Source: Faecalicoccus acidiformans (GTDB lineage: Bacteria > Bacillota_I > Bacilli_A > Erysipelotrichales > Erysipelotrichaceae). From it: a stretch of DNA of 64,000 nt. Location: NCBI RefSeq assembly GCF_014202635.1, contig NZ_JACHHD010000001.1:124001-188000 (forward strand). The letters run 5' to 3'. Both the position numbers and the translations under genes were made by a program. Position 1 is the first letter of the stretch. Every line of letters starts with the position of its first letter. A model generated the notes under the pieces. The model was not told the origin of the DNA, did not search any database, and saw only the letters and a program-made list of their open reading frames with translations. Shown in pieces: positions 1-64,000 of the stretch.

Positions 1-2
1 CG

Positions 3-74
3 ATCTGCTCGGATGCGATCTTGTTGGAGGGCCTGCGTCAACTGGAACTGTTTAAGCGATGGAGAAAAAAATAA
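3..74 (+). CDS. C-terminal end of an upstream protein (partial)
   Basis: An open frame enters from the window edge and stops with TAA at 72-74, 18 bases before the next gene. It gives 23 residues ending in a basic tail (KRWRKK). The length is too short to name a family. It is called only because the frame is open to the edge and the spacing to the following gene is typical of a gene end. Confidence 0.4.
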   Translation: MCSDAILLEGLRQLELFKRWRKK

Positions 75-92
75 CAGAAAGAATGTGACAAG

Positions 93-578
93 ATGAAAAA
101 GATGCCAAAAACAAATGCGATGCGCCAGCTGGACTCGCAAAAAATAGATTACTGTGTTCATGAATATCCTCACCATGGTCAGGAGGCAGTCGATGGCAAT
201 GAGGTTGCTCAATTGTTGGGAATCGATCCTGCTTGTGTTTTTAAAACGTTAGTTACCAGAAGTCACACTCATGAGATTTTGGTCTATATGATTCCTGTAA
301 ATACCAAGTTGGATTTAAAAAAATGTGCGAAAGCAGCTCAAGTCAAAAATACGGAAATGGTTCCAGTCAAGGAAATCCAATCCTTGACAGGGTATATACG
401 AGGCGGCTGTTCTCCTTTGGGTATGAAGAAAAAATATCGCACTTTCATCGATCAAAGTGCTCTTAAACAAAATCATATCGTTTTTAGCGGCGGTAAGATC
501 GGGATACAGATAGAAATGGATCCCCGGGCACTGATCGATGTTTTTCATGTCGCTCCATTTGACCTGGTTTTTGATTGA
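93..578 (+). CDS. ybaK: YbaK/EbsC-type Cys-tRNA(Pro) deacylase
   Basis: A 161-residue single-domain protein of the YbaK family, which hydrolyses Cys-tRNA(Pro) or related mischarged tRNAs in the cytoplasm. The family pattern is visible as VFKTLV near residue 50, a central VPVKEI segment near 91-96 and the glycine-rich GYIRGGCSPLG stretch around 100-110. Length is normal for the family. The start is the ATG at 93, 18 bases after the preceding stop; the ribosome-binding site is weak. Exact tRNA specificity cannot be told from sequence. Confidence 0.9.
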   Translation: MKKMPKTNAMRQLDSQKIDYCVHEYPHHGQEAVDGNEVAQLLGIDPACVFKTLVTRSHTHEILVYMIPVNTKLDLKKCAKAAQVKNTEMVPVKEIQSLTGYIRGGCSPLGMKKKYRTFIDQSALKQNHIVFSGGKIGIQIEMDPRALIDVFHVAPFDLVFD

Positions 579-677
579 TGTTTCTATTCTGTACCGAAAA
601 CAAAGAGAGGTAGAGGTGCATTAACTGAAATGTAATCAATGTGATTTTTCTATAAATCGGAATTTGGAGGAGCATAA

Positions 678-1055
678 ATGAAACAAACAACAAAGAATGC
701 GGGGACAGGCGTGGCATTAGGAATGTGTTTTGGTGTAGCTGTCGGCTCTGCTATTGAAAGCTTAGGAATACCTATGGGGCTTTGTCTTGGAATGCTGATT
801 GGTCTTATCATTGGAGCAAATAAGGATGAAATTGTTAATAAACAAGTCGCAGAAAAAGGATATAAAATAAAAGCGATAGAAAAAAAAGAGGGATCCAATG
901 AATATGGTATTACACTTGTAGATAATCAAGGTAGTGAACGAACGGTTTCAATATGTTCAGGAACGATGGAAACAGAATTGTTTAAAGTGGGAGATATTGT
1001 GTTTATCGATGAGGACGGAGACATAGAACAAGCCTTTGATGAAGACCAGAGATAA
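678..1055 (+). CDS. Small glycine-zipper membrane protein, function unknown
   Basis: A 125-residue protein. Residues about 8-47 form a glycine-rich hydrophobic hairpin (alternating GxxxG-like spacing, two short membrane segments), followed by a soluble acidic tail of about 75 residues. A GGAGG ribosome-binding site lies 7 bases before the ATG. It stands alone between YbaK and a terminator. I do not recognise a family; the glycine-zipper pattern suggests a membrane-associated or stress protein, which is inference. Confidence 0.65.
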   Translation: MKQTTKNAGTGVALGMCFGVAVGSAIESLGIPMGLCLGMLIGLIIGANKDEIVNKQVAEKGYKIKAIEKKEGSNEYGITLVDNQGSERTVSICSGTMETELFKVGDIVFIDEDGDIEQAFDEDQR

Positions 1056-1220
1056 GCTAGATCAGGTATTTGGCACTATATCTAAAAAAAGAAACAATCT
1101 CTGTTCGTTTTTATATGATGCAAGTTTTAAAACTCTATTTGGCGATGAACAGCTAATTATTCGATAAACAATGGATTTTGTAATGTATGTGAAAAGCGAG
1201 TCTTCTTTATTTTAGTATTG

Positions 1221-1246
1221 AAAAGTTCCTACGGGAACTTTTTTTC
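1221..1246 (+). terminator. Rho-independent terminator
   Basis: AAAGTTCC and GGGAACTTT arms around a TAC loop, followed by a run of T. It lies about 165 bases after the small membrane protein gene and before the TetR/GH13 promoter region. The 1056-1220 stretch between shows no gene. Confidence 0.75.
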
Positions 1247-1261
1247 TAGTGATAAGCATGA

Positions 1262-1306
1262 TATAATTCAATTGTTAGACATATGTAAAAGCTTATACGT
1301 GTGTAA
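1262..1306 (+). promoter_or_regulatory. Promoter -10 and candidate TetR operator
   Basis: A perfect TATAAT at 1262-1267 lacks a good -35. The expected transcription start falls around 1274, at the edge of a 32-bp imperfect palindrome at 1275-1306. Its outer half-sites are TTAgACA and TGTgTAA, and the arms match at most positions outside the centre. The position directly upstream of the tetR gene suggests autoregulation by that protein; this is inference. Confidence 0.5.
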
Positions 1307-1317
1307 AGGGAAAAGAT

Positions 1318-1908
1318 ATGAAATATGATCATACAAAAAAAACAAACCGGTTTGCAGCCAGAACGTTAAAAGATTTTTCAACCACGATGTTTTCTTTATT
1401 AGAAGACAAACCGTTTGAATCGATTACAGTTCTTCAGATTTGCCAAATCGCAAATTATCCTCGCGCTACTTTTTATAATTATTTTGAAGATAAACATGAT
1501 CTCTTAGAGTATTGTTGGAGTTTGATCAAAGACCGGATCCGGTTGGAAGAAGCACTGGATATCTGTCATCCTCATGAAACTTTTGAACTCTTTGGAAGGT
1601 TATACGATTGTTTTAAAGAACACGAAAAGCTCTTGACGAGGATCATGGCTCATAATCCGATCGAAGGAGAACTTTTTGCCAGCTTCACGCGCTACTTGAG
1701 CGTTAATGTTTTACGGATAGTGGAATCACTGAATATTCAAAGCGAGACCATCCCTTTACCTCTGGCTGTTTCTTTTTACTCAAATACGATCATGTTGGTA
1801 TTGGAATATTGTTTTTTGGAAAAAAAGAGGATCTCAAAAGAGCAGGCTATGATCTATCTTCGTTATCTTTTGATTAAGGAGAGCACAAAAAAAGGAGGAC
1901 CCGTTTAA
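1318..1908 (+). CDS. TetR-family transcriptional regulator
   Basis: A 196-residue protein with an N-terminal helix-turn-helix of the TetR type: ITVLQICQIANYPRATFYNYF around residues 36-56, including the ATFYNYF recognition-helix signature. The rest is a helical ligand-binding domain without a recognisable ligand pocket. RBS-like AAAGGG precedes the ATG. Its stop overlaps the start of the downstream GH13 gene by one base, so the two form an operon. It probably represses that operon through the palindrome at 1275-1306, with a sugar or sugar-derived inducer; that role is inferred from context. Confidence 0.88.
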   Translation: MKYDHTKKTNRFAARTLKDFSTTMFSLLEDKPFESITVLQICQIANYPRATFYNYFEDKHDLLEYCWSLIKDRIRLEEALDICHPHETFELFGRLYDCFKEHEKLLTRIMAHNPIEGELFASFTRYLSVNVLRIVESLNIQSETIPLPLAVSFYSNTIMLVLEYCFLEKKRISKEQAMIYLRYLLIKESTKKGGPV

Positions 1909-3209
1909 TGTGGACAAATCAGAGTGTGTTTTATCAAATATATCCTTTAGGAGCATTTGGTTGCCCTTTTGAAAACGATGGACAACAAAACCACAGACTG
2001 TTGACGATGAATAATTATCTAGAAGATCTTAAGCGGTTGGAAATCGATTGCATCTTGTTTAATCCATTATTTCAAAGTCACACTCACGGCTACGATACCA
2101 TGGATTATAAACAGGTGGATGTTCGTTTGGGGACTAATGAAGATCTTGCTTTGGTGATCGATAAACTTCATCAAAATGGGATCAAAGTTATTTTTGATGC
2201 GGTATTCAATCATGTCGGACGCGGATTTTTTGCGTTTCAGGATGTGATCGAACATCGTGAAAATTCGATTTATAAAGATTGGTTTTCTATTAATTTTTGG
2301 GATAACAACAACTATGATGATCATTTTAGTTACCAAAATTGGGAAGGGAACAATAATTTAGTGAAGTTAAATCTCCAAAATAGGGAGGTTGTCGATTATT
2401 TGTTGAGTGTTGTCGATTTTTGGAAAGACCAGTTTCATATCGATGGTTTGCGTTTGGATGTGGCATATTGTTTAGATCGGGAATTTTTGAAGTCTTTGCG
2501 AAGTCATTGTAAGACAAAAGATCCGGAATTCTTCTTATTGGGAGAAACTTTGCATGGTGACTATAACCAATGGGTCAATGATGAGATGTTAGATTCCTGT
2601 ACCAATTATGAGTGTTATAAGGGGCTGTATTCCAGCTTTAACTCTTTAAATCTTTTTGAGATCTTGCATTCTTTCCATCGCCAGTTCGGCAAAGAGCCAT
2701 GGTGTCTGTATCGAGGAAAGCAACTCTTTTCTTTTGTAGATAACCATGATGTGGAACGTATTGCTTCTCGTCTTCAGGATCCAAAACATCTCCCTTTGAT
2801 TTATACGATGTTGATGACAATGCCGGGGATTCCGTGTATCTACTATGGCAGCGAATGGGGAATCGAAGGAAAAAAGAACTGGAACGATACGGAACTTCGG
2901 CCAGCAATCGATCATCTGTTGTGGAATCCTTTGACGGATCATATCCATAAATTGATCCAGATCAAACATCAGCATTCTGCCTTATGGTCTTGTGACTATC
3001 AACAGATAGCCTTAACTAACAAGCAATGCATTTATCAGATGAAAAGTAAAGAAGAGACACTATGGATCTGTATCAATCTCGATCATGAAATGTTTGCTTT
3101 TGATGTGAGTCTATGTCAAGAGGTGAAAGATTTGTTGACAGGGACATCCCTTTCAATCGATCATTCGATACAGATGGAACCAGTTTCTTCCATGATTTTA
3201 CAATTGTAA
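1908..3209 (+). CDS. GH13 alpha-amylase-family glucosidase (cyclomaltodextrinase/neopullulanase-like)
   Basis: A 433-residue intracellular glycoside hydrolase (no signal peptide). The four conserved GH13 regions are present: DAVFNHVGRG (I), GLRLDVAYC with the nucleophile Asp near 183 (II), LLGETLHGD with the acid/base Glu near 212 (III) and FVDNHDVERI with the stabilising Asp near 278 (IV). It is shorter than neopullulanases that carry an N-terminal extra domain. It should cleave alpha-glucosidic bonds in short maltodextrins. Start ATG overlaps the tetR stop (TAATG). The downstream terminator has been split by the ICE. Confidence 0.88.
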   Translation: MWTNQSVFYQIYPLGAFGCPFENDGQQNHRLLTMNNYLEDLKRLEIDCILFNPLFQSHTHGYDTMDYKQVDVRLGTNEDLALVIDKLHQNGIKVIFDAVFNHVGRGFFAFQDVIEHRENSIYKDWFSINFWDNNNYDDHFSYQNWEGNNNLVKLNLQNREVVDYLLSVVDFWKDQFHIDGLRLDVAYCLDREFLKSLRSHCKTKDPEFFLLGETLHGDYNQWVNDEMLDSCTNYECYKGLYSSFNSLNLFEILHSFHRQFGKEPWCLYRGKQLFSFVDNHDVERIASRLQDPKHLPLIYTMLMTMPGIPCIYYGSEWGIEGKKNWNDTELRPAIDHLLWNPLTDHIHKLIQIKHQHSALWSCDYQQIALTNKQCIYQMKSKEETLWICINLDHEMFAFDVSLCQEVKDLLTGTSLSIDHSIQMEPVSSMILQL

Positions 3210-3250
3210 AAAAAAACCGATTAAAGGTGCCTCCCGATAAGAAAACATCG
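3210..3250. other. Left junction (attL) of the composite ICE and left half of a host terminator
   Basis: After the GH13 stop, an A-run and AAACCGATT...GCCTCC form the 5' half of a hairpin whose 3' half (GGAGGC...AATCGG then T-run) lies at 34965-34988. The join is at the dinucleotide AT, 3237-3238. Just inside it, AAGAAAACAT is repeated in inverted orientation inside the right end. Joining the two outer flanks at AT gives a continuous two-part stem with a six-base loop. Confidence 0.75.
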
Positions 3251-3294
3251 TGGGGCAAGAGAGAAACGGTATAGCTTCGGCTATGCCGTTTTTC

Positions 3295-4986
<1,692 letters not shown>

Positions 4987-5068
4987 CTATCCGGCAGTCA
5001 AACACGATATTGAAGTCCAACTTCATTATACCGCGCTTTCTTTTCCCTGTCTGCCTGTTAGGAGGTTT

Positions 5069-5242
5069 TCAAGTCACAGTTTGTTTCTGAATATCGGCTT
5101 TTATCAGGTTCTCCAGTTTGGAGGCTATCGTCTGATTTCCCGTTTGAGGGAAAAAGGAATTGACGATAAAGGTCGTGTTGCCGATCTTCTTTTTGCTCCG
5201 CATAGGCGGGGCATATTTATTTTCAGATTGATTTTTCTGCAT
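5069..5242 (-). CDS. tnpW: TnpW-like transposon-encoded protein
   Basis: A 57-residue protein with the core IGNTTFIVNSFF followed by a helix (SKLENLIKAD), as in the small TnpW family found next to large serine recombinases. The ATG at 5242 has AAAGGGG seven bases upstream; a longer in-frame start lacks a site. It lies 91 bases upstream of the recombinase and probably shares its transcript. Its function is not established. Three further TnpW-like genes occur in this window at 12698, 24927 and 30752. Confidence 0.75.
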   Translation of the reverse strand: MQKNQSENKYAPPMRSKKKIGNTTFIVNSFFPQTGNQTIASKLENLIKADIQKQTVT

Positions 5243-5392
5243 GATAAAGCCCCTTTCATGCCATTTCATTAAAGCTATAAAAGAGGCAGAAAACGGATGG
5301 CTGCTGGCCGCAGCTCCACGGGAATCTCACCCCGGCCCATGCTGATGGGTGTGCCGCGCAATGCTTTGAGGGCGTTCAACGCGGGAGTCTCA

Positions 5393-5524
5393 TTATCCTG
5401 CCTGCGCGTCCTCGCCCACAGGCTGCCACACCTGTTTTGCGGCCTGATGTTTGTCGCTCTCCTGTTTGGTAGGGGTCCCGTCCTGCGGACTTGCAACAGG
5501 GTCATGGCGCACCGGCCGACCGGC
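5393..5524 (-). pseudogene. Remnant coding segment, family unknown
   Basis: An open frame of 43 codons after a TGA reads like a protein C-terminus (SPQDGTPTKQESD ... WQPVGEDAQAG, then TAA). It has no start codon with a ribosome-binding site, and a second frame downstream to 5275 also looks coding-like, so a larger gene has probably been frameshifted or cut. The 5275-5717 stretch otherwise contains only hairpins (5619-5651 and 5663-5712). Confidence 0.3.
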
Positions 5525-5662
5525 TCAACGCAGACAGATCGTATCCGTCTGCCTTATACTGCGCCGGAGGCCTCCCGCCGGGCTTTCTTTGTCAAAGAAC
5601 AATAGGCTTTGTCGGCCTGCAAAAGCACATCAACAGCGGATATGCTTTTGCGGAACGACAAA

Positions 5663-5712
5663 TAGCCCATAACGGGAAGCGTGGAAAGGGGACACGCTCC
5701 CCGCATGGGCTA
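5663..5712 (-). terminator. Terminator-like hairpin after the HTH gene
   Basis: Outer arms TAGCCCAT / ATGGGCTA enclose inner arms GGGAAGCGTG / CACGCTCCC. It lies just past the stop of the small HTH gene on the minus strand. The T-run after it is poor, so termination is plausible rather than certain. A smaller hairpin GCAAAAGCA/TGCTTTTGC follows at 5619-5651. Confidence 0.45.
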
Positions 5713-5717
5713 AAAGA

Positions 5718-5960
5718 TTATCCTACATGAAAAGCAAGGGTGCGGGTAATAAGGCGCACTTGCAGCCTGTTACGCATTTCCTCGTCCACATAGGAATAGG
5801 TATTGCCCGCGTCGTCTTTCAGCGTGCGGGTACAAAGTTTCGCTATGTAACCCTCGTAGTGCTTCAAGATCGCGCACATGGCGGTTGTGTCGCCGTTTGC
5901 CGCTGCGGAAATGACAGGGAACGGCAACAGATTTTCAGACTTCCTAACGGTATTCATCAT
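5718..5960 (-). CDS. Small conjugative-transposon helix-turn-helix protein (HTH_16 type)
   Basis: An 80-residue protein with the pattern FPVISAAANGDTTAMCAIL followed by HYEGYI and a C-terminal R-L-Q-x-R-L stretch, typical of the short helix-turn-helix proteins that follow an ECF-like sigma gene in Tn916/CTn elements. The start is one of two tandem ATGs at 5960/5957; GGAGGG lies eight bases before the first. It overlaps the 3' end of the sigma gene by 17 bases, so the two are translationally coupled. A role in regulating ICE genes is inferred from context. Confidence 0.75.
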   Translation of the reverse strand: MMNTVRKSENLLPFPVISAAANGDTTAMCAILKHYEGYIAKLCTRTLKDDAGNTYSYVDEEMRNRLQVRLITRTLAFHVG

Positions 5961-6381
5961 CTGCTTTTCCCTCCAAATACTGTTTGATTTTCGCAAGCGC
6001 GGATTTCCTGTGCCGGAAAACCGTCGTGCGTACAACATTCAGCAGTTCGCCAATTTCCGCGTCGCTCATATCCAAGAAGTAGGACAAAAGGATAATGTCG
6101 CGTTTCCTTTCGGGCAAAGCGTTAAGGGCTTCGGCAAGCAGTTCATTTTTGACGAGTACATCAAAGCCGGACACTTGAAAACGGAAATAATCGCTTTCGT
6201 ATTCGTCCGTTGTGAAAAGCTGCGCGAGTTCGCTTTCGCTCAAATCCGAAAAAGTAACTTCGCGTGCTGCGCGTTTCGCAAGAGTGCGACGGTGGCTTTT
6301 CGCTTCGCCGACCAAAGTTTTCTTTGCTAATGCGTCGTACTGATGTTGTATTCTTTCCTTGTCGGAAGAAGATAGCTCCAT
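5944..6381 (-). CDS. Sigma-70-family (region 4) regulator of the ICE
   Basis: A 145-residue protein. A C-terminal sigma region 4 is clear: LNALPERKRDIILLSYFLDM followed by a helix-turn-helix SDAEIGELLNVVRTTVFRHR. The N-terminal part is charged and helical and lacks a full region 2. Start is the ATG at 6381 with AGGAGG eight bases upstream; an in-frame GTG three codons earlier overlaps that site. It precedes the HTH_16 gene. A counterpart pair sits in IME 1 at 17511-18123. Confidence 0.8.
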   Translation of the reverse strand: MELSSSDKERIQHQYDALAKKTLVGEAKSHRRTLAKRAAREVTFSDLSESELAQLFTTDEYESDYFRFQVSGFDVLVKNELLAEALNALPERKRDIILLSYFLDMSDAEIGELLNVVRTTVFRHRKSALAKIKQYLEGKADDEYR

Positions 6382-6514
6382 AGAGTTCACCTCCTTCCCG
6401 CGTGGAGTAGAGGACGGGAGTTAAGGGCTTGTCCTCTCTGCCCCTTTCGCTCCGTACCCGTTCGGGAGATGGCTCTTGAGTGCGCTTTTCAGAAAAAAGT
6501 TGAAAAAAGCAAAA

Positions 6515-6545
6515 TGCGCCCGTCCGCAAGACGCGGACGGGCGCA
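6515..6545 (-). terminator. Rho-independent terminator
   Basis: A perfect 13-bp GC-rich stem (TGCGCCCGTCCGC / GCGGACGGGCGCA) with a five-base loop. On the minus strand it is followed by TTTTGCTTTTTT. It separates the 35-codon ORF and the RlmN/Cfr-like operon from the sigma gene. Confidence 0.85.
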
Positions 6546-6564
6546 AAGGAAATGTAAGCAGTAG

Positions 6565-6672
6565 CTAAATGTATTGACAGTTCACATTCATAGCCGGAAT
6601 ATCCCGCTTGCGGAGCATAGCTTTTTTTGACCGCAAAGCATTAGGCGGGTTACAGTAAATAAAAATGGACAC
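6565..6672 (-). CDS. Small 35-residue ORF, unknown function
   Basis: A GTG-started frame with GGGGAGG seven bases upstream gives 35 residues containing NPPNALRSKK and a Cys near each end. A plausible promoter lies upstream on the same strand (TTGCGC and TATTAT, 16-base spacer, around 6740-6770), and a strong terminator follows at 6515-6545. The complete promoter-RBS-ORF-terminator arrangement supports a real short gene. I do not recognise a named family. Confidence 0.5.
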   Translation of the reverse strand: MSIFIYCNPPNALRSKKAMLRKRDIPAMNVNCQYI

Positions 6673-6778
6673 GGCGATACCTCCCCGATACCGCCGTATC
6701 CTTAAAAAAGGGCGACTTTAATACACTACCCGCAATCCATTCTATAATAGGGAACAGCGGCTTTTGCGCAATATTAAA

Positions 6779-6828
6779 TAAAAAAGCCGATAACACATAG
6801 GTTTTTTGACCTAATGCGTTATCGGCTC
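6779..6828 (-). terminator. Terminator of the RlmN/Cfr-like operon
   Basis: Arms AGCCGATAAC and GTTATCGGCT, with an inner AGGT/ACCT extension, followed on the minus strand by a T-rich tail (TTTTTTA). It starts about 27 bases after the methyltransferase stop. Confidence 0.85.
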
Positions 6829-6854
6829 TGCGTCTATGCGTCTGGCACTTTTAA

Positions 6855-7838
6855 TCATTTTTTTTTGAATTTATTATATGTGTTAGCTAACTGTCCACAA
6901 GCCGCGTTAATCTCTCTGCCATGAGAAACTCTCATAGTAACTTCAAGTCCTGCTTGCTCTAATTGATGTTTGAATGCAACTATTTCCCGTTTCTGTGGTG
7001 CTTTAATTCTTGAATTGCTTGTTGGGTTGTATTGTAACACGTTAATCATAACTTTTTTGCCCCGAAACCATTTTGCAAGTTGTCTTACATCTGAGGGCCG
7101 GTCATTTATACCCGGTAAAAGCAAATACGCAAAGACAATTTTGCGATTATGCCTTTCAGAATAGGATAAGGCTTGCTTAACAACATCTTCAATAGCATAT
7201 ATGCGCATGTGAGGAATAATACGATTTCTTGCAGATTGTGTTGCTGCGTGTAAAGATATTGTCAACTGAATTTTAAGATGTTCCTCGCGCAATTTTTTTA
7301 ATTGATCGACCGGACCAACTGTTGATATGGTAATGCCGTCGGTTGGAAAGTTGAGCCCATATCTATCTCGGAGAATATGGATTGCTTTTATCAAGTTGTC
7401 ATAATTGAATAAAGGCTCTCCCATACCCATAAAAACGATACGGTTTACTTTTCGACGCAACAATATAATCTGTTGTACGATTTCTGACGATGTTAGATTA
7501 CGAACAAAGCCATTTCGCCCGGACTCACAAAAAATACAACCAACAGGACAACCGACTTGTGTGCTCACGCAAACAGTTCCACCATCTCGCCGCTTGATAA
7601 AAACCGTTTCAATGTATTTGTTGTCTTTCAGTTCGTAAACATACTTTTCAGTATCACTGCTTTTGCAAATATTTTTTACCAACATTGATAGATTTTTTTT
7701 GCGTGGTAATTGCTTATATAATTCTTCATATAAGGCTTTTGCTTCATTCTCGCCAATAACTTCCGACATTTCTTTGTAAGTAAATCCGTATGGATCATTC
7801 CGTACTTCCGCAGGCGTATATTTAGGTAAACGTTTCAT
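6855..7838 (-). CDS. RlmN/Cfr-family radical-SAM 23S rRNA methyltransferase (divergent)
   Basis: A 327-residue radical-SAM enzyme. The iron-sulfur motif CPVGCIFC is near residue 98-105, followed by FMGMGEPL (SAM binding) near 140. The C-terminal EINAACGQL has the cysteine used by RlmN and Cfr for methyl transfer. Family members methylate A2503 of 23S rRNA at C2 (RlmN) or C8 (Cfr, giving resistance to several peptidyl-transferase drugs). Sequence alone does not decide which carbon is used. Against housekeeping RlmN: it is AT-rich cargo in an ICE, has a drug-type attenuator leader and follows a KTR gene. It may be a new resistance enzyme or a variant RlmN. Confidence 0.85.
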   Translation of the reverse strand: MKRLPKYTPAEVRNDPYGFTYKEMSEVIGENEAKALYEELYKQLPRKKNLSMLVKNICKSSDTEKYVYELKDNKYIETVFIKRRDGGTVCVSTQVGCPVGCIFCESGRNGFVRNLTSSEIVQQIILLRRKVNRIVFMGMGEPLFNYDNLIKAIHILRDRYGLNFPTDGITISTVGPVDQLKKLREEHLKIQLTISLHAATQSARNRIIPHMRIYAIEDVVKQALSYSERHNRKIVFAYLLLPGINDRPSDVRQLAKWFRGKKVMINVLQYNPTSNSRIKAPQKREIVAFKHQLEQAGLEVTMRVSHGREINAACGQLANTYNKFKKK

Positions 7839-7854
7839 TTTTATATCCTTTCTT

Positions 7855-8040
7855 CTAAATAATAAAAGTTTGTTTTTCTGTATTTTTGATTACAATCTCT
7901 AATTTTTCTACATCAATGATATGCGTCAATTTGCATTTAGGGCAGAAAAGAGGAAAATCTTTTAATACAGTATTATGAAATACTTGAACTCTCGTCTTTC
8001 CGTTACAAATCGGACATTTTATCCAATATTTTTTAAGCAT
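7855..8040 (-). CDS. Cysteine-rich KTR-domain protein
   Basis: A 61-residue protein with two CPxC-type knuckles, CPICNGKTR near residue 9 and FCPKCK near 34, and the KTR tripeptide that names the family. Such proteins are frequent beside resistance genes in Firmicute ICEs. The sequence GGACGAG lies before the ATG. It is 16 bases upstream of the methyltransferase and is the first gene after the attenuator leader. It probably binds zinc; its function is not known. Confidence 0.8.
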   Translation of the reverse strand: MLKKYWIKCPICNGKTRVQVFHNTVLKDFPLFCPKCKLTHIIDVEKLEIVIKNTEKQTFII

Positions 8041-8070
8041 TATATTTCACTCGTCCTTTTTACACAAAAA

Positions 8071-8109
8071 AATGCAGGTCAATCCTCAACATGAGCATTG
8101 ACCTGCATT
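8071..8109 (-). terminator. Attenuator terminator in the KTR/methyltransferase leader
   Basis: A 13-bp perfect stem (AATGCAGGTCAAT / ATTGACCTGCATT) with a 13-base loop, followed on the minus strand by TTTTTTTG. It stands 31 bases upstream of the KTR start codon and downstream of a promoter and leader peptide, so it can only work as a premature terminator (attenuator). Confidence 0.85.
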
Positions 8110-8192
8110 TATAATGCACAGAGCAGTACAACAAAACTAAGGCATAGCTTGCACTATGTCTATACTATATCTATACGTCGTTAGTTTTTTGT

Positions 8193-8281
8193 ATAGCATC
8201 CGCAAAATAAGCATGACAAAAAAGCCCATGTTGAAAATGGGAAAATCCTTTTTTTCAATGCTTATCTAATACGCATGCTAT
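8193..8281 (-). promoter_or_regulatory. Leader RNA switch: long stem sequestering the leader-peptide codons
   Basis: The segment at 8258-8281, containing most of the leader-peptide codons, can pair with 8193-8214 (AGCAT...ATAAGCAT against its complement, with a few mismatches). In the loop lies a weak terminator hairpin (CCCAT/ATGGG, then six T on the minus strand). A ribosome stalled on the peptide would disrupt the long stem. The regulatory reading is inference from architecture. Confidence 0.6.
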
Positions 8282-8288
8282 GCAACAT
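8262..8288 (-). CDS. Leader peptide of the RlmN/Cfr-like operon (MLHSMRIR)
   Basis: Eight codons plus TAA with a strong AGGAGG site eight bases before the ATG. The peptide MLHSMRIR ends in the Arg-X-Arg pattern; ErmDL, a characterised macrolide-stalling leader, begins MTHSMRLR. The short frame is too small for gene finders but is preceded by a good promoter and followed by attenuator hairpins. Stalling by macrolides or related drugs is predicted, not shown. Confidence 0.7.
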   Translation of the reverse strand: MLHSMRIR

Positions 8289-8316
8289 AAACGCCGCCTC
8301 CTTTTACATAAATTTT

Positions 8317-8345
8317 ATTTTATCAGAAAATCAGTCTACTGTCAA
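8317..8345 (-). promoter_or_regulatory. Promoter of the KTR-RlmN/Cfr-like operon
   Basis: On the minus strand TTGACA (8345-8340), a 17-base spacer and TAAAAT (8322-8317). Transcription would start about 20 bases before the leader-peptide start codon. The -35 is a perfect consensus. Confidence 0.8.
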
Positions 8346-8438
8346 TACACAACAGGAAGTATTTAACCTAATGATATGAATTGTGTGGACATATCCAAAA
8401 AGAAAGGTGAACTGTAAAATGTAACAGGGTGAATGAAA

Positions 8439-8795
8439 ATGGCAAAAAGACCCGTACCATTGTACGACTTTAAGGCTTTCGGGGCAGCTATAAAAGCCGC
8501 GAGAAATGAATACGGCGAGAGCCGCAAAAAGGTAAGCGACGAGTTATATATTTCCCCGCGCTACCTTGCGAATATCGAGAACAAGGGACAACAGCCGAGT
8601 TTACAGGTATTCTATGACCTTGTAACCCGGTATCATATTTCGGTAGATCAATTTTTCTTCCCGAACAGCAATGCGGAGAAATCCACCGGGCGGCGGCAGC
8701 TTGACGCGCTGCTGGACGGTATGAGCGATAAGGGCATACGGATTGTAACCGCAACGGCAAAGGAAATAGCGGAAGTAGAAAAGGCGGAGGACTAA
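8439..8795 (+). CDS. XRE-type helix-turn-helix regulator of the ICE
   Basis: A 118-residue protein with an XRE helix-turn-helix (FGAAIKAARNEYGESRKKVS ... ISPRYLANIENKGQQPS) and a short helical tail. The ATG at 8439 is nine bases after AGGG; an ATG two codons earlier is too close to it. It is transcribed towards mobC and divergently from the methyltransferase operon, and is followed by its own terminator. This type of regulator usually controls mobilization or excision genes in CTn elements. Confidence 0.82.
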   Translation: MAKRPVPLYDFKAFGAAIKAARNEYGESRKKVSDELYISPRYLANIENKGQQPSLQVFYDLVTRYHISVDQFFFPNSNAEKSTGRRQLDALLDGMSDKGIRIVTATAKEIAEVEKAED

Positions 8796-8818
8796 CCTCT
8801 CTCATAAGGGAAGTGCAG

Positions 8819-8851
8819 GATTGCAGCGCATGGCGACTGCAATCTTTTTTT
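8819..8851 (+). terminator. Rho-independent terminator after the XRE gene
   Basis: GATTGCAG / CTGCAATC arms with a 10-base loop, followed by seven T. It separates the XRE gene from the mobC-relaxase unit. Confidence 0.85.
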
Positions 8852-8922
8852 ACGTTCAAAATCAAGATAGCACGCAACAAATATCGCCTTTCGGTAGGGG
8901 TATGGAGTAGATAGCAAGCACA

Positions 8923-9010
8923 GCAAGCGAGTACCCGCTTGCGATTTTTGGCTTTAGGGAACCCTCCCCCTAAACCCGAAAAATGCTTGTTGGGAACATC
9001 CCAAACCCTG
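8923..9010 (+). other. Candidate oriT of the outer ICE
   Basis: Directly upstream of mobC are three inverted repeats: GCAAGCG/CGCTTGC (8923-8942), TTTAGGG/CCCTAAA (8953-8974) and GTTGGGA/TCCCAAAC (8989-9005). The last is followed by ACCCTG. IME 1 has the same TTGGG...CCCAAACCCTG arrangement upstream of its own mobC at 17016-17045. Position and shared motif suggest origins of transfer; the nick site is not known. Confidence 0.5.
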
Positions 9011-9035
9011 ATACGAAAAGAGGCGAGATACCACG

Positions 9036-9365
9036 ATGGCAAACCGAAAACGAAATATCCAGGTGAAGTTCTATGTGACCGCCGAGGAAAAGGAACTGAT
9101 GGAACAGAAGATGGCCCAGCTCCAGACAAAGCGGATCGGCGCCTACCTGCGGAAGATGGCGATCGACGGATATATCATCCAGGTGGACACCAGGGACATT
9201 AAGGAGATGAACAAACTTCTGTCCGCCATTGGCCGGAACATCAATCAGATTGCCAAGCGAGTCAACGCCGGAGGCCCCACCTATCAGGCCGACATGGAGG
9301 AAATCCGGGAAAGGCTGGATCAGATATGGCAGTTACAAAGACGCATCCTATTAAGTCAACGCTGA
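9036..9365 (+). CDS. mobC: MobC-type relaxosome accessory protein
   Basis: A 109-residue protein with a ribbon-helix-helix-like N-terminus (IQVKFYVTAEEKELME) and the MobC signature LLSAIGRNINQIAKRVNAGG near residues 62-81. MobC proteins bind oriT and help the relaxase nick it. The frame overlaps the relaxase start by 40 bases, so the two genes are coupled. RBS GAGGCGAG is upstream. The gene is intact, although its relaxase partner is truncated. Confidence 0.88.
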   Translation: MANRKRNIQVKFYVTAEEKELMEQKMAQLQTKRIGAYLRKMAIDGYIIQVDTRDIKEMNKLLSAIGRNINQIAKRVNAGGPTYQADMEEIRERLDQIWQLQRRILLSQR

Positions 9366-10040
9366 AAGCTGCGATTGACTATATCTGCAATCCTGACAAG
9401 ACGGACGGGAAGATGTTGGTGTCCTCCTTCGGCTGCGCCGCCGAGACCGCCGACATTGAATTTGAATGGACACGCCGCCATGCCATTGACAAAGGTACGC
9501 ACCTGGGCCGCCACCTGATCCAAGCCTTTGAACCTGGGGAGGTCACGCCAGAGGAAGCCCACCGGATCGGCATGGAACTGGCACGGGAAGTCCTGGGCGA
9601 CAAATATGAATTTGTCCTCACCACTCACATTGACAAGGATCACGTCCATAATCACCTGATTTTCAATGCGGTCAGCTTCACCGACCACAAGCACTACCAT
9701 TCCAACAAGCGCAGCTATCACGAGATACGCCGGGCCAGCGACCGGCTGTGCAAAGAACACGGCTTGTCCGTCATCGTCCCTGGTCGGGATAAGGGCAAGA
9801 GCTACATTGAGCATCAGGCCGCACAGAACGGCACCAGCTACAAGGCAAAGCTGAAAGCCGCCATCGACCGGCTGATTCCCGTATCCTCCAGCCTGGAAGA
9901 TTTGCTTGCCCGGTTGCAGCGGGAAGGGTACGAAATCAAGCGGGGAAAATATATCTCCGCCAGGGCGCCGGACCAGGAGAGGTTCACCCGGCTCAAAACC
10001 CTGGGCGCCGATTACACGGAAGAAGCCGTTGTCTCCCGCA
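9326..10040 (+). pseudogene. Truncated relaxase of the outer ICE (MobA, Relaxase family)
   Basis: The first roughly 238 codons of a MOB-P type relaxase. The metal-binding motif HIDKDHVHNHLIF and an N-terminal tyrosine near residue 18 (DYICNP) are present. At about 10036 the sequence switches, in frame, to an inverted copy of the repA 3' end and then into antisense trbL, giving a chimeric 442-codon frame ending at 10654. The helical C-terminal part of a normal relaxase is absent. The nicking domain could still fold, but full function is doubtful. Confidence 0.8.
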
Positions 10041-10235
10041 TTGCCGGGGACGACTATCCGGCGGAGGTGGTCAAATCCCGCTTCCTGAAGCTGAACAGTT
10101 CCCACATCGAGTATGTGCTGGACCGGATGCGGGACAACACCACCTATGTCCGCAACATCAAGAAATATCTGCTGGCTGCCCTGTATAACGCCCCGGCCAC
10201 CATTGACAGCTACTATGCGTCCCTGGTGAACCACG
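10036..10235 (+). repeat. 200-bp inverted copy of the repA 3' end
   Basis: This segment is an exact reverse complement of 33749-33948; I compared it in blocks and found no mismatch. It encodes 'AGDDYPAEVV ... SLVNH', the RepA C-terminus, in frame with the relaxase. It sits exactly between truncated relaxase and truncated trbL, so it is filler at a deletion junction. Confidence 0.95.
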
Positions 10236-10711
10236 CTCCAGTCGGCAAGCTGGGTCTCCAGATCGCCCACCACGCCGGAGATGTCGATGCCCGCGTCCGA
10301 GATAATGACCCCCGCCGACTGACTGACCACATTCTGCGCCACATCGAACACCGCCATGACGATGTTCCAGGTGTTCGTGACGATCAGCACCGCGCAGAAG
10401 GTTTTGAAAATCCACTTGAAGAAAATCCAGGTGTCGAAGTCGTGGAGGTTGTTCTTCTCGATAATAAGCTGAATCAGCTCATAGCACATGACAAAGGTGA
10501 GAATAATGCCCGCGATGGGGACGATCACCGTCTCCGAGAGGTTGCGGATCATGTTGAAGATGCTGCTGTTCCAGGCGGCGGGCGTCATGCCGACCTCCCC
10601 GGCGATCTCGCCCACCTTTGTGTTCAGGGTATCAAACATCCCGGTCAGGTTTGAAATGATACCGTCAATGAGCAGTTCCTTGAACCACTCCTGGATCATA
10701 TCCAATATCAA
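10236..10711 (-). pseudogene. Truncated TrbL/VirB6-type conjugation membrane protein
   Basis: The N-terminal 158 codons of the polytopic inner-membrane transfer protein that follows Maff2 in Tn1549-like ICEs. There is an amphipathic start, then hydrophobic segments near residues 60-80 and 98-115. A TTG start at 10711 has AGGAGG nine bases upstream. The frame ends abruptly at the inverted repA copy, after LETQLADW, and runs on as an artificial fusion to 9356. The C-terminal membrane segments are lost. Confidence 0.8.
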
Positions 10712-10730
10712 GGGAGATCACCTCCTTTGC

Positions 10731-10760
10731 GGGGGCTCCCGCTATCAAGCGAAAGCCCCC
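10731..10760 (-). other. Hairpin between maff2 and trbL
   Basis: GGGGGCT / AGCCCCC arms with a 16-base loop lie in the short gap between the two transfer genes. No T-run follows, so it may act on mRNA stability or relative expression rather than termination. Confidence 0.4.
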
Positions 10761-10778
10761 GCCGGTTTTGGAGAAACA

Positions 10779-10880
10779 TTAGGTGGTGGACAGCAGACCG
10801 GACAGCAGAGGGATCAGGGTGATGCCGATGAGGGCAACGCCGCCGCCCGCCATGAGCTGCTTGATGCCCTGGCTTTTTGC
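10779..10880 (-). pseudogene. 3' part of maff2, separated by IME 1
   Basis: Thirty-three codons plus TAA, reading AKSQGIKQLMAGGGVALIG ... as in the second membrane segment of Maff2. It starts at the GC core of IME 1. Joined to 23414-23539 it gives a complete 75-codon frame with no missing or extra base. Confidence 0.88.
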
Positions 10881-10897
10881 TTATGTGCGATAAAGAA
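10879..10897. other. Left end of IME 1 (att half-site)
   Basis: The GC core (10879-10880) is followed inward by TTATGTGCGATAAAGAA. Read inward, the opposite end (23413 to 23395) is GC then TCATGTGTCATAAAGAA, so 14 of 17 positions match as an inverted repeat. This is the half-site pattern expected of a serine recombinase. Confidence 0.8.
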
Positions 10898-10966
10898 GTA
10901 ATAGAAGTGTAAAAAATTTTGCCGTTCCTATCCGGCACTTGGCCATTGTGTCGGATAGGTCGGGCG

Positions 10967-12616
<1,650 letters not shown>

Positions 12617-12697
12617 CTATTCCGTAGCTTTATTGTACCACGGAATAGCGGGGGCTGTATAGCGGCAAAAGTGTCAAATCTGCTTCTTTATGGTTTG

Positions 12698-12886
12698 TCA
12701 AATTGCCGGTTTTTGTGTAGCAGCGGCTTCCGCTTCCAGTACCCGCGCCATTTTGTCGGCGGCGGTGGTGGTAGTGTCTTTCTTGAAATAGCCGGACACG
12801 ACAAGGACGGAATTGCCCATGCGGATTTCCGTCACGCAGTCGGGGCGGCGGGCGGTGCGGGTGTCGTGCTGCTTGTTATCTGTCAT
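12698..12886 (-). CDS. tnpW: TnpW-like transposon-encoded protein (IME 1)
   Basis: A 62-residue protein with PDCVTEIRMGNSVLVVSGYF, matching the TnpW core (I-G-N-x-x-x-V-x-x-x-F). The ATG at 12886 has AAAGGAG before it; a longer frame to 12991 lies inside the upstream gene. It lies between the recombinase and the DnaC-like gene. Confidence 0.75.
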   Translation of the reverse strand: MTDNKQHDTRTARRPDCVTEIRMGNSVLVVSGYFKKDTTTTAADKMARVLEAEAAATQKPAI

Positions 12887-12900
12887 AGGCAATACTCCTT

Positions 12901-13743
12901 TCAGTCGGTAATCAGTTTCTTCATGCTCTCCATTTTCCGCTGCGCGGCTTCCTGCCGGAAGTTGTCGCCGGTAAAGCGTACCGGGACGCACATGGAAAGC
13001 AGGCGGTCATAAATCCGGGAATGGGCGGTGTCCTCCGGGTTGTGCAGGTCGTCCAGCGTGAGGTTGGTCGTGACGATCAGCGGCTTGCCGCTGCGGTAAC
13101 GGCTGTCAATCACATTGAAAACCTGTTCCAGCCCGTACTCGGTGCCGCGCTCCATGCCGAAGTCGTCAATGATAAGCAGCGGATAGCGGCAAAGGCGGGA
13201 AATGTACTCGTTGCGGTTCTCAAAGCTGGCGGCAAGGTCGTTGAGGATAAGGGCAAAATTCGTCATGTGGACGGGGATTTCTTTCTCCATAAGGGCGTTT
13301 GCGATACAGCCCGCAAGGTAGCTTTTCCCGGTTCCCACGCCGCCCCAGAACAGGCAGCCGATATTGTCGGTTCGCATATCCTCCCAGTGTTCCACATACC
13401 GGCGGGCAATCCCTGTCTGCGGGTTCCTGCCGTTGTCGTTCTCAAAAGTCCAGTCCCGCATGGTGGGGTCGGTAAAGCCCCGGCGTTTCAGTTCCTCTAC
13501 GGTGTCAAGGTGCCTGCGCCGCTTCTCGGCGGTCTCCCGTTCCTCGCGGGCGGCTCTCTGGCAGTCGCACTCTGCCGGGTGGCGGTCGCGCCCAAAGATA
13601 GCGGCCTTGTCCGGCGCAAAATAGGCTTCTTTCGGCTTGCGGCACTTGCCGCAGTAGAGTAAACCGTCCTCGCCAGTGTAGTCCTCCGGCTCCGGGGTGG
13701 CAGCCGTCATATTCTCCAAAACAGCGTTGATTTCGTTCTTCAT
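12901..13743 (-). CDS. DnaC/IstB-like ATP-binding helicase loader
   Basis: A 280-residue AAA+ protein with an N-terminal zinc-binding segment (YCGKCRKPK ... CDCQ, residues 28-65), Walker A GGVGTGKSYL near 133, Walker B LLIIDDFGME near 188 and a sensor TTNLT near 222. This type loads a replicative helicase at an element's origin. Start ATG at 13743 follows AAGGAGGG. It overlaps the stop of the upstream RepA-like gene by four bases (ATGA), so the pair is a replication operon for the excised circle. Confidence 0.85.
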   Translation of the reverse strand: MKNEINAVLENMTAATPEPEDYTGEDGLLYCGKCRKPKEAYFAPDKAAIFGRDRHPAECDCQRAAREERETAEKRRRHLDTVEELKRRGFTDPTMRDWTFENDNGRNPQTGIARRYVEHWEDMRTDNIGCLFWGGVGTGKSYLAGCIANALMEKEIPVHMTNFALILNDLAASFENRNEYISRLCRYPLLIIDDFGMERGTEYGLEQVFNVIDSRYRSGKPLIVTTNLTLDDLHNPEDTAHSRIYDRLLSMCVPVRFTGDNFRQEAAQRKMESMKKLITD

Positions 13744-14471
13744 AAACTCTCGCCCTCCTTGCATGAGTAGTCAGGGATGCCCTTTTTCGGGGCGCCCTTT
13801 TTGTCGTTCCCCGCCCATATCCGAAGGGCGGCGGCATAGTTCTGGTAGCTTTTCCCGCTGGCGGCAAGGTAGCGGCTCATTTCCTCGATGAACCGTTCCA
13901 GCCTGTCGGGGTACTCTGCCTGCAACTCGTCGTATTCGGTCTGTGACAGAAAAATATTCTGGTATCGGCCATAGGGCGCGGGCGGCTCCCCACTCACTCC
14001 CTTTGTTTGGTTCTCTGTAAGGTTGTTTATAGTAGTTTGGTTAGGGGACGGTTTTCCGACCATCATAAGGTCGGTTTTCTGACCATCAGTTGGTCGGTTT
14101 TCCGGCTCTATGAGGGTCGGTTTTCCGGCCATCAGTTGGTCGGAAAACTGTACCTGTGGCACACGCGGCACTTTCACATACAGTCGGTTCGGTGCGGAGA
14201 AGCCGCCCCGTTCCCGTTCCAGCAGCCCCGCCGTGTCCAGTTCATTCAGCGCCCCCTTTATGGTGGTGCTGCCTTTATCCAGTATTTCGGCTATCTCCGC
14301 GATGGGATAGATAATATAAATCCTGCCCTCGCCGTCCTGCCACTTGTTCTTCTGGGAGAGGGTGGAGCGGTCTAACAGCAGCGCATAGAGCAGCTTGGCG
14401 GTCTGGGAAATCTCCATTTTCAGCAGGAAACGGGGATAGGGCAGATAGGCGGGCAGCTTCGTGTCTGCCAT
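13740..14471 (-). CDS. RepA-like replication initiator of IME 1
   Basis: A protein of about 243 residues. The N-terminal winged-helix domain (AKLLYALLLDRSTLSQKNKW, then STTIKGALNELDTAGLLERE) resembles plasmid RepA_N and DnaD-like initiators. The middle carries repetitive NRPTDGQKTDLMMVGKP-type sequence, encoded by 23-bp iterons. The C-terminal part is helical. The start is uncertain: the ATG at 14471 is used here, but GGAGG lies 23 bases upstream, so an unusual start closer to it is possible. It acts with the DnaC-like loader downstream. Confidence 0.75.
   Translation of the reverse strand: MADTKLPAYLPYPRFLLKMEISQTAKLLYALLLDRSTLSQKNKWQDGEGRIYIIYPIAEIAEILDKGSTTIKGALNELDTAGLLERERGGFSAPNRLYVKVPRVPQVQFSDQLMAGKPTLIEPENRPTDGQKTDLMMVGKPSPNQTTINNLTENQTKGVSGEPPAPYGRYQNIFLSQTEYDELQAEYPDRLERFIEEMSRYLAASGKSYQNYAAALRIWAGNDKKGAPKKGIPDYSCKEGESL
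14046..14143 (-). repeat. Four tandem 23-bp iterons inside the repA-like gene
   Basis: Repeat units start at 14046, 14069, 14092 and 14115, each GG(T/A)CGGTTTTC followed by a variable 12-base tail; a fifth unit begins at 14138 and is partial. The 23-bp period is not a multiple of three, so the conservation is at DNA level. Iterons inside the initiator gene are typical of RepA_N plasmids and mark a likely replication origin. Confidence 0.8.
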
Positions 14472-14606
14472 GATATAATCAGCGATAGGATCACCTCCCT
14501 GTGTTCGGGTTGATTTTGGCGGTTTGTACGCATTTAGGACGGCGTTTCCGGGGGAAAAGGATAAATGTATCGCGTACCCTTTGACACCCACGAAAAAAGC
14601 CTTGAT

Positions 14607-14993
14607 TTATGCGGGTTTGAAAGGCTCTAAAGCGTGACATTTCTGCCTTTGTTTCCGCTTTCGCTCGGCGGCTTTGATTTTCTTCATGCGTCCGGCGCAG
14701 CCGGGGCAGTATTTTCCCCGGTTGGATTTGGGGACAAAGGCCGCGCCGCAGACGGCGCACCGTTTCCGGCTCCCCCGGTACAAGAGGGCTGCGGCCAGCT
14801 CCCCGTCAAGGGGCAGGACAGCCACACGGAACCAGCGGCACATGAGGGAAAAGGAAATGCTCTGGACGCATACGCAAGGCTCCCCGTCGTCCAACAGCAG
14901 GCAGTTCCCCTCGTCGTAGTTACAGCACTCATGCACCAGCCGCCGCGCCCGCCGGTGCTGGCGGTAGTCCATTCTCGGCAGCTTATCGCTCAT
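14607..14993 (-). CDS. Cysteine-rich VLP-domain protein
   Basis: A 128-residue protein with an N-terminal region rich in Cys (HECCNYDEGNCLLLDDGEPC), which contains the C-x-L-L-D-x-G-E-x-C pattern of the Cys_rich_VLP family. A second zinc ribbon lies near residues 80-100 (RCAVCGAAFV ... YCPGCAGR) before a basic tail. Start ATG at 14993 overlaps the relaxase stop by 11 bases and is preceded by AAAGGAG. Such genes commonly follow relaxase genes in IMEs; the function is unknown. Confidence 0.75.
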   Translation of the reverse strand: MSDKLPRMDYRQHRRARRLVHECCNYDEGNCLLLDDGEPCVCVQSISFSLMCRWFRVAVLPLDGELAAALLYRGSRKRCAVCGAAFVPKSNRGKYCPGCAGRMKKIKAAERKRKQRQKCHALEPFKPA

Positions 14994-16617
14994 GGCTCTG
15001 CTCCTTTCTGCGGTGCGGCTCGCTCCGGCGCAAAATCTGGTCGATGTTCCGCTTGACGGTCTGCAACTCCGTGTACCGCTGCTTCTGTTCGTGGTAGGTG
15101 TTATACAGGCTGGATTTCTTGGAAACAAGCTGCTCGATCTCGTCCTGCAACGCTTTCCGGGCGGGCAGCTTGGTAATGCCATGCTCCCGGAAATACCGGG
15201 CGGCTGCGTCGGCTATGATAAAATCGCTCTCATGTGCCTGCCGGTATGCGGCGCGGGCTTTCTCGGATTTCTGCGCTTTCAGCCCGTCGCGGGCGGGCTT
15301 GGTCTTGGCGTAGGCAAGTACCTGCCGCTGCAACTCCTTTTTCCCTTGCAGCTTCGTTTCCAGTGCTTTCAGCTTGCCGCTGGTCTGGCGCATTTCCTGA
15401 TAGGCGGTATCAACGGCGGCTTCCAACTGCTCCGGGGAAGTGAAGCCGTATTCCTGATACACATTCAGCGTCGCGGCCATTTGTTTGAGGTTGTGCATGG
15501 TCGCCCAGCGTTCATAGCCCCGGCCTTTGCCCTCGGCTTTCTTCTGCTCAATGTCCACAAGCCGCTGCACACCGTCCTGTTTCGGGGCGGTTTGAGGGGC
15601 TTTTGTGGGCTGTATGCCGGTTTTCCCACGCCGGGGGTATTCGAGTATGGCCGCGGCCTTTTCTGTGGCTCTGGCGGCGTTCTGCTCCAAAACGGCAAGG
15701 ACAGCGGCGCGGTCAAAGTCGTCACCCAGCTTCCGGGCGGTAATGGGCTTTGTCCTGTCCGGCGTAAGGTAGGAAAGCCGCCCCCGGCTCTCCTTGACGG
15801 CCACGCCCTCCCGCAGCAGCAGAGAGGAAAAGTCCTCGAATGAGGCCGCTGTAGACAGCGCGGCGCGTATGGTCTGCCGCAGCTTCTCCTTGTTCGTTTC
15901 AAACTTGGTCTGCCGGGGCGTGATACCGCCTGCAATCATGGGGGCGTTCTGCCTGTCCAGTGCGGCCTGTCCCTTTTTCTGCGCCCAATACTCCCGGTCT
16001 GTGACGCGGTTCTTGCTGCCGTTCAAGAGGTCGATTTGGTAAAGCCCCTCCCGGTGGCACATCTCCATGACTTCGGACTTGAAGTAGCGCAAGGCCGCGT
16101 CGGTACAGCGGTGCTTGCAACCGGCTTTCGTGTCGGCTGGCCTGTCCATGTAGGGCAGGAACGGCACTTCCTCAATCCGCAGGCTGTTAATGACGATATG
16201 CACATGGATATTTCCGCTGTGGTTATGCCCGTCCGGGTGGGTGCATACAAGGGCTTGGTGGCCGGGGAAATGCTCGGCGCAAAACTTCTCGCCCAACTCC
16301 TGCGCCCGGTCTACGGTCAAGCCGTTGTCCGGGCCGTCCCGTGGGTCAAAGCTGATGATATAGTGGTGGCTTTTCACATCTTCCCGCCGCTGGTTCTTCT
16401 CATAGCGGAGATTTGCTCGCATACAGGCAACGGCAAAATCCTCCCCGCCGCAGTTCAGCGTGGACAGCCGGTAGTCCTCGCGGGGGATAAGCCTGCCGGT
16501 TTCATCAAGGACGGGTTTCATGGTAAACTCGTCATGCTCAAAAAGCAGGTATTGCTCGGCGGCTCCGTAGTCGGCGTTTTTAGAGTTGATATGCTTGAGT
16601 GTTGCCAACTGCGTCAC
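14983..16617 (-). CDS. Relaxase of IME 1 (Relaxase/mobilization nuclease family)
   Basis: A 544-residue relaxase. The N-terminal nuclease domain shows Tyr near residue 17 (NADYGAAEQYL), a SHHYIISF strand near 84 and the metal site GNIHVHIVIN near 135. The C-terminal part is long, helical and basic. It should nick oriT and pilot the strand through a helper ICE's channel. The gene overlaps mobC by 38 bases and is full length, unlike the relaxase of the surrounding ICE. Confidence 0.9.
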   Translation of the reverse strand: MTQLATLKHINSKNADYGAAEQYLLFEHDEFTMKPVLDETGRLIPREDYRLSTLNCGGEDFAVACMRANLRYEKNQRREDVKSHHYIISFDPRDGPDNGLTVDRAQELGEKFCAEHFPGHQALVCTHPDGHNHSGNIHVHIVINSLRIEEVPFLPYMDRPADTKAGCKHRCTDAALRYFKSEVMEMCHREGLYQIDLLNGSKNRVTDREYWAQKKGQAALDRQNAPMIAGGITPRQTKFETNKEKLRQTIRAALSTAASFEDFSSLLLREGVAVKESRGRLSYLTPDRTKPITARKLGDDFDRAAVLAVLEQNAARATEKAAAILEYPRRGKTGIQPTKAPQTAPKQDGVQRLVDIEQKKAEGKGRGYERWATMHNLKQMAATLNVYQEYGFTSPEQLEAAVDTAYQEMRQTSGKLKALETKLQGKKELQRQVLAYAKTKPARDGLKAQKSEKARAAYRQAHESDFIIADAAARYFREHGITKLPARKALQDEIEQLVSKKSSLYNTYHEQKQRYTELQTVKRNIDQILRRSEPHRRKEQSHER

Positions 16618-16978
16618 CTACTTTCTTGAGGACTTCATACTTGAGGGCGGCAAGGTCGGCTATGGCGGCGCGTACCTCACCGGACAGCGCATTGTAGGGC
16701 GCGCCGTACTCATTCAGATACCGGGCTATCTGGTTGAGGTTGCCGCCGATCCTGCCGTACTCGGCTGTGAGTTTCCCGACAGCGGAAAGCAGCTCGTCAT
16801 TGACCGCTGACACATGGATAACGGGGCGTATGGCGGTGCGCCGTATCGCCTGCCGGAGAAATTCGGACTGGCTGATACCATAGGGCGCAAGCCGCGCTGT
16901 GAAGTCGGCATACTCATCTTCGGACAGCCGGGTTTTCACAACGCGGCTGCGGTGGGGCGTGTTGTATTTCTTTCGCAT
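16580..16978 (-). CDS. mobC: MobC relaxosome accessory protein (IME 1)
   Basis: A 132-residue protein: N-terminal ribbon-helix-helix (VVKTRLSEDEYADF), then the MobC signature YGRIGGNLNQIARYLNEYG near residues 74-92. The ATG at 16978 follows AAAGGAGG by eight bases. It is first in the mobC-relaxase-VLP unit and lies immediately downstream of the candidate oriT. Confidence 0.88.
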   Translation of the reverse strand: MRKKYNTPHRSRVVKTRLSEDEYADFTARLAPYGISQSEFLRQAIRRTAIRPVIHVSAVNDELLSAVGKLTAEYGRIGGNLNQIARYLNEYGAPYNALSGEVRAAIADLAALKYEVLKKVGDAVGNTQAYQL

Positions 16979-17015
16979 GGTGTGACCTCCTTTCTCGCCC
17001 GTAAGGGCGCATGAG

Positions 17016-17045
17016 CAGGGTTTGGGGAAGGCACTCCCCAACAAG
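17016..17045 (-). other. Candidate oriT core of IME 1
   Basis: On the minus strand CTTGTTGGGG...CCCCAAACCCTG, an inverted repeat followed by ACCCTG, 38 bases before mobC. The same layout occurs before the outer ICE's mobC (8986-9010). The remaining 17046-17510 stretch holds no gene; it has several repeats of the type gATTTTGGCA/TTTGCCAAA that may belong to the same transfer or replication region. Confidence 0.5.
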
Positions 17046-17510
17046 TTTCCCGCGAGGGGCAAAACTGCAGAATTGCGGATTTTGGCACCGTGGTAGAAAC
17101 TTGCTCTTAGTAAGCCGCAGACTGCCCCTGTCCGGGCTTTTCCGTACATAGAGCGAACGGGGCGGGGCTTTCAGCCCGCTGTGCGCGGTCTTTTTTTTCT
17201 TTCGCCAAAGATACATTCAAAAGGCCGCCAGCTACCCGCTGTCCGGGGATTTTTCAAATTTTCTTTTGCCTTAGTAATCCGGGAAACAGGATTTTGGCAA
17301 CCTACGGGGCAGAGAATTTTTCCTTTCACTCCCTACAACACTGCGTTTTGAAATTTGCCAAACGGAGCAGGCAGCTTTTTCTGGCTTCACCTACCTACTA
17401 CGGGTGACTTTGCGATTTTGCCAAATGGACAACAAAAAAAGCAGCAAATCTTTTTCAGACTTACTGCTTTCACTGGCCGCTGGTGGGCGGCTGGTATTCA
17501 GTTTTGGGGC

Positions 17511-17708
17511 TTATCGGTCAAAGCGAAACTTGAATAGTGCGGAGATTAGCTGCTGCTTCACATATTCCTCAACCTCGGCGTTAACCTGACCGTGTACTTT
17601 GGAAAAGTAGCGGATATATCCGGCATAGTGGGAAAGGACGGTGTCGATTGCGTCCGGGTCGCCCTCATGGGCTTTGACGATTGTTTCATAGGGGAGAAGT
17701 TTACTCAT
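17511..17708 (-). CDS. Small conjugative-transposon helix-turn-helix protein (IME 1)
   Basis: A 65-residue HTH_16-type protein (YETIVKAHEGDPDAIDTVL, then HYAGYI and a C-terminal VKQQLISALFKF). It is the counterpart of 5718-5960 in the outer ICE. The ATG at 17708 overlaps the sigma gene end by eight bases. Confidence 0.75.
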   Translation of the reverse strand: MSKLLPYETIVKAHEGDPDAIDTVLSHYAGYIRYFSKVHGQVNAEVEEYVKQQLISALFKFRFDR

Positions 17709-18123
17709 GGTCTTTTCCCTCCATGAGCCGCCGTAGCCGCTGCAAGGCAAGCTGGATATGCCGCCCCGCTGTGCTGCGTGTCCGGCCAATATGTACGCCG
17801 ATCACTCGCTGCGGCTGGCGCAGGAAATAGTAACGGAAAATCTCTTCCTGTGTCTGCTCCGGCAAGAGGGCAAGGGCGGCGGCAAGTTCCGCATGGTACA
17901 GAACGGCGGTCTGGCCGCAGGCGGTAAAAAGATATTCTTCAAGCTGCTCCGGTTCGGCAAGCTGGACAAACTTCTCATTCATCAGATAGTCAAGAGAAAC
18001 TTCCCGTTCCCACCTCCGGCGCAGCTTTAAGATTATATCTATGGCTGCGTGACGAATGACAATCTTGCAAAAGGCATTGAATGTGTACTGGATATGCACT
18101 TTGTAGGCTTCATCTTCGGTCAT
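17701..18123 (-). CDS. Sigma-70-family regulator of IME 1
   Basis: A 140-residue protein. The N-terminal motif TEDEAYKVHIQYTFNAFCKI is characteristic of element-encoded sigma-like regulators. The C-terminal region-4 helix-turn-helix is QTQEEIFRYYFLRQ ... IGRTRSTAGRHIQLAL. AGGA lies seven bases before the ATG at 18123; an earlier in-frame ATG at 18165 is less well placed. A degraded paralogue lies at 19464-19843, and the small HTH gene follows by overlap. Confidence 0.78.
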   Translation of the reverse strand: MTEDEAYKVHIQYTFNAFCKIVIRHAAIDIILKLRRRWEREVSLDYLMNEKFVQLAEPEQLEEYLFTACGQTAVLYHAELAAALALLPEQTQEEIFRYYFLRQPQRVIGVHIGRTRSTAGRHIQLALQRLRRLMEGKDHE

Positions 18124-18215
18124 GGAAATTCCTGTTTTTTGGCGAGCAATTTTCCCCATTTTCATCGTTATGATTCCCTATAATCAGCACTGTATATTCA
18201 TGCAGTTTTACAGAA

Positions 18216-18299
18216 TATCAATACATTACCGTAAAATCAAGGACGCATTCGCGCCGCTATCGCGGTTGAAATCCTTGATTTTACGGTAATGCATCGATA
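18216..18299. repeat. 28-bp inverted repeat upstream of the sigma gene
   Basis: Arms 18216-18243 and 18272-18299 match at 26 of 28 positions around a 28-base loop. It lies 93 bases upstream of the sigma gene start, with no coding frame. It may be an attenuator, a protein-binding cruciform or a footprint of a lost insertion. The 18300-18427 remainder holds nothing recognisable. Confidence 0.75.
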
Positions 18300-18427
18300 A
18301 TGGTAATCAAGGCATGAATGAGTAATTATAATTATCTGACAATGATAATTTTAAGGAGGTGCCGCGCCAATTATGGGGAATTGACCTCGCTCATAAACAA
18401 ATTCCCCCTCTCTGAATAATAGTGCGG

Positions 18428-18576
18428 GGCGGCAGCACTCCTTGCTGTCGCCCCTTGATTGCCTATCTGCAAAGGCGGGCGGGGCTGTCAACGGCGGCGC
18501 ATATGCGCCGTTCATCTTGACTGTTGACTGGCTCGGCTGGCTTTGCCATTTGAGTGTAATTGCTTATTCTTTTTTT
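18428..18576. repeat. 149-bp direct repeat, copy A
   Basis: A direct repeat of 19911-20059, about 93% identical by eye and of identical length. Both contain the perfect palindrome GGCGCATATGCGCC. The copies flank the SpoU methyltransferase and a broken sigma gene, so this cargo came in by, or could be lost by, recombination between them. Confidence 0.85.
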
Positions 18577-18648
18577 ATTTGCAGACTTTTGAGGTAGAAC
18601 GCCTGCTCCTCCCTTTTCTCTGGCTCACTCTCAAAAGGGTTATGCTGT

Positions 18649-19467
18649 CTAATTCATTCGTTGTCTTACTATTTCATACATCATTATAGATGCAGCACAA
18701 CTGACATTGAAAGAACTGGCATAGGAATCTTCAGCCATAGGAATCGTACATAAAACATCACAATATTCCTTAAATGCCTTATTTAATCCCATGGTTTCAT
18801 TTCCCATCATTAACATAACCGGGGTTTTCAAGTCCTCATGATAGATAGGCTTTTCGTGGTGGGCTGTTGTGCCTATGATCTTAAAGCCAGGGTATTTTAT
18901 TCTAAGGCTTTCAACGAATTTATATAAATCCTCATTGTGAATGATTCGAATCACCGGAAGATTGAAAAAAGAACCCATCGCCGAAACAATTACATCAGGC
19001 TCATACAAATCAACCGCATGTCCAGTAATTATCAACATATCTACTCCCAACGCATCACATGAACGTATCATCGTACCTAAATTTCCTTTATTAGAGGGCC
19101 TGTCAAATAACACAATAAATGGATTGGAAGATAACGCAACATTTTCTAACCTGTCTTCCCTCATTTCAATAATAGCCAATAATTCAGAAGTTTCTTCTTT
19201 TCCACTTAATTCCTTTAGCAACTGTGCCGTAAGAGTATAATTGACTTCTGTTTTTACTGTTTCTATCATATGTTTTGCCCAGCCTGACAGATTATTCTTG
19301 TCATAAATAAAAGAAATAATCTTCCAGTTATTTTTAACCGCTTCATTTAAACTTCTTACGCCTTCAACAATAAATTGATTATATTTATATCTTTTATTTC
19401 GATTATGCTTCAATACTTCAAATCTCTGGTAATCATTATTTTTATTTAATATAGAAACAACTTTCAT
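18649..19467 (-). CDS. SpoU/TrmH-family rRNA 2'-O-methyltransferase
   Basis: A 272-residue SPOUT enzyme. An N-terminal substrate-binding domain (FIVEGVRSLNEAV near 32-44) is followed by the SpoU domain with its three motifs: FDRPSNKGNLGTMIRSCDALG split around 122-142, MLMMGNETMGLN near 218 and CTIPMAEDSYASSFNVSCA near 238. The family methylates ribose 2'-OH groups of rRNA or tRNA with SAM. Members such as Tsr and AviRb give resistance to thiostrepton or avilamycin. An IME location and AT-rich codon use suggest acquired resistance; the target nucleotide is unknown. Confidence 0.85.
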   Translation of the reverse strand: MKVVSILNKNNDYQRFEVLKHNRNKRYKYNQFIVEGVRSLNEAVKNNWKIISFIYDKNNLSGWAKHMIETVKTEVNYTLTAQLLKELSGKEETSELLAIIEMREDRLENVALSSNPFIVLFDRPSNKGNLGTMIRSCDALGVDMLIITGHAVDLYEPDVIVSAMGSFFNLPVIRIIHNEDLYKFVESLRIKYPGFKIIGTTAHHEKPIYHEDLKTPVMLMMGNETMGLNKAFKEYCDVLCTIPMAEDSYASSFNVSCAASIMMYEIVRQRMN

Positions 19468-19843
19468 TTCAATACCTGCCTCATCATACTTTGGTTTTCG
19501 AATTTTTCACCCATTGTAAGCCCATTTTTGAAAAAATAAGGGAAAATGATTTCCCGGTTTTTCTGTGGCAGGGATAACAGGACGGCGGCAAGTTTTCCAT
19601 TGGTGAGGATAACTGCCTGACCGCATATCGTTATAGGGTGTTCTTCATGGGGTGCTTCAAAATATTCGTCTGTTGTGCCTAAAGGGTAAAACTTTTCTTC
19701 TGTGAGGTATTCAAGGGATATTTCTTTTTGCCGCCGTCTGCTCCTGTCACGCCATGCGTTGATAGCCGCATAGTGTATGACGGTCTTGCAAAGCCATTGA
19801 ACGTGTACATGATGTGTTCTTTGTATGCTTCTGTGCAAGGCAT
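19464..19843 (-). pseudogene. Frameshifted, 3'-truncated sigma-like gene
   Basis: A paralogue of 17701-18123. It starts TEAYKEHIMYTFNGF in one frame; loss of one T in a TTTT run (GGCTTTGCAAG instead of GGCTTTTGCAAG, near 19793) shifts the frame, after which CKTVIHYAAINA and EISLEYLTEEKF continue. The expected C-terminal helix-turn-helix is missing, replaced by an unrelated tail ending at the start of the methyltransferase. It appears inactivated by both events. Confidence 0.75.
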
Positions 19844-19910
19844 AGATGATTCCCCCTTTCTCCCACATAGGGCGTTGTATGGTTGACGGGTTTCATTTAT
19901 AATATCAGAG

Positions 19911-20059
19911 GGCGGCAGCACCCCTTGCTGTCGCCCCTTGATTGCCTACCAGCAAAGGCGGGCGGGGCTGTCAACAGCGGCGCATATGCGCCGTTTATCT
20001 TGACTGCCCGCTGGCTCGGCTGGCTTTCCTATTTGAGTGTAATTGCTTATTCTTTTTTT
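19911..20059. repeat. 149-bp direct repeat, copy B
   Basis: Partner of 18428-18576. It overlaps the last codons of the AraC-type gene (stop at 20047), so copy A also carries a short remnant of that gene end. It lies directly upstream of the broken sigma gene. Confidence 0.85.
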
Positions 20060-20913
20060 GTTACTGGAATCCAAATTTCACTGTATGCGTAGTTGGGCTT
20101 TTTGTCGTCCATTTTTGTAAAAGAGAAAGAAAACGGCTCTGCCAGTTCATAATCTGCCGTCATAAACCATTCGGAGTAGATTCTTGCCATTGTATCCTGC
20201 AAAGTAAACGGGAAGATTCCTTCATTTGGAAAAACTGCCCACGTATGAGCTTTAACAGGAAATGTGTCCAGATTACTGCTAATGTCATTTTTAGTTGTTA
20301 AAACTCCAATTAAATGCGTTAATTCACCAGCTTCTTCAAGAAAGTTCGTATCTGATTCATAGGAAACATTTACAGTTTCATATGGCTCAATGTTTTGCAA
20401 CCGGTGCATTTCTTCTTTCTGTTCCTGTGTTATGCTTTGTGCCAGTTCCAAAATAGCGTTGTTTACTCCCTCATATTGTAACGGCACTCGTTTACTTACA
20501 CCTGCAAACGTAAAAGCAGGTTTTTCAACAATTTTATATTCCATTAAAGTTCCTCCCTTCATAGTTACAACAAATTGTAACTTTTGGCATGATTTACATT
20601 GTTTCAACTTTGCGACTTGTGACGGTAAGATACCGCTCCATTTTTTAAAGGCACGTGTAAATCCGTCTACGGATTGATACCCATATTGATAAGCGACATC
20701 TGTTACCTGCGCCCCCTGCAACAATTCTTTGTTAGCTTCTGAAAGTCGTCTGTTTTTTACATACTCATTCAGCGTCATATTGGTAAGCGCAAAAAATATT
20801 TTTCTAAAATGATAATCTGAAACATTTATATGCTCAGAAATCTTCTCAAGTAAAAACTCGTCCTCCAGGTGCGCTTCAATATAGTCCATCGCGTCATTCA
20901 ATTTCTTTAACAC
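20047..20913 (-). CDS. AraC-family regulator with GyrI-like effector-binding domain
   Basis: A 288-residue protein. The N-terminal AraC DNA-binding domain (LEKISEHINVSDYHFRKIFF and VTDVAYQYGYQSVDGFTRAF) occupies residues about 1-100. A GyrI-like small-molecule-binding domain (VEKPAFTFAGVSKRVPL ... YSEIWIPV) fills 130-288. The GTG at 20913 with GGAGGGG upstream is the likely start. It lies downstream of tet on the same strand, 190 bases after the tet stop. Domain architecture resembles drug-sensing Rob/BmrR-like proteins. Whether it controls tet is unknown. Confidence 0.85.
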   Translation of the reverse strand: MLKKLNDAMDYIEAHLEDEFLLEKISEHINVSDYHFRKIFFALTNMTLNEYVKNRRLSEANKELLQGAQVTDVAYQYGYQSVDGFTRAFKKWSGILPSQVAKLKQCKSCQKLQFVVTMKGGTLMEYKIVEKPAFTFAGVSKRVPLQYEGVNNAILELAQSITQEQKEEMHRLQNIEPYETVNVSYESDTNFLEEAGELTHLIGVLTTKNDISSNLDTFPVKAHTWAVFPNEGIFPFTLQDTMARIYSEWFMTADYELAEPFSFSFTKMDDKKPNYAYSEIWIPVTKKE

Positions 20914-21103
20914 ATTGCCCCTCCTTCCGAATAAGAATATCACAATTTAGAAAGATATGTTCGACATTAGCATACAAAATTAGTCGGGTTATAAATAAAG
21001 GCCGTTTGCTCAATATAAGTTTACACAAAACCGACTTGAAAACAAAACTAACATAGACTCTCCTTATATTCAAAGATTTTTATCCGTGATAACGCACAAA
21101 ATA

Positions 21104-23023
21104 TTACGTTATTTTCTGAAACATATGCCGAACCTTATCTAAACGGCTGTTAGGACGGCGTGGCTGCAATACAGGCTCCCCGGAAATTTCTTGGTACCCT
21201 TTTAATTCGGTAAGGCAGACGCTTCTCCCATTTGTATAAAAATTTAAATCATTCCTATATTCGCCGATGCAGCGGGCGGGGATTTCTCCCGTAAAAATAA
21301 CTTCATCATTTTTAAGCAAGGTTGATTCAATCACTGCACAATACTTCGGTGCGTCATTATAAGCCCGTGAAATATATTCCTGCGGTGCAAAAAGGGTAAA
21401 GGAAAGGTATGGTTCCAATAATTGTGTTCCTGCTCTTTTCAATGCCTGTTCTAACACGATAGGAGCAAGGGAACGAAAATCTGCGGGGGTACTAACTGGA
21501 CTGTAATAAACTCCATAGTCAAAACAAATTTCACAATCTGTCACTTCCCAACCGTATAAGCCTTGCTCCATTCCATAACGCACCCCTTCCATAACGGCAT
21601 TTTGAAAACTTTGGTTTAAATAGCCGAGAGATACTTTGCTTTTAAACCGGGTTCCACTTCCGGCAGGAAGTGGCGTTACAGTTAAGCCAATGGATGCCCA
21701 AAACGGATTCGGCGGCACTTCAATATGAATCGTGTAACTGGCTGTTTTTAATGGCCTTTCCAGATAAATGACCGTAGGTTCTTTCACATTTATGTTCACA
21801 TGGTATCGCTCTACTAACAGAGAGCATACAACCTCTAACTGGACTTTTCCTAAAAAAGAAATGATGATTTCATGCGTTATCGTATCCACATAGTAATGCA
21901 ACAGCGGATCTGTATCTGCAATTTCCGTCAGGGCATTCAGCAGGAGGTCTCTTTGTTCCTGATTTTGCGGCTCCACCGTCGTCCGAAGCAAAGGAATCGG
22001 ATTTTTTTCCCATGCCTTGCGCGGCAAAAGTTCTACATTTCCGAGAGTATCATTCAGCTTCAGAGTGTCATTGGTCAAAATAACAATTTCTCCGCAACAG
22101 GCTGTGTCCGCCGGTATAATCTCTCCGTTTGACGGAATCCTCATTTCTGTGATTTTTAGTTTTTGATTTTGGGGCAGGAGAATCGTATCCCGTAAATGAA
22201 GTGTCCCGCTGTATAACCGCAAATAAACGAGCCGCTTTTTCTGGTCTGTGTACTCGATTTTAAAAACGCTTCCGCATAGCTCGGATTGATCGTTGTCCGC
22301 ACCAGAAGTAAATGTTTCTGCAATCACTTCAATCAGCTTTTCAGTTCCGATATTGTTCTTTGCACTCCCATGATAAATAGGAAACAGGGAACCGTTTTGC
22401 ATTCTTCTGCATTTCTCCCTCTGTAAATCTTGTATTTTCAAAGGTTCCCCCGCAATATATTTTTCCAAAAGTTCATCATTTCCAGCAATAATAGAATCCC
22501 ATTTTTCTATATCCTCAATGTCTGTCAGAGACACTTCCGGAGTGAGCGAAACATCTTGCATAACCATGACATCATCAGAAAGTTTTTCTCTGATATTTTG
22601 ATAAACGCTCTGTAAGTCAATGCCCTCCTGGTCTATCTTATTTACAAAAATAATCGTTGGGATTTTCATTTTCTGGAGCGCATGGAACAGTACCCGTGTT
22701 TGTGCCTGCACGCCGTCCTTTGCGGAAACTACTAAAATTGCTCCGTCAAGAACAGCAAGTGAGCGATATACTTCCGCCAAAAAGTCCATATGGCCGGGGG
22801 TATCGACAATATTGATCTTATAATTCTTCCAGCCGAAAGAAGTGACGGCCGTTTGAATGGTAATCCCACGCTGGCGTTCCAACAGCATGGTGTCTGTCCG
22901 CGTTGTTCCCTTATCTACACTCCCTAATTCCGGAACGGCTCCGCTGGTATAGAGCAGGCTTTCTGTCAAAGTCGTTTTTCCTGCGTCTACATGAGCAAGA
23001 ATGCCGATATTGATTATTTTCAT
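21104..23023 (-). CDS. tet: Tetracycline resistance ribosomal protection protein, Tet(O/W/32) class
   Basis: A 639-residue translational GTPase related to EF-G that removes tetracycline from the ribosome. GTPase motifs AHVDAGKTT (near 10), DTPGH (near 74) and NKID (near 128) are present; domain IV ([26 protein letters not shown]) and the C-terminal [15 protein letters not shown] are typical. The start is the ATG at 23023 (MKIINIG), 639 residues being the length of Tet(O) and Tet(W); an in-frame ATG five codons earlier overlaps the Shine-Dalgarno site. By eye it falls between Tet(O), Tet(W) and Tet(32), so the allele is not assigned. Confidence 0.95.
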
Positions 23024-23062
23024 GTGTTTGTCCTCCATTCAGCCCCCAAAGGGCATAAAAAT

Positions 23063-23093
23063 CCCCAGCAGCAAAATACTTTTACCGCTGGGG
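23063..23093 (-). promoter_or_regulatory. Hairpin in the tet leader next to the leader peptide stop
   Basis: CCCCAGC / GCTGGGG arms with a 17-base loop, overlapping the last codons of a 12-residue leader peptide and lying 40 bases before the tet start. Ribosome position on the peptide would decide whether it forms. Confidence 0.6.
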
Positions 23094-23120
23094 ATATAGC
23101 GAATAGACATACACATACAT
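23082..23120 (-). CDS. Leader peptide of the tet gene (12 residues)
   Basis: ATG to TAA encoding MYVYVYSLYPQR in the tet leader, ending inside the hairpin at 23063-23093. The short frame has no strong ribosome-binding site, so translation is uncertain. tet(M) and tet(W) leaders are known to carry such peptides in attenuation control. Confidence 0.45.
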   Translation of the reverse strand: MYVYVYSLYPQR

Positions 23121-23177
23121 ACAACGCACTGCAAGCAGCGGTCGCTCTTTTGATATGTCAAATATATAAGGCAAAAG

Positions 23178-23270
23178 TATTCTTAAAAAGGGTACAAAAA
23201 ACTAAGCCCCTTGCAAGGGACGGTTACAATTCTTTGTTCCCACTATTTGATTATAGTTAATTAAGAATAC
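23178..23270 (-). promoter_or_regulatory. tet attenuator: terminator and long-range inverted repeat
   Basis: On the minus strand CCCTTGCAAGGGG then TTAGTTTTTT forms a terminator at 23194-23220. The flanking decamers GTATTCTTAA (23178-23187) and TTAAGAATAC (23261-23270) are perfect inverted repeats. The segment strongly resembles the leader upstream of tet(M) in Tn916, where tetracycline-slowed translation permits read-through. Confidence 0.75.
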
Positions 23271-23309
23271 CTTGCCGCATATTTTTAACTCCTTACTTGG
23301 AATAGAAAT

Positions 23310-23315
23310 ATTATA
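23310..23315 (-). promoter_or_regulatory. Extended -10 promoter of tet
   Basis: On the minus strand TGCTATAAT, an extended -10. No good -35 is visible at the expected distance (T-rich instead). It lies about 290 bases upstream of the tet start and upstream of the attenuator, giving a long leader RNA. The 23316-23394 stretch up to the IME end holds nothing else. Confidence 0.65.
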
Positions 23316-23394
23316 GCATATCGGCATTGAAAAAGAAAGTCCTGAAACAAAATTTACGGAATAGTAGGCTGCTGTCTATCAATCTCTTGTGTGT

Positions 23395-23413
23395 TTCTTT
23401 ATGACACATGAGC
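23395..23413. other. Right end of IME 1 (att half-site)
   Basis: Read inward on the minus strand: GC core then TCATGTGTCATAAAGAA, the imperfect mirror of the left end at 10879-10897. The core interrupts codon 43 of maff2. Confidence 0.8.
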
Positions 23414-23539
23414 ATTGGAGGCAGGGTTGTCCTGGCCGTAACCTTCCAGAAGGTTGATGCCGCCCCACACGCACAGGCCGCCGCCCAGGGCGATGACCAG
23501 AGTCTGCAAAACGTCGATAGCGTTAGTAAAAAAGCTCAT
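23414..23539 (-). pseudogene. 5' part of maff2, separated by IME 1
   Basis: Forty-two codons starting ATG at 23539, encoding a hydrophobic segment (VLQTLVIALGGGLCVWGG) and INLLEGYG, as in Maff2 of Tn1549-like ICEs. The frame runs four residues into the IME before a stop at 23399. Maff2 is a small two-segment membrane protein of the transfer apparatus. Confidence 0.88.
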
Positions 23540-23541
23540 AT

Positions 23542-24889
23542 TCACATTTCCTTTCGTTCAGTTGAATTGTTGGGTTGAAGGTCGGTGGCTTTCAATTCGT
23601 ACAGATCGAAAGGCTCGTCCGGCTTCACAATGGCCGGTCTGCGTTTCATGTACCGTTCAATGTCAAAGGTGTTTTTCTTGTCGGCGTCGGCAAGGTACTT
23701 GTAGCGGGGATGGCGGGTTATATCAAACTTGTCGCTGAAAAACGGCCGCACCCCTCGAAGCTGCAAAATACACTTGCCGCCGTCCATCACCGCTATCTCG
23801 TCCTGGGTCATCAGCTCCTTTCCTAATTTCTGATAGTTGAGGCCGTGGGAAACCTGGCTGCCCCGGTTCTCGGATTGATTGAAGCTGTCGATGGTCTCCT
23901 TGCCCAGCAGCTCCGAGATTTCTTTCAGGGTGGATTTCTCCTTGCCTCCCAAAAACAAGGTGGTGTCGCAGTTGCCCACAATGGTGTCTGCGGCGTCCTT
24001 GTAGATGGTCTTTAACTGACTTTGGGACTGCAAAATAATAGAAGCCGAGATTTCCCGGCTCCGGATGGTGGCGACCAGCTTGTCGAAGTTGGGTATCTGC
24101 CCGATATTGGCGAACTCGTCCAGGAGGCACCGCACATGGACGGGCAGCCTGCCGCCGTACACGTCGTCCGCCTTGTCGCAAAGGAGATTGAATAACTGGC
24201 TTTGCAGCATAGCGATAACGAAGTTGAAGGTGGTATCCGTGTCGCTCATAATGAGGAACAACGCCGTTTTCCGGTCGCCCAGGGTGTCCAGCTCCAGTTC
24301 GTCGTCCGACATGATCTCCCGCAGCTCCGCAATATCGAAGGGGGCAAGGCGGGCGCCGCAGCTAATCAGGATGGATTTCAAGGTCTTGCCGGCAGCCAAT
24401 TTGAATTTGCGGTACTGCTTCACAGCGAAGTGGTCCGGGTGCTCCTTCTCCAGCTTGGCGAACAGAATATCCACGGGCGACTGAAATTCCTCGTCGTCCT
24501 CTCTGGCCTCCGATGCGTTGATGAGCTCCAGCAGCGTGAGGAAGTTCTTTTCTTCCGGCTCCGCCTCGTACCAGATGTACCCGATCAGGGCGCAGTACAA
24601 AAGCCGCTCGGCCTTCACCCAAAAATCTTCCGAGGATTTTTCTCCGTCGCCTTTGGTGTTGGCAATGATGACATTGACCAATTTGAGGATGTCTTTCTCC
24701 GACCGAATATAGGCGAAGGGGTTGTATTTCATGCTCTTTTTGAAGTTGATGGTGTTGAGGACTTTAATGCGGTACGGCTCATAGATGACCTTCCCGCGGG
24801 CGTCCCGCAGGGGTTTTCCGTTCTCGTCCAGCTTGGGGGCGCCCCGCCGCAGCATGGTCCCCACCTCGGACAAAAGCTGTCCTTTCGGG
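23542..24889 (-). pseudogene. VirD4/TraG coupling protein, C-terminal part
   Basis: About 448 codons of a type IV coupling protein starting at the PKGQLLSEVG sequence of the nucleotide-binding domain. It includes Walker B-like RCLLDEFANIGQIPNF near mid-length, plus SASIILQSQSQLKTIY and ENRGSQVS. An internal TTG at 24873 opens the current frame. The N-terminal membrane part is 8 kb away at 32932-33228, and about 65 codons between the parts, where family members carry Walker A, are absent. The protein cannot work as a coupling ATPase as it stands. Confidence 0.85.
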
Positions 24890-24926
24890 TTTTGTCAATA
24901 AGGAACAAGAAAAAAGTATCTTGCTT

Positions 24927-25118
24927 TTAAGCGGTTTCATCGCCGCTGTCGTTCTTGATAAGGCGCACAACCTTGTCCGTAAAGGTTTCCCGGCTGGTTT
25001 CGCTGAAATGGATATGAATGTCAAAGGTCGTGCCGCCGATGTTCTTCACAAGGTCGGGTTTGGCGGTCAGAGGGGAAGCGGCTGCGGGGGCGCTGGTCTT
25101 GCTGGTTTCATTGTTCAT
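24927..25118 (-). CDS. TnpW-like protein (IME 2, distal copy)
   Basis: A 63-residue protein, PDLVKNIGGTTFDIHIHFSE then a helix FTDKVVRLIKND, matching the TnpW pattern. The ATG at 25118 follows AAAGGAG. It is the last gene before the left IME 2 junction, the position tnpW has in Tn4451. Confidence 0.7.
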   Translation of the reverse strand: MNNETSKTSAPAAASPLTAKPDLVKNIGGTTFDIHIHFSETSRETFTDKVVRLIKNDSGDETA

Positions 25119-25143
25119 AGGCTGCTCCTTTCTATGAGAAAAG

Positions 25144-25165
25144 CCCCATGCGGCAGCACATGGGG
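25144..25165 (-). terminator. Terminator between primase and TnpW
   Basis: CCCCATG / CATGGGG arms with an eight-base loop, followed on the minus strand by CTTTTCT. It lies about 75 bases after the primase-helicase stop. Confidence 0.6.
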
Positions 25166-25180
25166 CGGTGGTTGAGGGTT

Positions 25181-25242
25181 GAAGTGGCGAAGTGGCAAAG
25201 TGGCAAGGTATCTGGGTTTTGCCACTTGGATTTTGCCACTTC
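25181..25242. repeat. Cluster of AAGTGGCAA direct and inverted repeats
   Basis: Three direct AGTGGC(G/A)AA units at 25182-25206 are followed by two inverted TTGCCACTT units ending at the primase stop. The symmetric array next to a replication gene is reminiscent of an origin or a regulator-binding array; function is not shown. Confidence 0.6.
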
Positions 25243-27127
25243 ATTTTTTGAGGGCGTGATACCATGCCGCGCCGATACGCTTTGAGGTAATGCGCCCGTC
25301 AAGGTTTTTCTTTGCCGCCCGGACGGTACGGGCAGAAATCCCGGCTTCGGCTGCGGCCTTATCAATGTCCTCGCTGGCAAGTTCTTTCCCGTCTGCGAGT
25401 AAGTCAAGTATCAGTTTCTCGGCTTGCTCGGTCTTGGTGGCGGTGTTCCCGCCCGCGCCGGATAGCAGCTCGTCGGCGGTTATGTCGTATTCGCCTATCC
25501 ATGAAAAGCCTGTTTCCGGGTCAAGGCAAAAAGCAACGGGCTTGCCCTCCGGCGCAAGGGAAGATTTGTCATGGACGATAACGCGCACATTTGGCTCCCG
25601 CTTCACGCGCCCGATCAGCAGGACGCTCCTTGCTGCGGCGCGGAAGTCAATAGAACCTAAGCCCCGGTATGCGCTCTGTCCTCCGGCGGCTTTGTTCAAG
25701 TGTCCGATAAGGATAACGGCGCACCCGGTACGCTCGGCAACATCGGCAAGGTGGCGGAACATGGGGCGCACTTCGTTTGCCCTGTTCATGTCGGTCTTTT
25801 CGCCCATGTACGCCTGTATGGGGTCAAGGATAATCAACCGCGCCCCGTTCTGCGTGATTGCCTTTTCTATGCGCTCGTCGGAGAGGGTAAGCTCCCGTTT
25901 GGCTTCATCAATCACAAGCACGCGGTCAAGGTCGGCTTCGGCTTCTATCAAGCGGGGCTTGACGGTATCGCCCAGCCCGTCCTCGGCGGTCTGGTAAATC
26001 ACTTGGAATGGCGGCAAGGGCTTCATTCCCGGCAGCGTTCCCCCGGTGGTGCAGGCGGCGGCAAGGCGTAGGGCAAAGGTGGTCTTGCCCTCGCCGGGGT
26101 TGCCTTGCACAATGGTTACTTTCCCAAAAGGGATATACGGCTCCCATAGCCATTCAACGGTCTGTGTGTCAACCTCGCTCATGCGGATAATCTCGACGGT
26201 TTCTTCCTGCGGCGGTTCTTTCAATCCGTAAACCGCTTCCCGGATATACTTCCCGTCTGTGATTTCTGCCCGGTGCTGCAATACCTCGTTCCAGTCCTTG
26301 TAAAGCGGCACAAGGCGGTGGACGGTCAAGCCCTCCGGCACAAGCTCCGCAAGGCGGCTGCAAGCGTCGTTTCCGGCTTGGTCGCTGTCAAGGCAGAGGT
26401 AAACGGTCTTGATGTTCGGGCGGTCAGAGAGGAAACGCAACAGGGCTTTTTCTCCCACGCCGCCCAATGACAAATAGCTCTGCTTCTGCCACGCCTTTTT
26501 GAACAGGCAGAGGAAAGAGAGCAGGTCAACGGGGGCTTCAAAGACAAAAAGCCTGTCACCCTCGCCTCGGTAGCAGAAATTAAAGGCTTTGTCGCTGCCT
26601 TTCACATCAAGCCGGAAGTTTCCCGCCGTTCCCTTGCTGTGGGCGTAGCGCGGTATTCCGTCCTCGTCCCTCCCCACAAATACGGCGTTGTGGTGGGCTG
26701 CGTCCTCGTAAATATCGCCGCGAGCAAAGAAAAAGCCCGTCACATCTTCATCAATGCGGCGGGCTGCTGTGAGGTAGTTCCTCGCTGTTTGGTTGTCGCT
26801 GTTTGGGGGCGGTAGCCGGAAATCGGAAAGGGACGCGGGGCAAGGTCTGTCCGGCGGCGGTGCGGCTCCCTTTTCTCCTGTGAGAAGTTCCACGGCTTCG
26901 GTGAAGCTCTTTCCGAAAAACTCCATGACAAAATCAACGGGGCCGCCGCCCTTGCTCTGGCTGTGCCTGTACCACTTGTTTCCCCGGACGGTCAGGCTGT
27001 CGTGCCGTTTCCAGCGGTATTCATTCCCGGCGCGGGTAAGCTGCTCGCCCTGTGATTGCAGGAAAGAAACAAGGTCGGCTTGGTTCGCCCGGTCTATCTG
27101 TTCTTGGGTGTAGTACAAAAATCTCAA
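25241..27127 (-). CDS. Primase-helicase fusion of IME 2 (Toprim plus RepA-like AAA ATPase)
   Basis: A 628-residue protein. The N-terminus (residues 1-80) resembles a primase zinc/DUF3991 region (YRWKRHDSLTV, GGGPVDFVMEFFG). A Toprim domain follows (LFVFEAPVDLLSFL near 200, YLCLDSDQAGNDA near 250). The C-terminal half is a RepA/RecA-like helicase with Walker A VQGNPGEGKTTF near 345 and LIILDPIQAYMG near 435, ending in a winged helix. It probably replicates the excised element. The ATG at 27127 is separated from the relaxase stop by six bases. Confidence 0.85.
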   Translation of the reverse strand: MRFLYYTQEQIDRANQADLVSFLQSQGEQLTRAGNEYRWKRHDSLTVRGNKWYRHSQSKGGGPVDFVMEFFGKSFTEAVELLTGEKGAAPPPDRPCPASLSDFRLPPPNSDNQTARNYLTAARRIDEDVTGFFFARGDIYEDAAHHNAVFVGRDEDGIPRYAHSKGTAGNFRLDVKGSDKAFNFCYRGEGDRLFVFEAPVDLLSFLCLFKKAWQKQSYLSLGGVGEKALLRFLSDRPNIKTVYLCLDSDQAGNDACSRLAELVPEGLTVHRLVPLYKDWNEVLQHRAEITDGKYIREAVYGLKEPPQEETVEIIRMSEVDTQTVEWLWEPYIPFGKVTIVQGNPGEGKTTFALRLAAACTTGGTLPGMKPLPPFQVIYQTAEDGLGDTVKPRLIEAEADLDRVLVIDEAKRELTLSDERIEKAITQNGARLIILDPIQAYMGEKTDMNRANEVRPMFRHLADVAERTGCAVILIGHLNKAAGGQSAYRGLGSIDFRAAARSVLLIGRVKREPNVRVIVHDKSSLAPEGKPVAFCLDPETGFSWIGEYDITADELLSGAGGNTATKTEQAEKLILDLLADGKELASEDIDKAAAEAGISARTVRAAKKNLDGRITSKRIGAAWYHALKK

Positions 27128-27133
27128 CTCCTT

Positions 27134-28645
27134 TCATCGTTCTAAGTCATGCCGCTTGGCGCGGGTCTGCTCTGGCTGGTCGGCTTTCAGCGCAATATCA
27201 ACGCACTTGCGGATATTGTGCAGCTCGGCAACCTCGGCGCGGGTTTCTTTCAGCTTGGTATATTCCGCTGTCCTCTGTCCGCTGAGGGTGGCATACTCTT
27301 TTTCCCATTCAGAAATAGGCAAGGGGGGCTTTGTCCCTTTCGGCAGATTTGCATGGAGATAGCGGCTCGCTGCGTTCCATAGGGTAAGCTCGGCGCGGTG
27401 GGTTTCCTCGTACTTGTCGCGCTTGTTCGTCCAGCCATTTTTCAGCTTTTTCAGTTCGTCGTGAATGGGCTTGTACTCGGTGTAGTTCCTCCCGTACTCA
27501 ATCAGCTTTTGCAATTCTTTCATGCGCTTCTCGGCGGTTTTCATGCCCTCCCGGATAGCGTCGGCTTGGTCGCTGACAGAGGAAAGGGCAGCGTCCAGCT
27601 CCGCAAGGGTGGAAATGCCGCGCTCCGCAAGGAAATTGACTGCCTGTGATACGGTTTTCAGTTCATCGGCTGCGTGCTGCCTTTGCCAATACTGCGAATA
27701 CTTCCGGCTCTTTTCCCTCTGAACGCTCATATACTTTATCAGCAGATTTGCAAGGCCGGGGGATTGCGGGGGCTGCTCCGGGGCGGTTTCCCGCGCCTTG
27801 AACAGCTCGCCAATCCATTCTTTGAGCTTTCCAATCTGCGCCCGGATTTCCCGGATAAGGCGGTTTGCCTTTTGGATATTCCGGTTCAGCTCGCCTTTCT
27901 CGGTGGCTATGCCTTTCTTCTCCATTTGACAAGCCGCTACGCCCATGTGGACGGTAGGCAGCTCGTCAATGCCGCGCTCGGCGTTGCTGCGGTGGTCGAT
28001 ACGCTCCGGGCTTCCGGCGCGTTCAAGGTAGGCGTTTGAAATATCCGCCCATGCCTTGCGCCATAAAAGCGCGTTGCCCTTGTCGTTCCAGCCTGTGAGG
28101 TCAACTTTGTGCGTCTTGTATCTGCCGCTTGGCAAGCGAATACGCTCGCCGTTTTCGTCAAGGTCATATTCCTTTTTGGACTTCGCCGCCCATGCGCCGC
28201 GCTCGTCAAGGGGGCGCATGGTAAGCATGATATGACAATGGGGGTTGCCGCTGCCGGTGTCGTGAATGGCAAAATCAACGCACATTCCTCTGGAAACAAA
28301 TTGAGAGGAACAGTATTCCCGGACGAGCCGGATCTGTTCCTCTCTGGATAATTCTATGGGGAGTGCTGCGTCAATCTCTCTGGCAAGCTGGGCGTTCCCG
28401 GCTTTCTCGTAAAGTTCCACGCTGTTCCATAGGGCAGCGCGGTCAGAGAAAGAGGGCGGGGCATGGGGCGGCAGTAGGATTTCCGTATGGACAACGCCGC
28501 GCTTGCGGGTGTAGTCATGGGTCATTCCGTCCCACTCGTTTGTGATTTTCTCGCCGCTTCGATAGGCGGCTGCGGCAACGGCTGACTTGCCTTTTCCTCG
28601 GCTCACAATGCCGATGTTACAATGGTAAATGGCTATGGGTATCAC
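27134..28645 (-). CDS. MobA/MobL-family (MOB-Q) relaxase of IME 2
   Basis: About 503 residues. The N-terminus IAIYHCNIGIVSRGKGKSAV and AAYRSGEKI is the signature of MobA/MobL relaxases; the metal site is DFAIHDTGSGNPHCHIMLTM near 135. The C-terminal 250 residues are coiled-coil rich. The likely start is a GTG at 28645 overlapping the GGGAGG site; no ATG is available upstream within reach. The candidate MOB-Q oriT lies 200 bases upstream. It would nick IME 2 for transfer by a helper. Confidence 0.88.
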   Translation of the reverse strand: MIPIAIYHCNIGIVSRGKGKSAVAAAAYRSGEKITNEWDGMTHDYTRKRGVVHTEILLPPHAPPSFSDRAALWNSVELYEKAGNAQLAREIDAALPIELSREEQIRLVREYCSSQFVSRGMCVDFAIHDTGSGNPHCHIMLTMRPLDERGAWAAKSKKEYDLDENGERIRLPSGRYKTHKVDLTGWNDKGNALLWRKAWADISNAYLERAGSPERIDHRSNAERGIDELPTVHMGVAACQMEKKGIATEKGELNRNIQKANRLIREIRAQIGKLKEWIGELFKARETAPEQPPQSPGLANLLIKYMSVQREKSRKYSQYWQRQHAADELKTVSQAVNFLAERGISTLAELDAALSSVSDQADAIREGMKTAEKRMKELQKLIEYGRNYTEYKPIHDELKKLKNGWTNKRDKYEETHRAELTLWNAASRYLHANLPKGTKPPLPISEWEKEYATLSGQRTAEYTKLKETRAEVAELHNIRKCVDIALKADQPEQTRAKRHDLER

Positions 28646-28670
28646 CTCCCGGATAGGATAATAAAACCCG

Positions 28671-28710
28671 CAAAAATAGTACAGACGCCGGGGCGGGTGT
28701 ACTGTTTTTG
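28671..28710. repeat. Inverted repeat upstream of mobA
   Basis: CAAAAATAGTACA (28671-28683) and TGTACTGTTTTTG (28698-28710) form a 13-bp inverted repeat with one mismatch. A further hairpin CAAGGGG/GCCCCTTG lies near 28740-28760. The region from 28646 to 28830 is non-coding and probably part of the transfer origin or mobA control. Confidence 0.6.
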
Positions 28711-28830
28711 TGGGTGTGCAGGGATAGCCGCGAAGCGGCGCAAGGGGTGCAGCCCCTTGTTGCGGCAAAGCCGCCATATCGGAGCGCGGGGAAAGTTCCC
28801 TGTGCGGAGATAAAGCCCTCGGCAGAGCGC

Positions 28831-28863
28831 ACACGCCCGCAAGGGTGTATAAGTGCGCCCTTT
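28831..28863 (+). other. Candidate oriT with MOB-Q nick-site consensus
   Basis: An inverted repeat ACACgCCC/GGGTGT is followed directly by ATAAGTGCGCCCTT (28849-28862). TAAGTGCGCCCT is the nick-region consensus of RSF1010/pSK41/pIP501-type oriTs, which likewise have an inverted repeat just 5' of it. The adjacent relaxase is of the matching MobA/MobL class. Confidence 0.8.
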
Positions 28864-28875
28864 GTTCCAAAGGGA

Positions 28876-29181
28876 TTATTCCGCGTTCCCGTCCCCGGCT
28901 CGTTTTTTCAAAAACTCCTGTGCTGGCTCGCTCGTCAAGGCAAGCCGGAGAAAGGCGGCGGCTTCTTCGTCGGTCATGGTCTTTGCTTCTGGCACAATGC
29001 TCTCAAAGACCGCACCCCGGACGATCAGCCGATGGCTGCGCGTCCTGCGTTCCTCTTGGGATAACTTTTGCCGCAACACCTTTTCCCGATTTTCAAGCTG
29101 CCGGATTTTCTTCTTCCCGTCCTCAATCTCGGCTTGCAATTCCTCGCGTTTTTTTCTCTCGGTTTCGTCATGGGTGGTCAC
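28876..29181 (-). CDS. DUF3847-type mobilization-associated protein
   Basis: A 101-residue protein: N-terminal coiled coil (EELQAEIEDGKKKIRQLENR), then TRSHRLIVRGAVFESI and a C-terminal helix. This matches the DUF3847 proteins often found upstream of MobA/MobL relaxases, likely a relaxosome accessory protein. The frame ends just before the oriT. The ATG at 29181 has GAAAGGAG upstream. Confidence 0.7.
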   Translation of the reverse strand: MTTHDETERKKREELQAEIEDGKKKIRQLENREKVLRQKLSQEERRTRSHRLIVRGAVFESIVPEAKTMTDEEAAAFLRLALTSEPAQEFLKKRAGDGNAE

Positions 29182-29204
29182 TCCTTTCTACCTGTCGGCA
29201 CAGA

Positions 29205-29237
29205 AAAAGGACAGTCGATTTCCTCGGCTGTCCTTTT
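29205..29237 (-). terminator. Terminator of the RlmA(II) gene
   Basis: AAAAGGACAG / CTGTCCTTTT arms with a 13-base loop followed on the minus strand by a T-run. It lies between the methyltransferase and the mobilization genes. Confidence 0.8.
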
Positions 29238-29302
29238 GATTAGGGTGTTTGGTTTACTCCGTTCTGCTCAATAAATGGGAATATTAAATATCAATACGCC
29301 CT

Positions 29303-30136
29303 TTAATACATTCCTATTAAAACATCAGCTTCGATTGTCAAATGTGTGAGAGTACGCCAATCAACGCAATCTTTTTCAACGCAAAAGAGAAGCGGCGTCA
29401 TTTCAATAAACGACATTCTTTGTTCTGATGACAACTGTACGGTGGCTGAAACCGTTTCTCTTGAAATGGTTTTAAGATATTTCTCAAAATATTCAACGAC
29501 AGACTCATTTGAATAATCTGGATTTTTCAAGTGTGCTTGCACTTTAGTCCTGATTTCCCTCAAATGATTTTTCGTAGGAATTACTTTCACAACATATCCG
29601 TTAGGAGATAGCAATCGCTGAAATTCTTTGTAGTGTGCAGGCGAAAATATGTCTAAAATACAATCCATACTTCCGTCTTTCAAAGGGATTTTTGATAAGT
29701 CAGTAACAAACCACTTCACTGCTTTGCGCTTGTCTTTTTTTGATGCAATCTGTATTGCCTCCCTTGACAAGTCAAAGGCAAAGATGTTTCGTTCTGTTCT
29801 TTGCTGTATCTGCCTTGCATAGAAACCCTCGCCGCAACCAACATCTAAAATGTTTCTTATAGATGGCGTATCAGAAATAAACTGTATGATTTTCTCCAAC
29901 ACAACATCATACATGCCATACTCCAAAATTTGGTGCCGGTTGTCAAAAGACCGCTTGCTGTAGTTGGTTTTGGGCGATGATTTTAACAACAAATTTACAT
30001 ACCCATATCTTGAAATATCAAAGCAATGTCCATGTCTACAAATTAGGCTATTGCCTTGTATATCCATTGATTTTGTGCAAATTGGGCATTGAAAATAAAC
30101 CTTGCTGTCTGCAAAGCGTGATAAATTATTATTCAT
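29303..30136 (-). CDS. RlmA(II)/TlrB-type 23S rRNA (guanine-N1)-methyltransferase
   Basis: A 277-residue SAM methyltransferase. The N-terminal zinc finger (FQCPICTKSMDIQGNSLICR ... HCFD, residues 15-40) is diagnostic of the RlmA family; the Rossmann motif I is ILDVGCGEGFYARQI near 94. RlmA(II) methylates G748 in Gram-positives, and TlrB confers tylosin resistance in combination with another methyltransferase. The gene is AT-rich, has its own promoter, drug-type leader peptide and terminator, and so is cargo rather than a housekeeping copy. Its resistance spectrum is unknown. Confidence 0.88.
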   Translation of the reverse strand: MNNNLSRFADSKVYFQCPICTKSMDIQGNSLICRHGHCFDISRYGYVNLLLKSSPKTNYSKRSFDNRHQILEYGMYDVVLEKIIQFISDTPSIRNILDVGCGEGFYARQIQQRTERNIFAFDLSREAIQIASKKDKRKAVKWFVTDLSKIPLKDGSMDCILDIFSPAHYKEFQRLLSPNGYVVKVIPTKNHLREIRTKVQAHLKNPDYSNESVVEYFEKYLKTISRETVSATVQLSSEQRMSFIEMTPLLFCVEKDCVDWRTLTHLTIEADVLIGMY

Positions 30137-30173
30137 TTGTTTTTCCTCCGTAATTACATCTCTGCTTCAATAA

Positions 30174-30215
30174 GCGAGTTATGCAATACGGATAACCGCA
30201 ACATAACTCGCGGTT
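30174..30215 (-). promoter_or_regulatory. Alternative hairpins in the RlmA(II) leader
   Basis: Two exclusive pairings follow the leader-peptide stop: AACCGC/GCGGTT (30194-30215) and the 10-bp GCGAGTTATG/CATAACTCGC (30174-30211). They share bases, so a ribosome held on the leader peptide would shift the balance. No strong T-run follows, suggesting control of translation rather than termination. Confidence 0.6.
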
Positions 30216-30242
30216 TTATCTTAATCTCATAAATGTAACCAT
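30216..30242 (-). CDS. Leader peptide of the RlmA(II) gene (MVTFMRLR)
   Basis: Eight codons plus TAA, with GAGG eight bases before the ATG and a consensus promoter upstream. The peptide ends MRLR, the macrolide-dependent stalling sequence known from ErmDL. The coding frame ends exactly where the alternative hairpins begin. Confidence 0.72.
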   Translation of the reverse strand: MVTFMRLR

Positions 30243-30290
30243 TGTGTTGTCCTCTAATCAATTCCGCAGTATTACTCTGCTTTTAGAAAA

Positions 30291-30319
30291 AGTATAGCAC
30301 AAAACTATGAACATTTCAA
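30291..30319 (-). promoter_or_regulatory. Promoter of the RlmA(II) cargo gene
   Basis: On the minus strand TTGAAA (30319-30314), a 17-base spacer ending TGTGC, and TATACT (30296-30291). The TG before the -10 makes it an extended -10 as well. Confidence 0.8.
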
Positions 30320-30321
30320 CT

Positions 30322-30618
30322 CTATTTCAGCCTGTCGGCGACGTTGCTCTCTCTGGCATACCGCCGCGCCGCTTCCCGCCGTTCCTCGCTGTATGGGGCG
30401 GTCAGACGGAAAGAGAAGCGGCCTTTCTCAATGTCAAACTCCATGCAGCCCGTTTCCGGGTCTGCGTCGGTCTGGCGGCACACATCGGGGTGCTGCTCGG
30501 CATAGGCGGCAAGCCGCTTCTTCAAGTCGGTGTTGTGGGTACGGATATGGATCAACGGGTCTTTCTCATCAAACCAGATGTCTGTGACCTTTTTTTGCTT
30601 GGGAAGCCCTGTTCGCAT
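30322..30618 (-). CDS. Conserved IME protein, function unknown
   Basis: A 98-residue protein, mostly alpha-beta with charged surface (WFDEKDPLIHIRTHNTDLKK, then EFDIEKGRFSFRLTAPYSEE). It resembles conserved hypothetical genes next to recombinases in such IMEs, but I cannot name a family. The ATG at 30618 has AAAGGAG upstream. Its stop is almost touching the promoter of the RlmA(II) cassette, so the cassette was added right behind it. Confidence 0.65.
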   Translation of the reverse strand: MRTGLPKQKKVTDIWFDEKDPLIHIRTHNTDLKKRLAAYAEQHPDVCRQTDADPETGCMEFDIEKGRFSFRLTAPYSEERREAARRYARESNVADRLK

Positions 30619-30714
30619 AAACTCTCCTTTCTGCGCCCTCGTTTGGAGAGAGGGGCATTTTTGAGGGAATTTTCCCGGCTCTTGACTTGGGGAAAATGGG
30701 GATTTTCAAATAGA

Positions 30715-30751
30715 AACCGCCCCGGCGAACCATTCTTCGTCCGGGCGGTTC
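30715..30751 (-). terminator. Terminator after the proximal TnpW gene
   Basis: AACCGCCCCGG / CCGGGCGGTT arms with a 16-base loop and a T-rich tail on the minus strand (TTTCTATTTG). It starts at the TnpW stop. Confidence 0.6.
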
Positions 30752-30946
30752 CTATCGCGTGATTTTCGTTTTTTCCGGCTCTTGACCGTCCTGCAAGCTG
30801 TCGGCAAGTATCACTTTGAGCAGCTTGTCGCGGAATGTTTCTGTGCCGCTGTGGTTGAAAAACAACTCCGCAACGATGGTCTGTCCGTCCCTCTGTGTCG
30901 TGATAACACTGTCGGGGGATTGAGGTGTCCCGTTCTGTTCTGCCAT
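30752..30946 (-). CDS. TnpW-like protein (IME 2, next to recombinase)
   Basis: A 64-residue protein with PDSVITTQRDGQTIVAELFF and a helix FRDKLLKVILAD, matching TnpW. The ATG at 30946 follows AAAGGAG. It is downstream of the recombinase and followed by a GC-rich hairpin. Confidence 0.7.
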   Translation of the reverse strand: MAEQNGTPQSPDSVITTQRDGQTIVAELFFNHSGTETFRDKLLKVILADSLQDGQEPEKTKITR

Positions 30947-30971
30947 AGGCGGCTCCTTTCTCTGGGTGCAA

Positions 30972-31006
30972 AAGAGGGATTTCCCGTAGCCCGGAAAATC
31001 CCTCTT
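30972..31006 (-). terminator. Terminator of the IME 2 recombinase gene
   Basis: AAGAGGGATTTCC / GGAAAATCCCTCTT arms with an eight-base loop followed on the minus strand by TTTT. It lies 19 bases after the recombinase stop. Confidence 0.75.
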
Positions 31007-31024
31007 GGTTGTCAGTATTCGGTT

Positions 31025-32875
31025 TTACTGTGCGGGTGCTGCGGCGGCTTCCTGTGCCTTTTTCTTTGCCCGGTATTCCCGTGCTTTCATGCGGTCATAC
31101 TCCCGTCGCTTTTCAAGGTTACGCGCCCGGTACTCCCTTGAATACTGCCGGTGGTAGGCGCGGCTCTTTTCCTTTTGGGCTTCCTCGATTTTCTCCCGCA
31201 TTTGCCGGATTTCCTGCTCCGTTGGCTCTGTAAGCTGTGTCACTTCGTTCTCAAATTTGCCGATATAGTTGAAATATATCCCGATGTGCTGAATGGCTTG
31301 TTTTGCCCTTTTCTTGTCGCGCTCATGCACTTCAATCCGGCTGATAAACTCGTTGAGAATGGCGGGGGTCAGGTCGGTAAAGGCAGCGTAGCGTTCCGTC
31401 AGCTTCAAAAACTTCTGCGCCCGTCCGCCCGCGTTCTCAAAAGCGGATAGCTGCTCTTGCAGCTCGGCAAGCTCCGCTTTCAGCGCATAGTATTCTTCTG
31501 AATACTTCTGCGACATTTGCTCATAGCGGTCTTGCGGGATCGTGCCGAGGGCGTTGTCCTCATAGAGCTTGTTCAGCACCTTGTCAATCTGTTCAAGGCG
31601 CGTCGTGATTTGCGGGATACGCTTCTGCTGTTTCTTGGTCTTGTCGGTCTGCTGCATGGCAAGGTTCTTTTTCACTAAGGCTTCAAATTCCGCCCAGTTG
31701 CTGATAGAATAGTCCTCGATTTTCTTCAGCACTTCCGCGATGGTCTGCATGAGCAAATCCGCGTCAATGATGTGCGGGGAATGGCACTTGGGGTTTTTGG
31801 CTTTCCCCTTGTGGTACTCGCTGCAATAGGCAACGTGCCGCTTGCCGCCGTTTCTGTAATCTATGCGGATGTACATTTTTGCGCCGCAATCCTTACAGAA
31901 AAGCAAGCCCGACAAAGGGTGGATTTCCCCGTCCCCGTTGGGGCGTCTGACGGGCGCGTTTTCCAAAATCCGCTGTGCGGTTTCAAAGTCGGCGCGGTCA
32001 ATAATCGGCTCATGCACATTTTCGGTTATCTGCCATTGGCTCCGGTCTACATAGTGGTTCCGCTTGTCCCGGAAATGCTTTGTAGTCTTGAAGTTGACTA
32101 CATCGCCGCAATACTCCTGCCGCGTAAGGATATGGGTCAAGGTGGCTTTGTTCCACTTGTAGCGGTTATCCTCATTGAGCGCCTTGTTTTTACACGTTCC
32201 CCATCCCCGGTCTTTCATGTAGAAAGTGGGGGTAGGGATTTGCTCGTTTTTCAGATATACGGCGATTTGGTTGCGGTTCTTCCCGCCGATAAACAAACGG
32301 AAAATAAGGCGCACAACCTCGGCGGCTTCCTCGTCGATTATCCAAAAATCCTTGTTGTCCGGGTCTTTGACATAGCCGTAGGGGGCTTCGGTGGCAATCG
32401 GCTTTCCGCTCATGCCTTTGGTCTTAATGCCCGTTTTCACTTTCTTGCTGATGTCCTTTGCGTACCACTCCGACATGATGTTGATAAAGGGCGCAAACTC
32501 CAATGTGTCGGGCTTCTCGCTGTCAATGCCGTTGTTGACCGCGATAAAACGCACGTTGTTCCGTCTGAATATCTCCATAGCGTTGCCGACTTGGAGATAG
32601 TCGCGCCCCCAGCGGGTAAGGTCTTTCATAATGCAAACGCCGATTTTCCCGTTTTCAACGTCCTCCATCATGCGGGAGTAGGCAGAACGGTCAAAAAATC
32701 TGCCGCTTTCATCGTCGTCGATGTAGTGCCGGATATTCGTCAGCCGCTGCCCTCTGGCGTAGTTCTCCAAAAAGATTTTCTGGTTCTGTATGCTGTTGCT
32801 CTCGCCGCCGTCCCTGTCCTCGTCCCCTACGGAAAGACGGGAGTAAAGGGCTGTGATTTTGTTGTAATCATTCAT
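31025..32875 (-). CDS. Large serine recombinase of IME 2
   Basis: A 616-residue TndX-like integrase. Resolvase domain with catalytic Ser in ALYSRLSVGDED near residue 14 and DLTRWGRDY near 85; zinc ribbon FCKDCGAKMYI ... HVAYCSEYHKG near 330-360; an unusually long basic coiled tail rich in Arg/Lys (YHRQYSREYRARNLEKRREY). The ATG at 32875 has AGGAGG eight bases upstream; an in-frame extension to 32935 would run across the element end. It is oriented with its 5' end towards the right junction, unlike the other two recombinases here. Confidence 0.92.
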   Translation of the reverse strand: MNDYNKITALYSRLSVGDEDRDGGESNSIQNQKIFLENYARGQRLTNIRHYIDDDESGRFFDRSAYSRMMEDVENGKIGVCIMKDLTRWGRDYLQVGNAMEIFRRNNVRFIAVNNGIDSEKPDTLEFAPFINIMSEWYAKDISKKVKTGIKTKGMSGKPIATEAPYGYVKDPDNKDFWIIDEEAAEVVRLIFRLFIGGKNRNQIAVYLKNEQIPTPTFYMKDRGWGTCKNKALNEDNRYKWNKATLTHILTRQEYCGDVVNFKTTKHFRDKRNHYVDRSQWQITENVHEPIIDRADFETAQRILENAPVRRPNGDGEIHPLSGLLFCKDCGAKMYIRIDYRNGGKRHVAYCSEYHKGKAKNPKCHSPHIIDADLLMQTIAEVLKKIEDYSISNWAEFEALVKKNLAMQQTDKTKKQQKRIPQITTRLEQIDKVLNKLYEDNALGTIPQDRYEQMSQKYSEEYYALKAELAELQEQLSAFENAGGRAQKFLKLTERYAAFTDLTPAILNEFISRIEVHERDKKRAKQAIQHIGIYFNYIGKFENEVTQLTEPTEQEIRQMREKIEEAQKEKSRAYHRQYSREYRARNLEKRREYDRMKAREYRAKKKAQEAAAAPAQ

Positions 32876-32931
32876 GTGCATATCCTCCTGTGCGTCCATG
32901 TAGAGTTCCTTTACACTTAAGATTATGCACT

Positions 32932-33228
32932 CCATCGTGCGCTGCCGTACTCAATGCCCTTGCGATATTTCTTTGTATTCTTGCTCTTGGCATACACCGC
33001 CAGCCGAACAATGACCGCCCCGGCGATGCCCGCCAGCAGGTCCAGCGGATGCAGACTTGGCAGCCCAGAAGAAAACGCCTCCGTAAAGCCCTGGCTCAAA
33101 TGCAGGAACTTTTCAGAGGCGTCAAGGCCGGGCGCAAGGCGCACCGCCTGGCAGAGCTTGTCAAAGAGATACACGAACAGCAGATACGGGAGGTTGGGGA
33201 TCAGCTTTTTCTTCCAGTCAACCGTCAT
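32932..33228 (-). pseudogene. VirD4/TraG coupling protein, N-terminal part
   Basis: The first roughly 99 codons, from MTVDWKKKLIP through two membrane segments (LPYLLFVYLFDKL near 15-27, LLAGIAGAVIVRLAVY near 64-79) to IEYGSARW. It overlaps the pcfB stop by four bases. The frame then enters IME 2 and stops at 32923. The continuation of the gene resumes only at 24889. Confidence 0.85.
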
Positions 33229-33713
33229 AATTCCACACCCCGGTCTTTGGTCTTGACCTTCTCCCGCTGGCGGTGCTGGGCTTTGGACTGCTGTTTCGCC
33301 TGCTCCAGCTCCTTGCGGATGGAGGGCTTTTTCTCTTTCTCCAGGTTCTTTGCGGAGAACTCCCGAAAGGCTGCCGTGATAACGTCGGCATCCCGGCCCT
33401 TGAAGAACACCAGGTAGCGGGGTATATCGCCGCTGGTGTCCTTTTTCAGCGCGAAGTCAATGCCGTACTTCTTGGCGGTGACGGAAAAGGCCCGGATGTT
33501 CTGGTCGGTGATCTCGATGTTTGAAACGCCGGTGTTGTGCTTCATAAGCTGCCGGAGGGTCTGCTTGCCGTGGTGCAGCTTGGTCTTGTGGCCGGTCACG
33601 CCCTTCTGCATCTCGTCCAGCACTTTTTTCATGGCCTGTTGCAGCATCCCGGCGGAGAGCTTGGTGGCCTCCACACAGAGAGTAACGGTGCGCTGGGTGA
33701 CTTCTTCCTGCAC
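33225..33713 (-). CDS. PcfB/DUF3801-family conjugation protein
   Basis: A 162-residue protein with TVTLCVEATKLSAGMLQQAM, HGKQTLRQLMKHNTGVSNIE and a basic C-terminal tail, as in PcfB of pCF10 and the DUF3801 proteins of Tn1549-like ICEs. PcfB is a relaxase-associated factor that docks substrate to the coupling protein. The GTG at 33713 has AAAGGAGG upstream. It lies between repA and virD4, the normal order. It looks intact. Confidence 0.85.
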   Translation of the reverse strand: MQEEVTQRTVTLCVEATKLSAGMLQQAMKKVLDEMQKGVTGHKTKLHHGKQTLRQLMKHNTGVSNIEITDQNIRAFSVTAKKYGIDFALKKDTSGDIPRYLVFFKGRDADVITAAFREFSAKNLEKEKKPSIRKELEQAKQQSKAQHRQREKVKTKDRGVEL

Positions 33714-33719
33714 GAGTGA

Positions 33720-34619
33720 TTACCTCCTTTCTCCGCTGCCGTACAGGTCGTGGTTCACCAGGGACGCATAGTAGCTGTCAATGGTGGCCGGGGCGTTATA
33801 CAGGGCAGCCAGCAGATATTTCTTGATGTTGCGGACATAGGTGGTGTTGTCCCGCATCCGGTCCAGCACATACTCGATGTGGGAACTGTTCAGCTTCAGG
33901 AAGCGGGATTTGACCACCTCCGCCGGATAGTCGTCCCCGGCAATGCGGATTGTTTCCCTGCGGGAACAGACGGTATCCACCATGAGCTCCACCAACTCAT
34001 TCAGCATATCCCGATCCAGCCGGTCATCCCGGCATAGATAGTCATACTCGATATTCTCTAAAATCAGTTCCCGATAGTTCTCTCGCTCTCGCATCCAGTC
34101 CCGTCCGGTCCGGCTGACCCCCGTGGGGGTTTGGGGGCTTGATTGGATAGGATTTGATTCTTCCGTACTTGATGAATCAGTATTTGATATTTGTTTACTT
34201 GATCCTTTAGTATTTAATTGTGCGGGGTTTTCCTGTTCAGGTTTTCCCAAGACAGGAGAATCCAAGACTGGTTTTACCTGAACTGGATTTTCCCGTTCAG
34301 GTTTTCCCGGTTTAGGTTCCGGCGGTCTGGGCTGCTCCAAAATCGTGTACTCGATGCTGCCGAGCCGCCCGTTGGCGTTACGGACTCTTTCACGGATAAT
34401 GTATCCCGCATCCTCCAGCTCCCGGACCGTAGCACAAATGCTGTCCACTCCATCCCGGCATATTCGGGCAAGGCCTTTGGTGGTGTAGTCCCAATCCTCC
34501 GGCAAGGACAGCATGAGGGACAGCAGCCCCTTCGCTTTCAGCGACAGCGCCGTGTTCCGCAGATGATGGTTTGCCATCACCGTGTAGTCACGGGTTTTCT
34601 CAATGCGAAATACCGCCAT
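33720..34619 (-). CDS. RepA-like replication initiator of the outer ICE
   Basis: A 299-residue protein. The N-terminal winged helix (NTALSLKAKGLLSLMLSLPE, DGVDSICATVRELEDAGYI) is typical of ICE/plasmid initiators. A Pro/Glu-rich linker with repeated KPEQENP-type units spans residues 95-150. A C-terminal DUF6017-like domain (AGDDYPAEVVKSRF ... SLVNH) closes the protein. AGGTGAG lies before the ATG at 34619. The last 200 bp of homology are duplicated in inverted form at 10036-10235. It is the first gene of the right arm. Confidence 0.85.
   Translation of the reverse strand: MAVFRIEKTRDYTVMANHHLRNTALSLKAKGLLSLMLSLPEDWDYTTKGLARICRDGVDSICATVRELEDAGYIIRERVRNANGRLGSIEYTILEQPRPPEPKPGKPERENPVQVKPVLDSPVLGKPEQENPAQLNTKGSSKQISNTDSSSTEESNPIQSSPQTPTGVSRTGRDWMRERENYRELILENIEYDYLCRDDRLDRDMLNELVELMVDTVCSRRETIRIAGDDYPAEVVKSRFLKLNSSHIEYVLDRMRDNTTYVRNIKKYLLAALYNAPATIDSYYASLVNHDLYGSGERR
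33749..33948 (-). repeat. Source copy of the 200-bp inverted duplication
   Basis: The 3' part of repA that is repeated exactly, in opposite orientation, at 10036-10235. This copy lies in its natural gene context. Confidence 0.95.
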
Positions 34620-34803
34620 AATCTCACCTCCCTCCGGCGGTCTGGAAAAGTGTTCGTTTTCGGAAAAAATTCAATTCTGTGCCCATTTACTTTTCCATGT
34701 GGGAAAACCTATGGACACTTGATTTGCATTTCCTACATGAAGAAATACCTTCGATTTCTCACCCCTTTCAATACAGTTTTCCGTGTACTTGATGGAAAGT
34801 AAA

Positions 34804-34879
34804 AAACGCCATAGGATTTCCTATGGCGTTTGGGACAGGAAAAGGGTGCTGATATTTCACATCAGCACCCTTTATCCTG
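34804..34879. other. Two strong hairpins near the right ICE end
   Basis: AAACGCCATAGGA/TCCTATGGCGTTT (34804-34831) is a perfect 13-bp stem with a two-base loop. The second hairpin (34836-34879) has 17-bp arms around AGGGTGCTGA/TCAGCACCCT with one extra base. They may be back-to-back terminators insulating the ICE, or part of its replication region. The rest of 34620-34962 holds no gene. Confidence 0.65.
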
Positions 34880-34948
34880 CCAGTATTAAAATTTTTGACT
34901 TCACATCGTGTTCCTTGCCTCTGAAAACATTGATTTTACTGGACTATC

Positions 34949-34990
34949 TCATGTTTTCTTATTAGGAGGCGGGGAATCGGGTTTCTTTTT
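34949..34990. other. Right junction (attR) of the composite ICE and right half of a host terminator
   Basis: The inner half-site ATGTTTTCTT is followed by the AT core (34961-34962), then TAGGAGGC...AATCGGGTTTCTTTTTT, the 3' half of the host terminator. It pairs with the left half at 3210-3236. Confidence 0.75.
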
Positions 34991-37077
34991 TATTGGGTAG
35001 AGCGGAAGAGCATATCATTGTAGTCTGGCAATGGCCAGAAATCTTTAGGAATATTCTTTTCGATCGTATCTGTCAATGAACGGATTGCTTCCATTAAAGG
35101 CAAGATCTTATCAGCAGCAAAAACAGCTTTCTCTTTTTCGTTTTCCGGATTGCTCTCTAAGAGTTCTTCCAGATTTTCTAAATGTTTGGATACAAGTTCT
35201 AATGGATCGTTGATGTTGAATAAGATCTGTTCTTCTAACGGAGAATCGATACCGCTTGTTTTCTTTGTTTGGATGATCGTCGCCAATTTGGCTTCGTATT
35301 CAAAGACTGCCGGGAGAATCTGTTTTCTCAACATATAAGCCATTGTCTTGGCTTCAATCACGATGACTTGATAATAGTTTTCTAACAGGATATTCTCGCG
35401 AGCATGCAGTTCACTGGCTGAATACACTTTATGTTTTTCAAACAGAGCCAAGTTTTTCGGGTCCGTATAATGAGGAAGTGCATCAGCCGTTGTTTTGAGC
35501 TCCATCAAGCCTCGTTTTTGTGCTTCTAAACGCCATTCTTCGCTATATCCGTTACCAGAGAAGATGATGCGTTTATGATCTTTAAGCGTACGACGAATCA
35601 AATCGATGATTTTTTTTGTCAGGTCTTCAGCTGCATAGTTTTCTAGCTCATCCGCAAACTGTGTCAATTCTTCGGCAACGATCGTGTTTAAAATCGTGTT
35701 GGGACAAGAGATGTTTAATGCAGATCCTAACATACGAAATTCAAATTTGTTTCCAGTAAACGCAAACGGACTTGTCCGGTTTCGATCGGTTGAGTCTTTG
35801 GCAATCGTCGGTAAAGCGCTGACTCCCAACTCTAATTTTTTGTTGGCGCTGTCAATATATTCTTTTTCTTCTTCGATGGCTTCTAAGATTGCGGTTAATT
35901 CTTCTCCTAGATAGATCGAGATGATTGCCGGCGGTGCTTCGTTGGCCCCTAAACGATGATCGTTTCCGGCAGATGCAACAGAAATACGCAATAGATCTTG
36001 GTAATCATCCACACCTTTGATAATGGCAGCCAAGATGGTCAAAAAACGGATATTATCTTTTGGATTATCGCCTGGTTCTAAAAGATTTTCACCTTGATCG
36101 GTCGTGAAGGACCAGTTGTTGTGTTTCCCGGATCCGTTGATGCCTTCGAACGGTTTTTCATGTAGCAGACAAACAAATCCATGATGCGCAGCTACACGTT
36201 TCAGGACATCCATCGTGATTTGGTTCTGGTCATTGGCAATGTTGGCGCTGGAGAAAACGGGAGCCAGCTCAAACTGGCAAGGAGCAACTTCTTTATGTTC
36301 TGTTTTGGCATAAACCCCCAATTTCCACAGTTCTTCATCGACCTCTTCCATATATGCTTTGACGCGTTCGTCGATGTTTCCAAAATAATGATCATCCAGT
36401 TCTTGCCCTTTCACCGGCGGAGCCCCGAACAAAGTTCGGCCGGTTGCCAGAAGATCAATCCGGTCTTTGAACATTTTCTCATCGATCAAAAAATATTCTT
36501 GTTCCGGGCCAACCGTGATTGTGATCTTCTGCACATCATAACCCATTATGTTTAAAAGACGAACAGCGGCTTTGTCCAATGCATCGATACTGCGCAATAA
36601 TGGTGTTTTTTTATCTAAAGCTGAGCCGTCATAGCTACAAAACAGCGTTGGTATATAAAGTGTCTTTTCTTTGACAAAAGCGAAACTGGTCGGATCCCAA
36701 GCCGTATAGCCACGGGCTTCGAATGTTGCTCTCAAACCACCGCTTGGGAAACTAGAGGCATCGGGTTCACCTTTGATCAACTCTTTTCCTCTAAAATCAC
36801 TGATCACGGCATTCGGCCCAGTGGGGTTGATGAAGGCATCGTGTTTTTCAGCCGTGATGCCTGTCATAGGCTGAAACCAATGGGTATAGTGAGTAGCCCC
36901 TTTATCCATGGCCCAATCCTTCATAGCATTTGCGACGGTATCGGCAATCTCCTTTGGCAGCTCTTTACCATGTTCCATAACGGCGATCATCTGCTTATAG
37001 ATCGCATGCGGGAGATATCGCTGCATGGCGGCAGGACCAAATACATCACATCCAAAATATTCGTCTACAATTTTCAT
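34990..37077 (-). CDS. glnN: Glutamine synthetase type III
   Basis: A 695-residue GS III, which condenses ammonia and glutamate with ATP in the cytoplasm. The length is typical (about 700, against 450 for GS I). Conserved pieces: FPSGGLRATFEARGYTAWDP near 110-130, VGPEQEYFLID near 188, NGSGKHNNWS near 315 and AGNDHRLGANEAPPAI near 368. The gene stands alone. Its terminator is the one split by the ICE, so its 3' transcript now runs up to the ICE hairpins. Confidence 0.95.
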   Translation of the reverse strand: MKIVDEYFGCDVFGPAAMQRYLPHAIYKQMIAVMEHGKELPKEIADTVANAMKDWAMDKGATHYTHWFQPMTGITAEKHDAFINPTGPNAVISDFRGKELIKGEPDASSFPSGGLRATFEARGYTAWDPTSFAFVKEKTLYIPTLFCSYDGSALDKKTPLLRSIDALDKAAVRLLNIMGYDVQKITITVGPEQEYFLIDEKMFKDRIDLLATGRTLFGAPPVKGQELDDHYFGNIDERVKAYMEEVDEELWKLGVYAKTEHKEVAPCQFELAPVFSSANIANDQNQITMDVLKRVAAHHGFVCLLHEKPFEGINGSGKHNNWSFTTDQGENLLEPGDNPKDNIRFLTILAAIIKGVDDYQDLLRISVASAGNDHRLGANEAPPAIISIYLGEELTAILEAIEEEKEYIDSANKKLELGVSALPTIAKDSTDRNRTSPFAFTGNKFEFRMLGSALNISCPNTILNTIVAEELTQFADELENYAAEDLTKKIIDLIRRTLKDHKRIIFSGNGYSEEWRLEAQKRGLMELKTTADALPHYTDPKNLALFEKHKVYSASELHARENILLENYYQVIVIEAKTMAYMLRKQILPAVFEYEAKLATIIQTKKTSGIDSPLEEQILFNINDPLELVSKHLENLEELLESNPENEKEKAVFAADKILPLMEAIRSLTDTIEKNIPKDFWPLPDYNDMLFRSTQ

Positions 37078-37275
37078 ATGTTGCTTCCTCCATTACGGAT
37101 ATTCTATCAATATTTCAAATGGATTGAAACAAAAAATCCATCCTTTGTGATTTCACGGATCTGTTTTGTATAAGTAATCTGTCGATTCTGTATAGTTCTT
37201 GTTTGATTCGATTGGAAATGGTTTTCTTGAGTTCAGTCTCGAATTGACGTAGAATAAAAACAAGTAGGTGAACGC

Positions 37276-38445
37276 ATGAATAAAAACACACGCGACTGGG
37301 AGGCAATGATCAAGCATTTGATCTTGTTTACAGCTGTCCTTGTTTTGATTATTTTTAATTTTAATGTGATATTAGCTTTTTTAGGGAAGGTTCTTGCGAT
37401 ATGCAATCCTTTCATATTTGGAGCCGGGCTGGCCTTTATCTTTAATATTGTAGCTAACGCTATTATTAAATACGGGGGTAAATGGCTTCATTTTAAAGAA
37501 TCAACAGGTACGCGCGCTATTGCGAATATCTTGGCTATTGTATTTGTCTTCTCCATCATCTTCGGATTCATCTTTTTATTGAGTCCGCAGCTGTTGTCAT
37601 CTCTACAAAGTATAGTGGAACAAGCACCAGGGGCTATCGATCAGTTTTATAAGTGGCTTTTAGAAACCACCGAAACCTTTCCTTCCATTCACGAACCTTT
37701 GGTGAATATGCGATCTTCTTTTACAGATCTTTCCAATCTATCTTCGATGGTGCCGGATGTTTTGAGCTGGATCTTTTCGGGAGGAGCCAACAGTTTATTT
37801 GATTCGATCTATTCGGCTTTAACGACAACGATCTCTGTCGTTGCGACATCCTGTATTGCCGTGATGTTTTCTTTTATCTTATTGTTCAACAAGAAAACTT
37901 TTGTCCGTCAGCTCAAAGCCTTGTTGAAGGCATATCTTTCTACGCCTCAGTATAAGAAGACGATGCACGTTTGTCATATCATCAAGAAGACTTTTACCAG
38001 CTATATTGCCGGGACAAGCTGTGAATGCTTGATTTTAGGATCTTTAGTTTTCCTTGGGTGTACGATCTTCAAAATTCCTTATGCGGTTTTAACGGGTTTG
38101 ATTGTCGCGATCGGCGCTTTTGTGCCGATGTTCGGGGCATTGGTCAGCGCTATCTTGGCGGCCTTGTTCATATCGGTAGAAGATCCCATGAGCGCTGTCT
38201 ACTTTATAATAATGTTTATCTGCATACAGCAGATAGAAGGTAATTTTATTTATCCAAATGTCGTCGGACGAAGCGTAGGCTTGCCGCCTATGTATGTGAT
38301 CGTAGCGGTTACTTTAGGAGGTTCTTTGGCGGGAATCATTGGAATGATCGTTTTTATTCCGGTTTGTTCTTGTATCTATCAATTGATCCGCGAAGATGTC
38401 TGGAAGCGAAACCGCAAAAAGGAAAACCAAGTACAAGACGTTTAG
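37276..38445 (+). CDS. AI-2E/PerM-family membrane transporter
   Basis: A 389-residue integral membrane protein with about eight hydrophobic segments (for example LFTAVLVLIIFNFNVILAFL near 17-36 and IAVMFSFILLF near 196) and the family motif GALVSAILAALFISVEDP ... IEGNFIYPNVVGRSVGLPP split around 285-340. Members are proposed exporters or Na+/H+ antiporters; the substrate cannot be read from sequence. The GTAGGTGA before the ATG is a moderate site. It has its own terminator. Confidence 0.85.
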   Translation: MNKNTRDWEAMIKHLILFTAVLVLIIFNFNVILAFLGKVLAICNPFIFGAGLAFIFNIVANAIIKYGGKWLHFKESTGTRAIANILAIVFVFSIIFGFIFLLSPQLLSSLQSIVEQAPGAIDQFYKWLLETTETFPSIHEPLVNMRSSFTDLSNLSSMVPDVLSWIFSGGANSLFDSIYSALTTTISVVATSCIAVMFSFILLFNKKTFVRQLKALLKAYLSTPQYKKTMHVCHIIKKTFTSYIAGTSCECLILGSLVFLGCTIFKIPYAVLTGLIVAIGAFVPMFGALVSAILAALFISVEDPMSAVYFIIMFICIQQIEGNFIYPNVVGRSVGLPPMYVIVAVTLGGSLAGIIGMIVFIPVCSCIYQLIREDVWKRNRKKENQVQDV

Positions 38446-38467
38446 GGTGTGCCTAGACGTTTTTTTT
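38439..38467 (+). terminator. Rho-independent terminator
   Basis: CGTTTAGG / CCTAGACG arms followed by eight T, beginning inside the last codons of the AI-2E-type gene. Confidence 0.8.
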
Positions 38468-38514
38468 CAGAGTGTTTTAGAGTACAATGGAACATGTCAG
38501 GGGGAATCGAATTG

Positions 38515-39456
38515 AATCGAACCGCATTAACGATTCGCATGTTGATGATCTTAAAGGCACGAGCGATTCAGGAACCGATTTCAACAGAGAAGCTAGCGGC
38601 TCTTCTTGAGACGAATCCTCGCAACATCCGTGAATATCGTAAAGAATTAGAAACAGCTGGATTTACAATCGAGCATAAAAAAGGACCTTACGGCGGATAT
38701 TTATTGGAGAAGAGCGCTTTGTTTCCTGTTCCTAAATTGACTCGTTATGAAACATTGGCATTAAAAGAAGCATCTGCTTTTATTCATCAACATAAAGAGT
38801 TTACGCACTATGAGGATTTTCATCGAGCCATGGATAAGATCCTGGGCCAAGTTTGTGAACCGGATAATCGGGGGATAACTTATATTGAGAGTCCCTTTAC
38901 TTCTTTTGACCAACAAGTCGAACAATGGATCGATCAGGTGCGGGAAGCCATTCAGCTTCGCCTGTGTATTCAGATCCAATATCAAGGTTCTAAGGATCCC
39001 AAACCGCAAAAGATCTTAGTTGATCCTTATGATATCGTACATTATCGAAAAGCGTATTATCTGATCGGCTTTTCCCATAGCCGAAAAGATTATCGAATCT
39101 ATCGTTTTAGTTCGCAGCGCCTTTTTGATCTGCAGATCACATCTCAATCATTTCTTTGGGATACATCTTATCAGCTGCATCAGGTCATTTCACGCTTTGG
39201 CTTGATTCGTTCCGATGTTCAAAAAGTGATTGTATGGGTCGATCCTGCCATTCAATCTCGTTTTGAAGAATTTGGCAGCTGGGGTCATGAAGTAACGAAG
39301 ATTGACGAGCAAAAATATGGTTTTTTATGTTTTGACCGATATGAACTATATCGGCAGATCTTTTCGTTTGACGGTTTGGTCAAGATCTTGGAACCGCAAG
39401 ATTTTGTCAAGGAGTTTCAAGGAAAGATCAATCAATGGAAAGAATTTGGTGAATAA
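38515..39456 (+). CDS. WYL-domain transcriptional regulator
   Basis: A 313-residue protein: N-terminal HTH_11-type winged helix (ISTEKLAALLETNPRNIREY, then GGYLL) and a C-terminal WYL domain (VDPYDIVHYRKAYYLIGFSH, RIYRFSSQRL) that binds nucleic acid or nucleotide ligands. A TTG start at 38515 follows AGGGGG by seven bases; an ATG at 38494 overlaps that site. The next gene begins within its last codons, so they form an operon with the DUF2779 and phospholipase-like genes. Confidence 0.82.
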   Translation, partial: NRTALTIRMLMILKARAIQEPISTEKLAALLETNPRNIREYRKELETAGFTIEHKKGPYGGYLLEKSALFPVPKLTRYETLALKEASAFIHQHKEFTHYEDFHRAMDKILGQVCEPDNRGITYIESPFTSFDQQVEQWIDQVREAIQLRLCIQIQYQGSKDPKPQKILVDPYDIVHYRKAYYLIGFSHSRKDYRIYRFSSQRLFDLQITSQSFLWDTSYQLHQVISRFGLIRSDVQKVIVWVDPAIQSRFEEFGSWGHEVTKIDEQKYGFLCFDRYELYRQIFSFDGLVKILEPQDFVKEFQGKINQWKEFGE

Positions 39457-40927
39457 AAAAATGATGACACATGTCTCCGATTTATTACATATGCAACGGT
39501 GCCCTAAACTGGCATGGAATTACTATCATAAAAAGCAAACCCCGCTTCATTACTTTCATATGATCGAGCCCTATTCCAGCCTCTGGAAACGCTATTTGAA
39601 GATTGAAGAAGCTCCCCATGGAGAAGTGGGTGATACCAATGAGGCGACTCTTCAGAAAATGAAAGGGGCCCCTGTTTATTTGCATGCACGGTTTTCCTAT
39701 CGGGAATGTCGTACACAGATCCCTATCCTGATCAAGAAGCCAAATGGATATCATGCCATATATCCGTATTTGAATAGTACGGTACATGAGAGTGAAGCAC
39801 TGCGTTTTAAACTCAATCAAATGATCGCAAAACAGTGTGGAATCAACATTGTTTCTCATGAAGTCATCCTTATACAAAAGGATTATGTTCGCCAAGAATC
39901 ATTAGATCTGGATTCGTTGTTTTTTCGAAGCGATTGTTTTTTTAATCGCCGCAATCATCCTTCCAAACCGATTCAGGAAGTGCTTGATGCGCTGAATCCG
40001 GATCTGGAAACCATGATTCAAGATGCGAATGTCCTTTTTGAACAAGAAGCGATAACGATGCAGCGAAATAAACAATGCACTGCTGGGCGGCGATGTACAT
40101 TTTACGAAGATTGTTTTGATGATAGCTTGCTTCCGGACGATTCTTCCTTGTTCTTGACAACTTCTCAGTATAAATTGGAAGTATTTCAAAAGGGAATTGA
40201 GCACATACAAGATATGGATCTTTCCATGATCGAAGGTTCAAGACTGCAATATGCTCAAGTTATGGCAAGCCGATATGGTTCGTTTATGGATCGATGTGCT
40301 TTACAGACGTGGTTTCAACAGATTCAATATCCGATCAGTTATCTTGATTTTGAATGGGACACTTTTGGGATTCCGCCTTATCCGGGGATGAAACCCTTTG
40401 ATGTTTTATGTTTTCAATATAGTCTGCATATTGAGGATCGTGATCAAATGCTGGATCATCGCGATTTTTTTGGAGTACAAGATTGTCGGGAAGCCTTCAT
40501 TCGGTCGCTGATCGATAATTTACCAAAGTCTGGTTCGATCTTGGTCTATAATATGGAAGGGGCAGAAAAACTGCGCCTGCTTCAGTTAGCACAACAATTT
40601 CCGCAATACCAGAAAGCTTTAGTTTCTATTTGTGATCGGATGGTCGATCTTTCGAAACCGTTTGAAACGGGCGTCTATTATGAGAATCGTATGCGAGGTC
40701 ATTATTCCTTGAAGAATATCTTACCTCTTTTTACCGATGAGGTATCTTATCAGCAGCTCGCGATTCATAATGGAATCAATGCGGTCATGGCTTATCGGAC
40801 ATTTGATCTTGCCGACAAGAGTGAACAAAGAAAGATTTCTCAAGACATTCGAAATTATTGCCGTATGGATACCTATGCGGAATATATCGTGTATCATGGT
40901 TTGTTAAAGAAACTCAAGGAGGAATAG
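39449..40927 (+). CDS. DUF2779-type protein with Cas4-like cysteine motif
   Basis: About 492 residues. An N-terminal CPKLAWNY motif and a CTAGRRCTFYEDCF cluster near residue 215 resemble the Fe-S/PD-(D/E)XK arrangement of Cas4/RecB-like nucleases. The C-terminal half (ISYLDFEWDTFGIPPYPG ... YNMEGAEKLRLL ... DTYAEYIVYHGL) is the DUF2779 domain, which has RNase H-like DEDD features. The GTG at 39449 overlaps the WYL gene end; ATGs at 39461/39464 are alternatives. A nuclease role is inferred; no CRISPR array is present. Confidence 0.7.
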   Translation: MNKKMMTHVSDLLHMQRCPKLAWNYYHKKQTPLHYFHMIEPYSSLWKRYLKIEEAPHGEVGDTNEATLQKMKGAPVYLHARFSYRECRTQIPILIKKPNGYHAIYPYLNSTVHESEALRFKLNQMIAKQCGINIVSHEVILIQKDYVRQESLDLDSLFFRSDCFFNRRNHPSKPIQEVLDALNPDLETMIQDANVLFEQEAITMQRNKQCTAGRRCTFYEDCFDDSLLPDDSSLFLTTSQYKLEVFQKGIEHIQDMDLSMIEGSRLQYAQVMASRYGSFMDRCALQTWFQQIQYPISYLDFEWDTFGIPPYPGMKPFDVLCFQYSLHIEDRDQMLDHRDFFGVQDCREAFIRSLIDNLPKSGSILVYNMEGAEKLRLLQLAQQFPQYQKALVSICDRMVDLSKPFETGVYYENRMRGHYSLKNILPLFTDEVSYQQLAIHNGINAVMAYRTFDLADKSEQRKISQDIRNYCRMDTYAEYIVYHGLLKKLKEE

Positions 40928-40929
40928 CG

Positions 40930-41901
40930 ATGCCAAATATCATCACCCACACACTTTTTGCGGACGAATTTCTACAAGAGGCTTCTCCTTCATTGAAGGA
41001 GTGGCTAGATCCTCGCAAACAACTGGTTGAAATTGGTTCCAATGGACCGGATTTCTTGTTTTTTCATGGCTTGTCGCCTTCGCGTCTTCTTCAAAAAAGC
41101 GAATTAGGACGTTTGGGAAATACGGTTCATGCGACAAAAACATCTGAGTTTTATCAAAAAGCATTGGAGTGCATTCAAAAAGAAAAGGATCAAACGATCC
41201 AAACGGATATGAAAGCTTATGTTCTTGGTCATCTGCTGCATTGGTGTTTGGATTCCACGGCTCATCCATATGTTTATTATCGGACGGGACATGGACAATC
41301 CATCAACAGCTGGTGGCATCATCGCTTTGAATCGCTGATCGATGCCATTCTTTTAAAAGTCAAACGGGAACAAACGATTCAAGAGTATCGGGCATATACT
41401 ATTACTATGGCTACGTTAGAACAGGTTCGAGCTATCGCGCGAGTTTATGTTCCTATCGCAAAGGATGTCTATGACGTGAAGATTCGTCCTTATCAAATCA
41501 AAGAAAGCTTGGAAGACTGGACCTTTGTGGAAAAGCTCTTTTACGATGCATCCGGCAAAAAATTTGAAACCAGTTTTCGGATAGAAAGATTGTTTGGCTT
41601 AGAAAGTATGATCTCTGGTTTTTTTGTTCCTAATACACCAGAAGATCCTTTTGATACGATGAATCTGCTGCATAATGAATGGATTCATCCTTGTGATGAT
41701 TCGATACGAAGCACAGAAAGCTTTTTTGATCTTTATGAAAAAGCCATGGACAAGGCTTTTCATGTCATTGGTTTATTCTTAGATGCTGTAGAGCATCCAG
41801 AAAGAGAAGAGGATTTTTTATCTTATATCGTAAATAAAGACTATAACACGGGATTGGATGAGAATCGAAAGATGCGTTTCTTTGATCCGGTCTTTGAATA
41901 A
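40930..41901 (+). CDS. Zinc-dependent phospholipase C-like protein
   Basis: A 323-residue protein with a start NIITHTLFADEFL and a His/Asp-rich core (GSNGPDFLFFHG, LGHLLHWCLDSTAHPYVYYR, SWWHHRFES), as in the Zn_dep_PLPC family. It has no signal peptide, so it is cytoplasmic, unlike secreted phospholipase C toxins; the substrate is unknown. AGGAGG lies eight bases before the ATG. It is third in the WYL-DUF2779 operon. Confidence 0.78.
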   Translation: MPNIITHTLFADEFLQEASPSLKEWLDPRKQLVEIGSNGPDFLFFHGLSPSRLLQKSELGRLGNTVHATKTSEFYQKALECIQKEKDQTIQTDMKAYVLGHLLHWCLDSTAHPYVYYRTGHGQSINSWWHHRFESLIDAILLKVKREQTIQEYRAYTITMATLEQVRAIARVYVPIAKDVYDVKIRPYQIKESLEDWTFVEKLFYDASGKKFETSFRIERLFGLESMISGFFVPNTPEDPFDTMNLLHNEWIHPCDDSIRSTESFFDLYEKAMDKAFHVIGLFLDAVEHPEREEDFLSYIVNKDYNTGLDENRKMRFFDPVFE

Positions 41902-41975
41902 TGAAAATTTTTTCAGTAACTAAATGTGAAAATAAATATTGATTATGTTATAATTTAGCGCGGGTGAGGAAGACG

Positions 41976-42818
41976 ATGTATAAAATTGAGAAAAAAGAAA
42001 ACTTGAATCCGACAGTGACCCGAATGGTCGTTCAAGCGCCGTTTGTGGCCAAACGGGCGAAGGCCGGACAGTTTATTATTTTACGTGTACGTGAACAAGG
42101 AGAAAGGATCCCTTTGACGATTGCCGACAGCGATCCTGAAAAAGGAACGGTCACGATCATCTTTCAGGTGGTCGGACAGACGACGATGTTGTTGAATGAA
42201 ATGAAAGAAGGAGATCTTCTCCAGGATTTTGTGGGTCCGCTGGGCAAACCCAGTGCGATCGACGGCAATAAGAAAGTTTGTGTGATCGGCGGCGGCGTCG
42301 GCTGTGCGATCGCCTATCCCACCGCAAAGGCTTTCCATGAGGCCGGAGCGGATGTCACGACGATCGTTGGTTTTCGAAACAAGGATCTCGTGATCCTGGA
42401 AAAGGAATTCACCGATGTCAGCGATGCTTATTATCTGATGAGCGATGACGGCTCCGTCGGTGAAAAGGGACTGGTCACGAACAAATTGGAAGACCTGATC
42501 CTAAACGGCGAGAAATTTGATGAAGTGATCGCGATCGGACCGGTCATCATGATGAAGTTCGTCTCTTTGACGACGAAAAAATATGAGATCCCGACCACGG
42601 TCTCGATGAATCCCATCATGATCGACGGGACCGGCATGTGTGGCGGATGCCGCCTGAAAGTCGGAAACGAGATCAAGTTTGCCTGTGTGGATGGACCGGA
42701 CTTTGATGGACATCTGGTGGATTTTGATGAAGCCATGTCTAGGAATATGGCCTATAAAGATTTTGAGACACATAAACGAGAAGAGACGTGCAATCTTCTG
42801 ACGAAGGAGGTGCAGTAA
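41976..42818 (+). CDS. nfnA: NADH-dependent ferredoxin:NADP+ oxidoreductase, subunit A
   Basis: A 280-residue flavoprotein of the dihydroorotate dehydrogenase electron-transfer/sulfide dehydrogenase family. FAD-binding RIPLTIAD near 45, NAD-binding VCVIGGGVGCAIAYP near 100, and the [2Fe-2S] cysteines in GTGMCGGCRLKV ... FACVDGP near 220-240. NfnAB bifurcates electrons between NADPH, NADH and ferredoxin. The ATG at 41976 with AGGA is chosen over an upstream GTG. It is coupled to nfnB with a one-base gap. Confidence 0.9.
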   Translation: MYKIEKKENLNPTVTRMVVQAPFVAKRAKAGQFIILRVREQGERIPLTIADSDPEKGTVTIIFQVVGQTTMLLNEMKEGDLLQDFVGPLGKPSAIDGNKKVCVIGGGVGCAIAYPTAKAFHEAGADVTTIVGFRNKDLVILEKEFTDVSDAYYLMSDDGSVGEKGLVTNKLEDLILNGEKFDEVIAIGPVIMMKFVSLTTKKYEIPTTVSMNPIMIDGTGMCGGCRLKVGNEIKFACVDGPDFDGHLVDFDEAMSRNMAYKDFETHKREETCNLLTKEVQ

Positions 42819-42819
42819 G

Positions 42820-44196
42820 ATGCCGAATATGAGCCCGAAGAAAATGCCGATGCCGGTGCAGGATCCTCAGGTGCGGATCACGAATTTTGAGGAAGTGGCC
42901 CTGGGCTATACGCGGGAGATGGCGATCGAAGAGGCCGACCGGTGTCTGCACTGCAAGCACCAGCCCTGTGTCAGCGGTTGTCCGGTCAATGTGCGCATCC
43001 CGGATTTCATAGAAAAAGTCAAGACGGGAGAATTCGAAGAAGCTTACCGGATCATCTCTTTGACAAGCACACTGCCGGCGATCTGCGGGCGTGTCTGTCC
43101 ACAGGAGAGCCAGTGTGAGAAAGAATGTGTTCGCGGGATCAAAACAGAACCGGTTGCGATCGGGCGTCTGGAACGGTTCGTGGCGGATTATCATCGGGAA
43201 CATAACGATGCTCCCTTTGAAAAGCCGGCAGGCAACGGTCATAAAGTGGCCGTCGTAGGAGCCGGGCCGGCCGGATTGACCTGTGCCAGCGATCTGGCGA
43301 AGGCCGGATATGAGGTCACGATCTTCGAAGCGCTGCATGTAGCGGGAGGGGTCTTGATGTACGGGATCCCGGAATTCCGTTTGCCCAAAGAGATCGTTCA
43401 AAAAGAGATCGGTCATTTAAAAGAGATGGGAGTCAAGATCGTAACGAATTTTGTCGTGGGACGAAGCGATTCCATCGATTCCATCATGGAACAGGGCTAT
43501 GAAGCGGTGTTTATCGGTTCGGGGGCCGGTTTGCCGAACTTTATGGGTCTGCCGGGAGAAAACTGTAAAGGGGTCTATTCAGCCAACGAGTTTTTGACAC
43601 GGATCAATTTGATGAAGGCATATAGAGAAGAGAGCGATACACCGGTCCAACATCCCAAAAGATGCGTGGTTGTCGGCGGCGGTAACGTGGCCATGGATGC
43701 CGCACGATGTGCCAGACGACTGGGGGCAGAGGTCCATATCGTGTATCGCCGGAGCATGGAAGAACTTCCGGCACGAAAAGAAGAGGTCGAGCATGCACAG
43801 GAAGAAGGGATCGTTTTCGATCTGTTATGCAATCCGGTGAAGGTGATAGGAAACGAAGAAGGATGGTGTACGCAGATCGAATGCATCCGAATGGAACTGG
43901 GAGAACCGGATGCCAGCGGAAGAAGACGTCCGGTACCGATCGAGGGATCGAATTTTACGATCGATATCGACTGTATGATCATGGCGATCGGGACCAGTCC
44001 GAATCCTCTGATCCGACATACGACGGAAGGTTTGGAGGTCAACCGGAAAGGATGTTTTATCTGCGATGAAGAAGGAATGACATCACGAGAGAATATCTAT
44101 GCCGGCGGGGATGCCGTGAGCGGAGCGGCCACTGTCATCAATGCGATGGGGGCCGGAAAAAAGGCGGCGGCTGCCATTGATCGCAAACTTCGTTAA
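42820..44196 (+). CDS. nfnB: NADH-dependent ferredoxin:NADP+ oxidoreductase, subunit B (GltD-like)
   Basis: A 458-residue protein. N-terminal [4Fe-4S] cysteines (CLHCKHQPCVSGCPV near 45-60 and CGRVCPQESQC near 89-99) are followed by two nucleotide-binding folds (VAVVGAGPAGLTCA near 143 and CVVVGGGNVAMDAA near 282). It could be read as a glutamate synthase small subunit, but pairing with nfnA fixes it as NfnB. AAGGAGG precedes the ATG. The nfnAB pair has visibly higher GC and different codon choice from the flanking genes. Confidence 0.9.
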   Translation: MPNMSPKKMPMPVQDPQVRITNFEEVALGYTREMAIEEADRCLHCKHQPCVSGCPVNVRIPDFIEKVKTGEFEEAYRIISLTSTLPAICGRVCPQESQCEKECVRGIKTEPVAIGRLERFVADYHREHNDAPFEKPAGNGHKVAVVGAGPAGLTCASDLAKAGYEVTIFEALHVAGGVLMYGIPEFRLPKEIVQKEIGHLKEMGVKIVTNFVVGRSDSIDSIMEQGYEAVFIGSGAGLPNFMGLPGENCKGVYSANEFLTRINLMKAYREESDTPVQHPKRCVVVGGGNVAMDAARCARRLGAEVHIVYRRSMEELPARKEEVEHAQEEGIVFDLLCNPVKVIGNEEGWCTQIECIRMELGEPDASGRRRPVPIEGSNFTIDIDCMIMAIGTSPNPLIRHTTEGLEVNRKGCFICDEEGMTSRENIYAGGDAVSGAATVINAMGAGKKAAAAIDRKLR

Positions 44197-44641
44197 TTCT
44201 GAAAATTTTACATTTTTGAAAAATTTACAAATGAAAGGGTTTACATTCAGCTCTTTCAGGTGTATATTGAAAACGGATAAAGTTGAAACCGGGCTCAGTT
44301 TCAACAACTCACATACTTACATCCTTCCTTATTGTGTGTGAGGAGTATTTATTCATATCGATTCCTTTCGATACTTGATAGAAAGCACTCTTGGGAGTGC
44401 TTTTTATCATTTTGGAACTATATGTATGAGATAGACAGGATAAAGGACAAAACAGAAACTTGAGTATTTTGTCTGATAATGAGTTTTTAGATGCAGTTCT
44501 TATTATTTTCAGCAGACAAGATCTTGACTTATGGTTGAAGAGTGTCAGGACCATCCGTTTTTTAGTTGATGCTTATAGGATGGTTCTTGACATTGTCGAT
44601 ATTTATCTTAGAATGATTAAGGAAAATAAAGGAGAGATATT
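44197..44641 (+). other. Non-coding interval between nfnB and efp
   Basis: It contains an 8-bp perfect stem GTTGAAAC/GTTTCAAC (44282-44305), a CTCACA/TGTGTGAG pair around 44308-44341, and a terminator (see next). A 61-codon open frame at 44460-44645 has no ribosome-binding site and was not called. Nothing else is recognised; it may hold a small RNA ending at the terminator. Confidence 0.5.
44382..44405 (+). terminator. Rho-independent terminator
   Basis: AAAGCACTC / GAGTGCTTT arms with a four-base loop, followed by TT. It lies 186 bases after nfnB and would end that transcript or a small RNA. Confidence 0.75.
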
Positions 44642-45202
44642 ATGATCAGCTCAAATGATTTAAAACCAGGACAAACAATTAACGTGGATGGTGATATTTA
44701 TACTGTTTTAGATATTTCACAGAATAAAACAGCACGCAGTGCGATGGTGGTCAAAGCTAAGGTTCGCAATCTTCGTACGGGAAGCAACGTGGAACTTTCT
44801 TGGGGCGGAGGAGAAAAGGTTGAACCTGCTAATATTGAAAAAAGAGAAATGCAGTATCTGTACGACACAGAAGATTCTTTGGTGTTTATGGATAATGAAA
44901 CATTTGAACAAGTAGAGATCCCTTCGGATCGTCTGGAATGGGAAAAGAAATTCTTAAAAGCCAATGATAATGTTTCTATTTCTTCTTATGAAGGAGAGAT
45001 TTTAGGGGTTATTCTTCCCGATAAAGCGGTTTTGAAAGTGGTAGAATGCGAAGCGGCTGTTAAAGGGGATACGGCGACCAGCGCCAGCAAGAATGCGATT
45101 CTAGAAACAGGCTTGGAAGTGAAAGTTCCTTTATTCATCAACCAGGATGAAATGATCGTGGTAAATACTAACGATGGAAAATATTCTGGACGTGCAAAAT
45201 AG
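44642..45202 (+). CDS. efp: Translation elongation factor P
   Basis: A 186-residue EF-P, which helps ribosomes past polyproline. The three beta-barrel domains have typical pieces: SNDLKPGQTINVDGDIYTV at the start, the loop with NKTARSA near 27-33 (modified Lys/Arg region), MQYLYDTEDSLVFMDNETFE near 60-80 and ETGLEVKVPLFINQDE near 158. AAAGGAGAG precedes the ATG. A terminator follows the stop directly. Confidence 0.95.
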   Translation: MISSNDLKPGQTINVDGDIYTVLDISQNKTARSAMVVKAKVRNLRTGSNVELSWGGGEKVEPANIEKREMQYLYDTEDSLVFMDNETFEQVEIPSDRLEWEKKFLKANDNVSISSYEGEILGVILPDKAVLKVVECEAAVKGDTATSASKNAILETGLEVKVPLFINQDEMIVVNTNDGKYSGRAK

Positions 45203-45228
45203 AAGTCGATCGACTTCTTTTTTTTGTC
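45202..45228 (+). terminator. Terminator of efp
   Basis: AGAAGTCGATCGACTTCT is a perfect palindrome followed by T8, immediately after the efp stop. Confidence 0.9.
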
Positions 45229-45305
45229 TTTTTTTTGTTGTATAATAAGTATCGTCTATTTCTGTCGATTTTTGATGGTTAAAAGAAAGAAAAAGGAGAA
45301 GAGAA

Positions 45306-46685
45306 ATGAATACTCACGATTTTAATGAAGTTGTCAATCATATGAAGACTTCCGGTTTTGTTTATCAAGGATCGGAGATTTACGGAGGCTTGGCCAATAC
45401 ATGGGATTTTGGACCACTGGGTGTCGAATTAAAACAGAATATCAAAAACGCATGGTGGAAACGCTTTATTCAAGAAGATCCGAATAATGTAGGTATTCAA
45501 AGCGCGATATTAATGAATCCGAATGTTTGGGTTGCCAGCGGTCATGTTGGGGGCTTTAGCGATCCATTGATGGATTGTAAAGAATGTAAGTCGCGTTTTC
45601 GTGCTGATCAGCTGATTGAAGATGCGACCCATCATGAAGTGAGCCCTAATGGATGGACCAATGAAGAAATGGAAGAATTCATTTCAAAACATGAGATCGC
45701 TTGTCCTAAATGTGGAGCGAAGAATTTCACTCCCATCCGTCAGTTTAATTTGATGTTTAAGACTTTTCAAGGTGTGTTAGAAGATGCGAAAAGCACCATC
45801 TATCTTCGCCCTGAAACAGCACAAGGTATCTTTGTTAATTTTAAGAACGTACAAAGAACGATGCGAAAAAAACTTCCTTTCGGCATTGGCCAAGTAGGAA
45901 AGAGTTTTCGCAATGAAATCACACCGGGAAACTTTATTTTCCGTACGCGTGAGTTTGAGCAAATGGAATTAGAATTTTTCTGTAAGCCGGGAACGGATTT
46001 AGAATGGTTTGATTTTTACTGTAAAGCCTGTGTACAGTTCTTGAAAGATCTAGGTCTTTCTGAAGACAATATCCGTTTACGTGAACATGCCAAAGAAGAG
46101 TTGGCTCATTATTCCAATGGGACGAGTGATATCGAATACAATTTTGCGGATCCTATCGGATGGGGTGAACTTTGGGGAATTGCCGACCGTACGGATTTTG
46201 ACTTAAAAGCGCATCAGACAACCAGCAAACAATCTTTGGAATATTTTGATCCTGAAACGAACGAGAAATATATCCCTTATGTTATTGAACCAAGTGTGGG
46301 TGTCGAACGTTTATTGCTTGCGTTAATGTGTGAGGCTTATTCAGTCGAGGAATTGGAAAGAGATTCTCGTGTAGTTCTAAAGCTGCATCCTGCTTTGGCT
46401 CCGTACAAAGTAGCGGTACTGCCTTTATCGAAAAAGCTTTCCGATCAAGCTATGAATGTGTTTGAAGACTTGTCAAAATCTTTTGCTTGTACTTTTGATG
46501 AGAATCAAAATATCGGTAAGCGTTATCGACGTCAGGATGCGATCGGAACACCTTATTGTGTAACCATCGATTTTGATACAGAACAAGATGGTTGTGTTAC
46601 AGTACGTGATCGCGATTCTATGGAACAGGAACGTATTGCGATTTCTGATCTTAAACAATATATTGAAGACAAAATTCAGTTTTAG
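45306..46685 (+). CDS. glyS: Glycyl-tRNA synthetase, class II alpha2 type
   Basis: A 459-residue single-chain GlyRS. Motif pieces [20 protein letters not shown] near 17, zinc-ribbon-like CKECKSRF and CPKCGAK near 95-143, motif 2 [20 protein letters not shown] near 195-215 and motif 3 [14 protein letters not shown] near 325, with an anticodon domain at the end. It charges tRNA(Gly). AAGGAG lies upstream. It is followed by dnaG and rpoD in the same direction, as in several Firmicutes. Confidence 0.95.
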
Positions 46686-46696
46686 TAGGTGGTAAT

Positions 46697-48454
46697 TTGA
46701 GTTGGATCCGTGAAGAAGATATGCGGGCGATTCGCCAACAAGCGGATATCGTGGATGTGATGAGTCATTATCTTTCTTTGAACAAAAAAGGAAAAAATTA
46801 TGTGGCGGTCTGTCCTTTTCATGATGATCATGACCCCTCTTTATCTATTTCTACCGATAAGCAGATCTTTAAGTGTTTTGTTTGTGGTACCGGCGGAGAT
46901 GTTTTTGGATTCGTCCAGAAAATAGAGAATATTTCTTTTCCAGAAGCGGTCGTCAAGGTGGCGGAAATGATTGGCTATCCTCTTCATGTGGATCTTTCAA
47001 TCGAACAAAAGGTCCCGGAAGAGCAACCGTATTTTGATGTATTAGAATCGTATATTCGCTTTTGTGCTTATGAACTGCAAAGCGAAGAGGGTCTGGTCTG
47101 TCAGGAATACCTTCAAAAAAGACAGATCAACGAAGATATTCGCAATCGGTTTCAGATAGGATATGCACCTGCTTCAGAGAGATCTTTAAATTTCTTTCGT
47201 GCGAAACGATATTCAGAAGATTATCTGAAAGACACCGGGCTGATCCAGGAGGGAATGTATGGAATCACGGCTTCTTTTCATGACCGGTTGATGATCCCAA
47301 TTCATGATGACCAAGGACATCCGGTTGGATTTACGGCTCGCCGCCTTCTCGAAGAAGAAGCGAGTCCTAAATATATCAATACTTCTTCGACCAGGATTTA
47401 TGAAAAAGGCAATTTGATCTTTAATTACCATCGGGCAAAAAATTTTGCGCGAAAAAACAACCGTGTTATTTTAGTCGAAGGGGCTATGGATGTCCTCGCT
47501 TTTGAAAAAGCGGATATCCATGAAAGCATTGCCTGTTTAGGAACGGCATGTACCAAGGCACAGCTGTTATTGATCAAGGCTTTGCGGGTGCCGGTCATAG
47601 TTTGTTATGATGGTGATCGGGCCGGGCAGGAAGCCACCTATAAGTTTTCTAAACTAGCGCTGGAATATAACTTGGATATTCAAATCGTAAAAGCATTCTC
47701 GAATCAGGATCCGGATGAGATTTTCATGGCCAGCGGCCAAAGAGGGTTACTGGATATGATTCGTAAAACGCAGTCATTGGCTGAGTTTTATCTGGACTAT
47801 CTTTCGAGACTTTATGATCTGGATAACTATGAAGATAAGAAACGATTTGCATCCGAGATGCAGAATTGTATTCAAAAAACATGTAATGAATTTGAAAGAA
47901 ACACATATTTTACCAAGATCCGGGCGATGACGGGTTTTGATTTGGATATCAAACAAGACGCTCCCAAAGCGGGTCCAAAAAAACGAATTCAGACTGCGGC
48001 AATCTATGTCGAACAGCCTAAGCAGGGACGTTCGCAGGCGGAAAGAGCTTGCTTGAATATGATCTTATTGAGCAAGGACGCAGCTATGCGTTTCAAAGAA
48101 GAAATCGGCTTCTTTAAAGAAGATCTATGCAATCGGTTATCGTATTATTGTTACGATCTATATCGTAAAAAGAATCGCTTTGATTTTGATGAATTGATTG
48201 CCATGATCGATGAAGAAGATCTGCAAAATTTCTTGATTTCGATAAGGCAAGATCCTTATCGGATGAAACATTTTGATGAGCGTTTCTTTACAGATAGTAT
48301 GGATAAGATCAAAGAATGCACTTTGCAGGATCAAATCGACCAGCTCAATCGCCAGATTTTAGAGACCCCGGAGGGGCAGACGAAAATCGATTTGGCTATG
48401 AAGAAAAAAGAATTGATTATTCAAAAAAACAATCTTCGTCGAAAGGATGGATAG
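46697..48454 (+). CDS. dnaG: DNA primase
   Basis: A 585-residue primase. The N-terminal CHC2 zinc finger ([24 protein letters not shown]) is near 38-67, the Toprim catalytic motif [13 protein letters not shown] near 255-267 and [10 protein letters not shown] near 305. The C-terminal helicase-interaction part is present. A TTG start at 46697 follows AGGTGG. It synthesises primers for replication and forms the macromolecular synthesis operon with rpoD. Confidence 0.95.
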
Positions 48455-48455
48455 C

Positions 48456-49637
48456 ATGACAGATTCACAAGCAAAAAATACATTAAAAAAATTTAAGACA
48501 TTGGAAGATGCTCAGAATTATCTTTTGTCGCAGAAAGATTCTGGATTGGGCATCTCTCAGAACCAATTTTTAGATTCGATTACGGATCTGGGGTTGGACG
48601 ATGATCAAGTAGATGAATTGTTTTCCTGGTGCGATGATAACGATATCGCATTTCAAGATGAAGACCTTGAAGATGATTTTGATTTAGAGTCTACGGATGA
48701 TGATGACCTGGACTCTGATATCGATGAAACCGGTGATGAAGAAAGTTCCATTGAGGATGAGATCAGCCATTTGGAGCAGTCTTTTGCGAATTCATCTCAT
48801 GCCAAGATCAACGATCCGGTAAAGATGTACTTAAAAGAAATAGGACAGATCCCTCTTTTGGACCCGAAAGAAGAGCCGATCATTGCCAAACGCATCCAGG
48901 AGGGGGATGAAGAAGCAAAACAACAGCTGATCTCCAGCAACCTTCGTCTGGTTGTCTCGATTGCCAAGAAATATGTAGGGCGCGGAATGTTGTTTTTAGA
49001 TTTGATCCAGGAAGGTAACTGCGGTTTGATCAAGGCTGTTGAGAAATTTGATTACACTAAGGGTTTTAAATTTTCGACCTATGCCACTTGGTGGATTCGT
49101 CAGTCGATTACTCGAGCCATTGCTGATCAGGCGCGGACGATTCGAATTCCTGTTCATATGGTAGAAACGATCAATAAGTTGACCCGAATCCAACGCCAGC
49201 TGGTTCAGGATCTTGGCCGTGATCCGCTTCCGGAAGAAATTGCGGAAAAAATGGAGAACGTATCCGCAGATAAAGTTCGCGAGATTCAAAAAATCGCATT
49301 GGATCCAGTAAGTTTGGAAACCCCTATCGGAGAAGAAGATGATTCTCATCTAGGCGACTTCATAGAAGATAAAGAAACGCTTTCGCCGGATGATTACACA
49401 AATAACCAGCTTTTAAAAGATGAAATCAATAACGTACTGCAAGGATTGACCGAAAGGGAGGAAAAAGTTCTTCGTCTTCGGTTTGGTTTAATGGATGGCC
49501 GTACCCGGACTTTGGAAGAAGTGGGAAAAGAATTCAATGTGACGCGAGAAAGAATTCGTCAGATCGAGGCTAAGGCTTTGCGCAAATTGAAACATCCGAA
49601 TCGTTCCAAACGATTGAAGGACTTTGTGAAATCATAG
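48456..49637 (+). CDS. rpoD: Primary RNA polymerase sigma factor (sigma-70/SigA)
   Basis: A 393-residue sigma factor. Region 1.1 is followed by an acidic stretch (near 65-105), region 1.2 ([16 protein letters not shown]), region 2 ([39 protein letters not shown]), region 3 and region 4 ([35 protein letters not shown]). The ATG at 48456 follows AAAGGA; an ATG three codons earlier overlaps dnaG. It directs housekeeping transcription. Confidence 0.97.
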
Positions 49638-50296
49638 TGAGTGTCTCAAAAAGATTGGAAACGATCGTTTCTTTTGTACAGGGAAGAGTGCTGGCAGATA
49701 TCGGATGTGATCATGCTTATGTGGTGGTTCAAAGTCTTCTAGAAAACCGTGTTCAAAAAGCTTATGCCTGCGACGTGTCTCAAGGGCCGTTACAACGGGC
49801 AAGAGCTAATATTGAAATATCTGGTTGTTCAGATAAAGTTCAATGTCTTTTGATGAATGGCTTGGATCAGCTTCCTTTTGATGTGGATGTAATCGTGATT
49901 GCTGGCATGGGCGGCCTATTGATCAGAGAGATCTTGATCCAAGGCCTTCACAACATACATCCGGGTACTCACTTGGTTCTTTCTCCGCATAAGGATGGAA
50001 AAGCTTTAAGGGAGTATTTGAGCCAAAATGGTTTTGTGATCCTTCAGGAAAAGATCGTTGAAGATGGACATTTTTATCCGGTCCTCAATGTTCTCTATGA
50101 TGGTATCTCCAAACAAGATCTGAGCTTACAGGAAAGGGATTTTGGAGTACGTGTGATCGTCGATTCTGATTATCGGAATTACTTGCATCACGAAAAAGGA
50201 AAGTGGCAAAAGATTTTAAATCGTTTACCCGATTCGCAAAAAGAAGATGTACTTGAAAAAATCAAGAACATCGAAAAAATGATCAATGATCTTTAA
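49637..50296 (+). CDS. trmK: tRNA (adenine22-N1)-methyltransferase TrmK
   Basis: A 219-residue Rossmann methyltransferase with ADIGCDHAYV near 19, ACDVSQGPLQRA near 43 and VIAGMGGLLIREIL near 90, the TrmK hallmarks. It modifies A22 in tRNAs. The GTG start overlaps the rpoD stop by one base, so the gene is translated in the rpoD operon. The gene order rpoD-trmK matches Bacillus. Confidence 0.92.
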   Translation: MSVSKRLETIVSFVQGRVLADIGCDHAYVVVQSLLENRVQKAYACDVSQGPLQRARANIEISGCSDKVQCLLMNGLDQLPFDVDVIVIAGMGGLLIREILIQGLHNIHPGTHLVLSPHKDGKALREYLSQNGFVILQEKIVEDGHFYPVLNVLYDGISKQDLSLQERDFGVRVIVDSDYRNYLHHEKGKWQKILNRLPDSQKEDVLEKIKNIEKMINDL

Positions 50297-50321
50297 AAAG
50301 ACTGGAGTTCCAGTCTTTTTT
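50293..50321. terminator. Terminator between trmK and ispH
   Basis: AAAAGACTGGAGTTCCAGTCTTTTTT is nearly symmetric (10-bp stem), so it can end trmK on the plus strand and ispH on the minus strand. Confidence 0.88.
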
Positions 50322-50326
50322 CAAAT

Positions 50327-51232
50327 CTATAGGATATGTTTGATGTCAATGGGCTCGACTTCGACTGAGTTTGAAGAAACAAATCGACAAATTTGATCGG
50401 TTAAATAAGTCGGCGTACTGGCACCGCTGGTGATCGCAAGATGTTGACAAGAGCGAATTTTCTCTTGATCGATTTCAGTCACATCGGCGACGCAAGCCAC
50501 ATATGGAATGTTTGCCTTTTTTCCGATTGCAGCCAATTTTTGAGTATTATTGCTGGTGGGGTCCCCTACAACGATCAGCCCATCGACATTTTGATTTTTT
50601 AAATCAAGAATCGCTTGTTGCCGTACACGTGTAGCGTTACAGATTTCATCATGGATCACGGCATGAGGGTATCGGTCTTTGATTGCTTGAAAGATCGACT
50701 CCAATTCTAAGATCGACATTGTAGTTTGGTTCGTTACGAAGATCTCTCCTTCGATATGAGAAGGAATATCTTGTTCAGATTCGATCAGAATGACATGATC
50801 GCTGCTGGAATAAATGGCTTCCGCTTCGGGATGTCCTTTTTTACCCACATAGAATACCCAAGCGTTTTGTATTAAATGATCTCGAACGATTTTTTGAGTC
50901 TGCGAAACAAAAGGACATGTCGCATCCACAATTTGTAATCCTTTTTGCTTTGCTTTTTTATAGACTTGCGGGCTGACGCCATGGGCAGTAAAGATGACGA
51001 TTCCTTCCTGGAGTTCATCCAGAAGCTGCAGACGGGATCGATTGGGATCCTCGATCGTTTTTAAATCATATAAGGCTAACGCTTTTTTGACATAAGAGTT
51101 ATGAACGAGGTTCCCTAAAATCGTGATCGGTGTATCCGGATTATCAATACGAGATTTTTTTGCTAAAGCAATTGCCTGCAGAACACCGCCACAGTATCCT
51201 TGGGGTTGTACACGGGTAATTTTTCTTTTCAT
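50327..51232 (-). CDS. ispH: 4-hydroxy-3-methylbut-2-enyl diphosphate reductase
   Basis: A 301-residue IspH (LytB), last step of the MEP isoprenoid pathway. The iron-sulfur cysteines are in QGYCGGV near residue 13, DATCPFV near 94 and EICNATR near 192; also VGDPTSNNTQKL near 220. The ATG at 51232 (MKRKITRV) has no ribosome-binding site; a TATAAT lies seven bases upstream, suggesting a leaderless transcript. An in-frame ATG two codons earlier is possible. ispG is encoded nearby at 53499. Confidence 0.93.
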   Translation of the reverse strand: MKRKITRVQPQGYCGGVLQAIALAKKSRIDNPDTPITILGNLVHNSYVKKALALYDLKTIEDPNRSRLQLLDELQEGIVIFTAHGVSPQVYKKAKQKGLQIVDATCPFVSQTQKIVRDHLIQNAWVFYVGKKGHPEAEAIYSSSDHVILIESEQDIPSHIEGEIFVTNQTTMSILELESIFQAIKDRYPHAVIHDEICNATRVRQQAILDLKNQNVDGLIVVGDPTSNNTQKLAAIGKKANIPYVACVADVTEIDQEKIRSCQHLAITSGASTPTYLTDQICRFVSSNSVEVEPIDIKHIL

Positions 51233-51238
51233 GCACAT

Positions 51239-51284
51239 ATTATATCGATGTCTATTTGTTTTGAAAACTGAATTATGTTATTAT
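51239..51284. promoter_or_regulatory. Divergent promoters for ispH and cshB
   Basis: Minus strand: TATAAT at 51244-51239, only six bases before the ispH ATG. Plus strand: TTGTTT (51256-51261), a 17-base spacer ending TGT, and TATTAT (51279-51284) for cshB, starting transcription about 20 bases before the cshB start. Confidence 0.6.
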
Positions 51285-51310
51285 TGACTGGCTTTAGAGG
51301 GGTGATGACA

Positions 51311-52639
51311 ATGACGCAAAAGAATATTGTTCAACAAATCATGGAATTTGAGCATTTTAAAACATTGACTCCAATTCAGGAAAAGGTTGTCTTTCGCAAG
51401 AATAAAACAAGGGATTTGATTGGGATCTCAAGTACCGGTTCAGGAAAAAGTCATGCTTTTTTTATGGCCATCTTTGAGATGATCGATCCGAATCTGGAAC
51501 AAGTTCAAGCGGTTATCAGCACTCCTACTCGAGAGCTGGCTTATCAGCTTTATGAACGTTGCCGGGCATTGGGGGAACATTTTGGCATTACGGTCAAAAG
51601 ATATACCGGGGGTACAGAGCGGAAGACTTCCGGGAAACAGCCGCAGATCGTGATTGGAACCCCGGGACGTATGAAAGATCTCTTTATTGATCAAAATTCG
51701 CTTCGCCTGGATACTGCGAAAATCTTTATTGTCGATGAAGCCGATATGACTTTAGAATTTGGCTTTTTGGAAGACATTGATCTGATATTGTCCAAGATGA
51801 ATCGCAAGATCCAGCTTATGGTCTTCTCGGCAACCATTCCGGAAGCTTTGCAGCCGTTTTTAAAAAAGTATCTGTTTGATCCTTTCATGATTTCAATTCG
51901 TGATAGTGAAGCGTTCCAAAGCGATATTGAGCATGTCCTTGTGCCATGCAAGCATTTGTCTTATGCAGAAAAACTACAGAAAGTCTTGCCTGCGATCAAT
52001 CCTTATGTTTGCTTAATTTTTGCCAACACCAATCAGGAAGCCGCTTCCATTGCAGGAGAACTTCGTCAAGCCGGGTATCCGCTTGTGGAATTACATGGCG
52101 ATTTAGAATCTCGTCAACGAACACAGGCCATTAAGAAGATTCAATCTCAAAGCGTTCCTTATATCGTTGCCAGTGATATTGCCAGCCGTGGTATTGACCT
52201 GGAAGGTGTAACGCATGTAATCTCGTGCGGTTTTCCTAAAGATTTAAAGTTTTATATTCATCGTGCCGGTCGAACCGGACGCGCACAGCGTGACGGACTT
52301 TGTATCGCCCTTTATCAAGAGAAGGATCAAAAAGCGATTCAGTCCTTGATGAATCAAGGAATCACTTTTTCACATCGGGATGTCCGCCAGGGAAATTGGA
52401 TTTGCTTGAAACCTTTTGGTTACAAGCGCAAGCGTTCTCAAGATCCGCTGGCCAAAGAAATCGAAAAAATTGTTTCGAAAAAATCAAAAAAAGTCAAACC
52501 AAATTATAAAAAGAAACAGCGAGAAGAAATCGAGAAGCTGAAACGAAAACGAAAAAGAGAAATTATTCAAAAGGATATTCAACGGCAGAAGAAAGAAAGA
52601 GCAAAAGAAAGACAACGACAAAAGAGGAATTCCCAATGA
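51311..52639 (+). CDS. cshB: DEAD-box RNA helicase (CshB-like)
   Basis: A 442-residue helicase with Q motif LTPIQEKVV near 24, Walker A SSTGSGKSHA near 44, TPTRELA near 78, DEAD box VDEADMTLEF near 144, SATIP near 177, HGDLESRQR near 267 and HRAGRTGRAQ near 320. The C-terminus is a long Lys/Arg-rich tail for RNA binding. The ATG at 51311 follows GGGG by eight bases. It overlaps nfo by four bases. Proposed role: RNA remodelling, ribosome or cold response. Confidence 0.93.
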   Translation: MTQKNIVQQIMEFEHFKTLTPIQEKVVFRKNKTRDLIGISSTGSGKSHAFFMAIFEMIDPNLEQVQAVISTPTRELAYQLYERCRALGEHFGITVKRYTGGTERKTSGKQPQIVIGTPGRMKDLFIDQNSLRLDTAKIFIVDEADMTLEFGFLEDIDLILSKMNRKIQLMVFSATIPEALQPFLKKYLFDPFMISIRDSEAFQSDIEHVLVPCKHLSYAEKLQKVLPAINPYVCLIFANTNQEAASIAGELRQAGYPLVELHGDLESRQRTQAIKKIQSQSVPYIVASDIASRGIDLEGVTHVISCGFPKDLKFYIHRAGRTGRAQRDGLCIALYQEKDQKAIQSLMNQGITFSHRDVRQGNWICLKPFGYKRKRSQDPLAKEIEKIVSKKSKKVKPNYKKKQREEIEKLKRKRKREIIQKDIQRQKKERAKERQRQKRNSQ

Positions 52640-53484
52640 TCTATTTAGGAAGTCATGTATCTTTTAAAGCTCCGCATTATCTTTTTGGAAGCATTCAGGA
52701 ATCTCTCAGTTATGGTGCGAATGCATGTATGATTTACACAGGGGCTCCTTCTAACACAAAACGGGTCTCTGCTGACAAATTTCAAATCGAAAAAGCATCA
52801 AATCTGATGAAACAAACAGGGTTTGATGCCGGCCGGATCATCGTTCATGCACCATATTTGATCAATCTTGCGAATACTGTTCAACCCGATCTTTTTGATT
52901 TTGGTGTTCGTTTCCTGCAAAGCGAAGTACAACGCACTGCCCGATTGGGGGCTTCGACTTTAGTCTTGCATCCCGGATGTCATTTGAAAGCGGGTCTAGC
53001 AGCCGGTATCGATCAGATTGTCAAAGGCCTGAATCTAGTATTGGATGCGGATTCTTCATCTGTTCGTATTGCGCTTGAAACAATGGCTGGCAAGGGAACG
53101 GAGATTGGGTTTGATCTCGAACAGCTTCAAATGATTTTAGAGCGGGTCCATCGACCGGATCGAATCGGATTTTGTTTAGATACTTGTCATTTGCACGATG
53201 CTGGTTATGACTTGCAAGATACAGAAGGCTTATTAGAAACCATTGATTCCCAATTGGGTTTAAAGCGCATCCTGGTCATCCATGTCAATGACTCAAAAAA
53301 TATTCGGGGCTCGCATAAAGATCGTCATGCGAATATCGGAAAAGGCTGCATCGGTCTAGCCCCTTTAGCCAGAATTGTTCATCATCTTGCTTTACAAGAA
53401 ATCACAAAGATCTTAGAAACCCCATATATAGAAAAGCGACCCCCTTATAAAGAAGAGATCGCTTTGTTGCGAAAGAGTGCTTGA
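52636..53484 (+). CDS. nfo: Endonuclease IV (AP endonuclease)
   Basis: A 282-residue TIM-barrel DNA-repair enzyme. It starts LGSHVSFKAPHYLFGS; metal ligands are in VHAPYLINLAN near 72, LHPGCH near 114, ALETMAGKGTEIG near 147, CLDTCHLHDAGYD near 181 and HVNDSKNIRGSHKDRHANIG split around 217-236. It cuts at abasic sites. The ATG overlaps the cshB stop (ATGA). The order cshB-nfo is as in Bacillus yqfR-yqfS. Confidence 0.95.
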   Translation: MIYLGSHVSFKAPHYLFGSIQESLSYGANACMIYTGAPSNTKRVSADKFQIEKASNLMKQTGFDAGRIIVHAPYLINLANTVQPDLFDFGVRFLQSEVQRTARLGASTLVLHPGCHLKAGLAAGIDQIVKGLNLVLDADSSSVRIALETMAGKGTEIGFDLEQLQMILERVHRPDRIGFCLDTCHLHDAGYDLQDTEGLLETIDSQLGLKRILVIHVNDSKNIRGSHKDRHANIGKGCIGLAPLARIVHHLALQEITKILETPYIEKRPPYKEEIALLRKSA

Positions 53485-53498
53485 TGCACTCATTTTTT

Positions 53499-54548
53499 TT
53501 AGAAAGCTTCGATTTCTTTTTTTAATCGTGTCACCATCTGGCTTTGCGGTATTTTTTCAATGATCTTTCCGCGTTTGATCAACAGACCTTCGTTTTTGCC
53601 TCCGGCAATGGCGATATCGGCATGTTTTGCTTCACCGGGACCATTGACAGCACACCCCATAATCGCAATTGTGATATTTTTGTTTATTTTTTGAAGATAC
53701 TGTTCTATTTCATTTACGACGGGTTCCATATCCCACTGTGTACGACCGCAAGTTGGGCAGGCAATCAAATTAGGAACTTGATCGATCAGACGACAAGATT
53801 TCAACAAATCTTTAACAATCGGAATCTCTTTTTGAGGACTGCCGTTAACGCTGATCCGAATCGTGTTTCCAATTCCTTCCAATAAGAGGGGGCCTAGGGC
53901 TAATGAGCTTTTTATGGCGCTTGTCATTGTCGTCCCTGCTTCGGTAACTCCCAGATGCAATGGATAATCAAAAGTTTGTGCCGCGAGGCGATAGACATCC
54001 AGGCATAGAAGAGGATCGCTGGATTTGAAAGAGAGAACGATATCTTTAAAATCTAATTCTTCCAGAATGGCAACATGACGTTTGGCGCTTTCAATCATTC
54101 CTTCAGCTGTTGGTTTTCCGTATTTTTCGTGAATATCCTTTTCCAAAGAACCGCTGTTGATACCAATGCGGATCGGAACGTGTTTTTCTTTACAGGCATT
54201 AACGACTTTTATTACATTTTCTTTGGATCCGATGTTTCCTGGATTTAGACGGATCTTATCAGCGCCTGCCTCGATACAGGCTAAGGCCAGCCGATAATCA
54301 AAATGAATGTCGGCAACAAGAGGAATATGGATTGCTTTTTGAATCTCTTTGATCGCAAGAGCATCGTTTTGATCCATACAACTCACGCGGATGATCTCAC
54401 AACCCATTTCTTCCAATTCTAATATCTGTTCTATCACTTTTTCGGTTTTTTCTGTTTTGATGTTGCACATGGACTGAATATAAACATGATCATTATGCCC
54501 CATACTTACATTTTTTATGGTAACGGCTCGTGTTTCTGTGCGTTTCAT
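53499..54548 (-). CDS. ispG: 4-hydroxy-3-methylbut-2-enyl-diphosphate synthase
   Basis: A 349-residue IspG (GcpE) of the MEP pathway, using ferredoxin or flavodoxin. N-terminal TIM barrel (PLVADIHFDYRLALA near 75, KIRLNPGNIG near 99) and a C-terminal Fe-S domain with CPTCGRTQWD near 266 and GCAVNGPGEAKHADIAIAGG near 305. The ATG at 54548 follows GGAG; longer frames overlap the promoter region of the PBP gene. It sits opposite in strand to nfo, with converging ends 14 bases apart. Confidence 0.95.
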   Translation of the reverse strand: MKRTETRAVTIKNVSMGHNDHVYIQSMCNIKTEKTEKVIEQILELEEMGCEIIRVSCMDQNDALAIKEIQKAIHIPLVADIHFDYRLALACIEAGADKIRLNPGNIGSKENVIKVVNACKEKHVPIRIGINSGSLEKDIHEKYGKPTAEGMIESAKRHVAILEELDFKDIVLSFKSSDPLLCLDVYRLAAQTFDYPLHLGVTEAGTTMTSAIKSSLALGPLLLEGIGNTIRISVNGSPQKEIPIVKDLLKSCRLIDQVPNLIACPTCGRTQWDMEPVVNEIEQYLQKINKNITIAIMGCAVNGPGEAKHADIAIAGGKNEGLLIKRGKIIEKIPQSQMVTRLKKEIEAF

Positions 54549-54649
54549 GGTTATCATCTCCTGCACTTTAGTATACAAAATGCGAGGGGACAAGAACAAG
54601 TGACAAAAATATGAAAGTGTGATTAAATAAGGTCCATAAGGGGGAACGT

Positions 54650-56734
54650 ATGGCAAAGTTTTTTCGAAATATAAAAAAACGAATCTTTATTTTCTTTACC
54701 AAGGGCGATTCGAAACCGACCGATCGTATTATCTCAAGGCGTATTTTAGGATTTGCCAGTATCGTTACCATTTTTTTTCTTGTGATCTTTGTCCGTTTGA
54801 TTTATATTCAAGTGTTTTCAAATGATCGCTATACCACATTGACAAACGATTATACAAGTGTGACCCAGTATATCAGCGCTCCGCGGGGGCAGATTTTTGA
54901 TCGTAATGGAAAAGTCCTGGCAAAAACTGTAGTTAGTCATAATATTGTCTATACATCACCCAATAATATGACTACGGAAGATTATCTGTTATATGCCAAC
55001 CGTATCGTTTCTGTTTTTGATGTCAGTACAGAGGATTTCTCAAACACTGATCTCATCCAGGCGTATATTACATATACTTCTTTTTTAGATGAAGATGATC
55101 CCCAATACCAATGTCGTCATCTCTATAAGGACTCTGAGTGGGAAAGTCTTCAAAATGGAACCATGAGCACATCCCGGCAGACACAGATCTTATATGACCG
55201 AATCACAGAAGATGAGATCGAAGAAATGTCCGATGACGAGATAAAACTTTATGTTATCTACAATCGAATGACGACTTCAAATAGTTCTTCTTTGGAAAAT
55301 GTAGTTTTGGAAGATATCAGCGATGACGATGTAGCCTATTTAGTGGAGCATAAAACAGAGTTTCCTGGTTTTGATGTTGATTTTGGCGGATGGAAACGAG
55401 AGTATCCATATGGAGAGACCTTGTCGGATGTAATTGGTTCAGTGACGACCAGCACGGAAGGTTTGCCGATAGATTATGTGGACTATTACCTGCAAAAAGG
55501 TTTTCAGTATAACTCTCCGGTTGGCGAATCAGGCCTGGAATTTTATTATAATGACTATTTGGCTGGTGTCAGCGAAGAATCTGTCATCACATACGATTCG
55601 AATGGATTAGCTCATAAAGAAGTTACACGTTCTGCTCAAAAAGGATATGATTTATATCTGACGATCGATATTGATTTACAGGAAAGCTTAGACGAGACAT
55701 TGTCTTCCGTCTTGAAAGAGCATGGGGGAACCGAAGGACGTGATGAGTTTAAGAGCCTCTTTACGTGCATGATGGATCCTAATTCCGGAGATGTGCTGGC
55801 AATGTCTGGATACACAATGGATCTGGATACGAAAGATTTGACGTATTTTGCCTCAGGAAACTATGTTTCTTTGGTAAACCCTGGTTCCTGCATCAAAGGG
55901 GCTACACTTTATATGGGGCAAACGGAAGGGGTTGTATCCATCGGTGAGGTCATCAACGACGGAGTCATGAACATCGATGGGGAAGAATTCTCCTCTTATG
56001 AGAGCTATGGGCCTGTCAATGATATTCAAGCTTTAGCTGTATCCAGTAATGTTTATATGTTCAATATTGCGATTCGCTTAGGCGGAGCCACCTATGTGGA
56101 AGGTGAAAGTTTAAATATTTCCGATGTTGGAGGCACTCTTGATCTGATGCGCAGTTATTATTCGCGTTTTGGTCTGGGAAATAAAACAGGGATTGATGTG
56201 CCTGGTGAAGTAGAAGGTTATATGGGATATGGAAATCTGCCGGGAATTACTTTGAACTATTCAATCGGTCAGCTGGATATGTATACTCCTCTGCAGCTTC
56301 TTCAATATGTCTCCGTGATCGCAACTGGCGGCTCTATGTACCAAATTCATCTTATGGGGCATGTCAATGAAAGCGGCTCTGAGAATGTAGTGGAAACCCA
56401 AGGAGCAGTTTTAAAGAGTACATTATCCAATACCGAATCTCTTTCTCGGATTCAGGAAGGTTTCCGCGCCTGTGTTACGGAAGGAAACTGTGGTACGGAG
56501 ATCCAGGCGCGAGTAGAAGGAGTCGCGGCCAAAACCGGCACGGCCGAAGTTGGAGAATATACGACGGCCAATTATGTTGGTTATGCGCCTTATGATAATC
56601 CTACAGTTTCCTTTGCTTGTTCGGCACCAACCAGTGCGGACAATGCACATGATTTGAAGGGTAATGCTTGTACAAATTATGTCATGCCGGAGGTCTTAGA
56701 TGCTTATTTTGAGCTTTATCCGGCCAGTGAATAA
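54650..56734 (+). CDS. Class B penicillin-binding protein (transpeptidase)
   Basis: A 694-residue membrane-anchored PBP. A cytoplasmic basic start is followed by one membrane segment (LGFASIVTIFFLVIFVRLIY near 33-52). The PBP dimerization domain begins SAPRGQIFDRNGKVLA near 76. The transpeptidase domain has SCIK (S near 412), SSN near 465 and KTGTAE near 628. It cross-links peptidoglycan for elongation or division; FtsI against PBP2 type is not decided by the sequence. GGGGG upstream supports the ATG. Confidence 0.9.
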   Translation: MAKFFRNIKKRIFIFFTKGDSKPTDRIISRRILGFASIVTIFFLVIFVRLIYIQVFSNDRYTTLTNDYTSVTQYISAPRGQIFDRNGKVLAKTVVSHNIVYTSPNNMTTEDYLLYANRIVSVFDVSTEDFSNTDLIQAYITYTSFLDEDDPQYQCRHLYKDSEWESLQNGTMSTSRQTQILYDRITEDEIEEMSDDEIKLYVIYNRMTTSNSSSLENVVLEDISDDDVAYLVEHKTEFPGFDVDFGGWKREYPYGETLSDVIGSVTTSTEGLPIDYVDYYLQKGFQYNSPVGESGLEFYYNDYLAGVSEESVITYDSNGLAHKEVTRSAQKGYDLYLTIDIDLQESLDETLSSVLKEHGGTEGRDEFKSLFTCMMDPNSGDVLAMSGYTMDLDTKDLTYFASGNYVSLVNPGSCIKGATLYMGQTEGVVSIGEVINDGVMNIDGEEFSSYESYGPVNDIQALAVSSNVYMFNIAIRLGGATYVEGESLNISDVGGTLDLMRSYYSRFGLGNKTGIDVPGEVEGYMGYGNLPGITLNYSIGQLDMYTPLQLLQYVSVIATGGSMYQIHLMGHVNESGSENVVETQGAVLKSTLSNTESLSRIQEGFRACVTEGNCGTEIQARVEGVAAKTGTAEVGEYTTANYVGYAPYDNPTVSFACSAPTSADNAHDLKGNACTNYVMPEVLDAYFELYPASE

Positions 56735-56798
56735 TCTTCTTGCCTACGAATCCTGAATATGATACAATCCATACGTAAATTTGTAAGGAGGACGGACC

Positions 56799-56948
56799 AT
56801 GAGAGATCGTATTACATTTAAATGCTCTGTTTGTGGAGAAGAAAACTACATCGGAACTCGAAATAAAAAGAAACATCCTGAACGTATGACAGTAAAAAAA
56901 TATTGTCCGAAATGTAACCAGAAAACAGAACATAAGGAGAAGAAATAA
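56799..56948 (+). CDS. rpmG: 50S ribosomal protein L33
   Basis: A 49-residue L33 with the two CxxC zinc knuckles (FKCSVCGEENY and YCPKCNQKTEH) and basic middle (NKKKHPERM). It is a zinc-binding form of L33. AAGGAGG lies before the ATG. It stands alone after the PBP gene and is followed by a terminator. Confidence 0.93.
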   Translation: MRDRITFKCSVCGEENYIGTRNKKKHPERMTVKKYCPKCNQKTEHKEKK

Positions 56949-56976
56949 AAAAAGACCGGTTAACGGTCTTTTTTAT
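56947..56976 (+). terminator. Terminator of rpmG
   Basis: AAAAGACCGGTTAACGGTCTTTTTT is a perfect dyad with a T-run, directly after the stop. The 56977-57202 interval beyond it shows no gene or clear motif. Confidence 0.9.
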
Positions 56977-57202
56977 CAGCATCACTTGTCAAGCATCTTG
57001 TCTCTTTGATCTTTTATGTCGACAGATATTTAATCAAAACCAGCGTTCCATTTTAAGATGGTTGTCAGACCCGGTACAGACAAGAGATGCTCATCTGTAT
57101 CCTTAACATTTCATGCGGCACTGTTATAAGGATACGGTGTATATTTAACACTCTATCTTACTGCATGGAGTTTTGCCTTATGAAAACGAAAGGAGACCAG
57201 CT

Positions 57203-57814
57203 ATGAATGTAAAAACATTGCCTTTAGGTCCAGTTCAAGCCAACTGTTATATCGTCACAAAAGGGAATCATGCGATTGTGATCGATCCAGGAGATCTTTT
57301 TGATTTAGATTCCATTTTAGCGCAAGGTCCATACACCTTGGAAGCGGTTTTGTTGACACACGCTCATTTTGATCATATCAAAGGAGTGGATGCGATCGTA
57401 AGATCTCATTCTGTTCCGGTCTATATTCATCCTCAGGAAGTGGCATTTTTAAAGGATCCTTCTTTGAATGCTTCCGTTGCTTTTTATGATCGAGTTTCGA
57501 TTCAATCTCCGGCTTTGCCGTTACAGCCGGGAAGGATGAATCTTGCGGATTTTGAAATTGACGTTTTGTTCACCCCGGGACATTCTTGCGGTTCGACTTG
57601 TTTTATCATAGATAATGCCTTGTTTTCGGGAGATACTTTGTTTCAGTATTCCATTGGCAGAACGGATTTGCCGACCGGTTCCTTTATGGAAATGAAAGAG
57701 TCGCTTGTTCGTCTTTCTTCTTTGGATGATCAACTGATCGTGTACCCTGGCCATGGGCCCAGTACAACGATTGGGATGGAAAAACGGATGAATCCATATC
57801 TTCTCTCTCTTTAG
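57203..57814 (+). CDS. Metallo-beta-lactamase-fold hydrolase (glyoxalase II-like)
   Basis: A 203-residue protein with the HxHxDH motif in LTHAHFDHIKG near 55, TPGHSCGSTCF near 122, LFSGDTLF near 141 and YPGHGPST near 180. This is the YcbL/glyoxalase II-like subclass, small cytoplasmic thioester or related hydrolases. AAAGGAGA precedes the ATG at 57203. Its stop overlaps the end of the convergent comG operon by a few bases. Substrate not known. Confidence 0.88.
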   Translation: MNVKTLPLGPVQANCYIVTKGNHAIVIDPGDLFDLDSILAQGPYTLEAVLLTHAHFDHIKGVDAIVRSHSVPVYIHPQEVAFLKDPSLNASVAFYDRVSIQSPALPLQPGRMNLADFEIDVLFTPGHSCGSTCFIIDNALFSGDTLFQYSIGRTDLPTGSFMEMKESLVRLSSLDDQLIVYPGHGPSTTIGMEKRMNPYLLSL

Positions 57815-58206
57815 TCTGAAGTATACTCGATATCTTGGATCCCTTGCATATCGTAATAGATGTGCATGCGGATCTTTTTTTCTTTTTTCGCATAAGTGCA
57901 TTGGAAATACGTCTCATGATCTTCAAATGTGACCCAAGTATCGTGAATTTGAATTTCTTGGATCAAGATCAGATTTTCAAGATCCCAATTGCAAAACCGA
58001 ATCTGATTATTATGAAAAATCAATCCTTTAACTTGGGATATACAAGCAAGATCAAACTGGCTTTGACGATCACATTGAATCAAAGATGCACTCTGAATAA
58101 TATAGATGCTCAACAAAGAAAGGATCTGTATAAGCAGCGCAAAGCATAAAAGAGCTAAAGAGCTGATATATCCGTTAATAGATCTGAATTTTGTAGTGAT
58201 GGCCAT
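57811..58206 (-). CDS. ComGG-like minor pseudopilin
   Basis: A 131-residue protein, last of the comG operon. It has one N-terminal hydrophobic helix (ISSLALLCFALLIQILSLLS near 13-32) and a beta-rich C-terminal part with several aromatic and Cys residues, but no clear prepilin cleavage motif, as is usual for ComGG. The ATG at 58206 overlaps the ComGF frame. The assignment rests mainly on position. Confidence 0.6.
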   Translation of the reverse strand: MAITTKFRSINGYISSLALLCFALLIQILSLLSIYIIQSASLIQCDRQSQFDLACISQVKGLIFHNNQIRFCNWDLENLILIQEIQIHDTWVTFEDHETYFQCTYAKKEKKIRMHIYYDMQGIQDIEYTSD

Positions 58207-58567
58207 GTTTTGTCCAATATATAAAAATGTCTTTGTTTTCTTCCTCAAAGTGTATTTGATCCACCCCTTCCATTAATATTTCGTATCCATCTCGTTTAAC
58301 AAGGCGGTTTTTATCTTGTTCGATACGAATTTCATCATGTCGATAGATCATGGTCAGTTTAGCCGCGTCGACTTGAATGTCACGAGAGCATGCGAGAATC
58401 TGACGAAGCTGTAAGATTGCCATTTGTTCCTGATGCAATGGCTCAAAACGAATGATATATGCGGCAGTTTGTAAGAATAGTACACACAGCACACAGACGA
58501 TACTGCTGATCAACAGTCCTAACAAGGCTTCAATCAGAGTAAAACCATTCTTTATTGATCGTTTCAT
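58175..58567 (-). CDS. ComGF-like pseudopilin
   Basis: A 130-residue protein with the prepilin motif NGFTLIEALLGLLISS (cleavage after Gly 8) and a hydrophobic helix, then a soluble domain. Prepilin peptidase would process it for assembly in the DNA-uptake pseudopilus. It overlaps comGE by 38 bases and comGG by 32 bases, so the operon is tightly coupled. Confidence 0.7.
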   Translation of the reverse strand: MKRSIKNGFTLIEALLGLLISSIVCVLCVLFLQTAAYIIRFEPLHQEQMAILQLRQILACSRDIQVDAAKLTMIYRHDEIRIEQDKNRLVKRDGYEILMEGVDQIHFEEENKDIFIYWTKHGHHYKIQIY

Positions 58568-58688
58568 GAATCATCCAACCTCCGCTTCTTTCAAACAGAT
58601 GCAAGGCCCCTAAAAGCAAGCTGGCACACAGACTGATCAGTAATAGAGCAAATAACGCATCTCCTAATAGAAAACCGTTCCTATTCAA
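58530..58688 (-). CDS. ComGE-like short pseudopilin
   Basis: A 52-residue frame with start TTG at 58688 overlapping the comGD stop. It reads NGFLLGDALFALLLISLCAS, a prepilin-like N-terminal helix, then a short tail. It fills the only gap in the comG operon, in the position of comGE. It is shorter than usual ComGE (about 100 residues), so it may be reduced. Confidence 0.55.
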   Translation of the reverse strand: MNRNGFLLGDALFALLLISLCASLLLGALHLFERSGGWMIHETINKEWFYSD

Positions 58689-59070
58689 TACGAACACGTC
58701 CGCTTCCTAGTTGGAAAACCAAAGAAATTGAATCTTGTTCATTTTGACAATGAATCGTATGCGCTTGTGAGATATTTCCTTTTGCGTTGTAATGATATGT
58801 AAAAGGATCGCATGTGATGGAATGGGGAAAATCAAACCGTATCTTGTCGAAAATGGCATGATCCGTTTTAATTTCCACGTTTTTTTGTTCTTTATCCATA
58901 AACGCCTTTTCTTGAGTAAAAACGCAATACGATAAGATTTGATTTCCAAACAGTTTGAGCGATGAAGATACAGGTTTAAAGATCGTTACCAGCGTTAAAA
59001 GGGAAATGATCAAAAGAACGAACAGACCCTCTAATAAGGTAAAGGCATTATTGACTGACGGCTTGCCCAT
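58681..59070 (-). CDS. ComGD-like pseudopilin
   Basis: A 129-residue protein with prepilin motif NNAFTLLEGLFVLLIIS near residues 7-23 and a soluble C-terminal domain. The ATG at 59070 follows GGAG and overlaps comGC by 23 bases. It is a minor pseudopilin of the competence apparatus. Confidence 0.75.
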   Translation of the reverse strand: MGKPSVNNAFTLLEGLFVLLIISLLTLVTIFKPVSSSLKLFGNQILSYCVFTQEKAFMDKEQKNVEIKTDHAIFDKIRFDFPHSITCDPFTYHYNAKGNISQAHTIHCQNEQDSISLVFQLGSGRVRIE

Positions 59071-59344
59071 TGACGATCTCCACAGGGTTTCCATTTGGAC
59101 ATACTGCTTGTTCTTCTTTTAAATAACCATCGGCGATCAGTTGTGATATCGTTGGAATCGAATCGTTTTCAATTTCATAAAGTAAGATCTGTGAATCGAT
59201 AATGCTCAATAAGCTTTCACATCCTTTTGCACGGATTATTTTTTCTTTTTGTTGGATATTCGGCAAAGTGATCAATAAAATGACGGTAATGATCAAAAGA
59301 ACGATCATCATTTCTAAAAGCGTAAAGGCGTTCTTGTTTTTCAT
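59048..59344 (-). CDS. comGC: ComGC major competence pseudopilin
   Basis: A 98-residue protein with the classical prepilin start NAFTLLEMMIVLLIITVILL (cleavage before Phe 7) and the ComGC-type C-terminus LIADGYLKEEQAVCPNG. It forms the pseudopilus that pulls DNA through the wall. GGAG precedes the ATG. It follows comGB by 13 bases. Confidence 0.9.
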   Translation of the reverse strand: MKNKNAFTLLEMMIVLLIITVILLITLPNIQQKEKIIRAKGCESLLSIIDSQILLYEIENDSIPTISQLIADGYLKEEQAVCPNGNPVEIVNGQAVSQ

Positions 59345-59357
59345 AAAAGGGCTCCTT

Positions 59358-60356
59358 TCAAAATGTATTTAGCAATTCCATTGGCATCAGCATGACTTGA
59401 TAAACGATCAATACAACGGCACCGACGCTGAAATAACTGAGAACCTGGATCCATATCGAAATCTTTTTGATAGCCAGATCGATTCGTTTTTCTGTTTTTC
59501 TTTGATACAGATCTAACATAGCTTGTAAGTTGTTAGAGCGAGAACCGATGAGATAATAATGGAGAAATGTTTCATCAACACCGATATTTTGAAGGCTTTC
59601 TACAATGGTGCATCCTTGTTTTAACTGCTCTTGCAGACTTTGGGCATAGTATTGAATATATGAATGATCCTGGATCAGGCATAAAGTTTTCAATGTTCGT
59701 TCTGTGGATATGCCGTGTCCCAAACATGCCGATAATGCACAGGAAAACTGCCAGGTCATCATTGCTTTAAAAATTGGAATTTTGTTGAAAAGGTTTGATA
59801 CTGCATAAATTCTGAGCTCTTTTGAACAATTCAAAATCAACAATAAGACGATCCCTATACACCCCAAAATCAGCCAGAAGGATAAAAACCATTTGATCGA
59901 TTGGATGCCCAAAAAGTTTTCGGCTTGGGTAAACGATTGCATCGAAGGTAAAATCGAACTTTCAAAAAAAGTGACCATGAGATAGGAGAAGATGAAAAGA
60001 GAGATGGGATAAGCCATTTTGGCTAAAAAACGCATTGCTTTTCTTTTTCCGGCCTTCTCTAAAGAAGAAGCACACTGAATGGCTTCTTTTAAGGGTAAGA
60101 TTTGACTTAAGGCATCTAAAATCTGAAAGTAGACCCCGGCAGGTGAACACAAAATAGAAACTAATGATTGTCCGGATTCTAAAGATTTCAGGATCGATTC
60201 GTGATCTTTGAATGTTTGTTCGATCATAAAAGATGTTTGTAACCCTTTATCCATCAGTAAAGGAAGCTCCTCGATCTCCTCTTTGGAGATCTTGAAGATC
60301 GTATTGTGCTTGAGAATCGTGAATTCGATGTTGTGCAATCGCCTCAAGGATCTCAT
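59358..60356 (-). CDS. comGB: ComGB-like pseudopilus membrane platform protein
   Basis: About 332 residues of the T2SS F/PilC family. Hydrophobic segments lie near PISLFIFSYLMVTFF, WFLSFWLILGCIGIVLLLIL and at the C-terminus IQVLSYFSVGAVVLIVYQVM. The start is uncertain: homology to the first helical bundle lies inside the region overlapping comGA, so an ATG at 60356, 60404 or 60434 is needed, giving an overlap of 110-188 bases with comGA. No ribosome-binding site is obvious, implying coupling. Confidence 0.78.
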   Translation of the reverse strand: MRSLRRLHNIEFTILKHNTIFKISKEEIEELPLLMDKGLQTSFMIEQTFKDHESILKSLESGQSLVSILCSPAGVYFQILDALSQILPLKEAIQCASSLEKAGKRKAMRFLAKMAYPISLFIFSYLMVTFFESSILPSMQSFTQAENFLGIQSIKWFLSFWLILGCIGIVLLLILNCSKELRIYAVSNLFNKIPIFKAMMTWQFSCALSACLGHGISTERTLKTLCLIQDHSYIQYYAQSLQEQLKQGCTIVESLQNIGVDETFLHYYLIGSRSNNLQAMLDLYQRKTEKRIDLAIKKISIWIQVLSYFSVGAVVLIVYQVMLMPMELLNTF

Positions 60357-61281
60357 CAGACAAAGAGAAGAAGTCTTTAGGATATGTTTGATTTTCGATA
60401 GCATAGTTGAGGTCTTTTCCGGATAAGATTTCATAAACGATCTCCTTTTTATTTGGGCTTGCCTGATATAAGCGCTGTCCTATCAAAACCGTCAGAGTGT
60501 TCTTTAATTCATATTTTGTGATTCCCAGATCATAGAGACGTTCCAAAGCTTCTAAAGTATTCGAGGCATGGAGTGTGGTAAATGCCAAAGAGCCGGTCAA
60601 TGCGGCGCGCACCACCATTTTTGCTGTATAGGAGTTTCTTGTTTCACCGATCAATAGAACATCGGGATCGTGTCGCAATAATTCTTCAATCCCTTTTTCA
60701 TAACTAAAACCAATTTCTTCATTGATCTGTAACTGAAGATACAAGGGATCTTCTATCTCGATGGGATCTTCCAAAGAGACGACTTTATGACCGGAATTTT
60801 TACTTATGGCATGGAGAATCGCATGCAAGGTAGTTGTTTTTCCGGAATTTGTCGGTCCGCAGGCAATCACTAGACCTTTTCGAGCATAAATGAGTTGTTT
60901 TAGAAAATCACGATGTGCTTGTTTCGTCGTTAATTCATCGATTGTCATGTTGATGTGGGTATTCAGAATTCGGATGACTCCCGTTTGCAAATCTTGATTG
61001 CGCAGAATGCTGAAACGATAAAATATAGTCTTCCCCTCAAGCTTCCATGCAAATTGTCCGCTTTGGGGAATGAATGGATTGGTCAGGTCCATTCCTGCGA
61101 TATATTTTAAGTATTCGAAGATCGACTGGTCCCATAGATCTTGAATCAAGGGGACGATTTGTTCTCTGATTCGAAACTGGATCTCTAAATGATCGTGGAT
61201 CAAAGTAAGATGGATATCGGTTGCTTTACGCATCGAAGCATATTCTAAAAGCTGATGAAGATTTTCTTGTGTGGATGTCAT
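60247..61281 (-). CDS. comGA: ComGA traffic ATPase
   Basis: A 344-residue GspE/PilB-type ATPase that powers pseudopilus assembly. Walker A CGPTNSGKTTTLHAIL near 140, Asp box VSLEDPIEIEDP near 165, Walker B DPDVLLIGETRN near 200 and a His box TTLHASNTLEAL near 230. It is the first gene of the comG operon and lies about 330 bases from leuS in divergent orientation. No ComK-box was identified with confidence. Confidence 0.92.
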   Translation of the reverse strand: MTSTQENLHQLLEYASMRKATDIHLTLIHDHLEIQFRIREQIVPLIQDLWDQSIFEYLKYIAGMDLTNPFIPQSGQFAWKLEGKTIFYRFSILRNQDLQTGVIRILNTHINMTIDELTTKQAHRDFLKQLIYARKGLVIACGPTNSGKTTTLHAILHAISKNSGHKVVSLEDPIEIEDPLYLQLQINEEIGFSYEKGIEELLRHDPDVLLIGETRNSYTAKMVVRAALTGSLAFTTLHASNTLEALERLYDLGITKYELKNTLTVLIGQRLYQASPNKKEIVYEILSGKDLNYAIENQTYPKDFFSLSDEILEAIAQHRIHDSQAQYDLQDLQRGDRGASFTDG

Positions 61282-61374
61282 ACAGTATTAAATACGAAGG
61301 ATTTTGAAATGCGTCTAAAAAAGATCGTCTTTTTTTAGAAGTTATTGACGAAAGCTCTGAAAAGATGCTATGAT

Positions 61375-61600
61375 TCAGAACAGTAAAGCGTTGACTTAGA
61401 GTAGTAGATGATGATTCTTTGCATAGAGAGCTGTCGGATGGTGCAAGACAGACAAAGGGTGCTTCGAACTCGCTAAGGAGCAGATAAGTAATGTTATCCG
61501 TATTTTCTGCGATAAAGAAAAAGAGGGCACGAAATTTCGTGAACTAAGGTGGTACCGCGTGCAAACGTCCTTAGAAATAAGGGCGTTTTTTATTTTAAGG
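61375..61600 (+). promoter_or_regulatory. T-box riboswitch (leucine) upstream of leuS
   Basis: The T-box sequence AGGTGGTACCGCG is at 61547-61559 and the downstream terminator ACGTCCTT/AAGGGCGT plus T-run at 61565-61591. Stem I elements are upstream. A specifier CTC (Leu) is in GAACTCGC at 61469-61471. Uncharged tRNA(Leu) would stabilise the antiterminator and allow leuS transcription. The 61282-61374 stretch holds the promoter region, with no other feature. Confidence 0.92.
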
Positions 61601-61611
61601 AGGAATGAACT

Positions 61612-64000
61612 GTGTACGATCATCAATCAATTGAAAAAAAGTGGCAGAAACGTTGGCTGGATGAAAAGACATTCGCTTGCGACACTTCTGATTTTTCTAA
61701 GCCAAAATACTATGTTTTAGATATGTTCCCGTATCCTAGCGGGAATGGACTTCATGTAGGGCATCCGGAGGGATATACCGCAACCGACATCATTGCCCGA
61801 AAAAAAAGAATGGAAGGGTATAATGTTTTGCATCCGATGGGATGGGATGCGTTTGGATTGCCGGCAGAACAGTTTGCGATCCAGACTGGGCATCATCCGG
61901 CTGAATTCACTAAACAGAATATCGATCATTTCCGCGAACAGATCCAGTCGTTAGGCTTCAGCTACGATTGGGATCGTGAAATCAGCACTTGCGATCCTTC
62001 TTATTACAAATGGACACAATGGATCTTTACGCAGCTCTATAAAAAAGGATTAGCTTATGTTGATGAGATTCCGGTCAACTGGTGTCCGGAGTTAAAAACG
62101 GTATTGGCAAACGAAGAAGTTATCGATGGGAAAAGTGAACGAGGGGGATATCCGGTTATCCGCAAACCTATGCGTCAATGGGTCTTGAAGATTACGGCTT
62201 ATGCGGAACGTCTTTTAAAAGATCTGGATGAGGTGGACTGGCCAACTTCTACAAAAGAGATGCAGCGAAACTGGATCGGACGAAGCCAAGGGGCAGATGT
62301 CATCTTTAAGATCGATGGTCATGATAAAGAATTTACGGTCTTTACAACGAGATGTGACACGTTATTTGGAGCTACTTATTGTGTTATGGCTCCCGAACAT
62401 CCGTTTGTTAATGAAATTACGACTCCGGAACAAAAGGAAGCGGTTGAAGCTTATCAAAAAATGTGTCAGACCAAATCAGATTTAGAAAGAACGGATCTGA
62501 ATAAAGATAAAACCGGAGTATTTACAGGAGCGTATGCTATCAATCCTGTAAATCAGAAAAAAGTCCCGATTTGGATCAGCGATTACGTACTTGCCAGCTA
62601 TGGTACGGGTGCGATCATGGCTGTGCCGGCTCATGATACGCGAGATTATGAATTTGCGAAAAAGTTTGGATTAGATATTATTCCGGTTCTGCAAGGCGGA
62701 GATATTGAAAAGGAAGCTTTTACAGAAGATGGCATCCATATCAACTCAGAATGGTTAGATGGTTTAAATAAAGAAGATGCTATTGCGAAAATGATCTCTT
62801 GGCTGGAAGAACACCATGTTGGAGAAGCTAAGGTAACTTATAAACTTCGCGATTGGCTGTTCTCAAGACAGCGCTACTGGGGGGAACCGATTCCTGTTAT
62901 CCATATGGAAGATGGTACGATGCGCACAGTAGAGCTGGATGAATTGCCACTGGAACTTCCCGCAACAACCAATTTTAAACCTAGTGATACGGGAGAGAGC
63001 CCTTTGGCTCATTGTGCAGATTGGTTACAGGTGGAAATCGATGGAGTCAAAGGGGTTCGTGAAACAAATACGATGCCGCAGTGGGCTGGATCTTGCTGGT
63101 ATTACATCCGTTATATCGATCCTCAAAACGATCAAGCGATTGGTGATCCGAAACTGTTGGAACACTGGTTGCCGGTGGATCTTTATGTTGGCGGAGCTGA
63201 GCATGCTGTGCTGCACCTTTTATATGCTCGTTTCTGGCACAAGGTTTTGTATGACTGCGGAGTCGTCAAATCAAAGGAACCATTCCAAAAACTGTTCCAT
63301 CAAGGTATGATCTTGGGGTCTAACGGCGAGAAAATGAGTAAGTCTCGCGGAAATGTAATCAATCCGGATGAAATTGTCGCAAGTCATGGGGCGGATGCAC
63401 TTCGTGTCTATGAAATGTTTATGGGCCCTTTAGAAGCAGCATTGCCTTGGTCGACGACCGGATTGGACGGAACTCGAAAGTGGCTGGAGCGCGTCAATCG
63501 TTTCTATACGGAGGTCGCAAATATCACAGAACAAAACGATCATGCACTTGATCGAGTTTATCATCAAACCGTTAAGAAGGTATCTCATGATATTGATACT
63601 TTGAACTTTAACACGGCGATTTCTCAAATGATGATCTTTATGAATGAATGCTATAAGCAGAATACGATCTATGTGGAATATGCAAAAGGTTTCTTAAAGA
63701 TGTTCAGCTGTTTTGCACCGCATTTAGGAGAAGAATTATGGTCGACAATTTTCCATCAGGAAGCTTCGATTGCCTATGAGCCTTGGCCTGCCTATGATGA
63801 AGTGATGTTAGTTGATAAAACGGTCACGATCGTAGTGCAAGTCAACGGCAAAGTACGTGCTAAGTTTGAAGCTGATGCCAATGCCGATGAACAGCAGATT
63901 CAAAACATGGCGATGGAACAAGAAAATGTACAACATCAGATCGAAGGAAAAACAGTTCGTAAAGTTATTGTTGTAAAAGGGAAGATTGTAAACATCGTAG
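61612..64000 (+). CDS. leuS: Leucyl-tRNA synthetase (3' end beyond window)
   Basis: About 796 codons of LeuRS. A GTG start at 61612 with AAGGAGG eight bases upstream. HIGH signature HVGHP near 48-52, an editing domain ([13 protein letters not shown] near 244-256 and [12 protein letters not shown] near 333), KMSKS in [11 protein letters not shown] near 574, and a C-terminal [11 protein letters not shown]. The frame is open at the window end just after the conserved C-terminal strand, so only a few residues are missing. Confidence 0.95.

What the first reader, a model, noticed from the sequence alone, without database searches (positions are those of the whole stretch)
14046..14143. 23-bp iterons inside a replication initiator gene of an IME
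Four full tandem units with a period not divisible by three show selection on DNA, not protein. With a RepA-like and a DnaC-like gene this indicates that the excised IME replicates autonomously, a property only recently recognised for integrative elements.
Basis: partly seen in the sequence, partly recalled or inferred. Interest (0 to 1): 0.6.

Follow-up and report, generated by a model that had tools for sequence, protein, structure and literature searches.

The report
Plasmid-type origin inside IME initiator gene
A tetracycline-resistance mobile element of gut bacteria carries, inside its own replication-initiator gene, a row of four 23-bp binding sites that look like a plasmid replication origin, so its excised circle can probably copy itself; the arrangement is known from plasmids, but I found no description of it for this element.

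Summary
The repeats are real: four 23-bp units (14046-14137) plus an inverted half-unit, inside a RepA_N initiator gene (13740-14471, minus strand). Each unit is a near-palindrome (GGTCGG-AAAA-CCGACC) plus a 7-bp spacer, read in shifting frames; 0 of 2000 synonymous shuffles reproduce them. Of 34 distinct full-length RepA_N homologues (28-100% identity), 33 have a significant array (period 22, 23, 45 or 46) in the same linker, with clade-specific sequence. This is the anatomy of pSK41-type RepA_N plasmids, whose origin lies within rep. The carrier is a 12.5-kb IME (10881-23411) inserted in maff2 of a Tn1549-type ICE; it matches the IME_Rho_tet family (2026), whose paper's main text does not mention RepA, DnaC or replication. 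In two relatives the same backbone (about 90-98% identical beside the breaks) carries a different, phage-type initiator with its own dyads next to a 97-99% identical DnaC: initiator and sites are exchanged together. An in-gene origin is well supported; autonomous replication of the excised circle is inferred, not shown. No plasmid or phage record holds this backbone, and the one available coverage comparison (51 vs 49) shows no extra copies. New member of a known kind.

The parts
14046..14137 (-). Four 23-bp iterons, each a GGTCGG-AAAA-CCGACC dyad (coding strand) plus 7-bp spacer: 14046-14068, 14069-14091, 14092-14114, 14115-14137
14138..14154 (+). Flanking half-unit (GGTCGGAAAACTGTACC) in inverted orientation
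13990..14045 (.). A+T-richer tract beside the array (CTAACCAAACTACTATAAACAACC on the coding strand), alignable in homologues down to 68% identity; candidate unwinding region (inferred)
13740..14471 (-). repA, 243 aa: RepA_N winged-helix N-terminal domain (about residues 15-99), linker predicted disordered (104-167) which the iterons encode, C-terminal helical domain (177-222)
12901..13764 (-). dnaC-like AAA+ helicase-loader gene, overlapping the 3' end of repA
12698..12991 (-). TnpW-like small gene (PF14202)
10967..12586 (-). Large serine recombinase of the IME
14607..15182 (-). Cys-rich VLP domain gene (ORF as listed; true start not determined)
14983..16617 (-). MobA/VirD2-type relaxase
16580..17149 (-). 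NikA/MobC-like relaxosome gene
21104..23038 (-). Tetracycline resistance ribosomal protection protein (cargo; TetM/TetW/TetO/TetS family)
10881..23411 (.). Whole IME; GC at both junctions (10879-10880 and 23412-23413), imperfect terminal inverted repeats (15/21)
23408..23539 (-). 5' part of the split maff2 target gene of the host ICE (residues 1-44)
10782..10883 (-). 3' part of the split maff2 target gene (residues 42-75)

Best explanation
The repeats are the initiator-binding sites (iterons) of a RepA_N-type theta replication origin placed, as in pSK41, inside the initiator gene, in the stretch that encodes the flexible linker between the DNA-binding and the recruiting domain. Proposed mechanism: when the IME is excised as a circle by its serine recombinase and RepA is made, the winged-helix N-terminal domain binds the dyads at two-helical-turn spacing; the adjacent A+T-richer tract opens; and the C-terminal domain, with the neighbouring element-encoded DnaC-like loader, brings in the host helicase and primase, so that the circle is copied during mobilisation or before re-integration. 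Shown here: gene identity, array, conservation as DNA, near-universality in full-length homologues, exchange of initiator and repeats together. Inferred: binding, opening, helicase loading, and timing with excision.
For: RepA_N domain and solved relatives. Array not explained by the protein sequence (0/2000 shuffles); third codon positions constrained in the cores. Of 34 distinct full-length RepA_N homologue ORFs, 33 have a 22/23/45/46-bp array in the linker that exceeds all 20 of their synonymous shuffles (19 of the 34 are close relatives of the window gene, which match it unit by unit). Across nine diverse homologues the N- and C-terminal domains align but the linker protein does not, and the linker is predicted disordered. 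DnaC-like gene overlapping repA. Natural exchange: in L144/L145 an IME with about 90-98% identical DNA beside the breaks (88-96.5% over the longer flanks) has repA replaced from about 13800 to 14500 by a Phage_rep_org_N initiator with two GGACA-N2-TGTCC dyads, beside a 97-99% identical DnaC. pSK41: origin centrally within rep, NTD binds four Rep boxes; pPR9: ~500-bp NTD+origin exchange, replicates and is compatible with pSK41 (PMC5703833).
Against: No direct evidence of replication or of extra copies. The backbone has no near match among 72,556 plasmid or 50,697 phage records. In one assembly with two copies, the contig coverages in the record titles are 51.0 (8.8-kb contig) and 48.6 (46-kb contig): no surplus, though excision may be rare. 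One full-length homologue (L023) and the HTH_36-type initiator L134 stay within shuffle range, and a staphylococcal plasmid RepA_N control (L164, sharing a replicon cluster with pSK41) also did not exceed its shuffles by this score, so the score neither proves nor excludes an origin in single cases. The C-terminal domain could not be linked to DnaD with the low-confidence model.
Confidence: 0.77

Rival explanations
1. The dyads are operators: RepA binds inside its own gene mainly to repress its transcription or that of the downstream dnaC-tnpW-recombinase genes, and no replication occurs.
For: The winged-helix NTD resembles transcription regulators (weak GntR and CodY hits); NTD-only RepA_N proteins (137-154 aa) exist in the same genomes, and short RepA_N proteins of streptococcal IMEs were suggested to serve another function (PMC5357655).
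Against: The full-length protein keeps a conserved C-terminal domain and a DnaC partner, which a repressor does not need; NTD-only genes have no array; homologous plasmids use the same layout as an origin (PMC5703833). Dual use is possible.
Confidence: 0.12
2. A plasmid-type origin that is vestigial in this IME: inherited from an ancestral plasmid and no longer used.
For: No extrachromosomal record; some relatives have truncated initiators (L124 C-terminal part only, L131 remnant).
Against: repA is open and its iterons intact in many copies in different genera, with third-position constraint in the cores.
Confidence: 0.08
3. Protein-level repeat: the linker repeats for structural reasons and the DNA follows.
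For: Repetitive linkers are common in proteins; in the Phage_rep_org type the dyads are often 24 or 27 bp apart, multiples of three.
Against: Period 23 shifts the frame each time; the encoded residues differ and are not conserved between homologues; synonymous shuffles do not reproduce it.
Confidence: 0.01

Closest known systems
pSK41-type RepA_N theta replicon (Staphylococcus)
   Same: RepA_N winged-helix NTD; repeated binding sites centrally within rep, encoding a linker; separate C-terminal domain (PMC5703833)
   Different: Here on an integrated IME, with an element-encoded DnaC-like loader overlapping repA and a shorter protein (243 vs 319 aa); antisense-RNA control not looked for
IME_Rho_tet (PMC12904643, Feb 2026)
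   Same: Serine recombinase, relaxase, mobC, tet ribosomal protection gene, maff2 insertion, 3' boundary 86 bp beyond the recombinase stop (published range 81-90)
   Different: No structural difference found; its main text does not contain 'RepA', 'DnaC' or 'replication'
pPR9 / pUSA03 hybrid initiators
   Same: NTD and origin exchanged on a constant backbone for a phage-type NTD (PMC5703833)
   Different: There only ~500 bp with a >97% identical CTD; here almost the whole repA is exchanged, the CTD being only about 57% identical
Maff2-inserted IMEs and Tn6104 with replisome organizer plus DnaC (PMC5704250)
   Same: Serine-recombinase IMEs living in Tn5252-superfamily ICEs with phage-type replication genes
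   Different: The window element has a full-length RepA_N initiator instead of a replisome organizer
TnGBS1/2 and Tn1549/Tn5252 ICEs with RepA_N (PMC4701971)
   Same: RepA_N on an integrative element; replication of the excised form proposed or reported
   Different: Those are self-conjugative ICEs

Membership tests
RepA_N in-gene-origin replicon | RepA_N N-terminal winged-helix domain | tested here: met
   PF06970 above cut-off; PDB relatives by sequence and fold
RepA_N in-gene-origin replicon | Repeated sites centrally inside rep, in the linker-coding stretch | tested here: met
RepA_N in-gene-origin replicon | C-terminal domain DnaD-like, binding primase | tested here: inconclusive
   Three-helix CTD in a low-confidence model (pLDDT 56); no structure match for the CTD
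RepA_N in-gene-origin replicon | NTD binds the repeats | not testable with these tools
   Needs gel shift or footprint
RepA_N in-gene-origin replicon | Supports autonomous replication | not testable with these tools
   Only indirect: no plasmid record of this backbone
IME_Rho_tet | Relaxase, MobC-like gene, serine recombinase and tet RPP in one orientation | tested here: met
   all on the minus strand
IME_Rho_tet | 3' boundary 81-90 bp past the recombinase stop; terminal inverted repeats | tested here: met
   86 bp (10881 vs 10967); inverted repeats match at 15/21 positions (criterion)
IME_Rho_tet | Insertion in maff2 (most common site) | tested here: met
   maff2 split in the window, intact in relatives; 27 of 42 loci with a recognisable end abut a maff2 frame
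IME_Rho_tet | Direct sequence comparison with the R. hominis A2-183 reference | not tested
   Reference not fetched

The most novel reading that the evidence does not exclude
IME_Rho_tet elements are in effect integrative plasmids whose compatibility group is changed by swapping the initiator gene with its built-in iterons against a constant backbone with its DnaC loader, so that several tet-carrying IMEs can be copied side by side in one cell and spread across hosts.
Probability: 0.3. Interest if true: 0.65.

Novelty: new member of a known kind. Interest (0 to 1): 0.45.

Why it matters
The published account links 68% of tet(W) and about 88% of tet(32) genes screened to IME_Rho_tet and does not discuss how the excised element is maintained. 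A built-in plasmid-type origin would explain how the circle survives cell division and establishes in new hosts, and gives a direct test (circle copy number with and without repA). The initiator exchange also offers a natural series for studying which initiator recognises which sites.

Tried and rejected
Small 'Bacteriophage sp.' records with RepA_N hits (4-5 kb) were examined as possible free replicons: no terminal repeats, linear and unverified, and at least one (L169) is a piece of the same IME type. Plasmid pAPRE01 and an Aerococcus tenax plasmid carry RepA_N plus an ATP-binding protein with a 23-bp array, but within an ICE-like conjugation module, so they do not prove stand-alone use. I first took the swap boundary as 13985 (BLAST end); window-by-window identity moved it to about 13800, so the CTD is exchanged too. 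The iteron-vs-NTD distance correlation (rho 0.59) exceeded iteron-vs-CTD (0.45), but NTD and CTD distances are themselves correlated (0.48), so this is weak.

Full report
Observation. The array exists at the stated place. TRF gives 14049-14143, period 23, 4.1 copies. By eye the units start at 14046, 14069, 14092 and 14115, each GGTCGG-TTTT-CCGACC (imperfect) plus seven bases, followed by an inverted half-unit at 14138. The gene is on the minus strand, 13740-14471 (ATG start; the ORF is open to a GTG at 14591). Because 23 is not a multiple of three, the copies encode different residues. None of 2000 synonymous shuffles reaches the observed score.

The gene. Its N-terminal domain is RepA_N (6e-16). 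A profile of nine relatives finds the solved RepA_N domains 4PTA, 4PT7, 5KBJ and 4PQL, and a low-confidence AlphaFold model (pLDDT 56) still matches them by fold. The model shows a winged-helix domain, a disordered stretch 104-167 that contains the residues encoded by the iterons, and a short helical C-terminal domain.

Conservation. RepA occurs at 82-100% identity in the 80 loci kept from 104 relatives, mostly gut Bacillota. The close relatives keep four units at 23-bp spacing (one spacing is 24 in the 68% relative). Where the gene has diverged the cores change least: third codon positions differ at 1/22 core sites versus 60/213 elsewhere against the 82% relative. More distant full-length relatives (28-50% identity) have arrays of period 22, 23, 45 or 46 with different sequence; of 34 distinct full-length ORFs in all, 33 exceed all 20 of their synonymous shuffles and one (L023) does not. 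NTD-only genes of 137-154 aa have no array. Across nine diverse proteins both domains align while the linker does not.

The element. The IME runs from 10881 to 23411, with GC at both junctions, and splits a maff2 gene of a Tn1549-type ICE whose VirB6-like and VirD4-like genes lie on either side. Intact maff2 genes occur in relatives. Gene content, boundary distance (86 bp past the recombinase stop) and target match IME_Rho_tet (PMC12904643). The main text of that paper has no occurrence of RepA, DnaC or replication; its supplements were not read. [quoted passage not shown]

Initiator exchange. DnaC relatives were used to look at their upstream initiators. Most are RepA_N, but four with 75-99% identical DnaC (L125, L126, L129, L130) have another N-terminal domain, Phage_rep_org_N (PF09681; 1e-29 and 2e-31 for the two scanned; the other two by sequence likeness). 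More distant ones have HTH_36, and one has no Pfam hit. Two elements, L144 and L145 (the latter from the same genus as the window), keep the window backbone at about 90-98% identity up to about 13800; from there to about 14000 identity falls to 50-76%, then to chance level, and it recovers beyond 14500 (at once in L144, after about 14700 in L145). So the whole initiator except roughly its last 20 codons has been exchanged, including a CTD that is homologous but only about 57% identical. The exchanged type carries its own dyads, GGACA-N2-TGTCC, usually twice and 24-27 bp apart. Initiator and sites thus move as a unit, much as in pPR9 versus pSK41 (PMC5703833).

What is not shown. Nothing here demonstrates replication. 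The IME backbone is absent from the plasmid and phage collections. In the only genome where two contig coverages could be compared, both element-bearing contigs have about the same depth (51.0 and 48.6; record titles), consistent with a mostly integrated, single-copy state. Several genomes hold two or three copies with the same iteron type, which suggests that the origin is quiet while integrated (inference).

Judgement. The origin reading is likely; autonomous replication of the circle is plausible and testable, not shown. The literature places every component in known kinds: in-gene RepA_N origins on plasmids, RepA_N on ICEs, replisome organizer plus DnaC on maff2 IMEs, and this IME family itself. 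What appears unreported, within the open-access library searched, is the plasmid-type replicon of IME_Rho_tet and its exchange between members.

Noticed in passing
6855-7838 (-): Radical-SAM methyltransferase between the RlmN and Cfr families; scores below the curated cut-offs of both (277.6 vs 290 for RlmN; 199.5 vs 530 for Cfr). Possibly a divergent Cfr-like gene near mobile elements.
   Followed up: no
8433-10711: HTH, MobC-like and relaxase ORFs whose relaxase reading frame runs into the opposite-strand VirB6-like gene near 10160: looks like a second, truncated IME or mobilisation fragment joined to the ICE.
   Followed up: no
18649-19467 (-) and 29303-30136 (-): Two further methyltransferase-like genes, the first a SpoU/rRNA type inside the IME, the second a class I SAM type by eye; with the tet and Cfr-like genes they make a cluster of ribosome-related functions.
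   Followed up: no
L098 (Oxalobacter paraformigenes HOxBLS, 1.8-Mb scaffold): The same IME at 92% DNA identity in a record of a proteobacterium; the published survey covered Bacillota and Actinomycetota. Contamination was not excluded.
   Followed up: no
L001, L027, L028, L030, L033: RepA_N-only proteins of 137-154 aa without C-terminal domain and without in-gene repeats, common in the same genomes; role unknown.
   Followed up: partly
L168:1138-1295: Contig labelled phage with ParB-, RepA_N- and VirD4-like genes and about seven 23-bp units in its RepA_N gene, the longest array seen.
   Followed up: no
L037/L042, L035/L049, L045/L067, L048/L094/L107, L105/L109: Single genomes with two or three copies of the IME bearing the same iteron type.
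   Followed up: partly
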